Assembly (NCBI GenBank): GCA_001028815.1
Contig: LDJB01000005.1
Coordinates: forward strand, 42,684 to 106,683
From: Peptococcaceae bacterium 1109
GTDB taxonomy: Bacteria > Bacillota > Limnochordia > Darwinibacteriales > Darwinibacteriaceae
Reading direction: 5' to 3'
DNA length: 64,000 nt
Below, piece by piece: positions 1 to 64,000 of this stretch. How positions within the stretch are numbered: the stretch's first letter is position 1; every line of letters starts with the position of its first letter. The notes under the pieces were generated by a model, which did not search any database, was not told the DNA's origin, and saw only the letters and a program-made list of their open reading frames with translations. The position numbers and the translations under genes were made by a program.

Positions 1-90
1 CTTCTCAGGCCCCAGCTACCGCTACAGAGAAGCCATCGCTGCTAGAGCAGAAGGTATTTCACAGACAACTCAGATGGACTAGACAACGAT

Positions 91-702
91 TCAGGTCAGG
101 GTGCTATGTACGTCTACACTGCCATGCTCTGGAATTTTTGATTGCCAAAAACACAGGGGTACTGCTCCGTGGGTATAGGTGTGGCCGGGGTACTGGTCAA
201 TAGGCTGGCCGTTAACAATAGCGACCATACGGTCAGCTTGAACAAACGATGCAGAGGGTACGAGGAAGCGGACCATGTTTATCTGGTAGAACAGCGCTGT
301 GTAGGTGACTGTGTCGCGATCCGATAATATCCGATTGATATCATACATCATCAGTCCGTCGTTTTGGATCGGCGGCAGGGCTGATGCTAGGCCTACATCA
401 ACAGTTTTATTGCTTGAAAGATCGACGCTGAGGACGGTAGGCTCATATCCATCTAGCTCCACTTTGAGTTCGCGCTGGCCAGCTGCAAGGGTTTTGAGTT
501 CGAAATTGCCTCTCGCATCAGTAACAGCTCTTCGTAAGCCCATAGTGACAAGCGCACCCACCAAAGGAACGCCTGTATCCTCTTCCATAACCGTGCCGGC
601 TACGTTGTAGTGGCTTGTCCATATGCCGAGACAACCTGTAAGCATCATAGCTACTGCTAGGAGCAGAGGGATAAAAATCCGCCGCTTCTGACTGCTATTC
701 AT
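91..702 (-). CDS. Lipoprotein with carboxypeptidase-regulatory-like domain, 3'-truncated copy
   Basis: A 203-residue protein whose N-terminus is a lipoprotein signal peptide ending in the lipobox LTGC (about residues 21-24). A CarboxypepD_reg-like beta-sandwich of about 70 residues follows (VAGTVMEEDTGVPLVGALVT, then DARGNFELKTL). It is a paralogue of the neighbouring gene that ends at 1063. Homology runs to GAVPL near the C-terminus and then stops: shifting frame at the T5 run (minus strand, about 144-153) restores a match (GNQKFQ against GENTFQ) that soon meets a stop. The last 20 or so residues are therefore probably out-of-frame read-through of a decayed gene, and the C-terminal YfaP-like domain of the intact copy is lost. 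The start is supported by GGAGAG upstream. Function unknown; probably a surface or periplasmic lipoprotein if it is made at all. Confidence 0.7.
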   Translation of the reverse strand: MNSSQKRRIFIPLLLAVAMMLTGCLGIWTSHYNVAGTVMEEDTGVPLVGALVTMGLRRAVTDARGNFELKTLAAGQRELKVELDGYEPTVLSVDLSSNKTVDVGLASALPPIQNDGLMMYDINRILSDRDTVTYTALFYQINMVRFLVPSASFVQADRMVAIVNGQPIDQYPGHTYTHGAVPLCFWQSKIPEHGSVDVHSTLT

Positions 703-875
703 CGCTGTTTTCTCTCCTTCGTCTGTCTTGTAGGTTGTCTTGATAAAGAACCGCGCCTTTATTTGAGTGACTCTCCCACCCCTTCATAAGCAAAACGGCA
801 GGCCATTGTCCCCCCCCGATACGCTGCGGCTAAAGAAATGTGCTCAAATACGATCGTATTTCATCACGAAATGCC

Positions 876-939
876 CATCAACGAGCAGTAAGTGCGCTTG
901 GTTCAATAATAGACGGCGCAGCGCAATGTGTTCATTATT
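876..939 (-). repeat. 64-bp upstream repeat, copy 1 (partner at 2354-2417)
   Basis: This block matches 2354-2417 at 60 of 64 positions with no gap. It lies about 170-240 bp upstream of the start of the truncated lipoprotein gene; the partner lies about 200-260 bp upstream of the intact copy. It is better conserved than the flanking upstream sequence. The duplication therefore included the upstream region, and the block may contain the promoter or an operator. Confidence 0.75.
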
Positions 940-953
940 TGCCTGGACTCGCA

Positions 954-980
954 GAGAACCCTGATGACATCAGGGTTCTC
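954..980. repeat. Perfect 13-bp inverted repeat
   Basis: The arms GAGAACCCTGATG and CATCAGGGTTCTC flank a single A. It lies downstream of the intact lipoprotein gene (minus strand) and upstream of the truncated one. No T-run follows on either strand, so it is not a standard intrinsic terminator; it could be an operator or an RNA 3'-end stabiliser. A degenerate version occurs at the matching place upstream of the intact copy (about 2432-2455). Confidence 0.6.
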
Positions 981-1062
981 TAGCGAAGGGAGTGACCTTT
1001 AGCCTGGAGCTCTACCAACTAGAATCCCCAGGTGTTCAGTTTTGATAGCACAAGTTCCGCTT

Positions 1063-2154
1063 TTAGAGATAATCTTCTGGCTGCACTTCTACAAGTGTGG
1101 CTTCCCCGTCCTCATCAACGCGGAGCGTTATCACATAGTACTCTGTGGCTTCATCATCAACGTCGAACGAAAAGTCAAATGTGGTTTCTGTAGGAGTTGA
1201 AGATGTGGCGTTCAGGATTACCTTCAACTGGCCGGTTGTCCGTTCATACATTGTGTAAGGGTAAATCCAGATATGGTATTCTCCTGGAGTTAGAACAGGT
1301 AGGATGATGCTTTCCCAACTACAGTACTCCCATCCATCCCATTCATAAATAGGATTCTCTTCGTCAGCACTGCCGAAATCACTAGGGCACTGGTTGCTGT
1401 AGTAGACATGGCGGTCGTCGTTCCCGTGCGCGAACACGTTCGGTTCCTCGGGATCCCGCTTGAACATGTGCAAATCCAGGTCTGCTTCCCCGGCCCAGGT
1501 CATAAGGACGCGCAGGTCTAGGCGATCCATATCCGTATAGAAGGTATAAAGGGCACTGGACCTCGCGTAACCCTCCGTGTCCCACACCCTGATTTGGAAG
1601 GTGTTCTCACCCATTTCCAGGGGCACTGCTCCATTGTCCCAACCAACTTCCCCTTCCATGGGCTGGCCGTTAACGAGCGCAACAATACGGTCCAGCTCAA
1701 TGGACGACGAGGATCCAAAGACCAGGTCTCTGTCCAGCTCATAGTACAGAGTTGCGTAGTCAACAGTGTCGCCCACCATGTCGTACCAATCCCAATCGAA
1801 GAACTGCAGCGAGTCCTCTTGGAAAGGGGGCAGTTCTGATGCCAAGCCTACATCAATGGTCTTATTACTGGTAAGGTCGACGTTGAGAACTTCCGGCTCA
1901 TAGCCATCCAGCTCAACGTTGAGTTCACGCTGGCCCGCGGCAAGCATTTTCAGTTCGAAATTGCCTCTCGCATCAGTGATAGCTCTTCTTGTGCCCATAG
2001 TGACAAGCGCCCCTGCCAGAGGAATGCCCGTATCCTTTTCTGTCACAGTCCCGATTACGTTGTAGTGGCTTGTCCATATGCCCAGGCAGCCTGTGAGCAT
2101 CATAGTTACGGCTAGGAGCACTAGGGTTAAAACATGCCGTTGACTTCTAGTCAT
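1063..2154 (-). CDS. Lipoprotein with carboxypeptidase-regulatory-like and YfaP-like domains
   Basis: A 363-residue protein with a lipoprotein signal peptide (lipobox LTGC) and a CarboxypepD_reg-like fold (about residues 30-100). Its C-terminal half carries a YfaP/DUF2135-like signature: LMTWAGEADLDLHMF, then HVYYSNQ, then PGEYHIWIYPY. YfaP-like domains are extracellular beta-sandwiches of uncertain role. The start at 2154 is preferred to an upstream in-frame ATG (2199) because GAGGAGAG lies 8 bases before it and because it gives the same signal-peptide length as the paralogue. It is the intact member of a tandem pair. The role is probably envelope-associated; substrate unknown. Confidence 0.75.
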   Translation of the reverse strand: MTRSQRHVLTLVLLAVTMMLTGCLGIWTSHYNVIGTVTEKDTGIPLAGALVTMGTRRAITDARGNFELKMLAAGQRELNVELDGYEPEVLNVDLTSNKTIDVGLASELPPFQEDSLQFFDWDWYDMVGDTVDYATLYYELDRDLVFGSSSSIELDRIVALVNGQPMEGEVGWDNGAVPLEMGENTFQIRVWDTEGYARSSALYTFYTDMDRLDLRVLMTWAGEADLDLHMFKRDPEEPNVFAHGNDDRHVYYSNQCPSDFGSADEENPIYEWDGWEYCSWESIILPVLTPGEYHIWIYPYTMYERTTGQLKVILNATSSTPTETTFDFSFDVDDEATEYYVITLRVDEDGEATLVEVQPEDYL

Positions 2155-2625
2155 TGTTCTTTTCTCTCCTCTACTTTGTTGTCTGGTAACTTCCTCCAAA
2201 CGAGTTTCCTACCTATCTTTGGCCTACTCTCACCCCTCCCTGAGAAACGCGATCCTTTGGCTTTCCGCGTGCAAAACACGGCAGGTTTTCCCCCCCGTGA
2301 TATTTGGACAAAAGGGACTTATATATACAATCATATTTGATCCGCCAAACACTCATCAACGAGCAGTAAATGCGCTTAGTTCAATAATCGACGGAGCAGC
2401 GCAATGTGTTCATTATTAGCCGGGACGGGCAGCGAACCCCGATAACACCAGGGTGCCAAGAGCCCATAGCTTGCTGCAATTCTGTTTGACAAGGGCTGTG
2501 TATGCAATTACGATCTAGTTGTACGAACATTGATTATTCAATAAACAGGCAACACCCCGCGCTAAGCAACGAGAGCGTACAGAAGTTGAGTATTTCACGC
2601 CGGAGCCCAAAGGAGCAGTCAGATA
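2155..2625. other. Divergent intergenic region between lipoprotein gene and TetR gene
   Basis: About 470 bp with no supported gene. It contains the second copy of the 64-bp repeat (2354-2417) and a worn version of the hairpin seen at 954-980. It should hold promoters for the minus-strand lipoprotein gene and the plus-strand TetR gene. I could not place convincing -35/-10 boxes. Confidence 0.5.
2354..2417 (-). repeat. 64-bp upstream repeat, copy 2 (partner at 876-939)
   Basis: Four mismatches in 64 bases relative to 876-939, with no gaps. It lies upstream of the intact lipoprotein gene, so the gene and its upstream region were copied together. Confidence 0.75.
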
Positions 2626-3264
2626 ATGCGCAACAGCAGGGGGAAGTCACATGGGGATCATGAAGATGGAAGTAGGACAGATTTGAGGGTGATCAAGACC
2701 AAAAGGGCGATAACGGGCACACTCATCGAATTGCTGAGGACAAAGAGCATAGGGAAGATTACGGTCACGGAGCTTGCGCAGAAGGCGGAGATCAACAAGG
2801 GGACTTTTTACCTCCATTACGAGGATATCTACGATCTGTACCAGGAAGCTCTGCAAGGGCATCTCGAAGAAATAGTGGACAAACTAGAGTTTCTCAATCT
2901 CTTCGCTGTGGATCCTGACCGGTTCGCACGAGAGCTGGTTGCCATTGCCGTGAACAGGTCAGTTTTCGAGGGGGATCCGTTCTTTGATAGCCACAATGCG
3001 GTCTTTAACCAGAGTGTGCCTGTGTATTTCTGCAATGCTCTGACCTGGAAAATTATGAGCGTCAACAATATACCAGCCACTAAAGAAAATGAGATCAAAC
3101 TTAGGTTTATGTTGGCCGGTGCCAGCTTTGTCCTACGCCACCATCCAGCTGAAGACGGCGAGGCCATCGCCAGTGTTATCGCGAGCGCGATCAAAGAGAG
3201 TTTCCTTAAGGAATTGAAGCTGGACACACATGCTGATCAGTTGTGCAGCTGGCTCCACGAGTGA
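2626..3264 (+). CDS. TetR/AcrR family transcriptional regulator
   Basis: A 212-residue protein. Residues about 25-75 form a TetR-type helix-turn-helix: TKRAITGTLIELL, then ITVTELAQKAEINKGTFYLH, then YEDIYDLYQEAL. The C-terminal half is helical and fits the ligand-binding domains of TetR_C families used by Firmicutes. The first 20 residues are basic and poorly conserved; a later ATG at 2652 is possible, but AGGAG at 2611-2615 supports the given start. It is divergent from the lipoprotein gene and about 150 bp upstream of thiol peroxidase. Targets unknown; either neighbour is plausible. Confidence 0.85.
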   Translation: MRNSRGKSHGDHEDGSRTDLRVIKTKRAITGTLIELLRTKSIGKITVTELAQKAEINKGTFYLHYEDIYDLYQEALQGHLEEIVDKLEFLNLFAVDPDRFARELVAIAVNRSVFEGDPFFDSHNAVFNQSVPVYFCNALTWKIMSVNNIPATKENEIKLRFMLAGASFVLRHHPAEDGEAIASVIASAIKESFLKELKLDTHADQLCSWLHE

Positions 3265-3411
3265 GGAGAAGGCGATGCGGTTCGCGGTTCAGGAGTTTCT
3301 GGATATATAACAAATTTCTGTCTTTTAGGCAAAGGGAATCGCGAGCCTTTGGAGAATACCTTAGTTCATAAGTCATAAAAAGGCGAAGGAAAAAGGCGAA
3401 GGAGGATTCGA

Positions 3412-3924
3412 ATGAGCGCGCGCACAGTAAACATGGGCGGAGTACCACATCCAGTGGTAGGAGAAGCCCTGCAAGTTGGTATTGTAGCCCCAGATTTCGC
3501 CCTTATCGACAATGGCCTCGGTACCAAGACCTTGGCTGACTTCGGAAAGAAGATCAAGCTGATTAGCGTCGTCCCCTCCCTTGATACAGGCATTTGCGAC
3601 CAGCAGACACGCCGGTTTAATGAAGAGATCGGGAAGATCCCTGAAGCAGTGGCAATTACTGTTAGTGTAGATTTGCCTTTTGCCCAAGCTCGGTGGTGTG
3701 GAAATGCAGGACTAGAAGATGCTATTACTCTGTCGGACTACCGGGATGTGGCCTTCGGAAGGGACTACGGTGTACTCATTGCTGACCTGCGGTTGTTGGC
3801 CCGGGCGGTGTTCATCCTCAATGAGGAAAACGAAATAACCTACATCGAGTACCTGGATGAGATCAAGAAGCACCCCGACTATGAAGCTGCCTTGGCCGCC
3901 TTGCGCAGTCTAGTTAACAAGTAA
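3412..3924 (+). CDS. tpx: Thiol peroxidase (2-Cys peroxiredoxin)
   Basis: A 170-residue protein, the usual length for Tpx. It reduces hydrogen peroxide and alkyl hydroperoxides in the cytoplasm using thioredoxin. The peroxidatic cysteine is C62 in [18 protein letters not shown] and the resolving cysteine is C96 in [10 protein letters not shown], both in the family's standard contexts. GGAGG lies just before the ATG. It appears to be a single-gene unit and should protect an anaerobe or microaerophile from transient oxygen. Confident assignment. Confidence 0.95.
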
Positions 3925-4198
3925 TTGAACGAGACCGATCTTGGCCTGGAGTTTGCCGCATTGATCGAACAGGCGTAATGGGCTAGAATGAGCTGAAACG
4001 GTGACAGCCTCAGTGCGTTTAAGATAAGCACCACCTCGGTAACGCAGGTTCTATCCACGATGATAGGCTTTTTTCCGGCGTCTTCATTCTCTGCTTGGCC
4101 ATCGCCTGCCCATTCTGCGCGAGATAAGAAGGCTGGATTCCTAGAGCACACTGAAAGAGCCTCTACAAGCCACAGCTTGAATGACCATAGCAGGAAAA
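3925..4198. other. Intergenic stretch after tpx
   Basis: No supported gene. A short hairpin followed by T6 (about 4051-4074, CTATC/GATAG arms) could terminate tpx. The GC-rich remainder has open frames on both strands that I could not relate to any family. A worn transposase fragment was considered but not supported. Confidence 0.4.
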
Positions 4199-4228
4199 GC
4201 GCCATTCCCTCGATTGAGGGAATGGCGC
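4199..4228 (-). terminator. Intrinsic terminator of the ribose-type ABC operon
   Basis: Arms GCGCCATTCCCTC and GAGGGAATGGCGC (13 bp, perfect) with a 4-base loop, followed on the minus strand by TTTT. It lies 20 bp past the stop of the binding-protein gene. Confidence 0.85.
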
Positions 4229-4247
4229 TGCGCTACCTAACCGATGC

Positions 4248-5150
4248 TTAGATATTGTCCTTGGTGAGTACAGATACGCCTGTGTCTACATAATCCGCCT
4301 CGAGGGTCTTGCCTTCCAGGACGGCTACGGCAGCCTTCATGCCTTCATAACCCATTACATCTGGGTTCTGAGCCATTGCAGCCAGGAGGTGGCCGTCACG
4401 GATGAGTTGGAGGATGGTGTTGGACTTGTCAAAGCCTACACCGATCACGCCGCCGCCAGCTTCCCGGATAGCGTTGCCTGTACCAACGGTGGAACCTTCG
4501 TTAGCGCCGAAGATGCCTACTACGCCCTGGGTGATGTAGTTAGCAGCAATGTCTTTGGACTTCGCGGCATCGCCCTCGCCGTACTGGGTTTCGAGGATCT
4601 CAAAACCGCTACCCTCAAATGCGGCCCGGAAGCCTCTTTCACGGAGCACGGTGGACATGGTGGCAGCGTTAACGTTCACGATGCCGATCAAGCCCGATGT
4701 GGTACCCTTCTCTTCCAGAGCTTTGCGCAGGGTTTCACCAGCGATTCTGCCGGCTGCTTCGTTGTCCGTAGCCAGGGTCTGTTCTGCTGGGAAGTCTGCT
4801 GGGGAGTCAACATAGATGATCTTCACGCCTGCAGCAGCGGCTTCCCGCAGAGCTGCGATTACAGCGGTTGGCCCGTTAGCAGCGAGCAAAATGGCGTCCG
4901 CGCCCGCGGCTACGGCATTATTGATCATCTCGATCTGTTTTGCATCGTCCTTCACATCAGGGGCCATCCATTGGTAAATCACGTTGCCTAGTTCTTCTGC
5001 GGCCTTCCGGGCACCTGCGTCTACGGTTACCCAGTGCTGGTCCATCTGGTCCATGGTGATCAGGAAGATTCTGTACTCCTTGGCGCTAGCCATCCCCGCA
5101 GTGGCCAGCAAGAACACACTCAACAACAGCAATACACCGATTCTCTTCAT
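4248..5150 (-). CDS. Sugar ABC transporter substrate-binding protein (RbsB-like)
   Basis: A 300-residue periplasmic-binding-protein type 1 (Peripla_BP_4). It begins with a signal peptide, MKRIGVLLLLSVFLLATAG..ASA, cleaved before KEYRI. There is no lipobox cysteine, unlike most monoderm Firmicute binding proteins. The mature part follows the ribose-binding pattern (FLITMDQMDQHWVTVDAGARK, AAGADAILLAANGP, IYVDSPADFP). It is the last gene of the minus-strand operon after ATPase and permease. The substrate is probably a pentose, a related monosaccharide or a sugar alcohol; it cannot be fixed from sequence alone. Confidence 0.9.
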   Translation of the reverse strand: MKRIGVLLLLSVFLLATAGMASAKEYRIFLITMDQMDQHWVTVDAGARKAAEELGNVIYQWMAPDVKDDAKQIEMINNAVAAGADAILLAANGPTAVIAALREAAAAGVKIIYVDSPADFPAEQTLATDNEAAGRIAGETLRKALEEKGTTSGLIGIVNVNAATMSTVLRERGFRAAFEGSGFEILETQYGEGDAAKSKDIAANYITQGVVGIFGANEGSTVGTGNAIREAGGGVIGVGFDKSNTILQLIRDGHLLAAMAQNPDVMGYEGMKAAVAVLEGKTLEADYVDTGVSVLTKDNI

Positions 5151-5205
5151 CCCTTACTCTCCTCCTTGTTTTTTTATTTATCAGCAGAGGCTAAACCTCG
5201 TGCTA

Positions 5206-6237
5206 TTACACGGAAACGTGAGTTCCTTCCGCCGCGGCTTGCCTGCGGCCAGCTTTCTTGTTGTACCGGACAAGAATATCCAAGAGGACTGTAATAATAA
5301 CGATCACGCCGATGACAATATTGCGGATGGCTACTGGAGCACCGGCAAATTGCAGGCCGTTTTGGAGCACTCCCCAGATGGCAGCACCGATGACCGTCCC
5401 TAAGAGAATCCCCTGGCCGCCTAGGGTACTTACCCCGCCAATTACTGATGCTGCTACCGCGTACAGTTCATAGCCTGTGCCTGCATCCATGGTTCCCATG
5501 CCGCTGATTGCAGTGGTGATCAAGCCCACGGTGCAGGAGCAAAACGCACTGACTAGGTATGCCTTAGTGATGGTAGCGGAGATGTTTACTCCAGAGAGGT
5601 GGGCTGCATGGATGTTGCTTCCCACAGCGTACAAATGGCGGCCAGTGCGAGTTTGGCTAAGGATGAAGTTGAAGATCAACCAGAGGGCAAAGGCAATCCA
5701 AATGGTGTTGAACAGGCCAAATGTCTTGCCGTAGTAGAAGAAGTCCATGAACCCAGCCCCGGCCTGGCCGATGGAATCAGTGTTGTAGTTGTTGTTGACA
5801 ATTTGGGCAATGCCCCGGGCAATGGTCATTGTACCCAGAGTTGCGATAAAGGCGGGCAGCTTTGCCTTGGAGATGAGCTGGCCGTTGAGGAAGCCCATGA
5901 GCAGTGCCGCTGCGTAGGTAATGAGCACAGCGGTCCACGGATTAACCCCTTTGGTCATCAGGGTGGCAGACATCATGCAGCTCATACCCACCACGGACCC
6001 AATGGACAGGTCGATGTTCCCCGTAATCAGGACATAAGATTGCCCGATCCCCGTGATCAGTGTTGGGGCAATCTGCCGGAGCAGGTTGGAGATATTACGT
6101 GATGTGAGAAAGAACGGGTTCAAGAAGGAAAATACCACAACCATGGCGATTAGGCCGATAGTGACGGTGATGACCTGCCCCATACCACGTTTTGCCAAGA
6201 TTCTCTTAAGTAGTCCTCGCTTTTCACGGTTGTTCAT
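5206..6237 (-). CDS. Sugar ABC transporter permease (RbsC-like)
   Basis: A 343-residue polytopic membrane protein of the BPD_transp_2 family, usual length. The family signature is seen in GQSYVLITGNIDLSIGSVVG and in GRHLYAVGSNIHAAHLSGVN, the loop that contacts the ATPase, and in VIGGVSTLGGQGILLGTVIG. It forms the membrane channel with the ATPase gene 12 bp upstream and the binding-protein gene downstream. The extended positively charged N-terminus precedes the first membrane helix. Confidence 0.92.
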   Translation of the reverse strand: MNNREKRGLLKRILAKRGMGQVITVTIGLIAMVVVFSFLNPFFLTSRNISNLLRQIAPTLITGIGQSYVLITGNIDLSIGSVVGMSCMMSATLMTKGVNPWTAVLITYAAALLMGFLNGQLISKAKLPAFIATLGTMTIARGIAQIVNNNYNTDSIGQAGAGFMDFFYYGKTFGLFNTIWIAFALWLIFNFILSQTRTGRHLYAVGSNIHAAHLSGVNISATITKAYLVSAFCSCTVGLITTAISGMGTMDAGTGYELYAVAASVIGGVSTLGGQGILLGTVIGAAIWGVLQNGLQFAGAPVAIRNIVIGVIVIITVLLDILVRYNKKAGRRQAAAEGTHVSV

Positions 6238-6249
6238 GGTTTTGATCTC

Positions 6250-7776
6250 CTATCCCACTTCTATTTGCTCTACAGGATCAAGTTTTTTCTCGAACTGGGT
6301 GGCGTAGTGCAGAATTAGATCCTGGGTTGCCTCCTCCACCTTCAGTTCTTTGGTGATCCTGCCATCGGCCATCACCAGGATCCGGTCGCTGATTCCCAGA
6401 ATCTCTGGGAGTTCTGAGGAAACGAAGACAACGCCGATGGACTGCTGTTTGAGCTCGTTCATGATTTGGTAGATCTCCACTTTCGAACCTACATCGATGC
6501 CCCGAGTGGGCTCATCAAACATAACGACTTTGGAATCCCGGGCCAGCCACTTGCCGATAACCACTTTCTGCTGGTTTCCTCCTGAGAGGCTCTCTGCAAG
6601 AGACTCTTCACTTGCTAGGCGAATGTCGAAATCCTGAACCGCCTCCGCGGTAATCTCCATTTCCCGCCTGTGGTTTACAACAGTAAGCCTGTTAGAGATG
6701 TGGTCCAAGTTGGGCAAGCCGATGTTTTCCCGCACGCTTAATCTAGTGCAAAGGCCATCTCTAGCTCTGTCCTCCGGTACCAGAACCAAGCCCGCCCGAA
6801 TAGCATCCTCTGGGTTGGAAATGGTGACTTCTTCGCCATGGATAAATATCTGGCCTGATGTTTTTGGGTCGGCACCGAATATAGCCCGCAAGGTTTCAGT
6901 TCGCCCTGAGCCCATTAAACCCGCGATCCCTAGAATTTCCCCTTCGTAGAGGGAGAAGTTGATATCCCGCACCAAGCGGCCCGCGTTGAGGTTCTTCACT
7001 TCGAAGACCTTTTCGCCTCGCTTTGTCTCAACCCGGGGGAACTTCTCTGTGATCTCCCGGCCAACCATATACGAGATGATCTCATCCAGGTTCGTGTCTC
7101 TGAAGGCCATGTCTACGATGTATTTTCCATCTCGGAGGATCATCACTCGATCCACAACGTGCTGCAGTTCCTCTAAGCGGTGGGAGATGTACACAATCCC
7201 ACAGCCTTCTTTCTTCAACCTTTTAATGGTGGCAAACAGGTTTTGGATCTCTTTAGCCGTCAGGGCAGAGGTGGGCTCATCCATGATTAGGATTTTGGCA
7301 TTGTGGGCCAGGGCTTTAGAGATCTCTACCAGCTGCCTTTTGGAGACGGGGAGATCTCCCACTAGGGTTTCTGGATCAATGTCAATCTGAAATTCTTCCA
7401 GCAGGCGCGCTGCACTCTCGTTCATGGCCCGTTCTGCGAGGCGGCCCCCGCGGAGGACTTCTCGTCCAAGAAAGATGTTCTGGGCGACGGTGAGATGATC
7501 GCACAAGTTCAACTCTTGGTTGATCATCGCGATTCCCAGGCCTTGGGCTGAGTGGGGTGTGAGGAATGGCACTTCCTGGCCTAGGATCTTGATAGTACCT
7601 TCATCCTTGGTGTATACGCCTGCGAGGATCTTCATCAGCGTGGATTTTCCCGCGCCGTTTTCCCCCAAAAGCCCCAAAACTTCCCCTGCTTTTAGGGTAA
7701 AGGAGACCTGGTCCAGTGCTTGGACCCCAGGAAAGCCCTTGCTGATGTTGTGCATCTCGACAATATATTCAGACAT
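6250..7776 (-). CDS. Sugar ABC transporter ATP-binding protein (RbsA-like, two NBDs)
   Basis: A 508-residue tandem ATPase. The first domain has Walker A GENGAGKST, a signature region VSKRQLVEISKAL and Walker B ILIMDEPTSAL. The second has the modified P-loop GLMGSGRTE usual for this family, signature LSGGNQQKVVIGKWL and Walker B VVMFDEPTRGIDVG. It energises import through the adjacent permease. The ATG start is at 7776. A 120-bp gap separates it from the degenerate ATPase gene upstream, which leaves room for an internal promoter. Confidence 0.93.
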   Translation of the reverse strand: MSEYIVEMHNISKGFPGVQALDQVSFTLKAGEVLGLLGENGAGKSTLMKILAGVYTKDEGTIKILGQEVPFLTPHSAQGLGIAMINQELNLCDHLTVAQNIFLGREVLRGGRLAERAMNESAARLLEEFQIDIDPETLVGDLPVSKRQLVEISKALAHNAKILIMDEPTSALTAKEIQNLFATIKRLKKEGCGIVYISHRLEELQHVVDRVMILRDGKYIVDMAFRDTNLDEIISYMVGREITEKFPRVETKRGEKVFEVKNLNAGRLVRDINFSLYEGEILGIAGLMGSGRTETLRAIFGADPKTSGQIFIHGEEVTISNPEDAIRAGLVLVPEDRARDGLCTRLSVRENIGLPNLDHISNRLTVVNHRREMEITAEAVQDFDIRLASEESLAESLSGGNQQKVVIGKWLARDSKVVMFDEPTRGIDVGSKVEIYQIMNELKQQSIGVVFVSSELPEILGISDRILVMADGRITKELKVEEATQDLILHYATQFEKKLDPVEQIEVG

Positions 7777-7896
7777 TACCAGCCCTCCGAATGCGAACGG
7801 CAGAACGCTTTTACTAATTGTACCAAAAAGCAGAAAGCGACATGGTGGAGTATTATTGGATTTAGGGGGGTAATTATTAGAAACTTGTATGACGTT

Positions 7897-9345
7897 TTAA
7901 AATATGTCTGCAATAGTATCTTTTGATAGGGACTCGATGAACTCCTTCCCGTTTAGAGTTAACAAACGGTCCGTCACCGCTCGGGCATCAGCCAGGCTGG
8001 CACTTAAGAGAACTACTGCTAGGCCGTTTTGCTTAAGGAGATTGATCAGGCCCACAATGCATGCACTGAGCTGCATGTCAGCGTGGGCAAAGGGCTGCAT
8101 GATGAACACAACTTTTGGCTTGAAGAGCAGGATACGGAAGTAGACCAGGCTGTAAAGGGCGTTCATTTCCAGGCCCCACAGGTCAGGGGCATCCACCGCA
8201 TCCTCAGCAAGCTCTCTAAACTCATCCTGGATAAACTGGAGAATCTGCCGGCGGACTAGGCTGCGGCCTAGCTTTCGGTCTAGAAGAAAGGTAAGGTTCT
8301 CCATGTAGCTGTAGTCAAAGAACAGGCTCTTGGGCACAGGATCTTCGGGGATGTAGGCGATGCCCTGAAGGAGCAGGCTCTGCTTGCTAGGGAGAGGCAC
8401 AGTTTTCCCCTCAACGGAAAACTTACCTCTGAGCGGCTTGAGGTTGCCGGTGATCACATCCGCCAAGTCTTGAATGCCGCCCTTGGCAGGGTCGAGGATG
8501 GTAAGGCATTCGCCTCCCTGCACTGTAAAGCTGAGGCCCGCAAGGCTATTGGTCTTAAGGCCCTCACAGCGGAAAACTCCCTGGGAATCACCTTGGCTAG
8601 AGCTGGCTGGTTGGGTAGGGGGGGTGTAGGGGAGACGGTATGGATTGAGGAGATCAGGGGAAAAGTCCTTTTTTCGGACAACCCGGAGGGCCCTACCCTT
8701 TTCGAACAGGATAAGGCGTTCGCATACTGCAAAGAGCTCTTGGTGGTTCCCGGCGACGTACAGGAAGGCGATGCCTGCCTGGGCATAGTGTTTGAGGAGC
8801 CGTTGAAATGTGGCGAGCTCCTCTTGGGTCATCAAGTTGGCCAGGTCGTCTAAGACAATCAGCTGGGCGCCCCCTTGGACAGCCCGGATCAATTCCACAA
8901 CCGCCGTCTCAAAGAAACTCAGTTCAGAAGCATAGCGGTTCACGTCCATCTCAAGGCCTAGGCTTTGCAAGAGGCTGTTTACCTGTCTCAACAGGGACCG
9001 CTCTCGGACAATAAAACTCCTGTATGAGGTGCTTAACACCGAGATGTTGTCTGCAACTTTCAGGTCTCCAACGAGTTTGCTGTCCTTTTCAATGACGTAT
9101 ACAGGGTTTCTGGCCATACTACTGTGTTCGTAGTAGTTCACCAGCTCTCCGTTGAAGTACACTCGCCCGAAGTCGATGGGTACATTCTGAAGGATAAGCT
9201 CGATGAGCTCTTCTTTACCATGGTTATCTAAGGGGATCAGTCCGAGGATCTCCCCTTGAAAGATGTAGAAGTGGACGTTGTCCAGGTAGGTGATCCCGTC
9301 AATGATGCGGATCACGTTCTCAATTCGCAAGACCTCTTCTCGCAT
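7897..9345 (-). CDS. Degenerate tandem ABC ATPase-like protein (probable pseudoenzyme)
   Basis: A 482-residue protein with the layout of an RbsA-type double ATPase but worn catalytic motifs. Walker A of domain 1 reads LDNHGKEEL (S/T after GK replaced by E), the signature motif reads SFFETAVVELIRA and Walker B reads LIVLDDLAN (glutamate lost). In domain 2 the P-loop reads LDPAKGGIQDL and Walker B VVFIMQPFAH. The reading frame is intact across both domains, so it is maintained rather than decaying. It lies first in the operon of a working sugar transporter and close to a YesM/YesN system. It may be a non-hydrolysing partner or a regulatory sensor of the transporter. That role is inference. Confidence 0.75.
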   Translation of the reverse strand: MREEVLRIENVIRIIDGITYLDNVHFYIFQGEILGLIPLDNHGKEELIELILQNVPIDFGRVYFNGELVNYYEHSSMARNPVYVIEKDSKLVGDLKVADNISVLSTSYRSFIVRERSLLRQVNSLLQSLGLEMDVNRYASELSFFETAVVELIRAVQGGAQLIVLDDLANLMTQEELATFQRLLKHYAQAGIAFLYVAGNHQELFAVCERLILFEKGRALRVVRKKDFSPDLLNPYRLPYTPPTQPASSSQGDSQGVFRCEGLKTNSLAGLSFTVQGGECLTILDPAKGGIQDLADVITGNLKPLRGKFSVEGKTVPLPSKQSLLLQGIAYIPEDPVPKSLFFDYSYMENLTFLLDRKLGRSLVRRQILQFIQDEFRELAEDAVDAPDLWGLEMNALYSLVYFRILLFKPKVVFIMQPFAHADMQLSACIVGLINLLKQNGLAVVLLSASLADARAVTDRLLTLNGKEFIESLSKDTIADIF

Positions 9346-9501
9346 GAGCCTTCCATCCCTCAGTTAATCTAAAGAAAACTTCTTCTTGATGTGGGCATAA
9401 CCCTGTCTAGCAAACACCCGGGGCAGGTGAACTTTGGTAAGGCAGAGTATTTAGGGATTAGCGAGTATCCTTTACAAGAGCCTAAGAAGGAGGCTGGGTG
9501 A

Positions 9502-10506
9502 ATGAATGGTTACGATCGGTATATGGCGGTACTGCGAGGTGAGCCCTGTGATGTGCTTCCGCGGCTGCCCATCTTGATGGCCTTTGCCGCTAAGTATATC
9601 GGATCCAACTATGGGGAGTTTGCTGCAGATTACAAAGTGTTGGTGGAAGCAAACCTGAGATGCGTGGAGGACTTCGGCTTTGACCAGGTGAGCGCCATCT
9701 CCGATCCATACCGGGAAACCACCGGGTTTGGCGGGGAAGTGGAGTTTGTCCCAGATGGAGTCCCTCGCTTGCTTGCTCCGCCCCTTCAAAACACAAAGGA
9801 CCTCGGTACGCTAAAGCAGCCCGATCCCCATGTTTCCCCACGGATGCGGGATCGGGTGGAGGGGGTAGCTCACATGAGTGCAGCGGTAAAAGGGAAGTAC
9901 TCCATCTTAGGTTGGGTGGAGGGCCCCGCTGCCGAGGCGGCAGACTTGAGGGGCGTGGCCAACTTCCTCATGGATTTATATGATGACCCCGCCTTCTGCC
10001 ATGAGTTGATGGGCCTTTGTGTGGATGTAGGGATCGATTTTGCTAAAGCACAGCTGGAGGCAGGTGCAGATACAATCGGGATCGGCGATGCGATTGTAAG
10101 CCAGGTATCACCCAGCACCTATGAAGAACTGATATTCCCTTACGAAAAGCGCTTGGTGGACGGCATCCGGGGCTTGGGCGCGCTGGTGCGCCTCCACATC
10201 TGCGGGAACATCACCCATCTGCTGCCGAAGATTAAGGAGCTGGATGTGGACATTCTCGACCTAGACAGCCCCGTTGACCTCAAGGCAGCCCGGGAAGTGG
10301 TAGGCCCAGGGCAAGTGATCGTGACCAACCTTGATCCTGTCCGGGAAATCCAAAGTGGCACCCCGGAAACGATCACGGCTAAGGTTCAAGCACTTTACCA
10401 GGCCGTTGGCAACCCCTTGATGGTAGGCGCGGGGTGTGAAATTCCCCCCGCAACCCCCGCGGAAAACTTGAGAGCTCTGTGTACACCTGTTGCTTACTGC
10501 AAGTAG
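9502..10506 (+). CDS. Uroporphyrinogen-decarboxylase-family methyltransferase (MtaA/CmuA-like)
   Basis: A 334-residue TIM-barrel protein. The family's zinc-binding residues are seen in VRLHICGNITHLLP and AGCEIPPATP (His, Cys and a later Cys). MtaA/CmuA-type enzymes move methyl groups between corrinoid proteins and thiols; true UroD lacks this His-x-Cys site. No corrinoid protein is encoded nearby, so the methyl donor and acceptor are unknown. AGGAGG precedes the ATG. It is divergent from the sugar-transport operon and lies between that operon and its likely two-component regulator, suggesting co-regulation and a role with methylated or otherwise modified substrates. Confidence 0.82.
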   Translation: MNGYDRYMAVLRGEPCDVLPRLPILMAFAAKYIGSNYGEFAADYKVLVEANLRCVEDFGFDQVSAISDPYRETTGFGGEVEFVPDGVPRLLAPPLQNTKDLGTLKQPDPHVSPRMRDRVEGVAHMSAAVKGKYSILGWVEGPAAEAADLRGVANFLMDLYDDPAFCHELMGLCVDVGIDFAKAQLEAGADTIGIGDAIVSQVSPSTYEELIFPYEKRLVDGIRGLGALVRLHICGNITHLLPKIKELDVDILDLDSPVDLKAAREVVGPGQVIVTNLDPVREIQSGTPETITAKVQALYQAVGNPLMVGAGCEIPPATPAENLRALCTPVAYCK

Positions 10507-10512
10507 AAGAAG

Positions 10513-10547
10513 CGGGGAAAGGCCTTGGCAACCAGAACCTTTCCCCG
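10513..10547. terminator. Hairpin between convergent genes
   Basis: Arms CGGGGAAAGG and CCTTTCCCCG (10 bp) with a 15-base loop, lying between the stops of the UroD-like gene and the histidine kinase gene. The minus-strand exit is pyrimidine-rich (CTTCTTCTACTT); the plus-strand exit is not T-rich. Confidence 0.5.
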
Positions 10548-10565
10548 TCCTACGTTCCTATGTAT

Positions 10566-11570
10566 CTAGAAGATTAAAGGGAGAGTAAGCTCCACATCAG
10601 TCCCCACTCCAAGTTTGCTGTACAGGTATACACCGTACTCATCGCCAAACAACAGCTTAATCCGGTTGTTCACATTCAGGAGGGCAATCCCTCCTTTTTG
10701 CTTGTCTTCCCGCACGTAACCTAAAGAAGCGCCGCGCAGTTTGCTGTTGAGCTGGTGGACGTGGGCATCGTCCATGCCAACGCCGTTATCGGATACGGTA
10801 ATAAGCAGGCGCTCGGGCGTTGCCTGGAGGGTTATGGTCACCAACCCGTTGCCTAACTTGGGTTCGAGGCCGTGGAACACGGCGTTCTCCACGATGGGCT
10901 GGAGAGTGAGTTTAGGTACTTTAGCCTTGAGGACGTCCACATCCCCAGCCACCAGATTCTCCACTTCGAACGCAATCTTTTCCCCAAAGCGAAACCTTTG
11001 AATGGTGCAGTAGTTTTCCACATTGGCGATTTCCTCAGCTAAGGTTGTGAGTTTATCTACATTAGATATGGTGTAGCGAAAGAAAGTCTCAAGAGCCTCT
11101 GTCATGGCCGCGATGCTTTCCACACCCTCAACTAGGGCCTCACTGCGGATCCCTTCCAGTGTGTTGTACAAGAAATGGGGGTTAATTTGGTTCTGGAGAG
11201 CGAGGTACTCTGCGTGTTTTCTGGCCCCTTCGATCATATCCTTGGTGTCGATCATCTCTTTCAGCTTCTGCATCAATAGGGACGTTTCCCGGTTAAAGTG
11301 GACCCGTACATCAAAGACTCCCTTCAGGATGTAGCCCTCAGTAAATAGGCGGAAAACCTTGTTCGTCTCTTTGTAGGGAATGTAAATCCACCAGTAGGAA
11401 AGATAGGCAAGCAGCCCCATGATGGCAGCAGTAACTAGAAGGTAGGGGTAAGACTTACTGGGGGCGGAGGTTAGCAAAATGAAGGCAAAGGAGGCGAACA
11501 GCAGCAGGGCTAAAAGAAAGCACAGGATCAAGATGCGGTCCATGAGGTATACAGTCTTCTTTGCGCGCAT
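10566..11570 (-). CDS. Sensor histidine kinase, YesM family
   Basis: About 334 residues: two N-terminal membrane helices with almost no extracytoplasmic loop, a short linker, then a His_kinase/HATPase pair. The phosphorylated histidine lies in LQNQINPHFLYNTLEGI, and the G1 box is ISVSDNGVGMDD. YesM kinases phosphorylate YesN-type AraC regulators that control sugar uptake. The frame is open from a GTG at 11588 that overlaps the regulator's stop. The ATG at 11570 has AAGGGGG six bases ahead and is preferred. The small sensor region suggests sensing through the membrane or through a partner such as the ABC transporter. Confidence 0.88.
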   Translation of the reverse strand: MRAKKTVYLMDRILILCFLLALLLFASFAFILLTSAPSKSYPYLLVTAAIMGLLAYLSYWWIYIPYKETNKVFRLFTEGYILKGVFDVRVHFNRETSLLMQKLKEMIDTKDMIEGARKHAEYLALQNQINPHFLYNTLEGIRSEALVEGVESIAAMTEALETFFRYTISNVDKLTTLAEEIANVENYCTIQRFRFGEKIAFEVENLVAGDVDVLKAKVPKLTLQPIVENAVFHGLEPKLGNGLVTITLQATPERLLITVSDNGVGMDDAHVHQLNSKLRGASLGYVREDKQKGGIALLNVNNRIKLLFGDEYGVYLYSKLGVGTDVELTLPLIF

Positions 11571-11584
11571 ACTCATCCCCCTTG

Positions 11585-13195
11585 TCACGCGAAGATCCGG
11601 CGGTATTCGTTGGGCGAGAGGCCTGTGGAGCGGGCAAACAGCTTGCGGAAGTAACGCACATCGTTGTAGCCCACCATCAGGCAGATGTCTTGAATTTTAA
11701 GATCTGTTTCCTTGAGCAGTTCCTTAGCCTTTTCCATACGGACCCTGCTTAGGTACTCCACAAAGGATGTCCCTGTTTCTTTCTTGAAAAGCGTGCTGAA
11801 GTAGGAAGGGTTAAAGCCAAGGTACTCACCGAGATCTTCCAAAGTGATGTTCTCCATATAGTGCTCTTCAACGTAGCGCTTGGCCAGCGCGATTTTTTCC
11901 GCATGGCGCTTGGTTTCACCCTCGGCAATTCGGGTTAAGGAGGCAGTAATTCCCTTAATTAACTCGGCAAAGAGAAGGTCAAGGGAGTACGCATGGTCAA
12001 GGGCTTCTTCCCATGCAGCCCGCTCTGCCTCCCCATCTTCCAGGCGCACATTGTTGGTCCGGAGGATGATGTAGTAAGTGTTCACAATTTCCCGCACCAG
12101 GCTTTTCAGGGCGGAACCGCTCAGCCAGCTGTCTTCGGCGAGGCCCTTAAGGAGTTCTGCTTTTAGGTCGCGGATCGCTTTGCTCACCATGTCCACATGC
12201 AGGAGTTCAATGGCTTTAGTGAGTTTCTTGTACAGCTTCAGGAAGCGCTCATCATCGGTGATGGAGCGGGGAGTGTGCTCATCTTGGACAATAATCTGGC
12301 CTGCGCCCTGCAAGATTCGTTCGTCCACTGCGGCTTTGGCTGTATCCAAGGAAAGCTGCAGCTCACTTAAGCTGGGGACTTCGGCACCACAGCCGAAGGT
12401 CACCATGAAACCCAGGGGGGAAAGGGAAGTTTTAAATTCCATGAGGTTCTTCTGCAGCAGAGCCTTGATGGTACTACCTATCTTAGGATCATAGTTTACA
12501 AGTACATAGAAGTTGCCGTTTAGTTCAGCAATCTCCACCTCGTAAGCGGCGCTTTGCAGGCTCGAAGCGAGGACGGCCCCTTGCTGAGCTCCTATGCCTT
12601 TTGCCTTGGTAGGTTGCACGGGGTCAATTTGGATGATTATAATGCGGAAAGCCCCTTCGTGGAAGTGGAAGTAGTAACTCTGGTTCACCGCTTCCATCTC
12701 GGTGGCAAGAAGTTCGTCGGGGCCGAGGAGGATAAGATCTCTAAGGAAGGAAGCTCGGATCTTGGCTTCATCCTTGTGGATGTTGGCATATTCGTCTTCT
12801 AAAGCCCGCTGCCGTTCCCGGGCCTGCACTGCTTCCCGGGCGCGGGTGAGCGCGAGGGAGAGGTTATCCCTATTTATGGGCTTAGATAAATAGTCTTTGA
12901 CCCCAAAGGACATTGCCCTCTGGGCATAGGCAAACTCTTCGTAGCCGCTGATCAGGATAAACTCCAGGTCGGGATTATCCTGCGTTGCCTGTTCGATCAG
13001 CTCAAGGCCATCGAGGCCTGGCATGCGCACATCTGTGACGACAATCTGGGGATCCTGAGATTGGATCAGTTTGAGGGCATCCACGCCGTTGTGGGCAATG
13101 CCCACCACTTCCATGCCCAGCTCATCCCAGGGAGCTAGGTTTGCGATCAACTTGCAGATTCGGGGTTCGTCATCAACAATGATAACCTTAATCAT
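11585..13195 (-). CDS. Response regulator with AraC-type DNA-binding domain (YesN family)
   Basis: A 536-residue protein. The receiver domain occupies residues 1-120, with acidic pocket D8-D9 and phosphoacceptor D55 in VVTDVRMPGLDG. A long central region of low similarity follows, then two helix-turn-helix motifs in the last 100 residues (YMENITLEDLGEYLGFNPSY and IQDICLMVGYNDVRYFRKLF). It is the partner of the adjacent YesM-like kinase. YesN regulators usually activate neighbouring carbohydrate transport genes; the ABC operon at 4.2-9.3 kb is the obvious target. Confidence 0.92.
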   Translation of the reverse strand: MIKVIIVDDEPRICKLIANLAPWDELGMEVVGIAHNGVDALKLIQSQDPQIVVTDVRMPGLDGLELIEQATQDNPDLEFILISGYEEFAYAQRAMSFGVKDYLSKPINRDNLSLALTRAREAVQARERQRALEDEYANIHKDEAKIRASFLRDLILLGPDELLATEMEAVNQSYYFHFHEGAFRIIIIQIDPVQPTKAKGIGAQQGAVLASSLQSAAYEVEIAELNGNFYVLVNYDPKIGSTIKALLQKNLMEFKTSLSPLGFMVTFGCGAEVPSLSELQLSLDTAKAAVDERILQGAGQIIVQDEHTPRSITDDERFLKLYKKLTKAIELLHVDMVSKAIRDLKAELLKGLAEDSWLSGSALKSLVREIVNTYYIILRTNNVRLEDGEAERAAWEEALDHAYSLDLLFAELIKGITASLTRIAEGETKRHAEKIALAKRYVEEHYMENITLEDLGEYLGFNPSYFSTLFKKETGTSFVEYLSRVRMEKAKELLKETDLKIQDICLMVGYNDVRYFRKLFARSTGLSPNEYRRIFA

Positions 13196-13283
13196 CTGCG
13201 TTTCGGCACAGGCTCCCCGCTTGAGAGTGGGGATATAGCCGCTCCCTCCTTTCCGGTATGGGGGTGGGGACTGCTGCAGATTC

Positions 13284-14519
13284 CTACTGAGTCACTCTTG
13301 AGGCTGCTCGCCGCTGGGTCCCTCGCTCACTGACGTAGAGCCCGATGACCAGGGCCATGAGCAGCGCACCGAGATAGAATGGAGCGGTAAAGCTAAACCG
13401 CACCCCAATGGCGTAGCCTACAATCGGGCCCACCGCGGCTCCCAGATCGTAGAATGAGGTGTACTGGCTGATGCGGGCGTTGCGGTTCTCAGATATCCAG
13501 GCATTGTCGCTCACCGCCGCGTCGAGGAGCACTTCCAGGGCATTCCCCGCGATAAACAGGAGGCAAGCAGAGAGGACCGTCATGACCGGGTTCCTTGTCG
13601 CGGCAAATACAGACAATAGAATTACCATGGCATACACTAAAGCCAGAAACGGGCTTCTCCGCCCCATGCGGTCAATGATCTTTCCTGTTACCGGGGATAC
13701 CACAAGATTGCTAGCCCACCGCATGGCCAGGACAAGGCCGGAGATGGTGGCGATCCCCAATGTGACTGTGCCCAGTGTGGCCGAATCGCCGATCCGCTGT
13801 TGGAGGATGAGAGATAGGCTAGAGACAATGAGGCCAGAACCGACAAAACTGTTGGTGAACCCAGCGGCATTGCAGATTAAGGGTGAAAGTTCAGGCTTGT
13901 GCCGGGCTGGCCGTTCACCACTGGTTTTCCCTGTACGGGGAGCTTCAGCATGATGGCTGCTCTCCATGATTCTTCCCAGAGCAAACACCAAGAGGATTCC
14001 CACTGAGGAGAGGCCCGCAATCAGAGTTAGACCGGTTTTGTAACCCCACAAGTCTACGAAGAAGCTTCCTACTGAGGAAGTGAAGGCGCTTCCCAACCGG
14101 GTTAGTACGTGGAAGATGCCCATCCCGAACCCTAGGGCAGCGGTGGAGGCGTCCATAATGACCAGAAAGCCTCCCAAGCGAATATGTGACCAACACAGCC
14201 CCCAGACAAGGCGCGCGGCGAGGAAGACAAACAGTCCCCAAGCCCGTGAGTATATAAAGGTAGTGATGACGGACAAAACCATGGTCACCAAGAGGGGCCA
14301 GTATACGCCATAGCGGTTAAAGGAGCGGGCGGCCAAGGGGTTGGTTGCCAGCCGCACCCACCGGTTTATACTCAAGACCACGCCAACAGCTGCTAGGGGA
14401 ATGCCGAGCTCACTCGCGTAAAGGGGGAGGACGCTGTAAAGCAGTCCATCACCGAAAATCGAGAGGCCGGCTATTGCAGATACGAGGTATACAGCAGCAG
14501 TGGGATTCTTGTATTTCAA
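13284..14519 (-). CDS. Major facilitator superfamily transporter
   Basis: A 411-residue protein with about 12 hydrophobic segments and the MFS loop motif between helices 2 and 3 (RLATNPLAARSFNRYG), repeated in the second half (VVSPVTGKIIDRMGRRSPF). It starts at a TTG with AAGGAG eight bases upstream; no in-frame ATG fits better. Substrate unknown. Its place beside the YesN gene suggests uptake or efflux of a metabolite of the same sugar pathway, but it may be an independent unit. Confidence 0.85.
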   Translation of the reverse strand: MKYKNPTAAVYLVSAIAGLSIFGDGLLYSVLPLYASELGIPLAAVGVVLSINRWVRLATNPLAARSFNRYGVYWPLLVTMVLSVITTFIYSRAWGLFVFLAARLVWGLCWSHIRLGGFLVIMDASTAALGFGMGIFHVLTRLGSAFTSSVGSFFVDLWGYKTGLTLIAGLSSVGILLVFALGRIMESSHHAEAPRTGKTSGERPARHKPELSPLICNAAGFTNSFVGSGLIVSSLSLILQQRIGDSATLGTVTLGIATISGLVLAMRWASNLVVSPVTGKIIDRMGRRSPFLALVYAMVILLSVFAATRNPVMTVLSACLLFIAGNALEVLLDAAVSDNAWISENRNARISQYTSFYDLGAAVGPIVGYAIGVRFSFTAPFYLGALLMALVIGLYVSERGTQRRAASRVTQ

Positions 14520-14562
14520 ACCACATGCTCCTTCCTGGTGGCTTTGTGAGAGGCAAAAAGAA

Positions 14563-14587
14563 GGTCAGCTGGCATGGGGAGCTGACC
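14563..14587. repeat. 8-bp inverted repeat upstream of the MFS gene
   Basis: GGTCAGCT and AGCTGACC separated by nine bases, about 45-70 bp upstream of the MFS start. No T-run follows on either strand. Candidate operator; weakly supported. Confidence 0.35.
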
Positions 14588-14677
14588 AATAATTCCCCAC
14601 TTGTCCAGATAAATCCTGCATTGCCTGGTCCGTGGCGGTTTTGCAGGAACTGCGGTGAAGCGGGTCGGTATGCAAGT

Positions 14678-14711
14678 TAAGGGGAACCAGCCTGTGGGCT
14701 AGTTCCCCTTA
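14678..14711 (-). terminator. Terminator of the FapA/DUF342 gene
   Basis: A 15-bp stem (TAAGGGGAACCAGCC with one mismatch) and a 4-base loop, directly after the DUF342 stop codon. The A/T base of the stem supplies weak U pairing. Confidence 0.7.
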
Positions 14712-14715
14712 CTAA

Positions 14716-16536
14716 TTAATGAAACGTCCGAGCGACTATGGTACCGTCGTTGATGCGGAACTCAGCATTATACATTGTGGTGGTCACTTCATAGGGGATG
14801 GCTCCGATTTTCAGCTGGACTCCTGGATTCAGCACGGCAGCTCTGATAGTTCCCCCTTCGCCTACAGCAAGCCTAGTTACGCCCATGCTTCCGGTCCCCA
14901 CTGTTTGGGCTCGAATCGACGAGCGGGCATAATACTCTCCTGATCGGCATTCACCATACATTACCAAGTTGGAGCCAGCGGAAACTTGGCAGTTATAGGT
15001 TAGAGGCCCGCGAATGGTAATATCCCCTGAAGCTTCTAGCTGGGCATTTTGGCAGTAGCCCGCGATGATCTCTGCAGAGCTATCTACGAGGGCTTCGAAC
15101 CTGTCTTTAAGCTCCAACAGGCACGCCGCCGCTTGTTCTAGCTGAGCTCCGCTTTCCAAGTAGAGAGGGCCTGCTCCTATGAAGTATTGCCCCAAGGCCA
15201 AGGCCTTGCTGAGCCGTGTTTTCAGATCCTCATTGTCCTGCATGAGCTCCTTGTCAGCGTGCAAGCTCTTCAGGAACTCAGTGATACCGGCAAACAGCGA
15301 AGGCACATGGGGGAAGCGCTGCTCGAAGAGGCGCTTAATCAGCAATCCCACGTTGTCTTGGGCAAGGTACTGCCCTTTCTTGCTTTCTGTGACTTGGGAT
15401 ACTGCCGCCGCTGCTTTAAGCACATCTTTCCCTAAACGGCCCAGGACAGATGCTGCCTCATTGAGGCCGGGATGCATGAGGCCCGCCATGAGGTGGCCGC
15501 CGATGAGTTTTGCCCCAACGCGAATGTGGGAACCAGCCCGCACTTGAGCGTGGTAGACGTTCCCCTTAACATCTACGATCTCTCCAGATTCAACGGTCAT
15601 GGCTTCAGTCACATCTCCTAAGACCACCACGTCACCGGTAAATTTGATGTTGCCTGTAGCCATGTTCACATCTTGCTGGACAATGATCTGTTGGTTAACG
15701 GACAGCACGCCTTTGCGATAGACTGGCCTGCCTGCTATTTCTGCCACAGCGATGCGGCCGTTCTCAATGAGTTTTACACCTCGCCCAGCTTTGAATATCC
15801 CCATCTTTGGCCTGCGGGGCATTACCTCTTCGCCGTAGACGTTTCTTCCCGGAGTTCCTAGTTTGGGCGGATACCACCGGGCAAGGACATCACCAGGCTC
15901 AACAGAGGCAATCAGCATCCGTTCTCGGAAGTCTACACGCTCACGGTCATCCCGGGAAATAGGGCGCGTCATGAAATCACAGACAAGTTGAACCCGCCCG
16001 TCAATGGGGGGGCGGGGGGCAATACCCCGCGCGATCACATATTCCCCGTCTTTCAGCTCACTGCAGGCTTGCATGATTTCCTTGTAGTCCACTTGTCCGC
16101 TGAGGTTGTGTTCCCTGAGATATTTCAGGACTTCCACAGGATCGATAGGCTCCGGGGGAATCTCCTTCACGAGCTCGGCCTGAACAGTTAGTTTTCTAGT
16201 GTACTGCGCGTCCACCAGTTGATACTGTTTCCCCGGTCGAAAGGTGACGCTCAGAGTCACCGCCATTTTGTCGAGAGACACAGTGATCTCAAAGCGGCTT
16301 TCAGATGGTATTGATTCAGCCATGACTCTCAGGTCCTGGACGTCATCGATGACTGTCGGGCCCGCGATACGCTGATTCCCGTAGAAGATCTCCACGTTTT
16401 CACCTGGAATAATCACTGGCCATGGGCCAAACCCCTTGGGCTTAATCATGCGAACGCGGCCGTTAACAATCCCTAAGCGGCCTGGAGTATTCACCAACGG
16501 TACGTCAAACGCATTCGTGTTTATAATCCCTTCCAT
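14716..16536 (-). CDS. FapA/DUF342 family protein
   Basis: About 606 residues. The centre and C-terminus carry FapA (DUF342) features: DGRVQLVCDF, GTPGRNVYGEEV, and a right-handed beta-helix-like series of V/I-rich turns (GNIKFTGDVVVLGDVTEAMT, ASGDITIRGPL, GSNLVMYGECRSG). A helical hairpin (about residues 400-490) interrupts the beta-helix. FapA proteins are linked to polar flagellar assembly in Vibrio and are widespread and poorly understood in Firmicutes. A longer frame up to 16623 is rejected because it would overlap a riboswitch and its terminator; the ATG at 16536 starts past them. Expression is therefore probably controlled by c-di-GMP. It could act in envelope or motility change. Confidence 0.85.
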   Translation of the reverse strand: MEGIINTNAFDVPLVNTPGRLGIVNGRVRMIKPKGFGPWPVIIPGENVEIFYGNQRIAGPTVIDDVQDLRVMAESIPSESRFEITVSLDKMAVTLSVTFRPGKQYQLVDAQYTRKLTVQAELVKEIPPEPIDPVEVLKYLREHNLSGQVDYKEIMQACSELKDGEYVIARGIAPRPPIDGRVQLVCDFMTRPISRDDRERVDFRERMLIASVEPGDVLARWYPPKLGTPGRNVYGEEVMPRRPKMGIFKAGRGVKLIENGRIAVAEIAGRPVYRKGVLSVNQQIIVQQDVNMATGNIKFTGDVVVLGDVTEAMTVESGEIVDVKGNVYHAQVRAGSHIRVGAKLIGGHLMAGLMHPGLNEAASVLGRLGKDVLKAAAAVSQVTESKKGQYLAQDNVGLLIKRLFEQRFPHVPSLFAGITEFLKSLHADKELMQDNEDLKTRLSKALALGQYFIGAGPLYLESGAQLEQAAACLLELKDRFEALVDSSAEIIAGYCQNAQLEASGDITIRGPLTYNCQVSAGSNLVMYGECRSGEYYARSSIRAQTVGTGSMGVTRLAVGEGGTIRAAVLNPGVQLKIGAIPYEVTTTMYNAEFRINDGTIVARTFH

Positions 16537-16562
16537 TTCCCCGACCCCCAAAGAAGAATTCC

Positions 16563-16599
16563 AAAAAAAATCGCTCTCCAGCCACAGCTCGAAAGCGAT
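16563..16599 (-). terminator. Intrinsic terminator of the c-di-GMP riboswitch (expression platform)
   Basis: On the minus strand ATCGCTTTC pairs with GAGAGCGAT (one G-U) around a 12-base loop, followed by a run of T8. It lies immediately after the aptamer and about 27 bp before the DUF342 start, so ligand binding can decide read-through. I could not tell from inspection whether c-di-GMP turns the gene on or off. Confidence 0.85.
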
Positions 16600-16690
16600 C
16601 TGGTGCAGCTGGCTGGCATACACAGTTGTGTTTAGCCCCTATAGCTTTGCGTCCCGCAGTTTCCCGCGGTTTGCCAAAACTAGTCGTTCT
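16600..16690 (-). promoter_or_regulatory. Cyclic di-GMP-I riboswitch aptamer (GEMM-I)
   Basis: The minus strand holds the conserved GEMM-I core in order: GGCAAACC, a short GC-rich hairpin capped by GAAA, GGGACGCAAAGC, a second arm beginning GGGGCTAAA, then ATGCCAGCCAGCTG. The GAAA tetraloop/receptor pair and the bulged bases around GGGACGCAAAGC are diagnostic of class I c-di-GMP aptamers. It starts about 25 bp after the stop of the upstream EAL-domain gene, leaving little room for a separate promoter. The DUF342 gene is probably reached by read-through from that gene. Confidence 0.92.
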
Positions 16691-16713
16691 AGATTTGTCC
16701 TTGGTAAGTGGTA

Positions 16714-18363
16714 TCAACCAAAGCTTTCCTGCAATTTAGCAACCGCCCCTTGCTTAGGTAGGGGTTTGCCAAACAAGTATCCCTGCAAAATGTCGCAGCC
16801 CCACTCCAGCAAGTAGCGGCGCTGCAGTTCGTGCTCTACTCCTTCCGCGACAACCTCTAAGCCCAGATTATGGGCCATGGAGATGAGGTCACGGAGAATC
16901 GGATGACGTCCCTCGTGGGCGAGGATACTGTCTACAAAGGATTTATCAATTTTTATGCTGTCTACGGGTAGGCTTTCCATACGGGCTAGTGACGAGTAGC
17001 CGGTTCCAAAATCATCAATCGCGATCTTAATACCTGCATCCCGCAAGGAGTTTAGGGTGTTGTATACATGGGAAAACCCCTCAATGAGGACAGACTCAGT
17101 AATCTCCAGCTGAACGTTGTGCTCTCTGATTCCGGTCTTAGCTAAGATTTCCCGTACTTGATCGATAAACCGCTCATGGAGAAGCTGAATGCCGGAGATG
17201 TTCACCGCTACATGGATATCGGAGTGCCCCGCAGCTATCAAATCCCTGATAAACAGGCATGCCGTTTCTAGTACCCAATACCCCAAGGGTATAATCATGT
17301 CCTGGCGCTCGGCGATCTTTATGAACTCCTCAGGTGATACTGCTCCTAAGGAAGGAGAGTTCATTCTGGCCAGGGCTTCGAAGCCGAGGATGCGTTGGAA
17401 CTTCGGGTCCACCTTGGGTTGGTATACAAGATACATTGCATCAGTGTTGTTATGGAGCAAGAAATCCCGCATCTCTGTGGCAATTGTCTCTTGACGGCGA
17501 AGCCGCTCTGCCATCTCACCATCAAAGAAAGCGTAGCTTTCCAAATCGCTCTCCTCTGCATATTGGAGGGCAACCAAAGCTTGCGTGAATACCTCGGCGG
17601 GGTCAGAATGCTCCCTGTTGAGCTCAACAATACCAGTCTTCGCCAGGATCCCCGTACTCACTCCAAGGGAATCTAAAGGTTCTTCCAATGCACTGTGCAT
17701 ACGTTTTACCAACGCGGTGAGGTTGTCCGGCCCCTTATAGCCTTTGACAAACAACACAAAACGGTTGGTGGCAAAGTGAAACAGTATGCACTTATCATTG
17801 ACAAAGGACTCGAGCCTCCTGACTAACTCTCGCACGACCCGATCTCCTGCATCGAACCCGTACACAGAATTGATGACACTTAAGTTGAGGCAGTGAGTCA
17901 TTAAGACAGCATGTTTTCCTCCGGGAGCATCCTCAAGGCGGGTTTCCAGCATATGTTCCAGATAAGCCTTATTGGGAAGTCCTGTGAGGGATTCGTGATA
18001 AGCCAAGGCCGCTAGCTTCTTATTATATTGATAATTTGTCACCATAACATATAGGAAGCCAACTAGGATCGCGGCGGAGGCTATCACACTCAGGATGGAA
18101 ATCGTCCGTCCCATTCCTTGGGCATCGTGCAGAGGCTTGCTGATTACAATGGTCCCCGCCCGCTCTCCGCCCGCATAAATCGGAACGTACACTTCATACA
18201 CGCTGTCATCAAAATCGTGGTGGCCACGGCCTACCAGTGCGAACATCTCGTCCTGGGCAGCGGCCGAGGGCACGGTGTACATCATCTGCTTGCTCGCCCA
18301 CTTGGATAATATATCCATTATATGCGCGCACATAACCATATTTATAATATTCGTGCGTGACAC
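16714..18363 (-). CDS. Degenerate-GGDEF/EAL phosphodiesterase, C-terminal part of a frameshifted gene
   Basis: This frame supplies the end of the sensor domain, a membrane helix (ISILSVIASAAILVGFLYVM), a degenerate GGDEF domain (the GGDEF site reads FATNRFVLFV) and a complete EAL domain. EAL catalytic motifs are all visible: [42 protein letters not shown] and VAEGVE. It should hydrolyse c-di-GMP to pGpG at the inner face of the membrane. Residues before about YTVPSAAAQDEMF are an out-of-frame artefact; the true N-terminus lies in the overlapping frame that starts at 18829. Either the gene is broken or the sequence has an indel near 18252-18275. Confidence 0.8.
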   Translation of the reverse strand: MSRTNIINMVMCAHIMDILSKWASKQMMYTVPSAAAQDEMFALVGRGHHDFDDSVYEVYVPIYAGGERAGTIVISKPLHDAQGMGRTISILSVIASAAILVGFLYVMVTNYQYNKKLAALAYHESLTGLPNKAYLEHMLETRLEDAPGGKHAVLMTHCLNLSVINSVYGFDAGDRVVRELVRRLESFVNDKCILFHFATNRFVLFVKGYKGPDNLTALVKRMHSALEEPLDSLGVSTGILAKTGIVELNREHSDPAEVFTQALVALQYAEESDLESYAFFDGEMAERLRRQETIATEMRDFLLHNNTDAMYLVYQPKVDPKFQRILGFEALARMNSPSLGAVSPEEFIKIAERQDMIIPLGYWVLETACLFIRDLIAAGHSDIHVAVNISGIQLLHERFIDQVREILAKTGIREHNVQLEITESVLIEGFSHVYNTLNSLRDAGIKIAIDDFGTGYSSLARMESLPVDSIKIDKSFVDSILAHEGRHPILRDLISMAHNLGLEVVAEGVEHELQRRYLLEWGCDILQGYLFGKPLPKQGAVAKLQESFG

Positions 18364-18829
18364 TGTCTAAGCGCACGTCGCCCACAAAGGTCTCTGCGTC
18401 CCCTGTTAGGAAGTCATAGGTGGGATGCCCTGGATGTGTCTGCCAACCGATGTGGCGGGGGTTAGTGGCATATTCGATGACACCCTCCGGATTGTACACA
18501 AGTATCTCGTCTACGCCGAGCATATCGGCGAGGCTCTCCAAGGCTGTATCACTTATCCCATTTAGCTGGGAAGCAACCGTTTTACCCGCACCCAACAGTT
18601 TTTCTTCGAGAAGGTCATTGATAAGAAGGTACGCCTCGCCACCTTTGGCCAGGCTGTGGGAGTAAATCTGGCCAATACTGGTGAGCTGGGCCTCTAAGAT
18701 GGCCAGGTAATAATTCCTGATGGTTCTTACCAGTACATAGTCTGTTGCGAAAAAGATCACAATCAAAAGCACGACGGGAACTAGATAACGTTTGAAGTTC
18801 ATGGACAGAGGTCTTCGAGTCATACGCAT
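18209..18829 (-). CDS. Membrane sensor, N-terminal part of the frameshifted EAL gene
   Basis: A membrane helix near the N-terminus (YLVPVVLLIVIFFATDYVLV) is followed by an extracytoplasmic Cache-like sensor ending in HEYYKYGYVRAYNGYIIQVG. After about DDVHRAL the frame becomes unrelated sequence and stops, while the other frame carries on the protein. The joined product would be about 700 residues: helix, sensor, helix, GGDEF-like, EAL. The sensor resembles that of the chemoreceptor at 48550-50469 ([17 protein letters not shown]). The start at 18829 has AGGTGG upstream and is preferred to 18871. Confidence 0.75.
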   Translation of the reverse strand: MRMTRRPLSMNFKRYLVPVVLLIVIFFATDYVLVRTIRNYYLAILEAQLTSIGQIYSHSLAKGGEAYLLINDLLEEKLLGAGKTVASQLNGISDTALESLADMLGVDEILVYNPEGVIEYATNPRHIGWQTHPGHPTYDFLTGDAETFVGDVRLDSVTHEYYKYGYVRAYNGYIIQVGEQADDVHRALGRCPGRDVRTGRPWPPRF

Positions 18830-19154
18830 TTCTAACCACCTACAGGGGAGACTCGTTGCGGTGGTGGGCACCGATGGACCCGTCGGCTTGAATGGGAGAA
18901 AGCCAAAAAAGCAACTATTGTCTATTTTAGACTATTATGATGTTATGTCACGCGGGGATTGGATAGTTATGGAAATAACAAACCGCATCTTCTAAATGTG
19001 CGAGGAACCATAATTATCATCGCGGAGGGTTAAAAAGGGGAACCAGGGGTCAATTGTGCGGGATTCGGCTCTCACATGTCTGTAAAATATGTCAAGAAAC
19101 GGAGTCGAAAGGCAAATGGGGAAAAAGGAAGAACAACTCCCTAGGGGGGAGATC
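18830..19154. other. Divergent intergenic region
   Basis: No gene supported. It holds a likely minus-strand promoter (18924-18951) for the sensor-EAL gene and should hold a plus-strand promoter for the DinB-like gene. An in-frame ATG at 19089 was rejected as its start for lack of a ribosome binding site. Confidence 0.45.
18924..18951 (-). promoter_or_regulatory. Possible sigma-70-type promoter for the sensor-EAL gene
   Basis: On the minus strand GTGACA, 16 bases, TAAAAT, about 95 bp upstream of the start at 18829. Confidence 0.35.
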
Positions 19155-19868
19155 ATGATGGCAGCATCTATTAGGGTCGCCGTGGAAGAAAACGCCGCGG
19201 GGACAATGGTCCATCTGCTTGACATGCCCGGAGCTTTCACCCGTGGGCCCATCTTGGATGACGCCCTGGTGAAGGTCGCTGGTGAAGCTCGGCTCTATGC
19301 ACGCTGGGCCGGTATGTACGGTGAGGTGGGGGATGAAATTGTAATAGCCCAGCGGGAAACAACCAATGCTCAGCTGGCCGATGGGGACACTGAAATACTG
19401 ATTGTTAAGGACAAGGAACTAGATCTAGGTTACTTTCAGCAGCTGATGGCCCTTGCTTTAAAGTCTGCCGAGGACATGCAAAGACTCTACGACTCCATTC
19501 CTGATAAAGAACGCATCGACCAAGCAAAGGCTCGCACTACGTTCTACGGTAGAGTTCCCTGCACTGCCCAGGAGATGCTGCTGCACGTAGATCGCGTAGC
19601 CGGTTATTACCTCAGTAGGATTGGCATCGTCTTTAGTTTTACTAGCCCAGGTTTGGTCAGCAACCGGAGGCAAAGTCTAAAGCTCATTGCAGAGCATAAA
19701 CAGGCTCTCAGCAATCCGCTCACCTTCATTGACAACGAGTATTGGACCACCGCGAAAGTCCTCAGGCGATTTATTTGGCACGATAGGATTCATGCCCGGG
19801 CACTGTACCGTTTCGCGGTAAGGGAGTGGGGAGCGGATCAGATTTGTGATCCATTCTGTTTTGGATAG
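19155..19868 (+). CDS. HicB-like/DinB-like two-domain protein
   Basis: About 237 residues from the ATG at 19155, which follows a GGGGGGAG box. The N-terminal 80 residues resemble the short beta-rich HicB-type fold (IRVAVEENAAGTMVHLLDMP, GPILDDALVKVAGEARL). The C-terminal part is a helical bundle with a DinB-like pattern, including a histidine near the middle helix (EMLLHVDRVAGYYLSRIG) and IWHDRIHARALYR near the end. DinB-like proteins are metal-binding and mostly of unknown or thiol-transferase function. No partner toxin is visible. Assignment is by pattern only. Confidence 0.55.
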   Translation: MMAASIRVAVEENAAGTMVHLLDMPGAFTRGPILDDALVKVAGEARLYARWAGMYGEVGDEIVIAQRETTNAQLADGDTEILIVKDKELDLGYFQQLMALALKSAEDMQRLYDSIPDKERIDQAKARTTFYGRVPCTAQEMLLHVDRVAGYYLSRIGIVFSFTSPGLVSNRRQSLKLIAEHKQALSNPLTFIDNEYWTTAKVLRRFIWHDRIHARALYRFAVREWGADQICDPFCFG

Positions 19869-19936
19869 TTCAAGAACATGTGCATCTCGGTCTAGGTATG
19901 GATCCTAGCCCGAGGTGCATTTTTTTCACTGGTCGC

Positions 19937-20077
19937 GGGCGCTGGGCCGCGGACGGTCAGAGGCTAAACACATTCTATCAGATTCCTTACCGATGCCTAG
20001 TGCCTCTGAATGTGGATAACTTGCTGGTGGCAGGCCGGCAGGTAAGTGCTGATCCAGCAGCTTTCGGCGCTAGCGGC
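19937..20077 (+). pseudogene. Remnant: C-terminal piece of an FAD-dependent oxidoreductase
   Basis: The translation RLNTFYQIPYRCLVPLNVDN followed by LLVAGRQVSADPAAFG matches the C-terminal FAD-site signature of FAD_oxidored proteins (IPYRSLVP..VDNLLVAGR). The rest of the gene is absent and there is no start signal. It runs directly into an unrelated fragment in another frame. Confidence 0.6.
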
Positions 20078-20318
20078 GTGTTCACCAAACTTCTTCATGT
20101 TGGAGATCATGTTCTCTGATGTGGTGTGGCGCAGTGAGATTTCTGACGAGAATCTCCACTACGAAGATGGCTACATCACAATACCCGATAAGCCAGGACT
20201 AGGCATCGAACTCAATGAGGACGCATTCGACGACTACCCCTATGAACCTCGGGACTTGCGCCACTATACCGGAGCTCTAACAGATATTCGTCCGCCAGAA
20301 ACCAAGTTCTATTTCTAG
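20078..20318 (+). pseudogene. Remnant: C-terminal piece of an enolase-superfamily dehydratase
   Basis: About 80 residues in frame (PNFFMLEIMFSDVVWRSEIS, then ENLHYEDGYITIPDKPGLGI, then RDLRHYTGALTDIRPPETKF) match the extreme C-terminus of galactonate-dehydratase-like mandelate racemase/enolase proteins. Only the tail survives, joined to the oxidoreductase tail upstream. Both point to a deletion that fused two sugar-acid genes, at the edge of the defence island. Confidence 0.65.
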
Positions 20319-20323
20319 TGCAT

Positions 20324-20351
20324 CCCGCACTCCCCAAAGGGGGGCGGGGTT
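20324..20351 (+). terminator. Terminator-like hairpin after the gene remnants
   Basis: CCCGC and CCCC arms pair with GGGG and GCGGG around AAA, followed by TTTCGTTT. Probably the original terminator of the lost dehydratase gene; it now insulates the defence operon. Confidence 0.5.
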
Positions 20352-20505
20352 TCGTTTATGCCCTCAAAGGCCAGCCACCCCACTAATTGGCACCCCGCCA
20401 AAAGCCAGATGGGCAGGACATCCATGGAGAGATGTGGAACAAAGATAACTAATCAGCTGTCCGTATGCTGGGGCGATGCAAGGGTTTTTGGGGGTGGAGG
20501 GTTAT

Positions 20506-23500
20506 ATGGCGCGCCTTGAGGAGATTAAGGAAGGCAGACAGGTCGTAGGTCTATCTGGCACGGAGCCGGTAACAGTTATCGCGGTTAAATGGCGTGGCAC
20601 TGGAGTCATGGAAGTCGCCTTTAAGGATGCCAACGGCCAGCTCGGCAGTGAGCTTTTGTTTCGGGAAGACGAAGAGCGGCTTGGCGTGGTAGAGGGCGCT
20701 TTGCGCTGGGGTTTCGATGGGGATGCGGAGCGAATGCGGTTGGTGTCGGAGGCTTACCGCACCCATCTCGCGCACCTCTTTGATCCGTATCTCGCCGTCT
20801 ACACATCAGCGATTGAGCCCCTGCCTCACCAGATCTCCGCAGTGTACCAAGAGATGCTGCCTCGCCTGCCCCTGCGGTTTGTCTTGGCGGACGATCCAGG
20901 TGCGGGGAAAACAATCATGACAGGGCTATTGCTGAAGGAACTGATGATCCGCGGTGACCTTAGAAGGTGCTTGATCGTGACCCCTGGCAGCCTCGCTGAA
21001 CAGTGGCAGGATGAGCTTTATCATAAGTTCAACCTGCGCTTTGAAATACTTACTAATGATCGGATTCAGTCCTCCGTCTCTGGAAATGTGTTTAGAGAAG
21101 CGGGTTTCCTCATCGCCCGCCTCGACAAGCTGGCTCGCAGTGATGATCTGCAGCAAAAACTGGGCGACACAGATTGGGATCTAGTCGTAGTGGATGAAGC
21201 CCACAAAATGTCTGCAACTGTCTGGGGCGGTGAAGTAAAATACACTAAGCGCTACCGCCTAGGACAACTCCTATCAAGAATCGCTCGCCATTACTTGCTG
21301 CTTACAGCTACACCCCATAACGGCAAAGAAGAAGATTTTCAGCTCTTCATGTCCCTCATCGACCCCGATCGCTTTGAGGGTGCTGTCCGCGCTTCGAACA
21401 GGACCGTGGACGTAGATGACTTAATGCGCCGCTTGGTGAAGGAGGAACTGGTGCGCTTTGACGGTACCCCACTCTTCCCCGAGCGGATTGCTTATACTGT
21501 GAATTATGATCTATCGCCCCTGGAAGAGAGGCTGTACAAGGCTGTTACTCAATATGTCCAGGAAGAGTTTAACCGGGCCGATCAGCTGCAAGGTGAACGG
21601 AGGACCACCGTAGGCTTCGCCCTGACCATCCTGCAGCGTCGCCTAGCATCATCTCCTGAGGCCATATATCAGTCACTGAAGCGCCGCCGGGAGAGACTGG
21701 AAGATCGGCTTAACGAGGAACTTGCGGGCAAGCGAGCCCTAGATGCAGCTCTCCATGTCTATGACGAAGACCTGGATGAGGACGATTTCCCCGCTGCTGA
21801 GCTTGAAGATATGGAAGAAAGGGTAATCGACCAGGCTACGGCAGCGCAGACCATTTCAGAGCTCCGGGCGGAACTCGCCACTCTGAAAAACCTGGAGCAG
21901 ATGGCCAACGAAGTGCGCATGAGCGGGGAAGACCGCAAGTGGGATGAGCTGTCCAAGCTACTGCAAGATGATGTTAACATGTTTGGCCCCGATGGTATGC
22001 GCAAAAAGCTGATTATCTTCACTGAACACCGGGACACTTTGCGCTACCTGAATGACAGGATCCGCTCGCTGCTCGGGAATGATGAGGCTGTGGTTACGAT
22101 CCACGGTGGGTTGTCTCGGGATGAGCGCCGCAAAGTACAGGAGCTATTTAAGCACGATAAGAACGTGCAAATCCTTATCGCGACAGATGCTGCCGGAGAA
22201 GGTATTAACCTTCAGCGGGCACATCTCATGATTAACTACGATCTACCCTGGAATCCCAACCGTATTGAGCAGCGTTTTGGCCGAATTCACCGGATCGGCC
22301 AACGGGAAGTGTGCCACCTTTGGAACTTGGTGGCACGAGAAACCCGAGAAGGTATGGTGTTCCAGAGGCTGTTTGAGAAACTGACCCAAGCCAGCAATAC
22401 ACTTAAAGGCAAAGTCTTTGATGTCCTGGGCAAAGTCACGTTTGAGAATCGCCCCTTACGGGAGCTTCTCATCGAAGCGGTGCGCTACGGCAATGATCCG
22501 CATGTGAGGGAAAGGCTGTACGAAGTGGTGGACAAGTCCCTGGACTATGAAGCTTTGCGTAACCTTCTAGCTGAACATGCCCTCACAGAAGAGTCCATGG
22601 ACATTCAGCAGGTAATGGCCATCCGGGAAGATATGGAACGCATGGAAGCACACCGGCTTCAGCCTCACTTTGTGGAGTCATTTTTCCTTGAGGCTTTTAC
22701 CGGTCTAGGCGGTAGAATCCAGCCCCGGGAAAAAGGACGGTATGAGATCACCTTCGTACCTTTTGTGGTGCGTAGTCGCAACGTTGCCGTATCTTCTGTG
22801 GAGCCTGTCCCCAATCGCTACGAACGGGTCTGCTTTGACAAAGCCTACTGCATAGTCCCGGGAAAACCAGAAGCCGCTCTAATTGCCCCTGGGCACCCTC
22901 TCCTTGAAGCAGTGATCCATGTCATCTTGGAGCAGGAGGGGGATGTTCTAAAGCGAGGGGCGGTGTTTATCGATGAGACAGACTTAAGCTGTGAGGAGCG
23001 CCTGCTGTTTTATGTGGAGAATGCGGTGCAAGATGGAGTCATCCTCCCAAGTGGCAGCAAGCGGATCGTCTCCAAGCAGGTACATTTCGTTGAGCTCAAA
23101 GAGGACGGTACTGCCATTAACGCGGGTTATGCTCCTTACTTGGACTATCGTGCTGCCAATGCTGCAGAGCTGCAAGCAGTGAAGTCATATCTGAAACAGC
23201 GGCAATGGCTCAAGAATGACGTAGAGGACATTGCCGTGAGCTATGCGGTGGAGGAAATCATCCCTGCTCATCTTGGTGAAGTGCGGAAGCGCAAGCTCAC
23301 GCTGGTGGAGAAAACGGAAAAGGCGGTCAAGGAGCGCCTAAGGGCAGAGATCCAATACTGGGACTTCCGAGCCGCAGAGCTGAAAGAGAAAGAGGCCGCG
23401 GGCAAGGTAAACGCAAACCTCAACTCCCAAATGGCCGAGCGGCGTGCTGAGGAATTTGCAGGGCGCCTCAAGAAAAGACTTGCGGAACTGGAGAAGGAAA

Positions 23501-24063
23501 AGCGCATCTCTGCTCTGCCGCCCGTTGTGGCTGGAGGGGCGCTGGTAATCCCGAAGGGCCTTCTCAGCCGTCTCATGGGCAGAACTACGCAATTTTCTGC
23601 TGATGCCCAGTCCCGCAAGGCGATAGAGCTCAAGGCAATGGAAGCTGTAATGGAAATCGAACGGGAACTTGGGTACGCTCCCGAAGATGTGAGCTCACAA
23701 AAGGTAGGTTATGATGTGGTGTCCTGGGTCCCCGCAGAAAAACGGGGTAGTGAAGGGTCTGCCCTGCGGTTTATTGAAGTGAAGGGACGGACTGCGGGTG
23801 CAGATACAGTGACGGTAACAAAGAACGAAATTCTTACGGCGTTTAACAAGCCCGAACAGTATATTCTAGCCATTGTGGAAGTAGATGGGGACGAGACCAA
23901 CGTCGTATACCTGAAAAAGCCTTTCAAAGAGCGGCCAGACTTTGCCGCAACGAGTGTAAACTACAACATTTCCGAACTTATGAAGCACGCAGATATCATT
24001 CTGAAACGAGGGAATGCAATTGGCCTACAAGAAGAAACTGATCGAGGTGGCGCTGCCTCTTGA
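20506..24063 (+). CDS. SNF2-family helicase with C-terminal DUF3883-like domain
   Basis: 1185 residues from the ATG at 20506, chosen because GGAGGG sits five bases ahead; an upstream ATG (20476) has no such site. Motifs: Walker A DDPGAGKT (about 130), Walker B DEAH (about 232), LLTATPHNGK, then the second RecA domain with TDAAGEGINLQ and motif VI RFGRIHRIGQ (about 590). A coiled region (about 950-1010) leads to a C-terminal DUF3883-like domain with LRFIEVKGRT (about 1086), which resembles the E-x-K nuclease core. It is similar in type to DISARM DrmD. It starts the five-gene operon and overlaps the next gene by 44 bp. It likely translocates on phage DNA. Confidence 0.85.
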   Translation: MARLEEIKEGRQVVGLSGTEPVTVIAVKWRGTGVMEVAFKDANGQLGSELLFREDEERLGVVEGALRWGFDGDAERMRLVSEAYRTHLAHLFDPYLAVYTSAIEPLPHQISAVYQEMLPRLPLRFVLADDPGAGKTIMTGLLLKELMIRGDLRRCLIVTPGSLAEQWQDELYHKFNLRFEILTNDRIQSSVSGNVFREAGFLIARLDKLARSDDLQQKLGDTDWDLVVVDEAHKMSATVWGGEVKYTKRYRLGQLLSRIARHYLLLTATPHNGKEEDFQLFMSLIDPDRFEGAVRASNRTVDVDDLMRRLVKEELVRFDGTPLFPERIAYTVNYDLSPLEERLYKAVTQYVQEEFNRADQLQGERRTTVGFALTILQRRLASSPEAIYQSLKRRRERLEDRLNEELAGKRALDAALHVYDEDLDEDDFPAAELEDMEERVIDQATAAQTISELRAELATLKNLEQMANEVRMSGEDRKWDELSKLLQDDVNMFGPDGMRKKLIIFTEHRDTLRYLNDRIRSLLGNDEAVVTIHGGLSRDERRKVQELFKHDKNVQILIATDAAGEGINLQRAHLMINYDLPWNPNRIEQRFGRIHRIGQREVCHLWNLVARETREGMVFQRLFEKLTQASNTLKGKVFDVLGKVTFENRPLRELLIEAVRYGNDPHVRERLYEVVDKSLDYEALRNLLAEHALTEESMDIQQVMAIREDMERMEAHRLQPHFVESFFLEAFTGLGGRIQPREKGRYEITFVPFVVRSRNVAVSSVEPVPNRYERVCFDKAYCIVPGKPEAALIAPGHPLLEAVIHVILEQEGDVLKRGAVFIDETDLSCEERLLFYVENAVQDGVILPSGSKRIVSKQVHFVELKEDGTAINAGYAPYLDYRAANAAELQAVKSYLKQRQWLKNDVEDIAVSYAVEEIIPAHLGEVRKRKLTLVEKTEKAVKERLRAEIQYWDFRAAELKEKEAAGKVNANLNSQMAERRAEEFAGRLKKRLAELEKEKRISALPPVVAGGALVIPKGLLSRLMGRTTQFSADAQSRKAIELKAMEAVMEIERELGYAPEDVSSQKVGYDVVSWVPAEKRGSEGSALRFIEVKGRTAGADTVTVTKNEILTAFNKPEQYILAIVEVDGDETNVVYLKKPFKERPDFAATSVNYNISELMKHADIILKRGNAIGLQEETDRGGAAS

Positions 24064-26779
24064 TGACATAAACGAGGAATCGGCTAGGGAAAAGTCTATC
24101 CGCCACGGACATCCATCCACGCTCCATTTGTGGTGGGCAAGGCGGCCCCTGGCTGCTGCTCGCGCGGTTATCTGGGCATCTCTTGTGGACGATCCTTCCA
24201 GCCATCCTGATAGGTACCCCACTGAGGAAGCCCAACGGATGGAGCGTGAAAGGCTCTTTGGGATTCTGACAGAGCTCATTAGATGGGAGAACTCTAATAA
24301 TGAAGACGTCCTGGAGAAGGCCGAGGCAGAGATCCGTTTGTCCACGGGAGGCAAGCCACCGGCGCTGCTAGATCCCTTCGCTGGCGGTGGTGCCATTCCC
24401 CTGGAGGCACAGCGGCTGGGTCTAGAGGCCCATGCCAGTGACCTCAATCCGGTGGCAGTGATGATCAACAAGGCCATGATTGAAATACCGCCGTTATTTG
24501 CCGGTCAGCCTCCGGTGAACCCTGCATCCCGGGAGAAGCTGCTAGATGCCTGGCGTGGGGCATTGGGGCTTGCAGAAGATGTGAGGCATTACGGCAACTG
24601 GATGCTGAAAGAAGCACTGAGCCGCATCGGCAACTTGTATCCCACGGTCACAGATGAGCATGGACAGGAACTAACGGTGATTGCCTGGATCTGGGCTCGG
24701 ACGGTGACCTGTCCCAACCCCGCCTGTGGCTGTGAAATGCCATTGGTCAGGTCATTCCAGTTGTCGAAGGCTAGAGGCAAGGGTGCTTATGTGCAGCCCA
24801 TTATTGATAACGGCGAGATTACATATGAGGTAAGACAGGGCCAAGGGGCGCCAGACGGTACGGTCAACCGCCGGGGCGCTAAATGCCTTTCATGCGGCAC
24901 CCCAGTGGGCTTTCCATATATCCGGGAAGAAGGCAGGCAAGGCCGCATGGGGCACCGTCTGATTGCCATAGTCGCCGATGGCAATCCTGGCCGAGTCTAT
25001 CTATCCCCCCATGAGGCACATGTGCAGGCGGCCGCTGTGGATCAGCCAGAAGATTACCCTGATGCGGCCATTCCCTTCAACCCACGGGACTTCAAAACGC
25101 CAAACTACGGCCTGGATCGATTCTCCCATCTGTTTACTGCCCGCCAGATGACCGCGCTGGTCACATTAGCGAGACTAGTAAAGGAAGCGCAGGCCATGGC
25201 TACCGCTCACGCTTTAGCAGCTGGCATGGCAGATGATGGCATTCCCCTGGCAGATGGCGGTACAGGTGCCAAGGCGTATGGACAAGCCATTGGGGTCTAT
25301 CTCGCCTTTGCCGTGGATAAGATGACCAATTACCACTGCAACTTAGCGTCCTGGCATTCCTCAAGGGAACTCTTGCAGTGCACCTTCGCCCGGCAAGCAC
25401 TGCCTATGGTATGGGATTTTGCTGAAGGCAACCCCTTAAGCAACTCTTCCGGGTGTTTCGCCAACATGCTGGAATGGGTCGCAAAGTGCATCGAAGCGTT
25501 TCCTGCTGCAGCACAGGGGCGGGCCATTCAGTGTGATGCCCAAAGCGACCTGGGCCTAAAGGGTATCATGGTCTCCACCGATCCGCCGTACTATGACAAC
25601 ATCGGCTATGCAGACCTGTCTGATTTCTTCTATATATGGATGCGGGAGTCTTTGCACGGAACCTATCCGGACCTATTCCGCACTATGCTGACACCCAAGA
25701 CGGAAGAACTGGTGGCAACCCCCTACAGGTTTGATGGTGATGCCAACAAGGCGCGGGACTTTTTTGAAGATGGCATGCTTAAGGCGTTTCTCCAAATTCA
25801 CAGTTATGTGGATGAAGCGTTTCCCATGACCGTTTACTATGCCTATAGACAAAGCGAGATTGATGAAGAGGCAGGAAACGAAGAAGCGGCTACGGCATCA
25901 ACTGGCTGGGAGACGATGTTATCTGCCATTCTTGAAGCTGGTTTTGCCATCACGGGAACATGGCCCATCAGGACAGAAATGGGCAGCAGGGCGCTGGCCC
26001 GGAGCGGCACTAATGCTCTCGCATCATCGGTTGTTCTGGTTTGCCGCAAACGCCCAGAAGATGCCCCTATATGCACCCGCCGTGACTTCTTAAATGCCCT
26101 CAAGCGGGAGCTGAAGCCTGCCCTGGATACACTCCAATCAGCAAACATCGCTCCAGTGGACTTGGCTCAGTCTGCGATTGGGCCGGGGATGGCGGTTTTC
26201 TCGCGGTACTCTAAAGTCCTGGAGGCTGATGGGACGCCCATGACCATCCGGACAGCGCTGCAGATCATTAACCAAGAGCTTGACTTATACTTTTCCGAAC
26301 AAGATAGCGAACTAGATGCGGACAGCCGCTTCTGCGTTGACCTGTACACCCAGTATGCCTTTGGTGAACTGTCCTTCGGTGAAGCGGATGTGCTGGCTCG
26401 GGCGAAGAACACTTCAGTTGACCGCCTTGCCAAAAATGGTATTGTGAACGCTGAAAAGGGGAAAGTACGCCTACTTACCCGTGAGGAGATCCCTGAAAAG
26501 GTTGACTGGAAATCTACGTGGCTCCTTACCCAACAGCTTACCCGGGCTATGGAAAGGGAAGGCGTGGCAGGCGCAGCCAAGCTTGCTGCTGGAGCTGTTT
26601 CGTCCGAACCAGAGCGGGCCCGAGCTTTGGCGTACAGGCTCTATACTATTGCGGAACGCAAAGGGTGGACCGGGGAAGCCTACGCGTACAACTCCCTTGT
26701 CACCATGTGGCGGGATATTCAAGCGGCCGCTGCCGAATTGAGAAGTCGTGCTCCTGAGCAAACCATGCTGGAGTTTTAG
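24020..26779 (+). CDS. DUF1156 DNA methyltransferase, paralogue 1
   Basis: About 919 residues. The N-terminal DUF1156 begins AYKKKLIEVALPL. The SAM motif is DPFAGGGAIPLEAQRLG (about 117-133), the catalytic motif IV DPPYYDN (about 521), and a zinc-finger-like pair is CPNPACGCEMP (about 231) and CLSCGTP (about 290). DPPY-type motifs indicate an amino-methyltransferase acting on adenine N6 or cytosine N4. The start is taken as TTG at 24020: GAGGGA is six bases ahead, and it gives M-x-YKKKLIEV exactly as in the next two genes, whereas the ATG at 24014 touches the SD. The last 240 residues are nearly identical to paralogue 2. Confidence 0.85.
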   Translation: MAYKKKLIEVALPLDDINEESAREKSIRHGHPSTLHLWWARRPLAAARAVIWASLVDDPSSHPDRYPTEEAQRMERERLFGILTELIRWENSNNEDVLEKAEAEIRLSTGGKPPALLDPFAGGGAIPLEAQRLGLEAHASDLNPVAVMINKAMIEIPPLFAGQPPVNPASREKLLDAWRGALGLAEDVRHYGNWMLKEALSRIGNLYPTVTDEHGQELTVIAWIWARTVTCPNPACGCEMPLVRSFQLSKARGKGAYVQPIIDNGEITYEVRQGQGAPDGTVNRRGAKCLSCGTPVGFPYIREEGRQGRMGHRLIAIVADGNPGRVYLSPHEAHVQAAAVDQPEDYPDAAIPFNPRDFKTPNYGLDRFSHLFTARQMTALVTLARLVKEAQAMATAHALAAGMADDGIPLADGGTGAKAYGQAIGVYLAFAVDKMTNYHCNLASWHSSRELLQCTFARQALPMVWDFAEGNPLSNSSGCFANMLEWVAKCIEAFPAAAQGRAIQCDAQSDLGLKGIMVSTDPPYYDNIGYADLSDFFYIWMRESLHGTYPDLFRTMLTPKTEELVATPYRFDGDANKARDFFEDGMLKAFLQIHSYVDEAFPMTVYYAYRQSEIDEEAGNEEAATASTGWETMLSAILEAGFAITGTWPIRTEMGSRALARSGTNALASSVVLVCRKRPEDAPICTRRDFLNALKRELKPALDTLQSANIAPVDLAQSAIGPGMAVFSRYSKVLEADGTPMTIRTALQIINQELDLYFSEQDSELDADSRFCVDLYTQYAFGELSFGEADVLARAKNTSVDRLAKNGIVNAEKGKVRLLTREEIPEKVDWKSTWLLTQQLTRAMEREGVAGAAKLAAGAVSSEPERARALAYRLYTIAERKGWTGEAYAYNSLVTMWRDIQAAAAELRSRAPEQTMLEF
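26039..26742 (+). repeat. Near-identical 704-bp tract shared by paralogues 1 and 2 (partner 28809-29512)
   Basis: The two tracts align without gaps at a constant offset of 2770 bp with about ten differences by eye (about 98.6% identity). Just 5' of the tract identity falls sharply, and it falls again just before the stop codons. Paralogue 3 (from about 31560) is much more different over the same region. Best explained by recent gene conversion. Confidence 0.85.
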
Positions 26780-26795
26780 AAGGAAGGGGATTTAA

Positions 26796-29552
26796 ATGTC
26801 CTACAAGAAGAAACTGATCGAGGTGGCCCTGCCTCTTGACGCGATTAGCGCAGAATCAGCGAGGGAAAAATCCATTCGCCACGGACATCCTTCCACTCTT
26901 CATCTTTGGTGGTCGAGGAAGCCAACAGCCACTGCTCGGGCAGTTATCTGGGCTTCTCTCGTGGACGATCCTTCTAGTCATCCTGACAAGTTTCCCACAG
27001 AAGAAGACCAGCAGGCTGAGCGGGAGAGGCTTTTTGGCATATTGACAGAGCTCATTAAGTGGGAGAACTCCAATAATAAGAATGTTTTGGAGAAGGCGAA
27101 AGCGGAGATCGAGAAGTCCACTAACGGAAAACCGCCTGCATTGCTTGATCCCTTTACCGGAGGCGGTTCCATACCCCTTGAGGCACAACGACTCGGTCTT
27201 AAAGCGTATGCTAGCGATCTTAATCCAGTGGCTGTAATGATCAACAAGGCCATGATAGAGATTCCCCCGCGGTTTGAGGGGCAAGGAGCTGTAAACCCTG
27301 AAGCCCGCGCAAAGCCTATAGACACGTGGCAGGGAGCACTTGGCCTAGCAGAAGACGTTAGATACTATGGCGAATGGATGAAGCAGGAAGCCCTCAAGCG
27401 AATCGGGTATCTTTATCCAACGGTCAGGGATGAGTATGGCCAAGAGAGAACGGTTATTGCGTGGATTTGGTTTCGAACGGTAAAGTGTCCGAACCCTGCA
27501 TGCGGATGCGAGATGCCCCTTACAAGCTCGTTTGAGCTCTCTAAGAAGAAAGGTAATGAGACCTATGTGTGTCCGGTGATTTCCGACGGTGAGATCACAT
27601 ATGAGCTGAAGACAGGAACGGGAGCGCCCCAGGGTACTGTCAATCGCAGGGGAGCAACCTGTGTTTCGTGCGGGACTCCCATCGACTTCCCGTATATTCG
27701 TTCCGAAGGCCAAGCGGGAAGAATGGGTTCCCGCCTCGTGGCGGTTGTCGCGGAAGGGAACAACGGGCGCCTGTATATCCCCGCAGACAACGAACATTTA
27801 CAAGCAGCTCAAGTGTCGAGACCCGAGGAGTACCCCGATGCCCAGATTCCAGACAACCCGCGGGATTTTAAGACTCCCAACTATGGACTGAAGAGATTCG
27901 CTGACTTATTCACTAACAGACAACTCACCGCCCTTACTATCCTTTGTTCGCTTGTTGCAGAAGCGCAAGAAAAGGCCGAAGCAGATGCCTTAGCGGCAGG
28001 AATGGAGGACGACGCCCTTTCGTTGGCAGAAGGAGGCAGTGGCGCAAGGGCCTATGGAGAAGCCATAGGTGTATATTTGGCATTCGCCGTTGACAAGCTG
28101 GCGGATTACCATTCTGCGGTGTGCTCGTGGAACTCCCCCCGCGAAAATATTCGCAATGTCTTTGGGCGACAGGCAATACCGATGGTTTGGGATTACGCCG
28201 AAGCGAACCCATTCTGCAACTCTTCAGGCAGCTACAACAACATGCTTGACTGGGTCGTAAAATGTCTCACTCGACTGCCAGGCGGGCCTCAAGGCACAGC
28301 TCGGCAGTTTGATGCTCAGAGTGATACAGGTCTCCGCAACGTGATGGTTTCAACCGATCCGCCTTATTATGACAACGTTATTTACGCGGATTTATCGGAT
28401 TTCTTTTATGTATGGATGAGGCAGTTGCTGAAGCACACCTATCCAGATGTGTTCCGTACAATGTTAGTTCCGAAGAGCGAGGAGCTTGTAGCAAACCCGT
28501 ATCGATTCGATGGCGACAAGGATCAAGCTAGGGTCTTTTTTGAAAAAGGAATGTTAGAGGCGCTGACACAGATATACATAAGCGCTCGCGATGATATCCC
28601 CGTGACCATTTATTACGCCTTCAAACAGAATGATACTCGTGAGGATGGCAATGGTAACGAGCAAACGGTATCCACGGGATGGGAAACGATATTGACGGCG
28701 ATAGTCTCTGCTGGATTCCAGATAATGGGCACATGGCCTATAAGAACGGAGAAGCCGGGCCGTACTCTAGACATCGACTCCAACGCTTTAGCTTCCTCAA
28801 TTGTCCTTGTTTGCCGCAAACGCCCAGAAGATGCCCCTATATGCACCCGCCGTGACTTCTTAAATGCCCTCAAGCGGGAGCTGAAGCCTGCCCTGGATAA
28901 ACTCCAATCGGCAAACATCGCTCCAGTGGACTTGGCTCAGTCTGCGATTGGGCCGGGGATGGCGGTTTTCTCGCGGTACTCTAAAGTCCTGGAGGCTGAT
29001 GGGACGCCCATGAGCATCCGGACAGCGCTGCAGATCATTAACCAAGAGCTTGACTTATACTTCTCCGAACAAGATAGCGAACTAGATGCGGACAGCCGCT
29101 TCTGCGTTGACCTTTACACCCAGTATGCCTTTAACGAACTGTCCTTCGGTGAAGCGGATGTGCTGGCTCGGGCGAAGAACACTTCAGTTGACCGCCTTGC
29201 TAAAAATGGTATTGTGGACGCTGAAAAGGGGAAAGTACGCCTACTTACCCGTGAGGAGATCCCTGAAAAGGTTGACTGGAAATCTACGTGGCTCCTTACC
29301 CAACAGCTTACCCGGGCTATGGAAAGGGAAGGCGTGGCAGGCGCAGCCAAGCTTGCTGCTGGAGCTGTTTCGTCCGAACCAGAGCGGGCCCGAGCTTTGG
29401 CGTACAGGCTCTATACTATTGCGGAACGCAAAGGGTGGACCGGGGAAGCCTACGCGTACAACTCCCTTGTCACCATGTGGCGGGATATTCAAACGGCCGC
29501 TGCCGAATTGAGGCGGCGTGCCCCTGAGCAGACTACCTTCGGCTTTGAGTAA
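26796..29552 (+). CDS. DUF1156 DNA methyltransferase, paralogue 2
   Basis: 918 residues, 16 bp after paralogue 1. Motifs match it: SYKKKLIEVALPL, DPFTGGGSIPLEAQRLG (A of the SAM loop changed to T), zinc ligands CPNPACGCEMP and CVSCGTP, and catalytic DPPYYDN within DPPYYDNVIYADLSDFFY. The first two thirds have visibly more A/T-rich codons and differ from both neighbours, while the last 240 residues copy paralogue 1. The middle section between motif I and motif IV, where sequence recognition would be expected, is where the three proteins differ most, so distinct target sites are likely (inference). Confidence 0.85.
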   Translation: MSYKKKLIEVALPLDAISAESAREKSIRHGHPSTLHLWWSRKPTATARAVIWASLVDDPSSHPDKFPTEEDQQAERERLFGILTELIKWENSNNKNVLEKAKAEIEKSTNGKPPALLDPFTGGGSIPLEAQRLGLKAYASDLNPVAVMINKAMIEIPPRFEGQGAVNPEARAKPIDTWQGALGLAEDVRYYGEWMKQEALKRIGYLYPTVRDEYGQERTVIAWIWFRTVKCPNPACGCEMPLTSSFELSKKKGNETYVCPVISDGEITYELKTGTGAPQGTVNRRGATCVSCGTPIDFPYIRSEGQAGRMGSRLVAVVAEGNNGRLYIPADNEHLQAAQVSRPEEYPDAQIPDNPRDFKTPNYGLKRFADLFTNRQLTALTILCSLVAEAQEKAEADALAAGMEDDALSLAEGGSGARAYGEAIGVYLAFAVDKLADYHSAVCSWNSPRENIRNVFGRQAIPMVWDYAEANPFCNSSGSYNNMLDWVVKCLTRLPGGPQGTARQFDAQSDTGLRNVMVSTDPPYYDNVIYADLSDFFYVWMRQLLKHTYPDVFRTMLVPKSEELVANPYRFDGDKDQARVFFEKGMLEALTQIYISARDDIPVTIYYAFKQNDTREDGNGNEQTVSTGWETILTAIVSAGFQIMGTWPIRTEKPGRTLDIDSNALASSIVLVCRKRPEDAPICTRRDFLNALKRELKPALDKLQSANIAPVDLAQSAIGPGMAVFSRYSKVLEADGTPMSIRTALQIINQELDLYFSEQDSELDADSRFCVDLYTQYAFNELSFGEADVLARAKNTSVDRLAKNGIVDAEKGKVRLLTREEIPEKVDWKSTWLLTQQLTRAMEREGVAGAAKLAAGAVSSEPERARALAYRLYTIAERKGWTGEAYAYNSLVTMWRDIQTAAAELRRRAPEQTTFGFE
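28809..29512 (+). repeat. Near-identical 704-bp tract, second copy (partner 26039-26742)
   Basis: See the partner. The boundary at GTTTGCCGCAAACG is abrupt: identical bases on the 3' side, divergent on the 5' side. Confidence 0.85.
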
Positions 29553-29564
29553 TGAGGAGACTCC

Positions 29565-32306
29565 ATGGAGTATAAGAAGAAATTGATTGAAGTGGCTCTC
29601 CCCTTGGAAGCCATAAACGCAGAGGCATCCCGTGAGAAATCCATCCGCCATGGGCATCCCTCGACGCTCCACCTCTGGTGGTCGCGCAAGCCCACCGCGG
29701 CAGTGCGGGCGGTGTTGTGGGCATCCTTAGTAGATGACCCGTCCAGCCATCCGGGTAGGTTTCCCACCCCGGAAGCTCAGCAGGCTGAGCGGGAGCGCCT
29801 CTTCGGCATCTTGACGGAGCTTATTAAGTGGGAGAACTCCAATGATGACGAGGTCGTGCAGAGGGCGAAAGAAGAAATCCTGAGGTCTACCGACGGCGAG
29901 CCACCCGCATTGCTAGACCCTTTTGCAGGGGGCGGCACCATCCCTCTGGAAGCACAGCGGCTGGGCCTCGCAGCTCATGCCAGCGACCTTAATCCGGTGG
30001 CGGTTATGATCAACAAAGCCATGATTGAGATCCCGCCGCGCTTTGCGGGGAAACCGCCTGTGAACCGGAAGTCCCGCGGGGCCGAGGCTCAGGCATGGGA
30101 AGGCGCAGCGGGCCTCGCGGAGGATGTGAAGTTCTACGGCACATGGATGAAGGAGGAAGCCCTGCGGCGCATCGGCCACTTATATCCCACAGTCCAGGAT
30201 GAGCACGGCAGTGAGCGGCCTGTAATAGCCTGGCTCTGGGCCCGGACCGTCAAGTGCCCTAATCCAGCCTGCAGATGCGAAATGCCCTTGGCCAGCCAGT
30301 TTGAGCTGTCAAAGAAGTACCAGGTGCATGTTCAGCCCATTATTGCTGAGGGCAGTATTAGATATGAGGTTAGGCACGGAGAAGAAGCACCACAGGGAAC
30401 CGTTAGCCGTCGCGGTGCAAGCTGCATCGCTTGCGGTACTCCGGTAGGCTTTGCCTATATTCGCGGAGAGGGACAAGCAGGGCGAATGGGGACGCGCCTC
30501 ATGGCCGTTGTGGCAGAAGGAGAGGGAGGCAGGTTGTACCTTCCGCCCGATGCCGCGCATGTGCACGCCGCTCAGGTCCCCCGGCCCGAGGATTACCCTG
30601 ATGGGCCCATTCCCCACAATCCCCGGGATTTTAAGACTCCCAACTACGGTTTAGAGGGTTTCGCTGACTTGTTCACCAACCGCCAGCTGGTAGCTCTGAC
30701 CACATTCAGCAGCCTTGTTAGAGAGGCGCAAGCTCAGGCCGAACGGGATGCCCTTGCGGCAGGGATGGCCGGGGATGATGTCCCCTTGGCAGCAGGGGGC
30801 ACTGGGGCTAAAGCCTACGGCGAGGCAGTGGCAGTATACCTAGCGTTTTTAGTGGACAAACTGTTAGATTACCATTCCGCCTTGTGTTCCTGGAACATCT
30901 CCCGTGACGTTCTGAGAAACACCTTTGTCCGTCAAGCCATGCCCATGGCGTGGGACTTCGCTGAAGCGAACCCCTTTAGCGGGTCTACCGGATCCTTCGA
31001 GAGCATGCTTAGTTGGATTGGTAAGGCCTTGCTTGCGCTCCCGGCAGCGGGTGCAGGGTATGCTAGGCAGTCAGATGCCCAAAGCGATCTCGGCTTGCGG
31101 GACATCATGGTGTCTACCGATCCGCCTTACTATGACAACATTGGCTACGGGGACTTATCCGACTTTTTCTATCTGTGGATGCGGCGTTCCCTGCAGCACA
31201 TCTATCCAGAGATGTTCTGCACCATGCTGGTCCCTAAAGGCGAAGAACTAGTAGCAGTACCCTACAGGTTTGACGGCCATCAGGATGAGGCCAAAGGCTT
31301 CTTTGAAGAGGGTATGCTGAGAGCACTGCAGCAGGTCTATAGCTATTCACGGGACGACGTCCCTGTAACCATCTACTACGCCTTTAAGCAGCGGGCTTCC
31401 GCAGGGGGCGAGGGGGCCGCTTCTACGGGCTGGGAAACCATGCTTACAGCCATTGTTAAAGCCGGTTTTGCCATTACCGGAACCTGGCCCATACGGACAG
31501 AAAGGCCAGCAAGGAACCTGAGCCTGGACAGTAACGCCCTGGCTTCATCCATTGTCCTTGTCTGCCGTAAACGGCCCGAGGATGCTCCTGTTGGCACCCG
31601 CCGAGATTTTACCAGTGTCCTCAAACGAGAGCTCAGGCCCGCTTTGGAAAGGCTCCGGGGAGCAAACATCGCACCCGTAGATCTAGCCCAATCCGCGATT
31701 GGGCCGGGGATGGCAGTCTTTTCTAGGTACGCAAACGTACTGGAGGCTGATGGAACGCCCATGAGCATCCGCACGGCTCTAGAAGCCATTAACGAGGAGC
31801 TTGACCTGTATTTTTCCCAACAGGACAGTGAGCTGGATGCAGTAAGCCGATTCTGTGTGGCGCTTTACACTCAGTTCGCCTTTGCAGAAGTAAGCTTTGG
31901 GGAAGCGGACATTCTGGCTCGCGCCAAAAACGTTGCGTTGGGAAAGCTCGCGGAAAATGGCATGGTGCATGCCCACAAAGGGAAGGTGCGGCTCCTTAAC
32001 AGGGACGAAATCTCTGCACGAGCGGACTATCGGTCTACATGGCTCCTTACGCAGCAGCTTACCAGAGCTGTGGAGAGGGCGGGCGCGGTTGGAGCTGCGG
32101 AGATTGTCTCCCAAACCCCTTCACAAGAAGTGGAGAAGGCACGGGCTTTGGTGTACTGGCTGTATACCATAGCTGAGCGAAAGGGATGGGCGGCAGAGGC
32201 CTACGCCTACAATTCCCTAGTCACTCTGTGGCGGGATATTCAGGCTAAAGCTGGGGAACTGGGCGGTCAAGCCCCGAAGCAGCCCGTACTTAAAGAATTT
32301 TGGTGA
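29565..32306 (+). CDS. DUF1156 DNA methyltransferase, paralogue 3
   Basis: 913 residues, 12 bp after paralogue 2, with GAGGAG before the ATG. Motifs are complete: EYKKKLIEVALPL, DPFAGGGTIPLEAQRLG, CPNPACRCEMP and CIACGTP, and DPPYYDNIGYGDLSDFFY. It is the most divergent of the three at its C-terminus (EISARADYRSTWLLTQQL) and has not shared the conversion tract. Three complete copies in one operon is unusual, since related loci generally carry one. They may methylate different motifs or act as a multi-subunit complex. Confidence 0.85.
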   Translation: MEYKKKLIEVALPLEAINAEASREKSIRHGHPSTLHLWWSRKPTAAVRAVLWASLVDDPSSHPGRFPTPEAQQAERERLFGILTELIKWENSNDDEVVQRAKEEILRSTDGEPPALLDPFAGGGTIPLEAQRLGLAAHASDLNPVAVMINKAMIEIPPRFAGKPPVNRKSRGAEAQAWEGAAGLAEDVKFYGTWMKEEALRRIGHLYPTVQDEHGSERPVIAWLWARTVKCPNPACRCEMPLASQFELSKKYQVHVQPIIAEGSIRYEVRHGEEAPQGTVSRRGASCIACGTPVGFAYIRGEGQAGRMGTRLMAVVAEGEGGRLYLPPDAAHVHAAQVPRPEDYPDGPIPHNPRDFKTPNYGLEGFADLFTNRQLVALTTFSSLVREAQAQAERDALAAGMAGDDVPLAAGGTGAKAYGEAVAVYLAFLVDKLLDYHSALCSWNISRDVLRNTFVRQAMPMAWDFAEANPFSGSTGSFESMLSWIGKALLALPAAGAGYARQSDAQSDLGLRDIMVSTDPPYYDNIGYGDLSDFFYLWMRRSLQHIYPEMFCTMLVPKGEELVAVPYRFDGHQDEAKGFFEEGMLRALQQVYSYSRDDVPVTIYYAFKQRASAGGEGAASTGWETMLTAIVKAGFAITGTWPIRTERPARNLSLDSNALASSIVLVCRKRPEDAPVGTRRDFTSVLKRELRPALERLRGANIAPVDLAQSAIGPGMAVFSRYANVLEADGTPMSIRTALEAINEELDLYFSQQDSELDAVSRFCVALYTQFAFAEVSFGEADILARAKNVALGKLAENGMVHAHKGKVRLLNRDEISARADYRSTWLLTQQLTRAVERAGAVGAAEIVSQTPSQEVEKARALVYWLYTIAERKGWAAEAYAYNSLVTLWRDIQAKAGELGGQAPKQPVLKEFW

Positions 32307-32328
32307 TCACGAACGGAGGGAATACGTG

Positions 32329-35300
32329 ATGGTGGAGAACCACACTCATGTTTCGCAGGGATTTCGAGTGCTTCTAAAGGCCTTAGCGCCTTATCTCGCC
32401 CGTGAGTTCCAAACCGCTTTTGGCCACGATTGGTGGAACAAGGCAGTCCTAGATATTCTCTACGAAGATCAAAAACGGGACCTACCCACCACGGGGGAGT
32501 GGGCAGATCTAGTTGATTCACTGGATATATACAGAGCCTTGCTCTTGTTTGACTTGCATTGGCACGAAATATTCCGCAAGAAGCTATCCATTGACCACCG
32601 CACCTGGGCGAAAGAGCTCGTGGGCGTGAGGAACAAGTTGGCACACTTGGGCGTTCAGGATTTCTCTGACGATGATACCTGGCGAGCGCTTGATACCATG
32701 TCCCGGCTGTGCGAGGCAATAGACCCCGATGGGGCAGAGGAAATCCGCTCTATGCTCCGTCGGCTGCGTTACGGGTCAGAGTTTGGCTCCACAGCCGTCA
32801 CTCACCTTGCTGATGGGGCTGGAGAGAAACGCCAAAAGAACGTGGGGATCCTTGATACCAAACCCTTAGGCGACTTGCCTAGCTGGCGGGAAGTAATTGA
32901 ACCCCATCCCGATGTGGCCCAGGGGCGATACCGGAATGCAGAATTTGCCGCAGACCTTGCCCAGGTATCTCGGGGAGAAGGATCTTTTGAATACCGCGAT
33001 CCAGTGGAGTTTTTCGCCAGGACCTATGTAACTCAGGGGCTTGCAGGCCTTCTTACAGAAGCCCTCCTTAGGGTAAGCGGCAAAGGCGGGGAACCGGTTA
33101 TTCAGCTCAAGACCGCCTTTGGCGGCGGCAAGACCCACAGCATGTTGGCGTTATATCACGTGATGCGGGCTCGGGTTTCCGCGGAGAAGCTCGCGGGCGT
33201 AAAGCCTATCCTGGAGAGCGTTGGTTTATCGGCTCTGCCTCGGGCTAACGTAGCCGTGTTGGTCGGTACTGCTCTCGATCCTTCTAAGAGCAGGCGCCCG
33301 GCGAACATGCCTGGCATCACGATTAATACGTTCTGGGGCGAGATGGCTGCCCAGCTTGGGGAATCTGCTGGCGATCCAAGCCTGTACAACTATGTTAAGG
33401 AAGCAGATAAGCGGGGGGTATCCCCTGGTTCTGCCGCGTTGAAGAGCTTGTTTGATGCCGCGGGGCCTTGTGTTATCCTAATGGACGAGATTGTGGCCTA
33501 CGGAAAGAAAATCTACGGCGTGGAGGGCCTGCCTGCCGGCTCCTTCGACAACTTCGTTACCTTCATCCAAGAAGTGACAGAAGCGGCCCGGGCAAGCAAA
33601 AACAGCCTAGTGGTCGCGTCCATTCCCGAGTCGGACATTGAAATCGGGGGCGAAGCGGGCAGCATAGTGCTGGAGACCATTGAACACACTTTCGGCCGCA
33701 TGGAATCCATTTGGAAACCCGTTGCCGCGAATGAAGGCTTTGAGGTTGTGCGGCGGCGGCTGTTCTTAGACTGCAAAGATCCAGAGGCCCGGGAGCGGGT
33801 GTGCGGGGCATTCAGCCGGATGTATGCTGCCAACCCTGGAGATTTCCCTGTTGAAGCCCGGGAGCTGGAATACAAAGAACGCCTCTTATCCTGCTACCCC
33901 ATCCACCCCGAAGTCTTCGATCGGCTTTACCAAGATTGGTCCACGCTAGAAAGGTTCCAGCGGACCCGGGGCGTACTGCGGCTCATGGCCGCAGTGATTC
34001 ATGAGCTCTGGATGGGTAATGACGCCAGCCTGCTCATCATGCCCGGGACTTTCCCCCTAAACGTGCCCAGCGTCCGGGATGAACTCACCCGGCATCTTCC
34101 GGAGAACTGGAACAGCATCGTTGATCGGGAAGTGGATGGCAGGAACTCCATACCTTACCTTAAGGATCAGCCTGGCACTCACTTCAGCCGGTACATGGCG
34201 GCGCGCCGAGTAGCCCGCACAATTATGTTGGGCAGTGCACCCACAGAGCGCTCACAGGCGGTGCGGGGGATCGAAGCATCCCGGATTCGCCTAGGCGTAG
34301 TTCAGCCTGGGGAAAACATCCCCATATTCAACGATGCCTTGAATACGCTTCGCAACGAACTGTCTTATCTTTACTCTAATCCTTCTGGAGACAGATACTG
34401 GTACGACAACCGTCCCACGCTCCGGAAGACAGCGGAGGACCGGGCCACTCAGGTCCATGACTCCGATGTGGAATACGAGATTGAGCAGCGGCTCAGGAAA
34501 CTCCGCAAAGAGCGGCCCTTTGGGGGAGTGCATATCTGCCCCGCGTCGTCATTGGACGTACCCGATGAACAAAGCGCCCGGCTTGTGATCCTGAGGACGA
34601 AGGATAGTTACAAGCCGGGGACAGAGGACAACCGGGCTTTATCCAAGATCAACGACATCCTGCACAACAGGGGCACCAGCCCGCGGCTGTACCGCAACAT
34701 GCTCGCTTTTGTAGCACCTGACAAGGAGATGCTTGCTGGGCTTGAGCAGGCGGTGCGCTGGTACCTCGCTTGGAAGTCCATCAAGGATGACCACGAGATC
34801 TTGAATCTCGATGCAGCCCAGAACAGAGAAACGGAAACTAGCCTTGAGCGGGCTGATGTCACTGTGAACTCCCGCATCAAAGAGACTTACTGCTGGCTGT
34901 TGGTACCCTATGTGGACCGCACGCAAGATCTGAAGGCCATTCACTTTGACACCATTCGCATCAGCGGTGGGGACGATACCATAGTGCAAAAGGCCGGGAA
35001 GAAAATGCTGCAGAACGAGGCTGTCGTCGAACGGTGGGCACCGGCACTTCTCCGTATGGAGCTGGACAATCTCCTCTGGAAAGAGGCGCCCCACATTGCT
35101 ATCAAGTCCTTGTGGGATTACCTGTGCACCTACTGCTACCTGCCGCGGCTCGCAAACGTAGGTGTCTTGGAAGATGCGATCCGTACGGGGCTGAACTCCA
35201 CAGAGTATTTTGCTTATGCGGCTGGATTTGACGGCACTAGGTACATTGATCTTAAGTTCAACCAACCGGTGCACAGTATTGACCAGTCGGGATACCTTGT

Positions 35301-35721
35301 TAAGGTGGACAGAGCCCAGGCACAGCTAGCTGCAGAGACAGCTCCGAGCTCTGGTGAGCGGCTTGATCCCCGCAGGCCAGCGGTAGTGGATAGGCCAACG
35401 CCCATTGGTGGTGGTGCTGGTGGGTATCCGGGTACACAGGGCGGCGGAGAAGATGAGGTCTCTGATGGGCCGGCGCCAAGCGCTCCGCAAAACACCAGCT
35501 TTTTCCTCTCCACAAGGCTAGATGACACCCGCATCGGCCGGGATGTACAGCAGCTGATGCAAGAGGTGATCAACCACCTCATCAACACCGACGGTTGTGA
35601 GGTTGAAATCCGCCTAGAAGTCACGGCCCGTACCCCTCAGGGTTTCTCGCCCCAAATCGTGCGAGTGGTTTCTGAGAACAGCCGAACCCTAAAGGTGGAA
35701 GACTTTGGCTTTGAAGGCTAG
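32329..35721 (+). CDS. Swt1-HEPN/DUF499 ATPase (anti-phage type)
   Basis: 1130 residues from the ATG at 32329, with GGAGG nine bases before; a GTG three bases earlier is possible. The N-terminal 140 residues form a Swt1-type HEPN domain whose RX4H RNase motif is intact (VRNKLAH, about R101 and H106). DUF499 follows: Walker A TAFGGGKTHS (about 263) and Walker B CVILMDEIVAYG (about 384). A glycine- and proline-rich linker (about 1030) precedes a C-terminal domain. DUF499 proteins occur with DUF1156 methyltransferases in defence islands. It probably senses or powers the response, with HEPN cleaving RNA. It is the last gene of the operon. Confidence 0.85.
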   Translation: MVENHTHVSQGFRVLLKALAPYLAREFQTAFGHDWWNKAVLDILYEDQKRDLPTTGEWADLVDSLDIYRALLLFDLHWHEIFRKKLSIDHRTWAKELVGVRNKLAHLGVQDFSDDDTWRALDTMSRLCEAIDPDGAEEIRSMLRRLRYGSEFGSTAVTHLADGAGEKRQKNVGILDTKPLGDLPSWREVIEPHPDVAQGRYRNAEFAADLAQVSRGEGSFEYRDPVEFFARTYVTQGLAGLLTEALLRVSGKGGEPVIQLKTAFGGGKTHSMLALYHVMRARVSAEKLAGVKPILESVGLSALPRANVAVLVGTALDPSKSRRPANMPGITINTFWGEMAAQLGESAGDPSLYNYVKEADKRGVSPGSAALKSLFDAAGPCVILMDEIVAYGKKIYGVEGLPAGSFDNFVTFIQEVTEAARASKNSLVVASIPESDIEIGGEAGSIVLETIEHTFGRMESIWKPVAANEGFEVVRRRLFLDCKDPEARERVCGAFSRMYAANPGDFPVEARELEYKERLLSCYPIHPEVFDRLYQDWSTLERFQRTRGVLRLMAAVIHELWMGNDASLLIMPGTFPLNVPSVRDELTRHLPENWNSIVDREVDGRNSIPYLKDQPGTHFSRYMAARRVARTIMLGSAPTERSQAVRGIEASRIRLGVVQPGENIPIFNDALNTLRNELSYLYSNPSGDRYWYDNRPTLRKTAEDRATQVHDSDVEYEIEQRLRKLRKERPFGGVHICPASSLDVPDEQSARLVILRTKDSYKPGTEDNRALSKINDILHNRGTSPRLYRNMLAFVAPDKEMLAGLEQAVRWYLAWKSIKDDHEILNLDAAQNRETETSLERADVTVNSRIKETYCWLLVPYVDRTQDLKAIHFDTIRISGGDDTIVQKAGKKMLQNEAVVERWAPALLRMELDNLLWKEAPHIAIKSLWDYLCTYCYLPRLANVGVLEDAIRTGLNSTEYFAYAAGFDGTRYIDLKFNQPVHSIDQSGYLVKVDRAQAQLAAETAPSSGERLDPRRPAVVDRPTPIGGGAGGYPGTQGGGEDEVSDGPAPSAPQNTSFFLSTRLDDTRIGRDVQQLMQEVINHLINTDGCEVEIRLEVTARTPQGFSPQIVRVVSENSRTLKVEDFGFEG

Positions 35722-35746
35722 ATGAGCAAGGGGCTTTTCTGAGGTT

Positions 35747-35772
35747 CCCGGGGGAAGGTGGCTTCCCCTGGG
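35747..35772 (+). terminator. Hairpin after the defence operon
   Basis: CCCGGGGGAAG pairs with CTTCCCCTGGG (one G-U) across a 4-base loop, 25 bp after the stop of the DUF499 gene. No T-run, so termination would be weak or factor-assisted. Confidence 0.5.
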
Positions 35773-35813
35773 GGCCTACTCATAGAAATGGGCGAGAATG
35801 ATTTTCAACGTCA

Positions 35814-35842
35814 TTGACATTTCCCTTTTATTGTGCAACAAT
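35814..35842 (+). promoter_or_regulatory. Probable promoter of the feo operon
   Basis: A perfect -35 TTGACA, 17 bases, AACAAT; CAATAT at 19-base spacing is an alternative -10. It lies about 125 bp upstream of feoA. Confidence 0.5.
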
Positions 35843-35877
35843 ATTCACGACATCCCAGTAAAACGGGCTAAATAATT

Positions 35878-35898
35878 TGATAATAGGAATAATTATCA
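35878..35898. promoter_or_regulatory. Metal-regulator-type palindrome (Fur or DtxR class) before feoA
   Basis: TGATAAT, seven bases, ATTATCA: perfect 7-bp half sites of the Fur type, although Fur boxes usually have one base between them. It lies downstream of the likely promoter and upstream of feoA, where a bound repressor would block transcription. Iron-dependent repression is the expected logic. Confidence 0.6.
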
Positions 35899-35965
35899 CT
35901 AGACAGTCGAGATAGACCTCAATCGCGAATACACCAGCAATCACAAGGAACAGGGGAGAAGTCAC

Positions 35966-36229
35966 GTGTTGGCAAGGAGAAAGATTATCAATCGCAAACA
36001 GTCATCCAACTCCAAGAACTGCTGTTTGTACTATGCCAAAGACGGTCAACAGTATATTGTGACCCAGGCGCCGCAGGTTGGTATTCTAAAGAGCTTAGGA
36101 ATCGTAGAAAACGCCGTCATCCAAAAGCAGCTGACTTACCGGATGGGTGGGCCTGTGCTTCTCAGGATAGACTCTTGTGAAATTGCCATTGGGAAGGATT
36201 TCGCAGAAAAGATCATGGTAAGGGGTTAG
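35966..36229 (+). CDS. feoA: Ferrous iron transport protein FeoA
   Basis: 87 residues, a small SH3-like FeoA domain (LKSLGIVENAVIQKQLTYRM, then GPVLLRIDSCEIAIGKDFAE). The N-terminus has two adjacent cysteines and is longer than usual. It starts at GTG with GGGGAG upstream. FeoA assists the FeoB channel; feoB follows after 3 bp. Confidence 0.85.
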   Translation: MLARRKIINRKQSSNSKNCCLYYAKDGQQYIVTQAPQVGILKSLGIVENAVIQKQLTYRMGGPVLLRIDSCEIAIGKDFAEKIMVRG

Positions 36230-36232
36230 GAC

Positions 36233-37987
36233 ATGGCAAGCTGTCATGAAATACTCGAAGATGCGGCCATTTTTGAGAAAGAGAACAAGATCCTCTTAAT
36301 GGGCAACCCCAACGTGGGTAAAAGTGTGTTTTTCTCCCAGCTCACAGGCTTACAAGTCGTGAGCTCTAACTATGCGGGGACAACCGTTACCTACACCGAA
36401 GGCACCATGGAGCTAGGGGGCAAACAGTATACCTTAATCGACGTTCCTGGGACTTATTCCCTGGAGGCCGTCTCGGAAGCAGAAGCGGTCGCGGTTAGGT
36501 TCATGGAAAGCAACCCCTTGGCTGTTTTGTGTGTCCTTGATTCCACCAATCTGGAGCGGAATATCAAACTTGGCCTGGAACTGCAGCGCTTCAATGTACC
36601 AATTGTCTATGCCTTGAACCTGGTGGATGTGGCTCAGCGCCACGGGGTGCAGATTGATGTGGCCAAGCTTTCCCGCGCGCTCGGGGCTCCAGTGGTTCCT
36701 ACTGTGGCGGTGAAGGGAGAAGGCTTCCAAAATCTCCTCGCAGAATTGGAGAAAATCCCGAGCGAGCCTGGCCTAAGGCCCAAGTTCCCGCCAGTACAAG
36801 GCGATCTGTGGACGCGGGCAAAGGAAATTGCTTCCCAGGTAAGGGTAAACGTCTCTGGGGAGCTCAGCTTCCTAGACCGTCTCGGCGAGGCCATGCTCAA
36901 GCCCTGGCCGGGAATACCCATTGCTCTGCTAGTGATCTTGGCATCACTTGGTGCTATCGTGGGCGGGGGAAAAGCTCTTAGAGCAGTATTGCTCCTGCCC
37001 TTGGTGAACAACGTCTTGGTGCCGTTCTTTAAGGCCTTATTTGCTTCATTTATACCTGAAGGGATTTTCCTGAATGTCCTTGTTGGCGAGTACGGGGTGT
37101 TTGTGATCGGCTTTGAGTGGATTATTGCCCTGATTCTGCCCTACGTCTTCCTGTTCTATGTGGTGTTTTCATTCTTGGAGGATTCAGGCTTCCTGCCCCG
37201 CCTCAGCGTCCTGTTTGACGGCATCATGCGGAAACTTGGGGTGCAGGGGGGTAGCATGATCACTATCATGATGGGCTATGGGTGTGCGGTGCCGGCGATT
37301 ATTGGCTCCCGGACGGCTACCACCAAGAAGGAACGCCTGATTATCTCCGCCGCGGTTTGCTTTGGCGTTCCGTGCATTTCTCAAACCGGGGCTCTCATCA
37401 GCCTTTTCGCCAATTTCTCGCCGCTCCTTCTCGTGCTCATGCTCCTTCTCTCCCTCGCGGTTATGGCAACGGTCGCCTTGGTCTTAAGCCGGGTTATAAA
37501 GGGCGATGTGGATCCCATGGTGATTGAGATCCCCAACCTCCTCATGCCCAACGGCAAGGCCTATGGGAAGAAACTTATGCTGCGGATGCGGGGCTTTTTG
37601 GTAGATGCAGAAGGGCCGATGCTCCTTTCCATCTTGATTGCTGCAGGTTTGAAAGAGACAGGCCTGCTAGATATGGTTGCGGTTCACTTGGAACCTATCG
37701 TCAGCGGCTGGCTGGGGCTGCCCAAGGACGCGGTCATCGCCCTAATTCTGGGTATCGTTCGCAGGGAGATGGCAGTTGCGCCCCTCTTGGCCATTCAGGG
37801 ACTGACTGCACTCCAGGCCTTCGTGGGAGGTACGGTTGCCTTGCTTTACCTTCCGTGCCTGTCTGTCTTTGGTATCCTTGCGAAGGAATTCAACGCCAAA
37901 GTGGCAGTGGCCATCGGCGTATCCACTGCCATAAGCGCCTTGTTGGTGGCGGGGATCATTAACCAAGTGGCCCAGCTGTTTATCTAA
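36233..37987 (+). CDS. feoB: Ferrous iron transport protein FeoB
   Basis: 584 residues, near the short end for FeoB. The N-terminal GTPase has G1 GNPNVGKS (24-31), G3 DVPG (70-73) and G4 NLVD, typical for FeoB. The membrane part has the paired gate motifs FEWIIALILPYVFLFYVVFS and GYGCAVPAIIGSRT, and later the helix EFNAKVAVAIGVSTAISALL. It imports Fe(II) across the inner membrane. It is the second gene of a five-gene run that ends in lipid-type enzymes. Confidence 0.93.
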   Translation: MASCHEILEDAAIFEKENKILLMGNPNVGKSVFFSQLTGLQVVSSNYAGTTVTYTEGTMELGGKQYTLIDVPGTYSLEAVSEAEAVAVRFMESNPLAVLCVLDSTNLERNIKLGLELQRFNVPIVYALNLVDVAQRHGVQIDVAKLSRALGAPVVPTVAVKGEGFQNLLAELEKIPSEPGLRPKFPPVQGDLWTRAKEIASQVRVNVSGELSFLDRLGEAMLKPWPGIPIALLVILASLGAIVGGGKALRAVLLLPLVNNVLVPFFKALFASFIPEGIFLNVLVGEYGVFVIGFEWIIALILPYVFLFYVVFSFLEDSGFLPRLSVLFDGIMRKLGVQGGSMITIMMGYGCAVPAIIGSRTATTKKERLIISAAVCFGVPCISQTGALISLFANFSPLLLVLMLLLSLAVMATVALVLSRVIKGDVDPMVIEIPNLLMPNGKAYGKKLMLRMRGFLVDAEGPMLLSILIAAGLKETGLLDMVAVHLEPIVSGWLGLPKDAVIALILGIVRREMAVAPLLAIQGLTALQAFVGGTVALLYLPCLSVFGILAKEFNAKVAVAIGVSTAISALLVAGIINQVAQLFI

Positions 37988-37998
37988 AGGGTGGTTCT

Positions 37999-38574
37999 AT
38001 GAATGGGCTTATACCCCAGGCCACAAGCTCCTTGGAACGCCTCGCAATACAGAGCAGGCTGGCCCGGGGAGCTGTGGCCTTGTACTATAAAGGGCTTGTT
38101 GCAGCTGAGGCGGCCTTGGCCCGAGTTCAGCCAGAGGACAACGTCCTGTGCATCGGCGGAGGGCCCCTTCCCCTTACCGCCATCCTGCTGCACAAACGTA
38201 CAGGCGCCTCAGTGACAGTGATTGATAATGATAATCAATCCGTTGCATTGGGAAAAGGCCTCCTCGAGAGTCTTGGTTACGGGGCGCAGATCCGCTTTCT
38301 GCCAGGGGATGGCCGGGCTTTCCCCCTGGATGAGTTCACCGTAATACACGTTGCAGCCCAGGTTCAGCCCATGGATGCCGTGGTTCAGAACGTTAAGGCC
38401 CATTCTGCCAGGGGTACCCGGATTCTAGTGCGCCTTCCCAAACAACAGTTGGCGGCCCTTTACGGGCGTTTTGAGCCTTTAGCCCTCAGTGGCTTTGTGG
38501 ATCAGGTGCGGCATCGCTGGCGGAATACTGGCCGCACGCTGCTTTTAGTGGGATCAGGAGAATCACTGCCATGA
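37999..38574 (+). CDS. Nicotianamine-synthase-like SAM-binding protein
   Basis: 191 residues. A Rossmann SAM site reads VLCIGGGPLPLTAILLHKRT and SVTVIDNDNQSVALGKGLL. The GPLPLT box is characteristic of the nicotianamine synthase (NAS/CntL) superfamily, whose members transfer the aminocarboxypropyl group of SAM rather than its methyl group. It is shorter than plant NAS and keeps only the catalytic fold. It lies 11 bp after feoB and overlaps the next gene by 4 bp, so it is translated with a flippase and a phosphatidyltransferase. Product unknown; a metallophore or a modified head group are both possible. Confidence 0.65.
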   Translation: MNGLIPQATSSLERLAIQSRLARGAVALYYKGLVAAEAALARVQPEDNVLCIGGGPLPLTAILLHKRTGASVTVIDNDNQSVALGKGLLESLGYGAQIRFLPGDGRAFPLDEFTVIHVAAQVQPMDAVVQNVKAHSARGTRILVRLPKQQLAALYGRFEPLALSGFVDQVRHRWRNTGRTLLLVGSGESLP

Positions 38575-39533
38575 AAAAAGCAGGTTGGATTGTTGTCGCC
38601 CTGCTACTAGTCATTGCCCTCACCCGCTTTGATTTCCACAGCCTCGGAACAAGCTTGAGGCAGGTACCTTTGCCTGCCTTATTGGCACTGCTGGGCCTGC
38701 AGGTTGTGACTCAGCTCCTTGTGAACTATCAGTGGTGCCGCATTGGCTTGGCCATAGGGGGAAAACACGGCTTTTGGCAGATGTTGTACGTTAATGCAAG
38801 GGGAGCGGTGGTGGATGCTATCACCCCTGGGGTAAAGGCAGGGGGCGAAGTGGCCCGAGGTGTGCTCCTTGTGAGAGCGGTTGGCTACTCTCCGCAGCAA
38901 GCGGCCGTTTTGGTGACCATTCAGAAGATAGCGAGCCTCTTCAGCTTTTTTCTCATCAATTTGGCTGCCTTTACTCATATTTCCACCAGGCTCCAAACAG
39001 TGGGGGGCCCCGCTTTGCAGGGGGCTGTGTACACAGTCCTCTTGGGCTTTCTGGGGTTGACCGGGCTTTTGCTTACAAGGGCAGAATGGATTGAGCAGCG
39101 GGCCGCCAGCTGGAAGCCAACCTGGAGATGGAGTCGAGCCTTGCGCGGGTACCTCACCACGCTAGTGTCAAGCCTGAAGGACCTGAAAGAAATCAAGGGC
39201 GAACTCTTCAGGCAGTTTGCTTTAGCCTCGGCCATCTGGCTGCTGTATCCTGTAAAGATGATTCTGCTGGTGAGGCTATTCACTCCCCAGTTCGACCCTG
39301 TGATTGTGGCGGAGATCACTTTTATTGCCTACATGGTGGGCATGATTCCACTGCTTCCTGGGGGCCTGGGAGGCTTTGAAGCTGTTATGGCCAGCCTGCT
39401 CATGGCCGTGGGAGTGGAGGCTAGCTCTGCTCTTGCCATAACGCTGCTCTTCCGCTTTATTACTTTCTGGTCTGTGATGGCTTTGAGCTTGGTTTATATA
39501 GGGATATGGAAACTTAGGGGTGAAACAAGGTGA
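38571..39533 (+). CDS. Flippase-like membrane protein (LPG_synthase_TM/UPF0104 family)
   Basis: 320 residues, about eight membrane helices with the family motif VDAITPGVKAGGEVARGVLL and PLLPGGLGGFEAVMASLL. Relatives include the flippase half of MprF and AglD-like proteins that handle lipid-linked substrates. It starts at ATG overlapping the upstream stop (ATGA). Translational coupling on both sides suggests one pathway with the NAS-like and phosphatidyltransferase proteins. It may move a lipid across the membrane. Confidence 0.82.
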   Translation: MKKAGWIVVALLLVIALTRFDFHSLGTSLRQVPLPALLALLGLQVVTQLLVNYQWCRIGLAIGGKHGFWQMLYVNARGAVVDAITPGVKAGGEVARGVLLVRAVGYSPQQAAVLVTIQKIASLFSFFLINLAAFTHISTRLQTVGGPALQGAVYTVLLGFLGLTGLLLTRAEWIEQRAASWKPTWRWSRALRGYLTTLVSSLKDLKEIKGELFRQFALASAIWLLYPVKMILLVRLFTPQFDPVIVAEITFIAYMVGMIPLLPGGLGGFEAVMASLLMAVGVEASSALAITLLFRFITFWSVMALSLVYIGIWKLRGETR

Positions 39534-40141
39534 AAGGGTCATTCGTAAAGCATCTCCCCAACATGCTCACCTTTGGCAACATGGCCATCGGCATCCTAAT
39601 CGTTTGTTCCATGATTCACGAGCGTTCGCCCCTGGGAGTGCAGTGGGCCTGCTATTTCATTTTCCTAGCTGCTGCCATGGACGGCTTAGATGGCTTCTTA
39701 GCCCGGCGTTTCAGGTCAGAGAGTGAGATGGGGAGGCAGCTGGACTCCTTTGCCGATTTCATTTCGTTCGGGGTGGCACCCATCACCATCTTCCTCACCA
39801 ACCTGCCCGGGGTTTCCCTGGGGGCAATGTTCATCCTGCTGCTCTATCCCCTTGCTGGAGGATACCGCCTCGTGAGGCATAACCTTCAAAGGCAGTGTGA
39901 GTACTTCATGGGCCTGCCCATCACTGCTGCGGGGATTATTCTGTCGGCTGTGCTCCTGCTAAACAGCCTATTCCACGATGGCCTGGGCCGGGGCTTTGCA
40001 GTATTCTTCCTACTCTTAACTACGGCGCTTTCGTTTCTCATGGTAAGCCGCTTTCGTATCAGCCGTATTGCCTGCTCCCGCCTTTGCCCTCAAGGGGTGT
40101 GGGAGGATTTGGGGGATGCCAACCACGAACTGTCAAGGTAA
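39530..40141 (+). CDS. CDP-alcohol phosphatidyltransferase, phosphatidylserine-synthase-like
   Basis: 203 residues with the complete CDP-alcohol phosphotransferase signature DGLDGFLARRFRSESEMGRQ followed by LDSFAD (D-x2-DG-x2-AR-x8-G-x3-D-x3-D). These membrane enzymes transfer a phosphatidyl group from CDP-diacylglycerol to an alcohol, here most like PssA. It starts at GTG overlapping the flippase stop. It is the last of the feo operon and is convergent with a small minus-strand gene four bases away. The acceptor alcohol is uncertain. Confidence 0.85.
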   Translation: MKGSFVKHLPNMLTFGNMAIGILIVCSMIHERSPLGVQWACYFIFLAAAMDGLDGFLARRFRSESEMGRQLDSFADFISFGVAPITIFLTNLPGVSLGAMFILLLYPLAGGYRLVRHNLQRQCEYFMGLPITAAGIILSAVLLLNSLFHDGLGRGFAVFFLLLTTALSFLMVSRFRISRIACSRLCPQGVWEDLGDANHELSR

Positions 40142-40144
40142 TAT

Positions 40145-40486
40145 CTATTGCCCTTCTGCTGGCTCAATGGTGTAGCTGGCTCGTTCTGTCTTGAGATGCA
40201 GGCTGTTCCCATCCCGCCTTCCGTCCCAGTTGTCTGTGAGGGCGATTTCGAAGGCTGCGCCAGGGAGTGATTCCCTGCCATGGGGTGTACTCACAGTCCC
40301 TTCCCCTCTTAAGAGCAGGGCTTGGGTGGACAGGTAATCATCTGTCTGGCGGTGCTGGACAAAGGATACTCCCTTTAGCTTAATTGCCGCCAGATCTAGA
40401 TCGCCGTTCTCCACTTTCGTGATCTTCAGCACTTGCTCTTTATGCTCTTCGAGCCATTTCTTAATCTCTTCCTGTGATTGCTGCAC
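40145..40486 (-). CDS. Hypothetical protein, 113 residues
   Basis: Starts at GTG with AGGAGGTG upstream. It has a charged helical N-terminus (SQEEIKKWLEEHKEQVLKIT) and a beta-rich remainder (DLDLAAIKLKGVSFV, ASYTIEPAEG). No signal peptide or membrane segment and no family recognised. It is convergent with the phosphatidyltransferase gene, with stop codons almost touching. Confidence 0.7.
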   Translation of the reverse strand: MQQSQEEIKKWLEEHKEQVLKITKVENGDLDLAAIKLKGVSFVQHRQTDDYLSTQALLLRGEGTVSTPHGRESLPGAAFEIALTDNWDGRRDGNSLHLKTERASYTIEPAEGQ

Positions 40487-40583
40487 GGTTTACACCTCCT
40501 CACCGGCTAGTCTAGCCGCCATCGGCGATCACCATACTTGTTGGGGGAGGGGGACTGCCCGTGCTTTACATAGCTGTGAGGAT

Positions 40584-40615
40584 AAGCTGATGCCGAATTA
40601 AGCATCGGCTTTTTT
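40584..40615 (+). terminator. Plus-strand terminator upstream of the XRE regulator gene
   Basis: AAGCTGATGC and GCATCGGCTT (one G-U) with a 7-base loop, then T6. No plus-strand gene ends here: the preceding gene is on the other strand. It therefore implies a short plus-strand transcript starting about 40500-40560, either a leader attenuator for the XRE gene or a small RNA. Confidence 0.7.
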
Positions 40616-40748
40616 GTTGTCCGCGGAGGGCCTAGAGGATGCCTGAAGCTGGGGAGTTTCCCTTAGGTTGACTTCTTCAACCAAAGTCAACTGCAAATCG
40701 ATTGTGAACAGTTTCTACAACCCGTATAATGAAGCTGAGGTGGTAGTA

Positions 40749-41867
40749 GTGAAGGAGATCAACATCGGGCGCGCGATTGTGCAGGGCCGCAGGGCCAAGG
40801 GGATTACCCAGGAAGAGCTAGCTCAGTATATGGGAGTGTCCAAGGCCTCTGTCTCCAAGTGGGAGTTGGGCCATAGCTATCCGGACATCACTTTTCTCCC
40901 TCAGCTGGCAGCGTACTTTAATGTGAGCATCGATGAGCTCATGGGCTACGAGCCTCAGATGGCCAAGGAAGATATCCGCAAGCTGTACTTCGCTCTCTCA
41001 CAGGAGTTCGGGGAACAGTCCTTTGGGGAAGTGATGGAAAGGTGCGAGGGGATCATAAGGCAGTACTTCTCGTGCTTCCCCCTTCTCCTGCAGATGGGCA
41101 TCTTGCTCCTCAACCACGTCCATCTAGCCCCTTCCCCAGAGGATGAGGGGAGAATCTACACCCAGGTGAGGGAGATCTGTAGGCGGATTAAGGCAGAGGG
41201 CGGTGATGTGGCCTTAAGCAGGCAGGCTAACATGATTGAGGCTTTGTGCGAGCTGAATCTAGGCAATCCCGCCCCGGTCATTGACTTGCTGGATGGGGTG
41301 AACGATCCGGTCCTGGGAGAAGAAGTGATCCTCGCATCCGCCCATTACTACCTGGGGCACGTGGAAGAAGCCAAGGAAACCACTCAGGTGGGTATCTTCC
41401 GCCACCTTGTGGGAATTCTGGCTGATATCCCCAACTACTTGATGCTGAATGTAGATGATGCTCAGAAGTACAATCAGATTGTGGAGCGGACGTTGGGTTT
41501 GATTGAGCTGTTTGCCGTGGATCGGCTGCATCCTGCCATGCTTTTCGGCATCTATTTGACTGCAGCCCAGGGTTACGCGGCCTTAAGAGATCAGGATCAG
41601 GCTTTGGATATGCTGGAACGCTATGTTGATCTTGTTGTTAGTGCCAAGTACCCCATAGAGTTTACTGGAGATGAGTTTTTTGACCGCGTTGAGAACTGGT
41701 TTAAAGAGCTGGACTTAGGCCCCAATCCGCCCCGCAGTGAAGCAGTGCTACAAGACACCCTGCTAGAGAGCGTTACTAAGAATCCCGCTTTTGCAGAGTT
41801 TCATCATGATGCCCGCTTTCAGAGCCTCACTGCCCGTCTGGCAGCACATTTTTCCAGGAAGAGGTGA
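40749..41867 (+). CDS. XRE-family transcriptional regulator with TPR-like C-terminus
   Basis: 372 residues from the GTG at 40749, chosen for GAGGTGG just upstream. The helix-turn-helix occupies residues 5-60 (ITQEELAQYMGVSKASVSKW, then LPQLAAYFNVSIDELMGY). The rest is helical and repetitive (YAALRDQDQALDMLERYVDL), suggestive of TPR repeats that bind a peptide or protein. It is followed closely by a PLDc_N peptide and an ABC exporter, in the layout of self-regulated exporter or immunity operons. Confidence 0.82.
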   Translation: MKEINIGRAIVQGRRAKGITQEELAQYMGVSKASVSKWELGHSYPDITFLPQLAAYFNVSIDELMGYEPQMAKEDIRKLYFALSQEFGEQSFGEVMERCEGIIRQYFSCFPLLLQMGILLLNHVHLAPSPEDEGRIYTQVREICRRIKAEGGDVALSRQANMIEALCELNLGNPAPVIDLLDGVNDPVLGEEVILASAHYYLGHVEEAKETTQVGIFRHLVGILADIPNYLMLNVDDAQKYNQIVERTLGLIELFAVDRLHPAMLFGIYLTAAQGYAALRDQDQALDMLERYVDLVVSAKYPIEFTGDEFFDRVENWFKELDLGPNPPRSEAVLQDTLLESVTKNPAFAEFHHDARFQSLTARLAAHFSRKR

Positions 41868-41873
41868 GTGGTT

Positions 41874-42074
41874 GTGGAAATGCTTCAAGAGTACTGGCCG
41901 TTCTTCGTCCCTTTAATTGCGTCCCAGTTTATTCTCGCTGTGACCGCATTGGTACACGTCCTGCGACACCCCAACTACCGTTTCGGTACCAAAGCATTTT
42001 GGATCCCCGTTGTCCTCTTGATTCAGTTTATCGGCCCTGTCATATACTTTGTGTTCGGCAGAGGTGAGGATTAG
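41874..42074 (+). CDS. PLDc_N-domain small membrane protein
   Basis: 66 residues: two membrane helices with a connecting basic turn (LVHVLRHPNYRFGTKAFWIP) and the terminal FVFGRGED typical of phospholipase D nuclease N-terminal (PLDc_N) domains. The start is GTG at 41874, nine bases after GGAAGAGG; GTG at 41868 is too close. Such peptides often neighbour ABC exporters. Role unclear; it may assist the exporter. Confidence 0.72.
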   Translation: MEMLQEYWPFFVPLIASQFILAVTALVHVLRHPNYRFGTKAFWIPVVLLIQFIGPVIYFVFGRGED

Positions 42075-42991
42075 TGCACGTTTTGGAGATCAAAGGGCTT
42101 CACAAGAGTTTTGGAAAGAATCACGTCCTGCAGGGCCTGGACATGGCGGTTCCTTCCAACTCCGTTTTCGGATTTGTAGGGAAAAATGGTGCTGGCAAGA
42201 CCACCACAATGAAGATTATCGTGGGGCTGCTCAAAGCAGATAGGGGTACTGTAACAGTCTGCGGCGAGGAGGTTGCCTATGGCCATACTAAGGCCAACCG
42301 CCATATCGGCTTTCTCCCAGATGTACCTGAGTTCTATGGGTATATGCGCCCTCGGGAATACTTACAGCTCTGCGGAGAAATCGCAGGCCTTCCCCCTAGG
42401 CGGATCAGGGAGCGCAGTGAAGAACTCCTATCCTTGGTGGGGCTTAGTGATGTGAGCCGGAAAATCAGTGGGTTTTCCCGGGGGATGAAGCAGCGCCTCG
42501 GTATTGCCCAGGCTTTACTTGGGGAACCGCGTCTTTTAATCTGTGATGAGCCTACTTCCGCCCTTGACCCGGTGGGCCGGAAGCAGATCCTCGAGATCCT
42601 TGCGTCCATCAAGGGCAAGACCACGGTCCTCTTTTCCACCCACATCCTTTCTGATGTGGAGCGGATCTGCGATCGCATCGCGGTGCTGGATGGGGGGCGC
42701 TTGGTGCTCTCTGGTACCATCGGAGAGATTCAGAAGCAGTACCGCTCTAACAGCTTTAGCATTCGGTTCGCCAGCGCTGAACAGGCAGCGGAGTTTGTCA
42801 GCCTCCCTGAGCTCGGCCAAGCAGGTATTACAGTGGCCCAGGCAGGGGAAAGCTTGACCATCACCTTGGAGGGGGAAAACACCCACGGACAGATGTTGAT
42901 TGATCTCTTATCTGCCAAACAGATCACCCCTGAGAGGTTCGAAGTCATGGAACCGACCCTGGAGAGCCTGTTCACGGAGGTGGTGCAGTGA
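42074..42991 (+). CDS. ABC exporter ATP-binding protein
   Basis: 305 residues, one nucleotide-binding domain: Walker A GKNGAGKTTT, signature ISGFSRGMKQRLGIAQALLG, Walker B LLICDEPTSALDP, followed by an 80-residue extension typical of BcrA/CcmA-type exporters. It starts at GTG overlapping the previous stop and ends overlapping the permease start. It drives export through the adjacent permease; substrate unknown, perhaps an antibiotic, peptide or lipid. Confidence 0.9.
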   Translation: MHVLEIKGLHKSFGKNHVLQGLDMAVPSNSVFGFVGKNGAGKTTTMKIIVGLLKADRGTVTVCGEEVAYGHTKANRHIGFLPDVPEFYGYMRPREYLQLCGEIAGLPPRRIRERSEELLSLVGLSDVSRKISGFSRGMKQRLGIAQALLGEPRLLICDEPTSALDPVGRKQILEILASIKGKTTVLFSTHILSDVERICDRIAVLDGGRLVLSGTIGEIQKQYRSNSFSIRFASAEQAAEFVSLPELGQAGITVAQAGESLTITLEGENTHGQMLIDLLSAKQITPERFEVMEPTLESLFTEVVQ

Positions 42992-43752
42992 ATCACTTTC
43001 ATGTTTTCTTCAAGAAGGAACTGAGGGAAAGCGTAAGGACCCATAGGCTTCTCATTATCCTGACCATCTTCTTTATGTTCGGTGTGATGAACCCCCTTAC
43101 CGCGAAGCTTACTCCTGATCTGTTGGCCAAGTTTTTGCCTGAGGGAATGATCATAGAACTGCCCGTTCCGTCCTCCCTTGATTCTTGGGCGCAGTTTTTT
43201 AAGAATGTCACGCAGATGGGCTTGATTGTAGTGCTGCTGGTTTTCAGTGGCATCTTAGCCAATGAGATCACTCAAGGCACCCTAATTAACCTCCTCACAA
43301 AAGGCCTTTCCCGGGAGGCGGTGATCACGGCGAAGTATGCTGCCATGCTTGCTTTGTGGAGCATGGGTGTGTTGGTGTCCTCCTTGGTGACCTGGGGCTA
43401 TACTGTTTACCTCTTTCCTGATGGGAAAAGCCACAACCTGGTGTTCGCGGTGTTCTGCCTGTGGCTGTTTGGTGCGTTTCTCTTGGCCCAACTGGTGTTT
43501 TCCACAACACTGGTTAAAAGCAGTTACGGCAGTTTGATTATCACCGGTGCGGTGGTAGTATTCCTCAATATCCTGCAGGTTTTCCCTGGAGTACAGCCCT
43601 GGAACCCACTTGTTCTGGCCACCCACAACATGGAGCTTATTGGGCAGAATCTCGAACCGTCCTTCTTTGCCCGCCCCATTGGCCTGGCATTCCTTGGTTG
43701 TTGCCTCTTAGTGGTTTTGGCGGTGGTGGTCTTTAGGAAGAAGCAAATCTAG
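42988..43752 (+). CDS. ABC exporter permease (ABC-2 type)
   Basis: 254 residues, six hydrophobic segments with ABC2_membrane features (FKKELRESVRTHRLLIILTI, ILANEITQGTLINLLTKGLS). Its GTG start overlaps the ATPase stop. It forms the exporter with the preceding gene. Confidence 0.88.
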   Translation: MNHFHVFFKKELRESVRTHRLLIILTIFFMFGVMNPLTAKLTPDLLAKFLPEGMIIELPVPSSLDSWAQFFKNVTQMGLIVVLLVFSGILANEITQGTLINLLTKGLSREAVITAKYAAMLALWSMGVLVSSLVTWGYTVYLFPDGKSHNLVFAVFCLWLFGAFLLAQLVFSTTLVKSSYGSLIITGAVVVFLNILQVFPGVQPWNPLVLATHNMELIGQNLEPSFFARPIGLAFLGCCLLVVLAVVVFRKKQI

Positions 43753-43778
43753 GCAGGGAAGGCGAAAGGAGGAGCACT

Positions 43779-44954
43779 GTGGAGAATGCTGTATGGGTAT
43801 ACATGAACGACTCATTGCGGACAGACCGCAATTTCGATGGTTTTATTGACTGGGCCAAGGGGAAGAACGTTAGGCTTGTAATCTTGTATTTCCCCAAAGA
43901 TGAGCTCTACCCAGCAGGCCAGGCTGCACCAGAAATGGCCGCTTTCGTGGAGCGCTGCAAAGGGGAAGGGCTTGAGGTGCACGGCATGGTGAGCGGCTTT
44001 ATGAGCCCGCCCAAGGAGTTCTTCGAGCCCGGGTATGAGCAATGCTTTGCAGTAGATTGGCACGGTTGCTCCAGCCGTTTCCACCCTGCTGGCGGAAACC
44101 GCCATTTTCTCGATCCCAACCAGGCTCTCGTAATTGAGATGCTCTGCACGGCAGTGGCGAACCTCTTGGACGCGTATCCCAGCCTCGATGGAGTGCAGCT
44201 GGATTTTGTCCGCTACTTCCATTCCACCACCGTGTTGACGGTGGATACAGCCGAGGCAGGGAGCGATCTCCGCCTCCTGGTTCAGGATAAGCTGAAGGTT
44301 TCTGGGGAGCGGGGCGAGGCCGTGTACTTCCTAGACAGCCCCAGTGTGAAGTTCAACGACCCGCCTATAGGCGGAGTCCAGCAGTATTACCATTACTATC
44401 ACTACTGTTTCTGTGATAAATGCTTGACTGACTTCAACGCGACATATGGTATCCCAGTGTCCCTTGACAGGCCTAGGGCAGAGGTGGCCAGGGAAATTGC
44501 CACGGGGCACGCTGCCCAGTGGCATGCCTTCCGGGCAGAAGTGATCACCCGAGCGGTGAAAGCAGTGCGGGAAACCGTTAACCAGGTTGCAGCGGGCAAA
44601 CGGCTCTCTGCTACCATCTGGTATAATTCCCCCTACGGCAACCGCTTGACAGGGAAGCCTTTCCGCCCAGGGAGTGAATATACAGACTTCGGGCAAGCCT
44701 GGGAAGAGTGGGCCGCACAGGGGCTTATGGACTTTATCTGCCCCATGAATTACTGGCTTTCTCCAAGTGAATATGGGGAAATCACGCAGAGGCAAGTGAC
44801 ACGGATCGGAGGCAAAATGCCGATTTACTCTGGGCTCCTCACCTCCCATGATTACCCAGGGCCCCGAGGGAGCCTCCAGGAGTACCTGACTGCAGCTGAA
44901 CGGAGTGGCGCTGCTGGAGTTTGCTTTTTTGCATATCATACTTGGCTTGAGTAG
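43779..44954 (+). CDS. Glycoside-hydrolase-like (GHL10/DUF187-type) protein
   Basis: 391 residues, GTG start with AAAGGAGGAG upstream. A TIM-barrel pattern with VQLDFVRYFH, FICPMNYW and a cysteine pair in YHYCFCDKCLTDFN. No signal peptide, so it is probably cytoplasmic. Members of this group resemble GHL10-type glycosidases whose substrates are not firmly known. It shares a direction with the XRE-exporter run and ends at a strong terminator. Confidence 0.65.
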   Translation: MENAVWVYMNDSLRTDRNFDGFIDWAKGKNVRLVILYFPKDELYPAGQAAPEMAAFVERCKGEGLEVHGMVSGFMSPPKEFFEPGYEQCFAVDWHGCSSRFHPAGGNRHFLDPNQALVIEMLCTAVANLLDAYPSLDGVQLDFVRYFHSTTVLTVDTAEAGSDLRLLVQDKLKVSGERGEAVYFLDSPSVKFNDPPIGGVQQYYHYYHYCFCDKCLTDFNATYGIPVSLDRPRAEVAREIATGHAAQWHAFRAEVITRAVKAVRETVNQVAAGKRLSATIWYNSPYGNRLTGKPFRPGSEYTDFGQAWEEWAAQGLMDFICPMNYWLSPSEYGEITQRQVTRIGGKMPIYSGLLTSHDYPGPRGSLQEYLTAAERSGAAGVCFFAYHTWLE

Positions 44955-44958
44955 ATGG

Positions 44959-44981
44959 CCCCGCCAGCAGGCGGGGTTTTT
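44959..44981 (+). terminator. Intrinsic terminator
   Basis: CCCCGCC, AGCA, GGCGGGG, then TTTTT, five bases after the glycosidase-like gene. Confidence 0.9.
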
Positions 44982-44991
44982 CCTTGCAAAT

Positions 44992-45033
44992 TTGACCTGG
45001 ATCATTTTTTGCCGCTCCCGTGCATGCTAGAAT
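44992..45033 (+). promoter_or_regulatory. FNR/CRP-type box and -10 element (class II promoter)
   Basis: TTGAC-CTGG-ATCAT (44992-45005) and TAGAAT (45028-45033). If transcription starts near 45040 the box is centred at -41.5, the class II position where FNR/CRP proteins activate. An almost identical arrangement occurs at 47260-47301. Confidence 0.7.
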
Positions 45034-45079
45034 GAATGCAGCGACTGAAACCCAGAGATTCTGAGAAGGAGAGATAGAG

Positions 45080-45373
45080 ATGGCAAGATTCACAGAAGCA
45101 CTGGCGCGCAACCTCGCCACATTGGAGCAGTATGTCCCCATCGTAGCACGGGTTCACGGGGGGACCCACCCCGAGTTCCACCATGTGCGGCGCATCTTTG
45201 ATGCACTGAACGAGAAGATTAAGGCGGAAGGCACAAACCGGCCTGACCTGGCTGCTGAATTTTCAGAGCTGCGGAAGATCACGCAGGACTACACTGTGCC
45301 CGGAGACGTATGCGAAACCTATGCCGCTGTGTACAACATGCTGGCTGAACTGGATGAAGCATACCACGCCTAA
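45080..45373 (+). CDS. RIC/hemerythrin-like short protein
   Basis: 97 residues, soluble and helical, with PIVARVHGGTHPEFHHVRRI, a pattern matching the HGG-x-HPE segment of the iron-sulphur cluster repair (RIC/ScdA/YtfE) hemerythrin domain. It is only about half the family length, so it would supply only part of a di-iron site. It lies 24 bp before a P-type ATPase gene, behind an FNR-type box. A link to nitrosative stress or anaerobic metal handling is inferred. Confidence 0.6.
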   Translation: MARFTEALARNLATLEQYVPIVARVHGGTHPEFHHVRRIFDALNEKIKAEGTNRPDLAAEFSELRKITQDYTVPGDVCETYAAVYNMLAELDEAYHA

Positions 45374-45397
45374 GTTTTTTAACGAAAGGGTGAGGAT

Positions 45398-47248
45398 ATG
45401 CAGCGCTTGATTCTGCGTAACCGCAATCAAATTGCATTGATCAGCGGGATTCTCATTGCCGCAGCATTCACAAGCAAGTTTGTCCTAGGCAGCCTGGTGG
45501 TCTTTGAATGGCTGCTGATCGTAGCTTCTATCCTAGGGGCCGCTCCCATTGGCATTCAAGCATACCAAGCCTTGAAAGTCAAAGTGGTGAGCATTGACGT
45601 CTTGGTGACCATTGCGGTAACTGGCGCTTTCCTCATCAGAAACTTTGAGGAATCGGCTATCGTAACCTTTCTGTTCCTGTTCGGCGCATACCTTGAGCAG
45701 CGCACGCTGAACAAGACCCGGTCCGCCATCAAAGAACTGACCGAAATGGCTCCCGAAAGCGCTCTGAAGAAGATGGCAGATGGGGAGTTTGTAGAGGTCC
45801 CCGTGGAAGATGTGGATTCAGGTGATGTCCTGCTCGTCAAAACTGGCGCTAAAGTACCGGTGGACGGTACGGTGCTCTCTGGAGAAGGGAGTGTGAACGA
45901 AGCCAGTATCACCGGGGAATCCATCCCTGTTCTTAAGGAAGCCGGTTCACAGGTTTACGCTGGTACCATCCTTGATAACGGCACCCTGCAGATCAGGGCG
46001 GACCGGGTGGGGGAAGATACCACCTTTGGGCGCATCATCGAACTTGTGGAGGAAGCCCAAGACTCCAAGTCTGAGGCAGAGCGGTTCATCGATCGTTTCT
46101 CGAGGTATTACACCCCGGCGATACTGGTGCTTGGCTTCATCGTGTGGTTGGTTTCCCGCAACCTAGAGCTGGCCATTACTATCCTAGTCTTAGGCTGCCC
46201 AGGGGCCTTGGTAATTGGGGTTCCTGTATCCAACGTGGCTGGAATCGGCAATGGTGCCCGCCATGGCATCCTCCTGAAGGGCAGTGAAGTGATCAGCGAT
46301 TTCAGCAGGCTGGATACGATGGTATTCGACAAGACAGGCACCTTGACCATGGGCAATCCTTCTGTAGCAGAAACGGAGTTCTACGGCGGGCATGGCGAGG
46401 AAGCATTAAGCTACTTGGCCAGTGTAGAACGGGAGTCGGATCATCCTCTTGCGAAGGCTGTCCTGGAGGCCATCGGGGAAACCGCTTACCACCCAGTCTC
46501 GGCCACAGAGGTGGTGAAGGGTGCGGGGATTGTGGCTACCGTAAATGGGCATAGGGTTGCTGTAGGGAATAGGGCTCTTATGGAACAGGAGCAGGTGGAG
46601 CTTAGCGACAAGGCCCAGGCGGACATAGCCCGCTTTGAACGGAACGGCAACTCCCTAGTGTTAACCGCTGTTGATGGACAGCTGAAGGTACTCATGGGAG
46701 TGCGGGACCAAGTCCGGCCCGGGGTCAGGGAGAACCTTCAGCGTTTGAGAAAACTGGGTGTGAAGCACCTGGTGATGCTCTCTGGGGACAACCAAGGTAC
46801 GGTGGATGCAGTCAGCCGGGAGCTTGGGCTAACCGAGGCTCACGGCAACATGCTGCCTCAGGATAAGTCGGCCTACATTAAAAGGCTGATTGATGCAGGC
46901 CGGGTTGTTGCCTTCGTAGGTGATGGCGTTAACGACAGTCCATCTTTGGCTCTAGCCCAGATCGGTATCGCCATGGGAGGCGGGACAGATGTAGCCATCG
47001 AAACATCTGATGTGGTCTTGATGAACTCTGACTTTGGCCGCCTGCCCCATGCCCTAGGGCTTGCTAAGGCCACCGCGGGCAACATGAAGCAGAACATTAT
47101 GATCGCGGTAGGAGTGGTCCTGGTGCTCCTGACGAGCCTCATCTTCAGCGACTGGATGAACATGTCCATCGGTATGCTGGTCCACGAAGGGAGCATCTTG
47201 GCAGTCATCCTAAACGGCATGCGGCTCCTGCGCTACCGGCTGCGCTAG
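45398..47248 (+). CDS. Heavy-metal P-type ATPase with CPG motif
   Basis: 616 residues with all P1B features except an N-terminal metal-binding domain: TGES (172-175), phosphorylation site DKTGTLTMG (D311) and hinge GDGVNDSP (508-515). The sixth-helix metal motif is GCPGALVIG: the second cysteine of the usual CPC is glycine, so ion choice may differ from Cu/Zn/Cd pumps. A separate HMA protein (47342-47569) could replace the missing domain. It sits in the inner membrane and exports a metal. Confidence 0.88.
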   Translation: MQRLILRNRNQIALISGILIAAAFTSKFVLGSLVVFEWLLIVASILGAAPIGIQAYQALKVKVVSIDVLVTIAVTGAFLIRNFEESAIVTFLFLFGAYLEQRTLNKTRSAIKELTEMAPESALKKMADGEFVEVPVEDVDSGDVLLVKTGAKVPVDGTVLSGEGSVNEASITGESIPVLKEAGSQVYAGTILDNGTLQIRADRVGEDTTFGRIIELVEEAQDSKSEAERFIDRFSRYYTPAILVLGFIVWLVSRNLELAITILVLGCPGALVIGVPVSNVAGIGNGARHGILLKGSEVISDFSRLDTMVFDKTGTLTMGNPSVAETEFYGGHGEEALSYLASVERESDHPLAKAVLEAIGETAYHPVSATEVVKGAGIVATVNGHRVAVGNRALMEQEQVELSDKAQADIARFERNGNSLVLTAVDGQLKVLMGVRDQVRPGVRENLQRLRKLGVKHLVMLSGDNQGTVDAVSRELGLTEAHGNMLPQDKSAYIKRLIDAGRVVAFVGDGVNDSPSLALAQIGIAMGGGTDVAIETSDVVLMNSDFGRLPHALGLAKATAGNMKQNIMIAVGVVLVLLTSLIFSDWMNMSIGMLVHEGSILAVILNGMRLLRYRLR

Positions 47249-47259
47249 CCCGAGCAAAT

Positions 47260-47301
47260 TTGACTCAGATCAATGTTTCTGGCGGGGATAGAGGTTATAA
47301 T
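47260..47301 (+). promoter_or_regulatory. Second FNR/CRP-type box and -10 element
   Basis: TTGAC-TCAG-ATCAA (47260-47273) and TATAAT (47296-47301), with the same spacing as at 44992-45033. Both share the flank CAAATTTGAC. Predicts a common FNR-like activator. Confidence 0.72.
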
Positions 47302-47341
47302 AGAGGCAGCAAGGACGATCGGCAAGAGGGGAGAATGGAAG

Positions 47342-47569
47342 ATGAAATCTGCAACAATTCAGTTGGAAACCCTAACATGCCCATCCTGCATGCAGAAGAT
47401 CGAAGGTGCGGTGAAGGGAGTAGCAGGCGTAGATCAGGACTCCGTCAAAGTGATGTTCAATGCCAGCAAAGTGAAGCTGAGCTTTGATGAAGGCCAGGTT
47501 TCCATCGAAGACATCGAGCAGGCTATTACCCGTGTAGGTTATGAAGTGCAAAAGACAAGCGTGAGATAG
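47342..47569 (+). CDS. HMA-domain metallochaperone
   Basis: 75 residues from the ATG at 47342; a longer frame from 47273 would overlap the promoter. The CxxC ligand is in LTCPSCMQKIEGAV. The ferredoxin-like HMA fold carries metals to P-type pumps, here presumably the adjacent ATPase that lacks its own domain. It has its own FNR-type promoter and terminator. Confidence 0.85.
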   Translation: MKSATIQLETLTCPSCMQKIEGAVKGVAGVDQDSVKVMFNASKVKLSFDEGQVSIEDIEQAITRVGYEVQKTSVR

Positions 47570-47582
47570 CTCAAGAGGCTTC

Positions 47583-47615
47583 AAGCTGTGCTTCCCAGTG
47601 AGGCACAGCTTTTTT
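47583..47615 (+). terminator. Intrinsic terminator after HMA protein
   Basis: AAGCTGTGC, 11-base loop, GCACAGCTT, with a T-run (six Ts at the end of the stem and after it). Confidence 0.88.
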
Positions 47616-47697
47616 GTGCATGTCTTGAGGAAGGTTTCCGCAGGCTGCTGCCTAATCTTTAACTTAACAGTTGTTTCGCTAGAGAGGAGCAAAGTTT

Positions 47698-48330
47698 GTG
47701 AAGAAGTTACAACAGCTGCCGGAGGCATGGCAGGTCTGCCTCGATTTGGCAGTCGAAGGGTACAATGCAGGGTCAATGGGTATAGCCGCAGTGATTGTGG
47801 ACAAGGCCGGAAATATAGTGGCTCGGGGCAGGAACCAGCTGCGGGACGACAAGGATTCTTGCAGTTCAATCCGCATGAGCTCTGTTGCCCATGCGGAGAT
47901 AAACGCTCTCAACAACTTGCCTCAAGAATACCGGGAGGATCGAGAACTGACCCTGTACACCACAGTGGAGCCCTGCCCCATGTGTTTAGGCGCGGTGGCT
48001 ATGTCAAGGATTCGAGCGATAGAAATCGGCTGTGCCGATCCTCACGCTGGCTCCATCGTCATGCTTGAGCACAATGAATACTTGCGGGGGAAGAACATTG
48101 CGGTGGAGTATGCTGGGGGCGAGGTGGAGAAGCTGTGCTTCTTGCTCCATTATCTTTCCATCAGGCGCGACCTCAGCCACAATCCTGGACACAGAATTTT
48201 CAAGGCTTTGGCTAGACGTTATCCCCACTACGTCCAGGCTATCGATGCTGTGTTGGAACGAGACGAAAGCCTACACAGGGGAGACATCACAACAGAGTTC
48301 CTTTACTACGCTTCTGCCCGGTTGGGGTAG
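47698..48330 (+). CDS. CMP/dCMP-type zinc deaminase
   Basis: 210 residues, GTG start with GAGAGGAG upstream. Zinc ligands and catalytic glutamate are in VAHAEINAL and TTVEPCPMCLGAVAMS, the cytidine/deoxycytidylate deaminase fold. About 80 extra C-terminal residues (SHNPGHRIFKALARRYPHYV) are not part of the core. Substrate could be guanine, a cytidine or a riboflavin-type base; not determinable here. Confidence 0.82.
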   Translation: MKKLQQLPEAWQVCLDLAVEGYNAGSMGIAAVIVDKAGNIVARGRNQLRDDKDSCSSIRMSSVAHAEINALNNLPQEYREDRELTLYTTVEPCPMCLGAVAMSRIRAIEIGCADPHAGSIVMLEHNEYLRGKNIAVEYAGGEVEKLCFLLHYLSIRRDLSHNPGHRIFKALARRYPHYVQAIDAVLERDESLHRGDITTEFLYYASARLG

Positions 48331-48549
48331 GTTTGGTGAAGTGCCCCAATAGCACTTAGGAAACTGTACTGCACCACATTAACCCCTGCAAGAAAGAATC
48401 CGATAAAGAAAGTGTGAAGTGTGAGCTTGTGGAAAACGGGGGCATCCTCAGGGTACTTAGAGCCCGTGGTCGTCGCCTCTTGAAGGGATAAATTAGCGGA
48501 TTGGTGAATTAATCTAACATCGCGAGGTTCAGCTGAGGAGGGCTTTTCT

Positions 48550-50469
48550 ATGTCAGCCAGACGGGGACTTTTGAGCAGGTTAAACACGATCCGGACAAAG
48601 ATTATCCTTCTGCCCCTTGTGCTTTTGGCCGTGGCTATTACGGCCTTGGCTGGGGCTACGGTGTATTTTATCCGGATGAACATGCTCAGGGAGATGGAGC
48701 AGGCAAACTTCCAACTTGCAGAACAGGTGGTGGAGCGGGTCGCGGATAACAACCAGGCCTTGGCCGTGATCCACGAAGCTCTGGAAGACAAAATCCTCAC
48801 TGTAGGCCGGATGGTAATTACGAACAAGTGGTCCATCACCAGCGCTTACCTAACTCAGCTAGCCCTCGACTCGAAGGTTGATGCCATTCACTGGTATAAC
48901 CGGGATATGGTGATCACCGACTCAGCTTTCCGGGAGTATCTGGGTTGGCAGGCACCCCCCGACCATCCGGTAGCCCAGTTCGCTACCTCTGGCATGTTCT
49001 ACATGATCGAGGATATCCGTAAGGATTCTGAGTCAGATAACTATTACATATACGGCTATGTGCGCGGCACAGAAGGCGAGTTCGTGCAGGTTGGGATCCT
49101 GGCTGATACAGTCATGGCTTTGACGGAACGCTTTAGCCCGCAAACCTTAATGGAGGAACTGGCTGCCGGTGAGCAAATCGTCTATGCCCTGGTGGTGGAT
49201 AAGGATCTTGTCATTACTGCCCACAGCGATGGAGAGCAGGTGGGCATTCCCTGGCACGGTGGAGAAGCGCTCGCTGCAGCAGCGGGTGAGCGGCTTGCCC
49301 GAGAGGCGTTCTACGAAGCAGAGGGCGTAGATGTTTACGAAGTGTCCATGCCCATCATGCTGGACGGGGAACAAGTGGGCACTCTCGTGCTAGGCCTTTC
49401 TATGGCCGGGGTCCAAGCCGCTCTCCGCCAAACGCTTTTCGGCGTGATGATTATTGGCGGGGCGGCATTCATCGTCCTCGGCGGCATCCTGCGGAGCATG
49501 TCCCTGGGCATCGTTAGAGGCCTGAGAGAAAATCAATCCCATCTCCGAAAGATGGCGGAGGGAGATTTTACGGAAACGGTCGCCACCGAGTTTCTAAACC
49601 GCGGCGATGAGCTAGGAGACATGGCCCGGGCTGTGCACTACACACAAGCGTCCATGAAGAATATTCTGGACAATGTGGCCCAGGCGGCTTTGGAAATCGC
49701 AAGCACCAGCCAGCAGCTCTCTGCCAACACGGAGGAGACCAGTGCGTCCATTGAGGAAGTGGCTGGGACCAGCAACGAGTTTGCCTCTACTGTTCAGCAG
49801 TTGACGGACAGCTCCCAGGCGATGGTGAAGGAAGCTAACCAGATCTTAGATGCAACGTCCCGGGGTAGTACAGAAGTGGAGCGGGCTGTGGCAAGCTCAG
49901 AGGAGCTCCGGGAAGTGATCCGCCGCATGGCAGGGACCGTGGACAGTCTGGGCAAGCAGTCTCAGCGGATTGGGGAAATCGTGGAAGTGATTACAGATAT
50001 CGCGGAGCAGACCAACCTACTTGCCCTCAACGCAGCTATCGAAGCAGCTCGGGCCGGGGAACACGGCCTTGGCTTTGCGGTAGTTGCTGATGAGGTGCGG
50101 AAGCTGGCTGAGCAGTCTGCGAACTTCACCGCAAGCATCATAGAGGTTATTAAGGACATGCAGGGAGAAACAGGCAGGACCATCGTGGGCATTAACCATG
50201 GGGTGAAGCGGGCGGAAGAAAACACCCGGATTGTGCAGGAGACAGGCAGCCTCATTCACGAGATCATTGATTCCATCAACAGCATTATCGCGAAGATCGG
50301 CGAGTTCTCGGAAGGCCTTGGCCAGATCAACTTCGGCAGCCACGAAATCGCAGCCACTGCAGAGGAGCAATCCGCATCGATAGATGCCATTGCCGCCTCT
50401 GCCCAAAACCTGAGCAATATGGCGGAGCGCCTGCAGGAGCTGGTTTCTAAGTTCAAGCTCAAGCAGTAG
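48550..50469 (+). CDS. Methyl-accepting chemotaxis protein
   Basis: 639 residues: an N-terminal membrane helix, a Cache-like periplasmic sensor ([18 protein letters not shown]), a second helix ([17 protein letters not shown]), HAMP and a signalling domain with the hairpin tip [20 protein letters not shown]. It signals to CheA/CheW. The sensor resembles that of the frameshifted EAL protein at 16.7-18.8 kb, so both may sense the same ligand. It is convergent, overlapping by 11 bp, with a GGDEF-EAL gene. No che genes are in the window. Confidence 0.93.
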
Positions 50470-52057
50470 GAGCCTGAAGTTTGGCGATTGCCTCAGCCTC
50501 TGGAACAGGCTTGGAGAACAAGAAACCTTGGATTTTATCGCAGTGGTGCTGAGTGAGGAACTCAACTTGGCTGTGATCCTCCACCCCTTCAGCGATGACG
50601 CTGATGCCCATCATCTTGCCGATTTTGATCATCTCCCCCACTAAAGACAGTTCTTCGCTGGAGTTGATGGCAGCGATGAAATCCTTGTCGATCTTTAAAG
50701 TGGTTATTGGGAGTTTGCGGAGGTAGTTGAGGGACGAGTACCCCGTGCCAAAATCATCGAGGGCGATGCCAAACCCCCGATCCTTCAGAAGGAAGAGCTG
50801 GGCCTCTGCGAGCCCGTTGGATTCCATTAAGGCCGATTCTGTGATTTCTAGCTCAATATCTTGGGGGGAAAGGCCTTGGGAGCGGACAATCTCCGTGGCT
50901 TTATCTACGTATCCGGGGTGGATGAGCTCCAAGACAGAGACGTTTACAGACATGGTAAGGTGTGTGTAGCCCAGCTCGTGCAGCTTTCGCAAGAAGCGGC
51001 ACGCGTTGCTTAAGACCCACTTCCCGATGTTCACAATTACGCCTGACTGTTCGGCGATGGGGATGAATTTAGCTGGAGAAACCGTGCTCCCATCATCCCT
51101 TGTCCAGCGGAGGAGGGCTTCAAAACCGGAGATCCTGCCCGTAGCCAGCTCATATTGGGGCTGGTAGAGCAGGGTAAACTCCCTTTTCTTTAAGGCCATG
51201 CGGAGGGCTTGATCAAGTTCAAGGCGCTCTTTCATGGCCTCTTCCATTGATTCATCAAACACCGCAAAGGAGCTGGCCGGCTCGTCTTTGGCACGGTTTA
51301 AGGCAATATCTGCCCGTTTGATGAGGTTTTCTGGAGTATTGCCGTGGGCCGGGTATAAGGCGATGCCGGTGCTGCATGTAACATGTACAGTGGCTTCTTT
51401 GAGGGAAAAGGGCTCTCCCATAAGTGCGTGGAGCTTCCTTGCATGTTCTTCCACATCCAGGGGCTTTGCCTCTGGGAGCACCAGGATAAACTCATCGCCA
51501 CCCAGGCGAAAAATGTGCCATGCTGGGCTCAAGGCCTCCTGCAGGCGCATGCTGATGCGGGTGAGGAGTTCGTCACCCGCCACATGGCCGATGGAATCAT
51601 TGATGTACTTGAAGTTATCCAGGTCAGTGAAGAACACCGCACCGCAGCTGCCTTCTTGCGATAGGACATCACTTAGAGTTTGGAACAGTGCTCGGCGGTT
51701 AGGCAAGCCCGTGAGGTGGTCGTGGTGGGCCATGCGCCTGAGCTGTTCTTGGTGTTCCTCCAGCTTCATGTTTGCATCTTCCAGGGCTTGATGGGCTGCG
51801 GCAAGTTCATGGTAGCCTTGTAGGGCCCGGTGCTGGGCAGTTTCCAGTTCACAGAGATATGATTTGATCAACGTGTACAAGAGCGCGGCCGTTGCCCCCA
51901 CGTATAGCCAGCCCTTGATGTGGCTTAAGGTACGGAATGCTGCAGTATCCGCGGCAAGCAACTCCACAATTCTGTCAGAAAGCAGAATCCACAGGCATCC
52001 CATGATCAAGTAGATCCGGGTAATCCGCCAAGCAGCGGCATGGGGGCGCTCTTTCAT
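50459..52057 (-). CDS. Membrane GGDEF-EAL protein
   Basis: 532 residues from the ATG at 52057 (GGAGGTG eight bases upstream; a GTG at 52066 is rejected). Two membrane helices with a short loop precede a GGDEF domain with an intact [11 protein letters not shown] site and an EAL domain with [35 protein letters not shown] and IAEGVEDH. Both synthetic and hydrolytic sites look functional, so it could make or break c-di-GMP. It may set the signal read by the riboswitch at 16.6 kb. Confidence 0.9.
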
Positions 52058-52206
52058 GCTTTGCACCTCCAGAGAGAAGGTAAAAGCTTTTTCTGTATAG
52101 TACTATTATCCGCAAGATTGCACAAGCCTTCCAGGGAAAGGGAGGCTGTGAGTAAATGGGAAAACATGGACTGGAAAATCATTAAAACATAAACAAAGAG
52201 ATTAAA

Positions 52207-52235
52207 TTGTCCTGGTTCGAACTATTTGTTACGAT
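52207..52235 (+). promoter_or_regulatory. Probable promoter of the ChvE-type operon
   Basis: TTGTCC, 17 bases, TACGAT. An AACTAT/ATAGTT inverted repeat spans the -10 (52220-52241), a plausible operator. Confidence 0.5.
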
Positions 52236-52280
52236 ATAGTTGCAAAAACTATCATGAATGGAAAGGTGGTTTTTAGGATC

Positions 52281-53366
52281 GTGAAGAGAATTGTTGCGCT
52301 GTTGATGGTTGTTTCAGTTCTCCTGATGGGTGTCGGGACCGCTTTTGCTCAACGTGTAGACGTGGGTATCGTTCTCCCCACCAAGGATGAACCTCGCTGG
52401 CTGCAAGACCAGGCTCGCTTTGAAGATGTAATTGCTCAAACTCCATATTCCGTAGAAGTACTCTTCAGCCAAGGTTCATCTGCTGCAGAGAAGACCAATG
52501 TGGAGACCCTCATCGCTAGGGGGGCAAAGGTTATCATCATCTGTGCCCATGATGCAGCTGCCGCTGGCATCGCTGTGGAAATGGCAAGAGATGAAGGCAT
52601 TGCTGTAATCTCCTACGACCGCTTGATCACCGACACAGACGCTATTGACTACTATGTCACATTTGACAGCGTTGCCGTTGGTGAAGCCATGGGTCAATAC
52701 CTGGTAGACAACGTTGAAGGCAAGGACAATCCGCTGTACCTCTATGCTGGTGCCTTGACCGACAACAACGCCTTCCTGTTCTTCCAGGGTGCATGGAACA
52801 TCCTCCAGCCGAAGATTGCCGATGGCACCTTCCGGATTATCAACTCCGCTAAGGCTCGGGAATTTGCGCAAATCAAGGATCTCACCAGGGACCAACAAGC
52901 AGCTATTATCGGTGAAATCACCACCGATTGGGACATGAACGTTTCTAAGTCCAAGGCTGAAGCTCACTTGACTGCCGCCTCCGCTGCAGACAAGGGCGTA
53001 TGCTATATCCTGGCTCCCAACGATGGCACTTCTCGTTCCATCGCCGACGTATTCGCTGCTGACCCAGATGTCACCGCCTACTATGTCACCGGTCAAGACG
53101 CTGAAAAGGCTTCCGTACAGTACATTATCGACGGCAAGCAGAGCATGACGGTCTTCAAGGACACCCGTGTTCTCGCCACCGACGCCATGAACATGGCAGT
53201 GGAAATCATCGAGGGCAAGACTCCTCAGACCGATGCTTTCTACTTCAACCAAGTCATCGATGTTCCTTCCAAGCAGTCGCCAGTAATCGTGGTGACCAAG
53301 GACAACGTGAAGGAAGCCCTCATCGATTCTGAGTACTATTCAGCTGATGAGTTCACCGGACTCTAA
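52281..53366 (+). CDS. Sugar-binding protein (ChvE/XylF-like)
   Basis: 361 residues from GTG 52281, where AGGA lies just upstream; ATG 52254 also fits the frame but would leave almost no leader. The signal peptide ends VGTAFA before QRVDVG, with no lipobox. A Peripla_BP_4 fold with DYYVTFDSVAVGEAMGQYLV and LAPNDGTSRSIADVF. ChvE-type proteins bind monosaccharides such as xylose, glucose or arabinose in the periplasm. First gene of a three-gene transporter operon. Confidence 0.9.
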   Translation: MKRIVALLMVVSVLLMGVGTAFAQRVDVGIVLPTKDEPRWLQDQARFEDVIAQTPYSVEVLFSQGSSAAEKTNVETLIARGAKVIIICAHDAAAAGIAVEMARDEGIAVISYDRLITDTDAIDYYVTFDSVAVGEAMGQYLVDNVEGKDNPLYLYAGALTDNNAFLFFQGAWNILQPKIADGTFRIINSAKAREFAQIKDLTRDQQAAIIGEITTDWDMNVSKSKAEAHLTAASAADKGVCYILAPNDGTSRSIADVFAADPDVTAYYVTGQDAEKASVQYIIDGKQSMTVFKDTRVLATDAMNMAVEIIEGKTPQTDAFYFNQVIDVPSKQSPVIVVTKDNVKEALIDSEYYSADEFTGL

Positions 53367-53393
53367 TACCCTTCGCAAGTAAGGAGTCCTTCC

Positions 53394-53420
53394 AGGCCGA
53401 CTCGGATTCCGGGTCGGCCT
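53394..53420 (+). terminator. Hairpin between binding-protein and ATPase genes
   Basis: AGGCCGACTCGG and CCGGGTCGGCCT (one G-U, 3-base loop) with no full T-run. Such hairpins between binding-protein and ATPase genes commonly raise binding-protein output by mRNA protection or partial termination. Confidence 0.7.
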
Positions 53421-53447
53421 TACTAAGCATAGAAGGAAGGGATACGC

Positions 53448-54995
53448 ATGGCTGATGACTTCATTCTGGAAATGCGCAGTATAACAAAGGAATTTCCGGG
53501 AGTCAGGGCCCTCGACAACGTTGCCTTCCAAGTCCGCAGGGGGGAAATACACTGTTTAGTCGGGGAGAACGGAGCGGGCAAATCGACACTCATGAAGATT
53601 CTCTCCGGTGTATACCCAGTTGGTACGTTTGAAGGTGAGATTGTCCTCAATGGGCAGCCTCAGCAGTTCCGCAGCATCGGCGACAGCACCAGGTGCGGGA
53701 TTGCCATTATTTATCAGGAGCTGGCCGTTTTTCCTGAGTTGACCATTTACGAGAACATTTTCGTGGGCAATGAGATTACCGATGGCATGGTGATTGATTG
53801 GAACGAGACCATCGTCCGAGCCGCAGCAGTGATGAAGCGGGTTGGGCTTAACATGGACCCAGCTACCAAGGTCAAGCACCTCAGTGTGGGCCAACGGCAG
53901 CTTGTAGAAATCGCAAAGGCATTATCCAAGGATGTTCAGCTGTTAATACTAGATGAGCCTACTGCGGCATTAAATGAAGATGACAGCGAAAACCTGCTCA
54001 AGTTGCTGCGGGATTTGAAGGAGCAGGGCGTGACTTCTATCATGATCTCCCACAAGCTGAAGGAAGTTCTCGCTATAGCCGATACAATTACGGTGCTCCG
54101 GGACGGCAAAGTGATTAAGTCTATGGATGCCCGGGAGCGGGAAATCACGGAACAGGAGATCATTCGCTATATGGTTGGCCGGGAGATTGAGAACATCTAT
54201 CCGGAGCGCAAGCGGTCTGAGTCCAAGGAAGTCGTGTTTGAACTGCGGGACTGGAGCGTTGTGGATCGGGAAACCAAGCGGGAGCTTCTCCACAAGGTCA
54301 ACGTGAAAGTTCATAAAGGAGAAATCGTGGGAATTGCTGGCCTCATGGGTGCAGGCCGGACCGAGCTGGCCATGAGCCTGTTTGGTAACGTCCCAGGCTA
54401 CGAGCTTACATCAGGGGAAATGCTGGTCAAAGGAAAACCCATGCGCTTTAAGCACCCCTACGATGCCATTGAAAATGGCGTGGCCTACGCCACTGAGGAC
54501 AGGAAAGGAAAAGGGCTGATCTTGATCCAGGATGTGAAGTTTAATATTTCCATTGCTGGACTCAAACGCCTAGTGCGGGGCCTTGTGGTGAACGACAACG
54601 AGGAGATCGCTGTGGCTAACCACTTCAAAGAGGCCTTTGATATCAGGACACCCAGCGTGCAAACCTTGGTGGGGACTCTGTCCGGTGGCAATCAGCAGAA
54701 AACTTCCGTTGTGAAGTGGCTGTACACCGAGCCAGATCTCTTGATTCTCGATGAGCCCACACGGGGCATCGATGTGGGGGCCAAGTTCGAAATCTATACC
54801 CTCATGAATCAGTTGGTGGAGCAGGGTATGAGTATTATCATGATTTCCAGCGAACTGCTGGAGGTCTTAGGGATGAGCGACCGGATCTATGTCATGGCAG
54901 AGGGCACCATCACTGGTGAACTGCCAGCGGAAGAAGCAACGGAGGAAATTGTTATGGCTATGGCAACGAGAACAAGGGAGGTGCCTGTCCGATGA
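53448..54995 (+). CDS. Sugar ABC ATP-binding protein (GguA-like)
   Basis: 515 residues, double nucleotide-binding domain. Walker A GENGAGKST, signature LSVGQRQLVEIAKALS, Walker B LLILDEPTAAL; second domain GLMGAGRTE, LSGGNQQKTSVVKWL and LLILDEPTRGIDVG. The whole set is intact, in contrast with the degenerate ATPase at 7897-9345. It energises sugar uptake with the overlapping permease gene. Confidence 0.93.
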   Translation: MADDFILEMRSITKEFPGVRALDNVAFQVRRGEIHCLVGENGAGKSTLMKILSGVYPVGTFEGEIVLNGQPQQFRSIGDSTRCGIAIIYQELAVFPELTIYENIFVGNEITDGMVIDWNETIVRAAAVMKRVGLNMDPATKVKHLSVGQRQLVEIAKALSKDVQLLILDEPTAALNEDDSENLLKLLRDLKEQGVTSIMISHKLKEVLAIADTITVLRDGKVIKSMDAREREITEQEIIRYMVGREIENIYPERKRSESKEVVFELRDWSVVDRETKRELLHKVNVKVHKGEIVGIAGLMGAGRTELAMSLFGNVPGYELTSGEMLVKGKPMRFKHPYDAIENGVAYATEDRKGKGLILIQDVKFNISIAGLKRLVRGLVVNDNEEIAVANHFKEAFDIRTPSVQTLVGTLSGGNQQKTSVVKWLYTEPDLLILDEPTRGIDVGAKFEIYTLMNQLVEQGMSIIMISSELLEVLGMSDRIYVMAEGTITGELPAEEATEEIVMAMATRTREVPVR

Positions 54996-56230
54996 GAACG
55001 CAAAAAGCGAATTCTTCAGCGGTTTCCCCGGCTCAGCAGCCCCCACGGGAGCAGCAGAGCTTAGGTGCTGACGTTGCGGCGCTCTTGAAGGAAAACATCC
55101 GCGAGTACGCGATGTACATCGCATTGGTAGTAATCTTCATCACCTTTACCATTGCCACGCAAGGTTTGTTTGTCTCCCCACGCAACCTGGTTAACCTGGT
55201 TAACCAGACCGGTTACGTGGCAGTCTTGGCTATCGGTATGACCCTGATCCTGATTATCCGCCACATTGACCTGTCAGTGGGTTTTGTGGCTGGCTTTACA
55301 GGGGCAGTGGGAGCATTGCTTCTCATGAACGGCTGGAACGTGTGGTTAGTGATCCCTGTGGTACTACTGTGCGGGATTGCCGTTGGAGTTTACCAAGGGT
55401 TCTTGGTTACAGCGATTGGAGTCCCCGCCTTTGTTACTACGCTCGCGGGCATGTTCATCTTCAGGGGACTCTTGTCCTGGGTTACTGCGGGAACCGGCAC
55501 CATTATTGTGCGCGACAGAACATTCCTGCAGTTCTCCAATGGGTACATTCCTGACTTACCCTGGGGTGCGTCTCTCAACTTCCACCTCTTGACCATGCTT
55601 GTTGGTGTGGCCGTGGTGGCGTTCATGGTAGTGTCGCAGGTGCGGGCCCGCCGCAGCTTGCAGCGTTACAACTTCAAGACCACATCGCCCGTGGTGTTCG
55701 GTGCCCAGCTGGTGTTTTCCAGCGCCCTCATTCTAGGCGGCACCTGGATTATGGCTACATATCGTGGGCTTCCTTGGACTGCGGTGATCGTTGCCTGCGT
55801 TCTGGCCATCTATCATTTCTTGCTCACGAAAACCCGGTTCGGCCGCCACATCTATGCCATCGGCGGCAATCCAGAAGCGGCGGAACTCTCGGGCATTAAG
55901 GTGAAGCGGGTCACCTTCTTGGTGTTCTGCTCCATGAGCTTGCTCGCTGCTCTAGCGGGTATTCTCTACACCTCTCGGCTGGCATCTGCAACACCCACGG
56001 CAGGCCTTGGCTTTGAGTTAGATGCCATTGCCTCAAGCTACATTGGCGGTGTTTCGGTGAGCGGTGGAATTGGGCGAGTAACCAACACTATCGTTGGAGC
56101 CTTTGTCATTATGTCCCTCACCAACGGCATGAATCTCTTAGGTGTGGACATCTCCTTCCAATACATGATCAAGGGCTTGATCTTCGTCATAGCAGTAGCT
56201 TTCGATATCCTCACAGGCAGCCGCAGGTAA
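54992..56230 (+). CDS. Sugar ABC permease (GguB/XylH-like)
   Basis: 412 residues, start overlapping the ATPase stop by 4 bp. A longer form of BPD_transp_2 with extra helices, matching the GguB/XylH subgroup. Motifs: IGMTLILIIRHIDLSVGFVA, GRHIYAIGGNPEAAELSGIK and IASSYIGGVSVSGGIG. The N-terminal 30 residues are polar and proline-rich. Confidence 0.92.
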   Translation: MRTQKANSSAVSPAQQPPREQQSLGADVAALLKENIREYAMYIALVVIFITFTIATQGLFVSPRNLVNLVNQTGYVAVLAIGMTLILIIRHIDLSVGFVAGFTGAVGALLLMNGWNVWLVIPVVLLCGIAVGVYQGFLVTAIGVPAFVTTLAGMFIFRGLLSWVTAGTGTIIVRDRTFLQFSNGYIPDLPWGASLNFHLLTMLVGVAVVAFMVVSQVRARRSLQRYNFKTTSPVVFGAQLVFSSALILGGTWIMATYRGLPWTAVIVACVLAIYHFLLTKTRFGRHIYAIGGNPEAAELSGIKVKRVTFLVFCSMSLLAALAGILYTSRLASATPTAGLGFELDAIASSYIGGVSVSGGIGRVTNTIVGAFVIMSLTNGMNLLGVDISFQYMIKGLIFVIAVAFDILTGSRR

Positions 56231-56242
56231 GAAACTTAGCGC

Positions 56243-56285
56243 AAAAAAAGCGCCCCTACCTTCACTTGAAGGTAGGGGCATTTTT
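56243..56285. terminator. Bidirectional terminator
   Basis: A 13-bp perfect stem (GCCCCTACCTTCA, two-base loop) with a T-run on the plus strand and A7 at 56243-56249 giving a T-run on the minus strand. Serves the convergent permease and Big_2-protein genes. Confidence 0.9.
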
Positions 56286-56295
56286 CATCACTGTC

Positions 56296-57597
56296 TTACG
56301 GGAACAAATCGAGGCCTACGTTGATCCCGATCCTAAAGGAGGGCTTAAAGGCATCTGTGGTGGGGAAGATTGCGTCCATCACCGCTTCCACCGGGATGGC
56401 CACCCTGCTGCCTGGGCGGTACTGAGTGCCCATGGTGAAACGGAAAAGAAAACCCTGCTCGCTGGAGATGTCCTCGAAGGGCGTGATGTAGCCCACACCT
56501 GTGCCGATAAACCCGCTCACGGAACGCTGCACTCCGCTGAAGGCAAAGAGCAGTTCCCTGGTGGGATCAAAGTCCACATCGATGGTAATCAGCCCGTTGG
56601 TGAGGAGCGAGCTGAAAAAGGAACTGATAAAACTCAAAGGGTTACTGCCGTCTGCGGTGGGCACCTGCTTTTCCAGATTCCGCTGCTCGAAGGCGGGGGT
56701 CAGGCGGAGGCCAAGCCGCATGGGGCGGCCCTCAATGCCCTCCCGGTTTGTCACAATCGTGCCCACCCGTACGCCTAAGGCAGGGGGGATTACGGTCACC
56801 GTCATGGTCGCGGGAGAGCCTGAACGGGCGGTGCGCCCGATAGCCCGCACCGTTACCGTAGCAGTTCCTGGCTGGAGAGCTCGGATGGTGCCGTCTTCTG
56901 TTACCTCAATCTTCGACTCATCGCTAGAGAAGTAGAGAAACTCCGGCTCGGGGATGGGCCGGCCCATAGAGTCGAGGGCATAGGCAGTGATTTTATACGA
57001 CGAGCCGAGGTTCATTCGGAGCTGGCTGGGAACTGTAAAGACCTGCTCAATGGAGCGTTCAATGACCTGCACATCTGGGGGGAACAGCTCGCTGATGAGC
57101 TTGTCAATCAGGCTGGGCGCATCTGCTACCCGGCTCGTATTGGCCATGGATGAGCCTACTAAAGCTGGAACGCCTGCAGCGTTTTGAAAGCGCTGCACGC
57201 CCACCACCGCTGTGTTTTGCAGAAGTGTGATGGAGCCAGTGATCACCTCTTCAGCGATGCCTGCTTGGAACAGTGCGGCCGCCCGCTCATAGGCGGACGC
57301 GTCCCGCTCATAGGGTAGTCTCTCTACCCGGCTCAGTAGGGTGGTGTTATCTACCACATCAAACTCGCCAAACTGGACCAGGCGGGCCGCAATGCCTTGG
57401 GCCATCACCCGGGATAGATTGATCAGATCCGCCTGTTGAAGGAGAGTTGGCTCGATGTACTCCCCTTGGTCGTTAATTGCCAGAAAGTCTAGGACCACTG
57501 TTGTAGGGAGCTTGCTGGCCGTTGCAGTAGTTGCAGCTCCTCCCACGAGCGCTATGACAAGCACTACGCTGAGAAGCAGGGCGTGCAGTTTGCGCAT
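56296..57597 (-). CDS. Secreted protein with Ig-like (Big_2) domain
   Basis: 433 residues. A signal peptide (ALLLSVVLVIALVGGAATTA) is followed by an N-terminal domain resembling CsgG/TolB-like proteins (LVQFGEFDVVDNTTLLSRVE), a Big_2 domain at about 205-285 (IRALQPGTATVTVRAIG) and a C-terminal beta-rich region ending SFRIGINVGLDLFP. Alternating hydrophobic residues and a terminal aromatic are reminiscent of an outer-membrane barrel strand, but this is tentative. AAAGGATATG precedes the start, and a TATAAT -10 lies at 57640-57645. Confidence 0.7.
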   Translation of the reverse strand: MRKLHALLLSVVLVIALVGGAATTATASKLPTTVVLDFLAINDQGEYIEPTLLQQADLINLSRVMAQGIAARLVQFGEFDVVDNTTLLSRVERLPYERDASAYERAAALFQAGIAEEVITGSITLLQNTAVVGVQRFQNAAGVPALVGSSMANTSRVADAPSLIDKLISELFPPDVQVIERSIEQVFTVPSQLRMNLGSSYKITAYALDSMGRPIPEPEFLYFSSDESKIEVTEDGTIRALQPGTATVTVRAIGRTARSGSPATMTVTVIPPALGVRVGTIVTNREGIEGRPMRLGLRLTPAFEQRNLEKQVPTADGSNPLSFISSFFSSLLTNGLITIDVDFDPTRELLFAFSGVQRSVSGFIGTGVGYITPFEDISSEQGFLFRFTMGTQYRPGSRVAIPVEAVMDAIFPTTDAFKPSFRIGINVGLDLFP

Positions 57598-57788
57598 ATT
57601 ACATATCCTTTCCTATGCATGTTTGTAATGAATACTTGTATTATATTCTACAGAAACACCCTGGCTCCTGTGGGGGTCGGAGGTGGCAAAAAAACGGGAA
57701 CGGGCGTAAGTGATGGGAGGAGGAAATATCCGGCACTTCTTGAAGTTAGCAGGAATATCTCAGGGAAGGCCGAAAGGAGCGAAGCTAT

Positions 57789-58340
57789 ATGAGTACACTG
57801 CCGACGTTGACCACAGACCGCCTCATATTGCGCCCCTTCACCTTAAGTGATGGGCCTCGGGTGCAGGAGCTCGCAGGGAAGCGGGAGATTGCAGCCACGA
57901 CCCTGCTGATTCCCCACCCTTACGAAGACGGCCTCGCGGAACAGTGGATCAGCACCCACAAAGAAGACTACCAAAAACATGGTGCCCTGCATTTTGCCGT
58001 TTGCCTGAAGTCTGGAATCCTTATTGGTGCTATAGGCTTCATGCCAAACAAAGAGCACCAGGTGGGGGAAATCGGCTACTGGATCGGGACAGATTACTGG
58101 GGGCAAGGCTACTGTACAGAGGCGTCTCGAGCAGTATTGAAGTATGTTTTCGATGAACTGAACCTTCGCAAGGTTTATGCTACCCACTTCAGCCACAACC
58201 CCGCCTCAGGGCGGGTTATGGAGAAGCTAGGCATGCAGAAGGAAGGGGTACTGCGCCAGCACATCACCAAGTGGGGCCAGAGCTATGATCTGGTATACTA
58301 CGGCATCTTGAGGGAAGAATTCTACGCGCAAAACCAATAA
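57789..58340 (+). CDS. GNAT N-acetyltransferase (RimJ-like)
   Basis: 183 residues with RimJ/RimL-type features: LTTDRLILRPF, EIGYWIGTDYWGQGYCTEAS (acetyl-CoA loop) and RVMEKLGMQKEGVLR near the end. It acetylates an amine, perhaps a protein N-terminus or a small molecule. Located just before a nucleotidyltransferase gene. Confidence 0.88.
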   Translation: MSTLPTLTTDRLILRPFTLSDGPRVQELAGKREIAATTLLIPHPYEDGLAEQWISTHKEDYQKHGALHFAVCLKSGILIGAIGFMPNKEHQVGEIGYWIGTDYWGQGYCTEASRAVLKYVFDELNLRKVYATHFSHNPASGRVMEKLGMQKEGVLRQHITKWGQSYDLVYYGILREEFYAQNQ

Positions 58341-58349
58341 GGACTGGGG

Positions 58350-59204
58350 GTGGGCCTCATCGGCGTGGAAGGTATCGTCCAAAACGTAACAGAAGCACTT
58401 AGAGCTGTGCCGGGGATTGCGGGGGTAGTACTTGGGGGTTCTCGCGCCCGGGGTACTCATCATCCTGATTCGGATATAGACATAGGCATTTACTACGATG
58501 AAGCAGCAGGATTTAGCACCTCCCACCTCAACACTGTTGCGGCCGAGCTCGATGACGGTCATCGGGAGAACCTGGTAACGCCTCCAGGCGGCTGGGGTCC
58601 ATGGGTGAATGCAGGGGGCTGGCTTACAGTGGCGGGCCGGCCAGTAGACTTAATCCTCCGGGACATTCGCCGGGTTTCCCAGGTCATCGAGGACTGCTTG
58701 ATGGGGAAAGTGACATCTCATTACCAGGCGGGGCATCCCCACGGGTATCTGAACGCAATGTACATGGGGGAGCTGGCTATCTGCCGCATCTTGTTTGATC
58801 CCAACGGACGCCTCGGGGAGCTGCAGGCGAAAACGCACCCCTATCCACCAGCGCTGCAGCGAGCCATTGTAGGATATTTCCTGTTTGAGGCGGACTTTTC
58901 CCTGATGCACGCGGAGGGCACCGTAGGCAAAGACGACCTTTCCTATGTGTGGGGCCACTGCTACCGGGCGGTAGCGTGCCTCAACCAAGTCCTCTTCGCA
59001 CTCAACAGGGAATACTGCATCAATGAGAAGCGCGCGGTGCCCATGATCGAGGCCTTTCCACTGAAGCCCCAGGGCTACAAGTCCCGCATCGACCATGCCA
59101 TATCTCTGTTTTCTCCTAATTCCAGCGAAGCACTTCAGGGGGTGGCTCTCTTGCGAGGGCTTTTCCAAGAAACGGGAAAACTGGCAGAGAAGTACATGCA
59201 ATAA
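58350..59204 (+). CDS. Nucleotidyltransferase-domain protein
   Basis: 284 residues, GTG start nine bases after the acetyltransferase stop. The active site GGSRARGTHHPDSDIDIGIY has the GS and DxD of the kanamycin/minimal nucleotidyltransferase fold, followed by a helical C-terminal domain similar to DUF4037. It may nucleotidylate a small molecule such as an antibiotic. Together with the GNAT gene it looks like a detoxification pair (inference). Confidence 0.8.
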   Translation: MGLIGVEGIVQNVTEALRAVPGIAGVVLGGSRARGTHHPDSDIDIGIYYDEAAGFSTSHLNTVAAELDDGHRENLVTPPGGWGPWVNAGGWLTVAGRPVDLILRDIRRVSQVIEDCLMGKVTSHYQAGHPHGYLNAMYMGELAICRILFDPNGRLGELQAKTHPYPPALQRAIVGYFLFEADFSLMHAEGTVGKDDLSYVWGHCYRAVACLNQVLFALNREYCINEKRAVPMIEAFPLKPQGYKSRIDHAISLFSPNSSEALQGVALLRGLFQETGKLAEKYMQ

Positions 59205-59232
59205 GGAGGATGCCCGGGAGAGGATGTGAACC

Positions 59233-60006
59233 ATGCACGACAGGACTAAATACACGGAAATCAATTCTCGCACGTGGGACCATTGGGCCAGGACAGGCAT
59301 AGATTGGTCCATACCCATTACCCATGTAGAGTATGCAAAGGCCAAGGAGGGGGAATGGGGCGTTTACCTTACTCCTACGAAGTTTGTGCCTAGGGAGTGG
59401 TTTCCTCGATTCCAAGGCACTAAAATTCTAGGGCTGGCTAGCGGCGGTGGACAGCAGATGCCTATCTTTGCCGCGCTCGGGGCAGAGTGCACAGTGTTCG
59501 ACTACTCTGAAGAGCAGCTGGCCCGGGAGCGGGAAGTTGCTGCCCGGGAAGGGTACCATATCCGGATTATCAAGGGGGATATGGCCAAGCCTCTTCCCTT
59601 TGAGGACGAAGAATTTGATGTGATCTTCCATCCCGTGTCCAACTGTTATGTGGAAAATGTTTATCATGTTTGGAACGAATGCTACCGGGTGTTGAGGCGG
59701 GGCGGGGTGCTCCTTGCAGGCATGGACAATGGGCTGAACTTCCTGGTGGAAGATGATGGGCAATCCTCTTTAGCCATTGTGAACAAGCTCCCGTACAATC
59801 CCCTGCGGAACGCCACTGACGAGGAGTATCAGCGCCTCATTGACAGCGGGTACGGCATTCAATTTAGCCACACCTTAGAGGAGCAGATCGGCGGCCAACT
59901 CAAAGCGGGGTTTATACTCACAGATTTATATGAAGACAGAGATCGGACTGGGCTGCTCAGAGAATACGCGCCCCAGTACTTCGCCACAAGAGCGGTGAAG
60001 CCGTGA
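59233..60006 (+). CDS. Class I SAM-dependent methyltransferase
   Basis: 257 residues. SAM site ILGLASGGGQQMPIFAALGA, acidic end of strand 2 in CTVFDYSEEQL, and motif EEFDVIFHPVSNCYVENVYH. Belongs to the Methyltransf_11 type. Substrate unknown. The start codon follows a long gap (28 bp) after the nucleotidyltransferase stop. Confidence 0.88.
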   Translation: MHDRTKYTEINSRTWDHWARTGIDWSIPITHVEYAKAKEGEWGVYLTPTKFVPREWFPRFQGTKILGLASGGGQQMPIFAALGAECTVFDYSEEQLAREREVAAREGYHIRIIKGDMAKPLPFEDEEFDVIFHPVSNCYVENVYHVWNECYRVLRRGGVLLAGMDNGLNFLVEDDGQSSLAIVNKLPYNPLRNATDEEYQRLIDSGYGIQFSHTLEEQIGGQLKAGFILTDLYEDRDRTGLLREYAPQYFATRAVKP

Positions 60007-60148
60007 GCCTTAAGCTGCCCCGGAGCCTCCAAGGGGATTCTTCGCGGAAACTTCGTTGACTAAGCAGCTTAGTTTAGATATAGTCGGGGGGATAGTAGGG
60101 ACAAGAATATGAGTCGAGGGGAACCTCGTGACTTGGAGGCTCAAATAG

Positions 60149-60859
60149 ATGTACCAAGAACTTGTAAGAGGCTTCGGCATACTGCTGGCCTATTTCCTCG
60201 CCAGCGTGGTAGGGGTTTTCGTAGTGCGGCGGTTATTGCCGGTGCCGCGGGAAGTCTTCCGCAAGATGCTGCATTTCATCTTGCTGGGCTCCATCTTTGT
60301 CTTGGTATACGGGTTTGACACTTGGTGGGTGGCGGCTTTGGCAACCTTGGCATTTATGGTTCTGGTGTATCCCATCTTAGCCGTGGGCGAGAGGGTGCTG
60401 AACTTCACCAAGGTGCTCATTGAGAGGAAGCCAGGGGAAATCAAGGGCAGCTTGGTGGTGGCGTGCCTTACCTTTATTGCCCTGATCACCCTGTGCTGGG
60501 GCGGCCTGGGGCAGAAGTACCTGGTAATCGCCGCGGTGCTGGGCTGGGGGACAGGGGATGCGGCAGCAGCATTGGTGGGGAAGCGCTTCGGCAGGCGCTA
60601 TATCGAAGGGCCCTTCGTAGAAGGGCGGAAGAGCCTTGAGGGCACCCTGGCCATGTTCGTGGTATCCTTTATCGCGATTATTATAGTCTTAGTTGTCCAC
60701 AGCGTCCTCCCCTGGTACGGCTATGTGCCCACCGCAGCAGTGACCGCGTTTGTCTGTGCGGTGGTGGAGCTGTACACGAAGAACGGGATGGACACCATCA
60801 CCTGTCCATTGGCGGTAGTGAGCGTCCTTGTTCCTTTAATGTGCCTGTGGGGAGTGTGA
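60149..60859 (+). CDS. Polyprenol/phytol-kinase-like membrane protein
   Basis: 236 residues, about seven membrane helices with the CTP-transferase-type motif GRKSLEGTLAMF and GWGTGDAAAALVGKRFGRRY. This fits the dolichol/phytol kinase and phosphatidate cytidylyltransferase superfamily. It may phosphorylate an isoprenoid alcohol or act in lipid turnover. Next gene starts five bases after the stop. Confidence 0.72.
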   Translation: MYQELVRGFGILLAYFLASVVGVFVVRRLLPVPREVFRKMLHFILLGSIFVLVYGFDTWWVAALATLAFMVLVYPILAVGERVLNFTKVLIERKPGEIKGSLVVACLTFIALITLCWGGLGQKYLVIAAVLGWGTGDAAAALVGKRFGRRYIEGPFVEGRKSLEGTLAMFVVSFIAIIIVLVVHSVLPWYGYVPTAAVTAFVCAVVELYTKNGMDTITCPLAVVSVLVPLMCLWGV

Positions 60860-60863
60860 TCCG

Positions 60864-61484
60864 GTGAGGAAAAAGGCCGGCGAACGGACCCTGCTAGCAT
60901 CCGTACTTTTGAGTGCTCCTGGCCCCATCGTTCTAGGCGCTGCCTTAATGGTGGGCCGCTCCGCGACACAGCTCGCGGATTTCATCCGCCGCACTGCAGA
61001 ACTGGGGGCCATTATCGTCTCGTGGGCCGTATACCGAATTCTAAACCAAGGTAGAGAGCCAGACCCCACACATCAGGCACGGCTGGAGCGGACAGCGAGC
61101 AGCGCGGTTGGCCTGGCCATGTGCCTATCCGGTGCGGCTATGCTTCTCCTAGCCCTATTCTCCTCTGGTACCGACAAGGGAAATGTACTGCCTGCACTAA
61201 TTATTGCCCTATTAGGAGTGCTGACCAACTCTTGGTTTTGGCTGCGGTACCGCAGCCTGAACCGCCAAGGACGGGATGCTATTCTCGCCAGCCAAAGCAG
61301 GCTGTACGGGGCAAAGACCTTAGTGGATGGGTGCGTGACAGCAGCCCTGGCAGTCGTCTTTGTTGCCCCTCATTCAGGTGCGGCTGTGTACGTTGACCGC
61401 ATTGGTTCCTTAGTCGTGGCCCTTTACTTAGCTGCTAGCGGAGTGGGAGTGCTCCGCGGTAAAGCCACGGGAAGTGTAGCGTGA
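60864..61484 (+). CDS. CDF-like membrane protein
   Basis: 206 residues, GTG start with GGGGAG upstream. Several membrane helices with LADFIRRTAELGAIIVSWAV and a C-terminal DRIGSLVVALYLAASGV that resemble the transmembrane part of cation diffusion facilitators. The cytoplasmic metal-binding domain of that family is missing. Could be a cation transporter; weak assignment. Confidence 0.6.
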   Translation: MRKKAGERTLLASVLLSAPGPIVLGAALMVGRSATQLADFIRRTAELGAIIVSWAVYRILNQGREPDPTHQARLERTASSAVGLAMCLSGAAMLLLALFSSGTDKGNVLPALIIALLGVLTNSWFWLRYRSLNRQGRDAILASQSRLYGAKTLVDGCVTAALAVVFVAPHSGAAVYVDRIGSLVVALYLAASGVGVLRGKATGSVA

Positions 61485-61510
61485 ACACCAAACCCCGCAA
61501 GGTGCGGGCA

Positions 61511-61533
61511 AACCCCGCAAGGTGCGGGGTTTT
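61511..61533 (+). terminator. Intrinsic terminator with duplicated hairpin
   Basis: AACCCCGC, AAGGT, GCGGGGTT with TTTT (counting the last stem bases). A second copy of the 20-bp unit lies immediately upstream (61491-61510), so the hairpin is tandemly duplicated. Confidence 0.88.
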
Positions 61534-61635
61534 CTTGTGCCTGCAACTTCCACTTCTCCAAAGGAGGAGTGGTTAAATGCTTTGTAAAGTTATTCTAAGA
61601 GTAAAGCATTATTGCGGGAACGTAAACAATAACTG

Positions 61636-61688
61636 TTGACTTATGCCAGGGAATGGCATATCATATGGGTATACTACCATGGTAGTAT
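61636..61688 (+). promoter_or_regulatory. Promoter with two palindromic operators before the LplB-type transporter
   Basis: TTGACT, 17 bases, TATCAT. The spacer and -10 hold TATGCCA-GGGAA-TGGCATA (61642-61660), a perfect palindrome with 7-bp arms. A second, 18-bp perfect palindrome lies at 61671-61688 (ATACTACCA/TGGTAGTAT), where transcription would begin. Both placements fit repressor binding. Confidence 0.7.
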
Positions 61689-61713
61689 TCACACTTACCG
61701 GGGGTTGGTCTTG

Positions 61714-62652
61714 ATGGCTCTTCCTTTGGCGGCAAGGCGCCGCAGTACCATCAACTATCTGCGGAAGTATTGGTCACTCTATGCAATGCTGTCCATCCCT
61801 CTGGCATACTTCATTGTGTTCCGCTACATACCAATGACTTATGTGCAAATCGCCTTTAAGCGCTACAGCATTGTACAGAACGTGTGGGAGATGCCACTGG
61901 CCCGGAACTATGGGTTTGAGTACTTCATCCGTGCTTTTTCCAACCGGGATTTCCTATACGCGGTACGCAACACCTTCATGCTTAACTTCCTTGACTTGGT
62001 TATCGGATTCCCAGCCCCTATCATCCTCGCCCTACTCCTGAACGAACTGCCCTTCCGAAGATTTAAGCGCTTTACCCAGTCAGTTGCTTACATGCCCCAT
62101 TTTCTATCATGGATTATCATTTCAGGCCTAGCGGTCCAGCTTTTCGCCCCAACCAATGGCCTTTTCAATGTGGTGCTCCGGCGCTTGGGCTTTAATACAG
62201 TCCCTTTTTTGAACCATCCTACGTACTGGGTCTTTACCTACGTGCTCCTCGGTGTATGGAAGAACGTAGGTTGGAACACCATCATCTACTTAGCTGCCCT
62301 CACAAACATCAACCCTGAGCTGTATGAAGCGGCTGCCATCGACGGAGCTGGGCGCTTTCAGAAAATCCGCTACATCACCCTGCCAGGACTTAGGCCCACC
62401 ATCGTGACCTTGCTCATCCTCAGTCTGGGACACATCCTCAGCAGCGAATTTGACCGACCCATGGCCTTAGGCAACTCTCTCGTCCACAATGTATCCAATG
62501 TCATCGCTACCTTCGTGTATACCTACGGTATCCGGGGCCTGCAGTTTTCCCTAGCAGCCGCGGTGGGGCTTTTCCAGTCGGTAGTATGCGTGGTATTCCT
62601 CATGGCCGCCAATGCTCTGGCCAAGAAGTTCGGCGAGCGGGGCATCTGGTAA
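61714..62652 (+). CDS. Carbohydrate ABC permease, LplB family
   Basis: 312 residues from the ATG at 61714; an upstream frame to 61636 would overlap the promoter. GGGGG lies about ten bases ahead. Six-helix BPD_transp_1 with the EAA loop NPELYEAAAIDGAGRFQKIR. In LplB/YtcP systems these proteins import oligosaccharides, often uronides or plant polymers, and are often paired with YesM/YesN regulators. Next gene follows in 35 bp. Confidence 0.9.
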   Translation: MALPLAARRRSTINYLRKYWSLYAMLSIPLAYFIVFRYIPMTYVQIAFKRYSIVQNVWEMPLARNYGFEYFIRAFSNRDFLYAVRNTFMLNFLDLVIGFPAPIILALLLNELPFRRFKRFTQSVAYMPHFLSWIIISGLAVQLFAPTNGLFNVVLRRLGFNTVPFLNHPTYWVFTYVLLGVWKNVGWNTIIYLAALTNINPELYEAAAIDGAGRFQKIRYITLPGLRPTIVTLLILSLGHILSSEFDRPMALGNSLVHNVSNVIATFVYTYGIRGLQFSLAAAVGLFQSVVCVVFLMAANALAKKFGERGIW

Positions 62653-62687
62653 GGGTGTCTTAGGTAAAGGGAGAGAGGACATCTGTT

Positions 62688-63560
62688 ATGGTTAAATCTA
62701 AGGGCACAAAAGCGGCGGATTTAGTCATTGCTTTCATCTGTGTACTGCTGATTATTGCATGCCTTTTGCCCGTGCTGAATATTGTCGCGCGATCCTTAAG
62801 CTCCTCAGAAGCTCTCATCAAGGGGCAGGTCCTCTTATGGCCCAAGGGCTGGAACTTCACCGCGTACAAACTGGTCTTGGGAGACTCCAAGTACACCTGG
62901 TCGTTGGGCTGGACCGCCATCCTGACAGTAATCTGCACCTTTGTGTCCATGGTGATGACAACGTTATGTGCATACCCCCTGATCTACGACAAACTCAAAG
63001 GCCGGCGGTTTTTCAACACGATGATCCTGTTCACGATGTACTTCAACGCTGGCACGATTCCCCATTACTTGCTGTATAAAGAGTTGGGGCTCTTAAACCA
63101 TCCCTTGGTCTTGATCATTCCAAACTCCTTGAGCGTATTCTACATGATTATCATGCGGAGCTTCTTCTACAGCATTCCCGACAGCCTACGGGAGTCCGCG
63201 GAAATTGATGGGGCGAGCCCAGTGCGGATTCTGTTTTCCATCTACTTGCCCCTATCTAAGCCGGTGCTTGCTACTTTGTCCCTGTTTTACGCGGTAGGGC
63301 GGTGGAACGGCTTCTCTGATGCCTTAATGTACATGAACGACCGCCGCTGGCATCCTATTCAGCTCTTTCTCTACAACATCCTCAAGAGCGTAACCAGCAT
63401 CGAAGTTGCCACCCAAGAGGGGTTTGCCAGCGCACCAGGCCTCTCCGATACCCTTCAGTCCGCGACAGTTGTGTTTGCCACCGTTCCCATTCTTCTGGTC
63501 TATCCGTGGTTGCAGAAGTACTTCATCTCCGGTGCCACCTTAGGTGCTCTGAAAGACTGA
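62688..63560 (+). CDS. Carbohydrate ABC permease, YtcP family
   Basis: 290 residues. EAA loop IPDSLRESAEIDGASPVRIL, and the family tail PWLQKYFISGATLGALKD. Partner of the LplB-type permease; both need a separate shared ATPase, not in the window, as is normal for this subgroup. Confidence 0.9.
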   Translation: MVKSKGTKAADLVIAFICVLLIIACLLPVLNIVARSLSSSEALIKGQVLLWPKGWNFTAYKLVLGDSKYTWSLGWTAILTVICTFVSMVMTTLCAYPLIYDKLKGRRFFNTMILFTMYFNAGTIPHYLLYKELGLLNHPLVLIIPNSLSVFYMIIMRSFFYSIPDSLRESAEIDGASPVRILFSIYLPLSKPVLATLSLFYAVGRWNGFSDALMYMNDRRWHPIQLFLYNILKSVTSIEVATQEGFASAPGLSDTLQSATVVFATVPILLVYPWLQKYFISGATLGALKD

Positions 63561-63628
63561 GGCTTGTCCTTCCTGGTTCTAAGACACGGGCGTGTCTAGT
63601 ATAAAAACCTCAAGAAAGGATGATTTAA

Positions 63629-64000
63629 GTGAAGCAGAGTCGGTTAGCGGTACTGATTTGTCTGACGTTGGTCATGGCGTTGGCGTTCGGTGCCACAGTT
63701 TCCGCTGAACTGGTGAACGGCAGGTTTACCACCACCAGGAAGATCACAGTGGAGATCTACGACCGCAGTAACCCAGGTGGAACACCGCCGGAAGACAACT
63801 ACTGGACAGACTGGATTAAAGAAGGAGTACTAAGGGATCTCAACATTGAAGTGGAGTTTGTACCTGTGCCTCGCTGGACCGAAGTGGAAGTGCTGAACAA
63901 CCGCCTCGCGGCAGGGGACGCTCCAGACGTTTGCGTCACTTACAGCTATCCAACCATCCTGACTTACGCGAACATGGGCGGGGTGATAGATCTCGCACCT
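63629..64000 (+). CDS. Extracellular solute-binding protein, LplA-like (incomplete at window end)
   Basis: The first 124 residues of a family 1 binding protein. GTG start with AAAGGATGA upstream. The signal peptide LICLTLVMALAFGATVSA is cleaved before ELVNGR, with no lipobox cysteine. RLAAGDAPDVCVTYSY is the typical early motif. Binds the sugar for the two permeases before it. Confidence 0.85.
   Translation, partial: MKQSRLAVLICLTLVMALAFGATVSAELVNGRFTTTRKITVEIYDRSNPGGTPPEDNYWTDWIKEGVLRDLNIEVEFVPVPRWTEVEVLNNRLAAGDAPDVCVTYSYPTILTYANMGGVIDLAP

Follow-up and report, generated by a model that had tools for sequence, protein, structure and literature searches.

The window (the whole stretch of DNA analysed, 64,000 nucleotides) carries, on its minus strand, a GGDEF-EAL gene followed by a c-di-GMP-I (GEMM-I) aptamer, an intrinsic terminator, a G-rich ribosome-binding site, and a FapA/DUF342 gene, referred to here as fapA2 (Table 1). 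Elsewhere in the window, on the plus strand, lies an Hma defence system (20476-35721) with an HmaA helicase (1647 bits) and an HmaB methylase (1163 bits); three similar HmaB-like genes are arranged in tandem (24014-26779, 26796-29552, and 29565-32306) and are followed by a probable ATPase gene.

Table 1. Positions of the features at the fapA2 locus of the window and of corresponding units in relatives.
Feature	Position	Strand	Basis or remark
fapA2, FapA/DUF342 paralogue, 606 aa, predicted regulated gene	14716..16536, ATG16536	-	PF20250 and PF03961
G-rich ribosome-binding site GGGGGTCGGGG	16539..16549	-	sequence
Intrinsic terminator, hairpin GATCGCTTTC/GGAGAGCGAT with T8	16563..16600	-	folding, -18.9 kcal/mol
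Predicted antiterminator, aptamer 3' strand CCAGCCAGCTGC with AGCTGTGGCTGG of the terminator apex	16577..16626 (approximate outer limits)	-	folding
c-di-GMP-I (GEMM-I) aptamer, full length	16601..16685	-	RF01051; core conserved in leader alignment
3' part of broken GGDEF-EAL gene	16714..18363	-	PF00563, PF00990; EAL motifs present, GGDEF degenerate (ATNRF)
5' part of GGDEF-EAL gene, TM/sensor region, another frame	18209..18871	-	tblastn of five homologues
fapA2-STAS-HATPase-HD-GYP-SpoIIE unit, riboswitch upstream	L092:921-6106		flagellin gene upstream
fapA2-STAS-HATPase-HD-GYP-SpoIIE unit, riboswitch upstream	L070:7753-12852		
fapA2-STAS-HATPase-HD-GYP-SpoIIE unit, riboswitch upstream	L071:1353-6468		
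fapA2-STAS-HATPase-HD-GYP-SpoIIE unit, riboswitch upstream	L075:7060-12450		
fapA2-STAS-HATPase-HD-GYP-SpoIIE unit, riboswitch upstream	L079:3298-8453		

Aptamer, terminator, and neighbouring genes

The Rfam scan of the window returned a single match above the gathering score (35 bits for RF01051), namely a c-di-GMP-I match at 16685-16601(-) that covered the full model (positions 1-87) with 67.8 bits (E 3.9e-11) and showed no structural difference from the family. This was the sole RF01051 copy in the 2.7 Mb genome, and 14 control genomes gave no match. The GGCAAAC segment, the GAAA tetraloop (GNRA), GACGCAAAGC, and the 3' C all occur in the window and vary little or not at all across 18 aligned leaders, with G11, G12, A38-A40, and C81 as invariant or near-invariant positions; the particular C that would form the Watson-Crick pair with the ligand was read from the alignment. 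The specificity position was G in 18/18 leaders (G11 here, corresponding by alignment to G20 of Vc2). The G20A variant binds cGAMP (PMC6274999), and a cGAMP (GEMM-Ib) variant was rejected on the basis of this G, rather than A, in the window and its relatives; the pilM-type 3',3'-cGAMP riboswitches share a homologous fold but differ in this base and in being ON switches, whereas an OFF switch is predicted here. Judged by its sequence, the element is a genuine c-di-GMP-I riboswitch and a predicted c-di-GMP sensor 5' of a FapA gene. Within this known riboswitch class, it is an unremarkable and well-conserved representative.

The segment directly 3' of the aptamer, GATCGCTTTCGAGCTGTGGCTGGAGAGCGATTTTTTTT, folds into the terminator hairpin, and GGGGGTCGGGGAA separates the terminator from the ATG at 16536. 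A simple pattern-based scan did not list this terminator (16600-16563), probably owing to its 8-nt loop limit. An equivalent hairpin with a T run was present in the 16 leaders tested, and the T run was absent from two other leaders (L073 and L074).

The fapA2 protein contains the FapA_N domain (E 4e-35, 121 bits) and the beta-solenoid FapA domain (E 1e-23, 84 bits), both shared with FapA of flagellar clusters such as Borrelia burgdorferi bb0267 (PMC11607428). The other FapA of the genome lies at a different locus, adjoining cheR, cheB, cheD, cheA, and fliM, and has no riboswitch; unlike that protein, with which it shares 26% identity, FapA2 lacks the Jag_N domain. Phylogenetic analysis placed fapA2 in a clade of 20 rows (support 100/100) apart from the chemotaxis-cluster FapA. 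The genome encodes flagellin and a FliA-type sigma factor and is thus flagellate by gene content; a flagellar role for FapA2 is presumed from the family name.

The upstream open reading frame encodes an EAL domain (E 9e-69) with its catalytic motifs and a degenerate GGDEF motif. Homologues of 734-813 codons are read in a single frame, and tblastn of five of them against the window revealed a frame jump, with one segment ending at approximately 18278 and the other starting at approximately 18267. Between 51 and 69 residues were skipped per homologue (53-55 in three of the five), corresponding to approximately 53 missing codons. The window gene therefore looks like the product of an internal deletion with a frame change, and an assembly error is also possible; given its intact EAL motifs, the truncated protein could still act. 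An intact 813-codon paralogue is encoded elsewhere in the genome (G000:C1:987130). The window also contains another GGDEF-EAL gene (50459-52066(-)), whose GGDEF motif is canonical; it adjoins a methyl-accepting chemotaxis-type gene at 48550-50469.

These results bear out most of the first-pass annotation of this region, which had read from the letters a GEMM-I core, a terminator with a T8 tail, and a coding start in order on the minus strand, had identified the gene behind them as FapA/DUF342, and had suggested a covariance search with the GEMM-I model; that search, once run, gave a match well above the cut-off. The annotation had also named the upstream gene as a c-di-GMP-degrading enzyme about 25 bp from the aptamer: the EAL domain agrees with this, but the gene is broken, and its stop codon (16716-16714), close to the aptamer as described, lies 28 nt from it by measurement.

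The riboswitch-fapA2 pair in related genomes

We collected FapA relatives from whole genomes and, by an alignment-based search, from named contigs, and then ran an Rfam scan; a scan of the named contigs with the window protein alone as query gave no matches. Among the 22 fapA2 copies for which the 5' DNA was available, 20 have a c-di-GMP-I riboswitch directly 5' of the gene (G000, 002, 003, 004, 006 with two copies, 011, 013, 014, 015, 016, 017, 018, 019, 025, 031, 033, 036, 052, and 079), a count that leaves out the G007 and G020 copies, which are cut by contig ends. One G006 leader (L012) is nearly identical to that of G014, so these two are not independent. Both fapA2 copies of G024 had no riboswitch upstream, and no c-di-GMP-I match was found at 10 FapA loci that come from same-class relatives but fall outside the fapA2 clade. 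The distribution assigns the predicted switch to the FapA gene rather than to the EAL gene.

Outside this set, c-di-GMP-I or c-di-GMP-I-GGC switches were found 5' of more distant FapA genes of the same phylum (L129:1215-1325 and L131:3506-3589), a pattern that suggests independent recruitment and makes fapA look like a repeated target. Two further genomes carry c-di-GMP-I approximately 1.3-1.6 kb 5' of fapA with another reading frame between them (L134:5800-5888(-) and L135:6276-6360(-)). In the literature searched, we found no description of fapA2 as a recurrent target of c-di-GMP-I.

The window fapA2 was sister to the G079 copy (L062/L120; 60% identity; support 100/99), which belongs to a genome of another class, and a genome of the same genus (G001) had neither fapA2 nor an RF01051 match. 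Horizontal transfer and patchy loss of the pair are both possible, as is mis-binning of a contig.

Predicted switching mechanism and alternatives

Folding of the ligand-free RNA at 116-120 nt paired the aptamer 3' strand with GTGGCTGG; this alternative pairing was dominant, and the aptamer fold cost 6.8-7.3 kcal/mol. Before the 3' arm of the terminator was complete, the 5' flank UAGUUUUG of the free RNA paired with CAAAGCUA. In the full-length RNA, the terminator won in all states, even without ligand, and it still formed at P=1.00 when the aptamer fold was forced, the two structures not overlapping. Since the aptamer and terminator can coexist and the predicted antiterminator uses the aptamer 3' strand, c-di-GMP would stop fapA transcription; since the terminator prevails in every full-length state, such a switch must be kinetic and depend on co-transcriptional timing, as for Cd1, in which the aptamer and terminator likewise coexist and compete with an antiterminator that is only transiently stable (PMC9262584).

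Complementarity to the aptamer strand in the terminator region was more stable than the shuffle mean in 15 of 16 leaders (window included; mean z -1.56), the leaders being related rather than independent, and this trend points to an OFF switch. The effect per locus was modest (z from -3.6 to +0.4; p=0.07 for the duplex energy of the window). The window contains a 9-bp complementary run that 0/200 shuffles reached, and its antiterminator segment is common to the nearest relative, L062. Inspection of the leaders by eye did not show compensatory covariation in the antiterminator, the aptamer strand being nearly invariant.

The aptamer, terminator, and target gene are all present, and the aptamer-terminator-fapA2 arrangement is conserved as one unit. 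We consider it likely that a Cd1-like OFF c-di-GMP-I riboswitch controls fapA2, a flagellum-associated FapA paralogue, the direction of switching being a prediction from the folding models. At low c-di-GMP, the nascent aptamer 3' strand CCAGCCAGCT would pair with AGCTGTGGCTGG of the terminator apex, polymerase would read through, and FapA2 would be made. At high c-di-GMP, ligand binding could pay the folding cost of approximately 7 kcal/mol, the bound aptamer would keep its 3' strand, and the terminator hairpin would form at the T8 tract and end transcription 5' of fapA2, such that FapA2 would be reduced in the high-c-di-GMP (sessile) state. Cd1 (Cdi-1-3), which lies 5' of the C. difficile flgB operon, resembles this arrangement in its GEMM-I aptamer, a terminator able to coexist with it (PMC9262584, PMC6200980), the origin of the predicted antiterminator in the aptamer 3' strand, and a flagellum-related target; the C. 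difficile class I switches are reported to be uniformly OFF (PMC6200980). The two differ in that the window switch precedes a FapA paralogue that is not part of the chemotaxis/flagellar cluster and has a much shorter expression platform.

The opposite direction would require that the ligand stabilise the P1 helix (GACUAGU with ACCAGAUC) and thereby draw GATC away from the terminator base, favouring read-through. The aptamer flanks can indeed form a short imperfect helix that extends over the terminator's first 4 nt, and there are GEMM-I relatives of the ON type, pilM among them (PMC9262584), but the overlap takes up 4 nt in a stem of 10-11 bp, the helix has one mismatch and a bulge, and neither the unimpeded terminator in the forced-aptamer fold nor the recurrence of the antiterminator segment in relatives agrees with an ON switch, which we regard as unlikely. 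That the aptamer is intact while regulation has decayed in this genome, for example through a constitutive terminator, seems very improbable: the thermodynamic dominance of the terminator, the missing operon partners of the relatives, and the broken EAL gene nearby would fit such decay, but neither the binding-core positions nor the fapA2 frame is disrupted, and the antiterminator segment is kept in L062.

The first-pass annotation had further proposed that the EAL phosphodiesterase shares a functional transcript with the riboswitch, so that fapA2 expression would be set by c-di-GMP turnover nearby. The genes share a strand across the short gap, the EAL catalytic motifs are present, and no sigma-A-like promoter was found within 160 nt 5' of the window aptamer (best 6/12, P 0.97), so a shared EAL-fapA2 transcript is possible; L070, L072, L073, and L074 have their own sigma-A promoters just 5' of the aptamer (10-11/12 matches). 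Sigma-D-like sites 5' of the window aptamer were no better than shuffles. Even on a shared transcript, the terminator would act only on fapA and the genes after it, leaving the EAL gene outside its control. The arrangement is nevertheless not conserved: flanks of up to 8 kb at all other fapA2 loci, including that of the closest fapA2, contained no homologue of the EAL protein, and the genes upstream in relatives have nothing in common with it (alpha/beta hydrolase, HAD, M17 peptidase, PGA_cap, MCP, CsgG, CitMHS, and MatE). The interruption of the window gene and its intact paralogue also speak against the proposal, and a diffusible signal poses no obvious need for co-transcription. The coupling of local turnover to DUF342 expression was therefore not upheld, and we judge a functional link of this kind improbable; from these comparisons, the EAL gene appears as a local neighbour, not as part of the riboswitch-fapA2 unit.

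An HD-GYP cassette downstream of fapA2

In 11 genomes (G002, 003, 004, 006, 007, 014, 015, 018, 020, 025, and 052), the genes after fapA2 encode STAS, HATPase (anti-sigma type), and HD-GYP proteins, with a SpoIIE-phosphatase gene after HD-GYP where the sequence reaches that far; the HD proteins bear the HHE-WDG-G(Y/F)P signature. The cassette is absent from the window and from G016, 017, 019, 031, 033, 036, and 079. The predicted c-di-GMP turnover enzyme sharing a unit with fapA2 in these 11 genomes is thus HD-GYP, downstream of the switch, and the presence of this predicted phosphodiesterase inside the controlled unit is a further difference from Cd1. An OFF switch 5' of it would give positive feedback at high c-di-GMP in these relatives. 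We found no description of the riboswitch-fapA2-HD-GYP cassette in the papers searched. Tentatively, and with some doubt, we suggest that the OFF riboswitch-fapA2-STAS-kinase-HD-GYP-SpoIIE arrangement may be an undescribed unit of uncultured Bacillota acting as a bistable motile/sessile switch, of which the window would hold a stripped form (riboswitch and fapA2 only) that was possibly spread horizontally. Of the two arrangements, this unit is the more interesting lead, although it occurs in relatives and the window lacks it.

The riboswitch-fapA2 pair ties the poorly understood, widespread FapA/DUF342 family to predicted direct c-di-GMP control in many genomes, and hints that FapA paralogues may act in the motile-to-sessile decision. 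Where an HD-GYP gene follows the switch, a simple loop of positive feedback is predicted for the c-di-GMP signalling of uncultured anaerobes; if the proposal is true, the signal at high levels would turn off the phosphodiesterase that degrades it, along with a partner-switching module linked to the flagellum.

Follow-up and report, generated by a model that had tools for sequence, protein, structure and literature searches.

P1B metal pumps usually stand under the control of metal sensors of the CsoR, CopY, ArsR or MerR kinds. The FixI/CcoI copper pumps of proteobacteria, which carry a CPC motif and serve the assembly of the cbb3 oxidase, have FNR or FixK as their regulator. Class II FNR control is in itself already well known. 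Two-cysteine FNR-like proteins have been described in Gram-positive bacteria, where their cluster is disputed (PMC5039431), and FlpA of lactic acid bacteria is listed among metal-homeostasis regulons (PMC3616900). How does a small set of metal-handling genes with FNR-type boxes compare with these systems? The set lies in the window, the whole stretch of 64,000 nucleotides from Peptococcaceae bacterium 1109 that was analysed, and comprises a gene for a RIC-like protein (ric), a P1B ATPase gene and a gene for an HMA protein, with one box in front of ric and the ATPase gene and another in front of the HMA gene. The boxes, their spacing and conservation, the domain content and the linkage of FNR genes in relatives were computed. 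At a probability of about 0.68, we read both boxes as FNR/FLP-type activator sites at the class II promoters of a two-promoter regulon of P1B pump, HMA protein and RIC-fold protein. The set would most likely be a dedicated metal-efflux module switched by a redox regulator of the FNR/FLP type.

The two promoters and their conservation

Both promoters have an inverted-repeat box of the type TTGAY-N4-RTCAW (Table 1), and in both the gap from the end of the box to the -10 hexamer is 22 bp. The preliminary description of this DNA had reported two TTGAC-N4-ATCA(A/T) boxes centred at about -41.5 and sharing a flank; the boxes are at those places, the common flank CAAATTTGAC is present, and, with the predicted start taken as 7 bp after the -10 hexamer, the centres fall at -41.5. 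At neither promoter was a sigma-70 -35/-10 pair found on the + strand. In the window the pattern TTGACN4ATCAW has two matches, which are the two boxes only, against 0.14 expected, and two or more matches turned up in 2 of 100 shuffled versions of the window. Terminator-like hairpins just before box 1 and just after the HMA gene make the set look like a closed, insulated unit; in the region, four terminator-like matches were found against 2.6 expected by chance.

Table 1. Features of the set, in window coordinates
Feature	Position	Strand	Remark
Intrinsic terminator, upstream gene	44957..44985	+	9-pair stem-loop 44957-44978, then T-rich tail
FNR-type box 1, TTGACCTGGATCAT	44992..45005	+	centre 44998.5 (-41.5); kept upstream of ric in relatives
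ric promoter, extended -10, TGCTAGAAT	45025..45033	+	hexamer TAGAAT 45028-45033, TGC in front
ric transcription start	45040	+	predicted
ric ribosome binding site AAGGAG	45066..45071	+	sequence
ric, 97-aa RIC-fold protein without di-iron ligands	45080..45373	+	TIGR03652, partial match
616-aa P1B heavy-metal ATPase, no HMA domain	45398..47248	+	TIGR01525
FNR-type box 2, TTGACTCAGATCAA	47260..47273	+	centre 47266.5 (-41.5); kept before HMA gene in 26 loci
HMA promoter, -10 TATAAT	47296..47301	+	22 bp after box 2
HMA transcription start	47308	+	predicted
HMA gene ribosome binding site GAGGGGAG	47326..47333	+	sequence
75-aa HMA protein with CPSC	47342..47569	+	PF00403, 42.7 bits
Intrinsic terminator 3' of HMA gene	47583..47615	+	12-pair stem-loop 47583-47611, then T run

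The whole genome (2.70 Mb) was scanned by pattern, with the reversed pattern as a control. The bare box gave 14 matches against 4 for the control, and most of the box matches examined fall within ORFs. When a -10 hexamer is asked for at 21-23 bp, two matches are left, only the two promoters of the set; this count alone is not significant, because the reversed control with a -10 at that distance likewise yields two. A wider FNR regulon in this genome was considered and set aside, as none of the remaining box matches is followed by a -10 at 21-23 bp and, among those examined, most are located within ORFs. The same applies to the box L006 upstream of a second regulator gene (L016, see below), which lies within an ORF and has no -10. 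Box-like matches in other genomes look, as judged by eye, like homologous coding stretches. The proof of the two boxes thus comes from their placement and their conservation in relatives.

To what extent are the promoters kept? Both the genomes of the same order and public genome contigs supplied relatives of the RIC-like protein. A box matching in at least nine of ten positions was found in 73 regions upstream of ric (the window included), which came down to 54 after removal of near copies, and the -10 played no part in this selection. A -10-like hexamer lies at exactly 22 bp in 49 of these 54 non-redundant regions, where shuffling leads one to expect 2.6. The box consensus is TTGA(T/C)(C/T)T(A/G)G(A/G)TCA(A/T), followed by TGCTAAAAT. 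For the HMA promoters, 26 regions with a box (16 non-redundant) were found; the -10 is at 22 bp in 11 of the 16 (1.1 expected) and at 23 bp in another 4. Three genomes, G013 (same genus), G014 and G019, each have the class II pattern exactly twice, at the two equivalent promoters. About 15 loci with genes of the module show no recognisable box. The observation itself is real, and the location of both boxes at predicted class II FNR-type promoters is confirmed. The claim of twin class II promoters, one for ric and the ATPase gene and one for the HMA gene, has strong comparative support, and comparative evidence likewise upholds the suggestion of a small regulon of metal-handling genes.

The module also occurs on plasmids. 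In pTO1 of Tetragenococcus osmophilus (L192, 1092-10732) it has five boxes, all with a -10 at 22 bp, which precede dps, the crp/fnr gene itself, a DUF6448 gene, HMA-ric repeats and the ATPase gene. As one box geometry is common to the tandem HMA-ric pairs, the DUF6448 gene and dps, the pTO1 regulon is suggested to be wider than that of this genome. A Leuconostoc plasmid has one box, with a -10 at 22 bp, before HMA-ric-ATPase, and a crp/fnr gene adjoins. In 50,697 phage records no ric was found. Near-identical copies of the module were seen at L083, L084, L087-L092, L094, L095 and L097, in assemblies named Globicatella, Enterococcus, Streptococcus suis, Hathewaya, Fusibacter and Clostridium; near identity among such differently named assemblies points to recent horizontal transfer of the module.

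The pump, the HMA protein and the RIC-fold protein

The ATPase scores 560 bits against TIGR01525 (cut-off 346) and has the DKTGT motif. Its M4 reads GCPG, with the proline of CPx-type pumps, and its M6 reads HEGS. The CPG is kept in 60 orthologues and is invariant down to 44% identity; the other two intact P1B pumps of this genome have CPC. Described P1B-4 pumps have SPC in M4 and HEGxT in M6 (PMC8880997), and the ATPase was rejected as a member since it has CPG and HEGS there. P1B-1 and P1B-2 were rejected as well, as M4 is CPG and not CPC. By its motifs the ATPase is a P1B pump, nearest to P1B-4 in M6 and outside all the subgroups tested. When part of the ATPase was compared with the PDB under a very strict cut-off, no match came up. 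Among 299 sampled genomes of the phylum, 42 carry the ATPase. The HMA protein is a probable metallochaperone. Which metal would be handled? The neighbours of the module gave no recurrent clue, except CRP/FNR genes. On the 3' side of the set, window positions 47698-48330 encode a 210-aa deaminase-like protein, whose TadA score of 46 bits is far below the cut-off of 150.

The RIC-like protein matches TIGR03652 with 51.2 bits, below the equivalog cut-off of 204.7. Its AlphaFold2 model has a pLDDT of 94, and a structure search with this model gave a Z of 11.7 to ScdA and 10.3 to YtfE; RIC proteins take all the top places (Z 10.0-11.7), with the next unrelated row at 8.7. Profile similarity to ScdA has an E value of 1.4e-9. 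The four-helix RIC/hemerythrin fold is thus predicted with confidence. Is it also a di-iron protein? The di-iron ligands of YtfE are H84, H129, E133, H160, H204 and E208 (PMC9268430), and none of the six is kept in the RIC-like protein, whose chain and structural match stop at YtfE position 203. In its C-terminal half the MAFFT alignment of the RIC-like set to YtfE is unreliable, and the comparison also drew on the ScdA profile alignment and the structural match. The name 'RIC-like' given in the preliminary description thus holds for the fold and not for the di-iron site, and repair of Fe-S clusters by this protein is not to be assumed, as the ligands are missing. Residues H26, H30, E32, C78 and E79 are invariant in the RIC-like set and could make another site. 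NCBI names relatives of the protein 'ric'; in such loci, the annotation 'iron-sulfur cluster repair di-iron protein, ric' is no guarantee of a di-iron site. Two genomes, G022 and G023, have the box, the pump and the HMA protein and no ric, which makes ric dispensable for the module.

Candidate regulators and signals

Two CRP/FNR-type proteins stand out in the genome, L015 and L016. L015 (G000:C2:179330-180010) is FNR-like and is not linked to the set. Its recognition helix TQETLSRK has the ExxSR pattern, aligned with E209, S212 and R213 of E. coli FNR. Cysteines are at positions 3, 5, 13 and 111, and the last two correspond to C29 and C122 of E. coli FNR; the C29 match was placed by hand from the downstream ungapped stretch, because automatic alignment shifts the N-terminus. 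The two extra cysteines stand in front as CxC, with a spacing that differs from that of E. coli FNR. Among relatives of L015 only the C29- and C122-equivalent cysteines are constant, and the CxC is present in most of them.

In relatives, no recurrent neighbour of the module is commoner than FNR-like genes, which supports an FNR-type regulator. At L082 and L107 ric and an L015-type gene are divergent, and at L101 such a gene lies close by. In L084, L087, L088, L090-L092, L097 and L102, loci that are mostly near-identical copies in assemblies of Lactobacillales and Clostridia, ric has a related FNR gene upstream. The proteins encoded there have a His-rich N-terminus and one cysteine, e.g. THTHHQGHESASHASC, where L015 has its cysteine cluster; the His-rich part is possibly a metal or haem site. 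In G022 a class II box drives HMA-ATPase-FNR, and this FNR is 57% identical to L015. Genes for a cation/proton antiporter-like protein and a small regulatory-like protein were seen directly before this box and its three genes (L195, G022:C149:2500-8500). In a distant clade of the pump (44-50% identity) an HMA-ATPase-FNR adjacency was seen, with an FNR gene beside the pump gene in five of six loci examined. Finally, within the order a close relative of L015 is present in 16 of the 21 genomes with ric and in 5 of the 15 without (p 0.017, kinship uncorrected); the 5 ric-positive genomes that have none include some that are incomplete. The adjacency of FNR genes and module, the G022 operon, the distant clade and the co-occurrence together make the L015-type FNR the best candidate regulator.

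What signal would such a regulator sense? Anaerobic control of the set is plausible from the regulator family, and the four cysteines make 4Fe-4S sensing likely in this genome. Activation through a 4Fe-4S cluster at low oxygen is not assured, since the family keeps only two of the cysteines throughout and the N-terminus of the Lactobacillales type is His-rich. These same features would suit an FLP-like regulator with two cysteines or a bound metal as its sensor, for which oxidation or excess metal, and not low oxygen, would be the signal that switches the pump on. The known two-cysteine Gram-positive proteins (PMC5039431), the listing of FlpA under metal homeostasis (PMC3616900) and the inclusion of dps in the pTO1 regulon also speak for it. 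Against it, the CxC in front brings the cysteines of this genome's FNR and of most relatives to four, as in FNR, and we regard the FLP-like alternative as rather doubtful.

Could the activator be L016 and not the stand-alone L015? L016 (G000:C1:1011513-1013012, - strand) joins a pyruvate formate-lyase activating enzyme (radical SAM) and a CRP/FNR-like regulator in one frame of 500 aa. An activase fused to a transcription factor is unusual; of the 36 genomes of the order, 22 have a fusion of the L016 type, for the most part with 72-85% identity. With L016 in control, the pump would be tied to fermentative metabolism. In L030, L032, L041, L042 and L074 the fusion gene stands immediately before ric. 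Within the order it is present in 17 of the 21 genomes with ric and in 5 of the 15 without (p 0.006, kinship uncorrected), and the recognition helix of L016, RRETITRK, is near the FNR type. However, this helix has TR in place of the SR of FNR, the cysteines are missing, and the adjacency to ric is confined to close relatives, while elsewhere the linked regulator is of the stand-alone FNR type. Control by L016 is thus unlikely.

Nitric oxide stress, which the preliminary description had suggested as a signal, fares worse. Here an NO-responsive regulator of the HcpR/DNR kind would bind the boxes and the set would serve nitrosative stress defence. A second HcpR consensus, ATTTGACCNNGGTCAAAT, has been published, for a regulon centred on hcp and frdX (PMC545781), and it resembles the boxes; a link between RIC proteins and NO stress is described for other bacteria (PMC9268430). 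But a search for hcp in this genome (97% complete) was negative, the genome has no further promoter of this type, and the di-iron ligands are missing from the RIC-like protein. What recurs beside the module is a CRP/FNR gene, and not genes of NO detoxification. An HcpR/NO regulon was rejected on the hcp search, and the NO reading as a whole is very improbable. That the boxes are chance matches, as bare matches inside ORFs and the equal count of the reversed control might suggest, is ruled out for practical purposes by the conserved footprint, with box, spacing and position kept across dozens of divergent genomes and plasmids.

Proposed mechanism and comparison with described systems

Under the favoured reading of an FNR/FLP-type activator, we infer transcription starts, activation rather than repression, a binding regulator, a signal and metal export, which would fit together as follows. 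The activator, in this genome most likely L015, would bind at -41.5 in its DNA-binding state, most likely when reduced or at low oxygen. Once bound, it would stand in for the -35 element and recruit RNA polymerase, turning both transcripts on. The HMA protein would then pass a soft metal ion to the pump, which would export it, with the RIC-fold protein as an accessory. If true, the efflux might be, e.g., of metal released when Fe-S proteins are damaged. More broadly, we would tentatively see in this a widespread, partly plasmid-borne Gram-positive module, with an FNR-family switch, a new CPG-type P1B subgroup, its own metallochaperone and a RIC-fold protein without di-iron site, in which redox and not metal concentration governs efflux; this wider picture is possible, though the odds are against it. 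The FNR/FLP-type redox regulator appears here as a dedicated switch of a CPG-marked pump subgroup, in a module that ranges over Clostridia, related Firmicutes and plasmids of lactic acid bacteria. Among the open papers that were searched, none was found that describes the module or this pump subgroup with a dedicated FNR switch. As targets, the analysis offers the promoter pair, the candidate regulator and the pump.

FlpA and FlpS are, like the candidate here, Gram-positive FNR-like regulators, some of them with two cysteines, and FlpA goes with metal homeostasis; these sources do not describe them as the dedicated switch of a CPG-type pump that comes with ric and an HMA protein (PMC3616900, PMC5039431). 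The second HcpR motif is a very similar box with an AT-rich flank, whereas hcp, central to that regulon, was not found in this genome (PMC545781). With the RIC proteins ScdA and YtfE the RIC-like protein shares the four-helix fold, but it is only 97 aa long and has neither the N-terminal ScdA domain nor the six ligands. Like P1B-4 pumps of the CoaT type, the ATPase is a short P1B pump without an HMA domain and with an HE motif in M6; it differs in M4, with CPG in place of SPC. The promoters resemble the class II FNR promoters of E. coli, with a TTGAT-N4-ATCAA-like box at -41.5, no -35 and a good -10. The candidate regulator resembles E. coli FNR in its ExxSR and its cysteines at the C29 and C122 positions; in contrast to the large anaerobic regulon of E. 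coli FNR, the search of this genome turned up only two promoters of the strict type. As in the FixI/CcoI systems, a P1B pump appears to be driven from FNR-type boxes, but here the pump carries CPG, and a ric gene and a separate HMA protein go with it.
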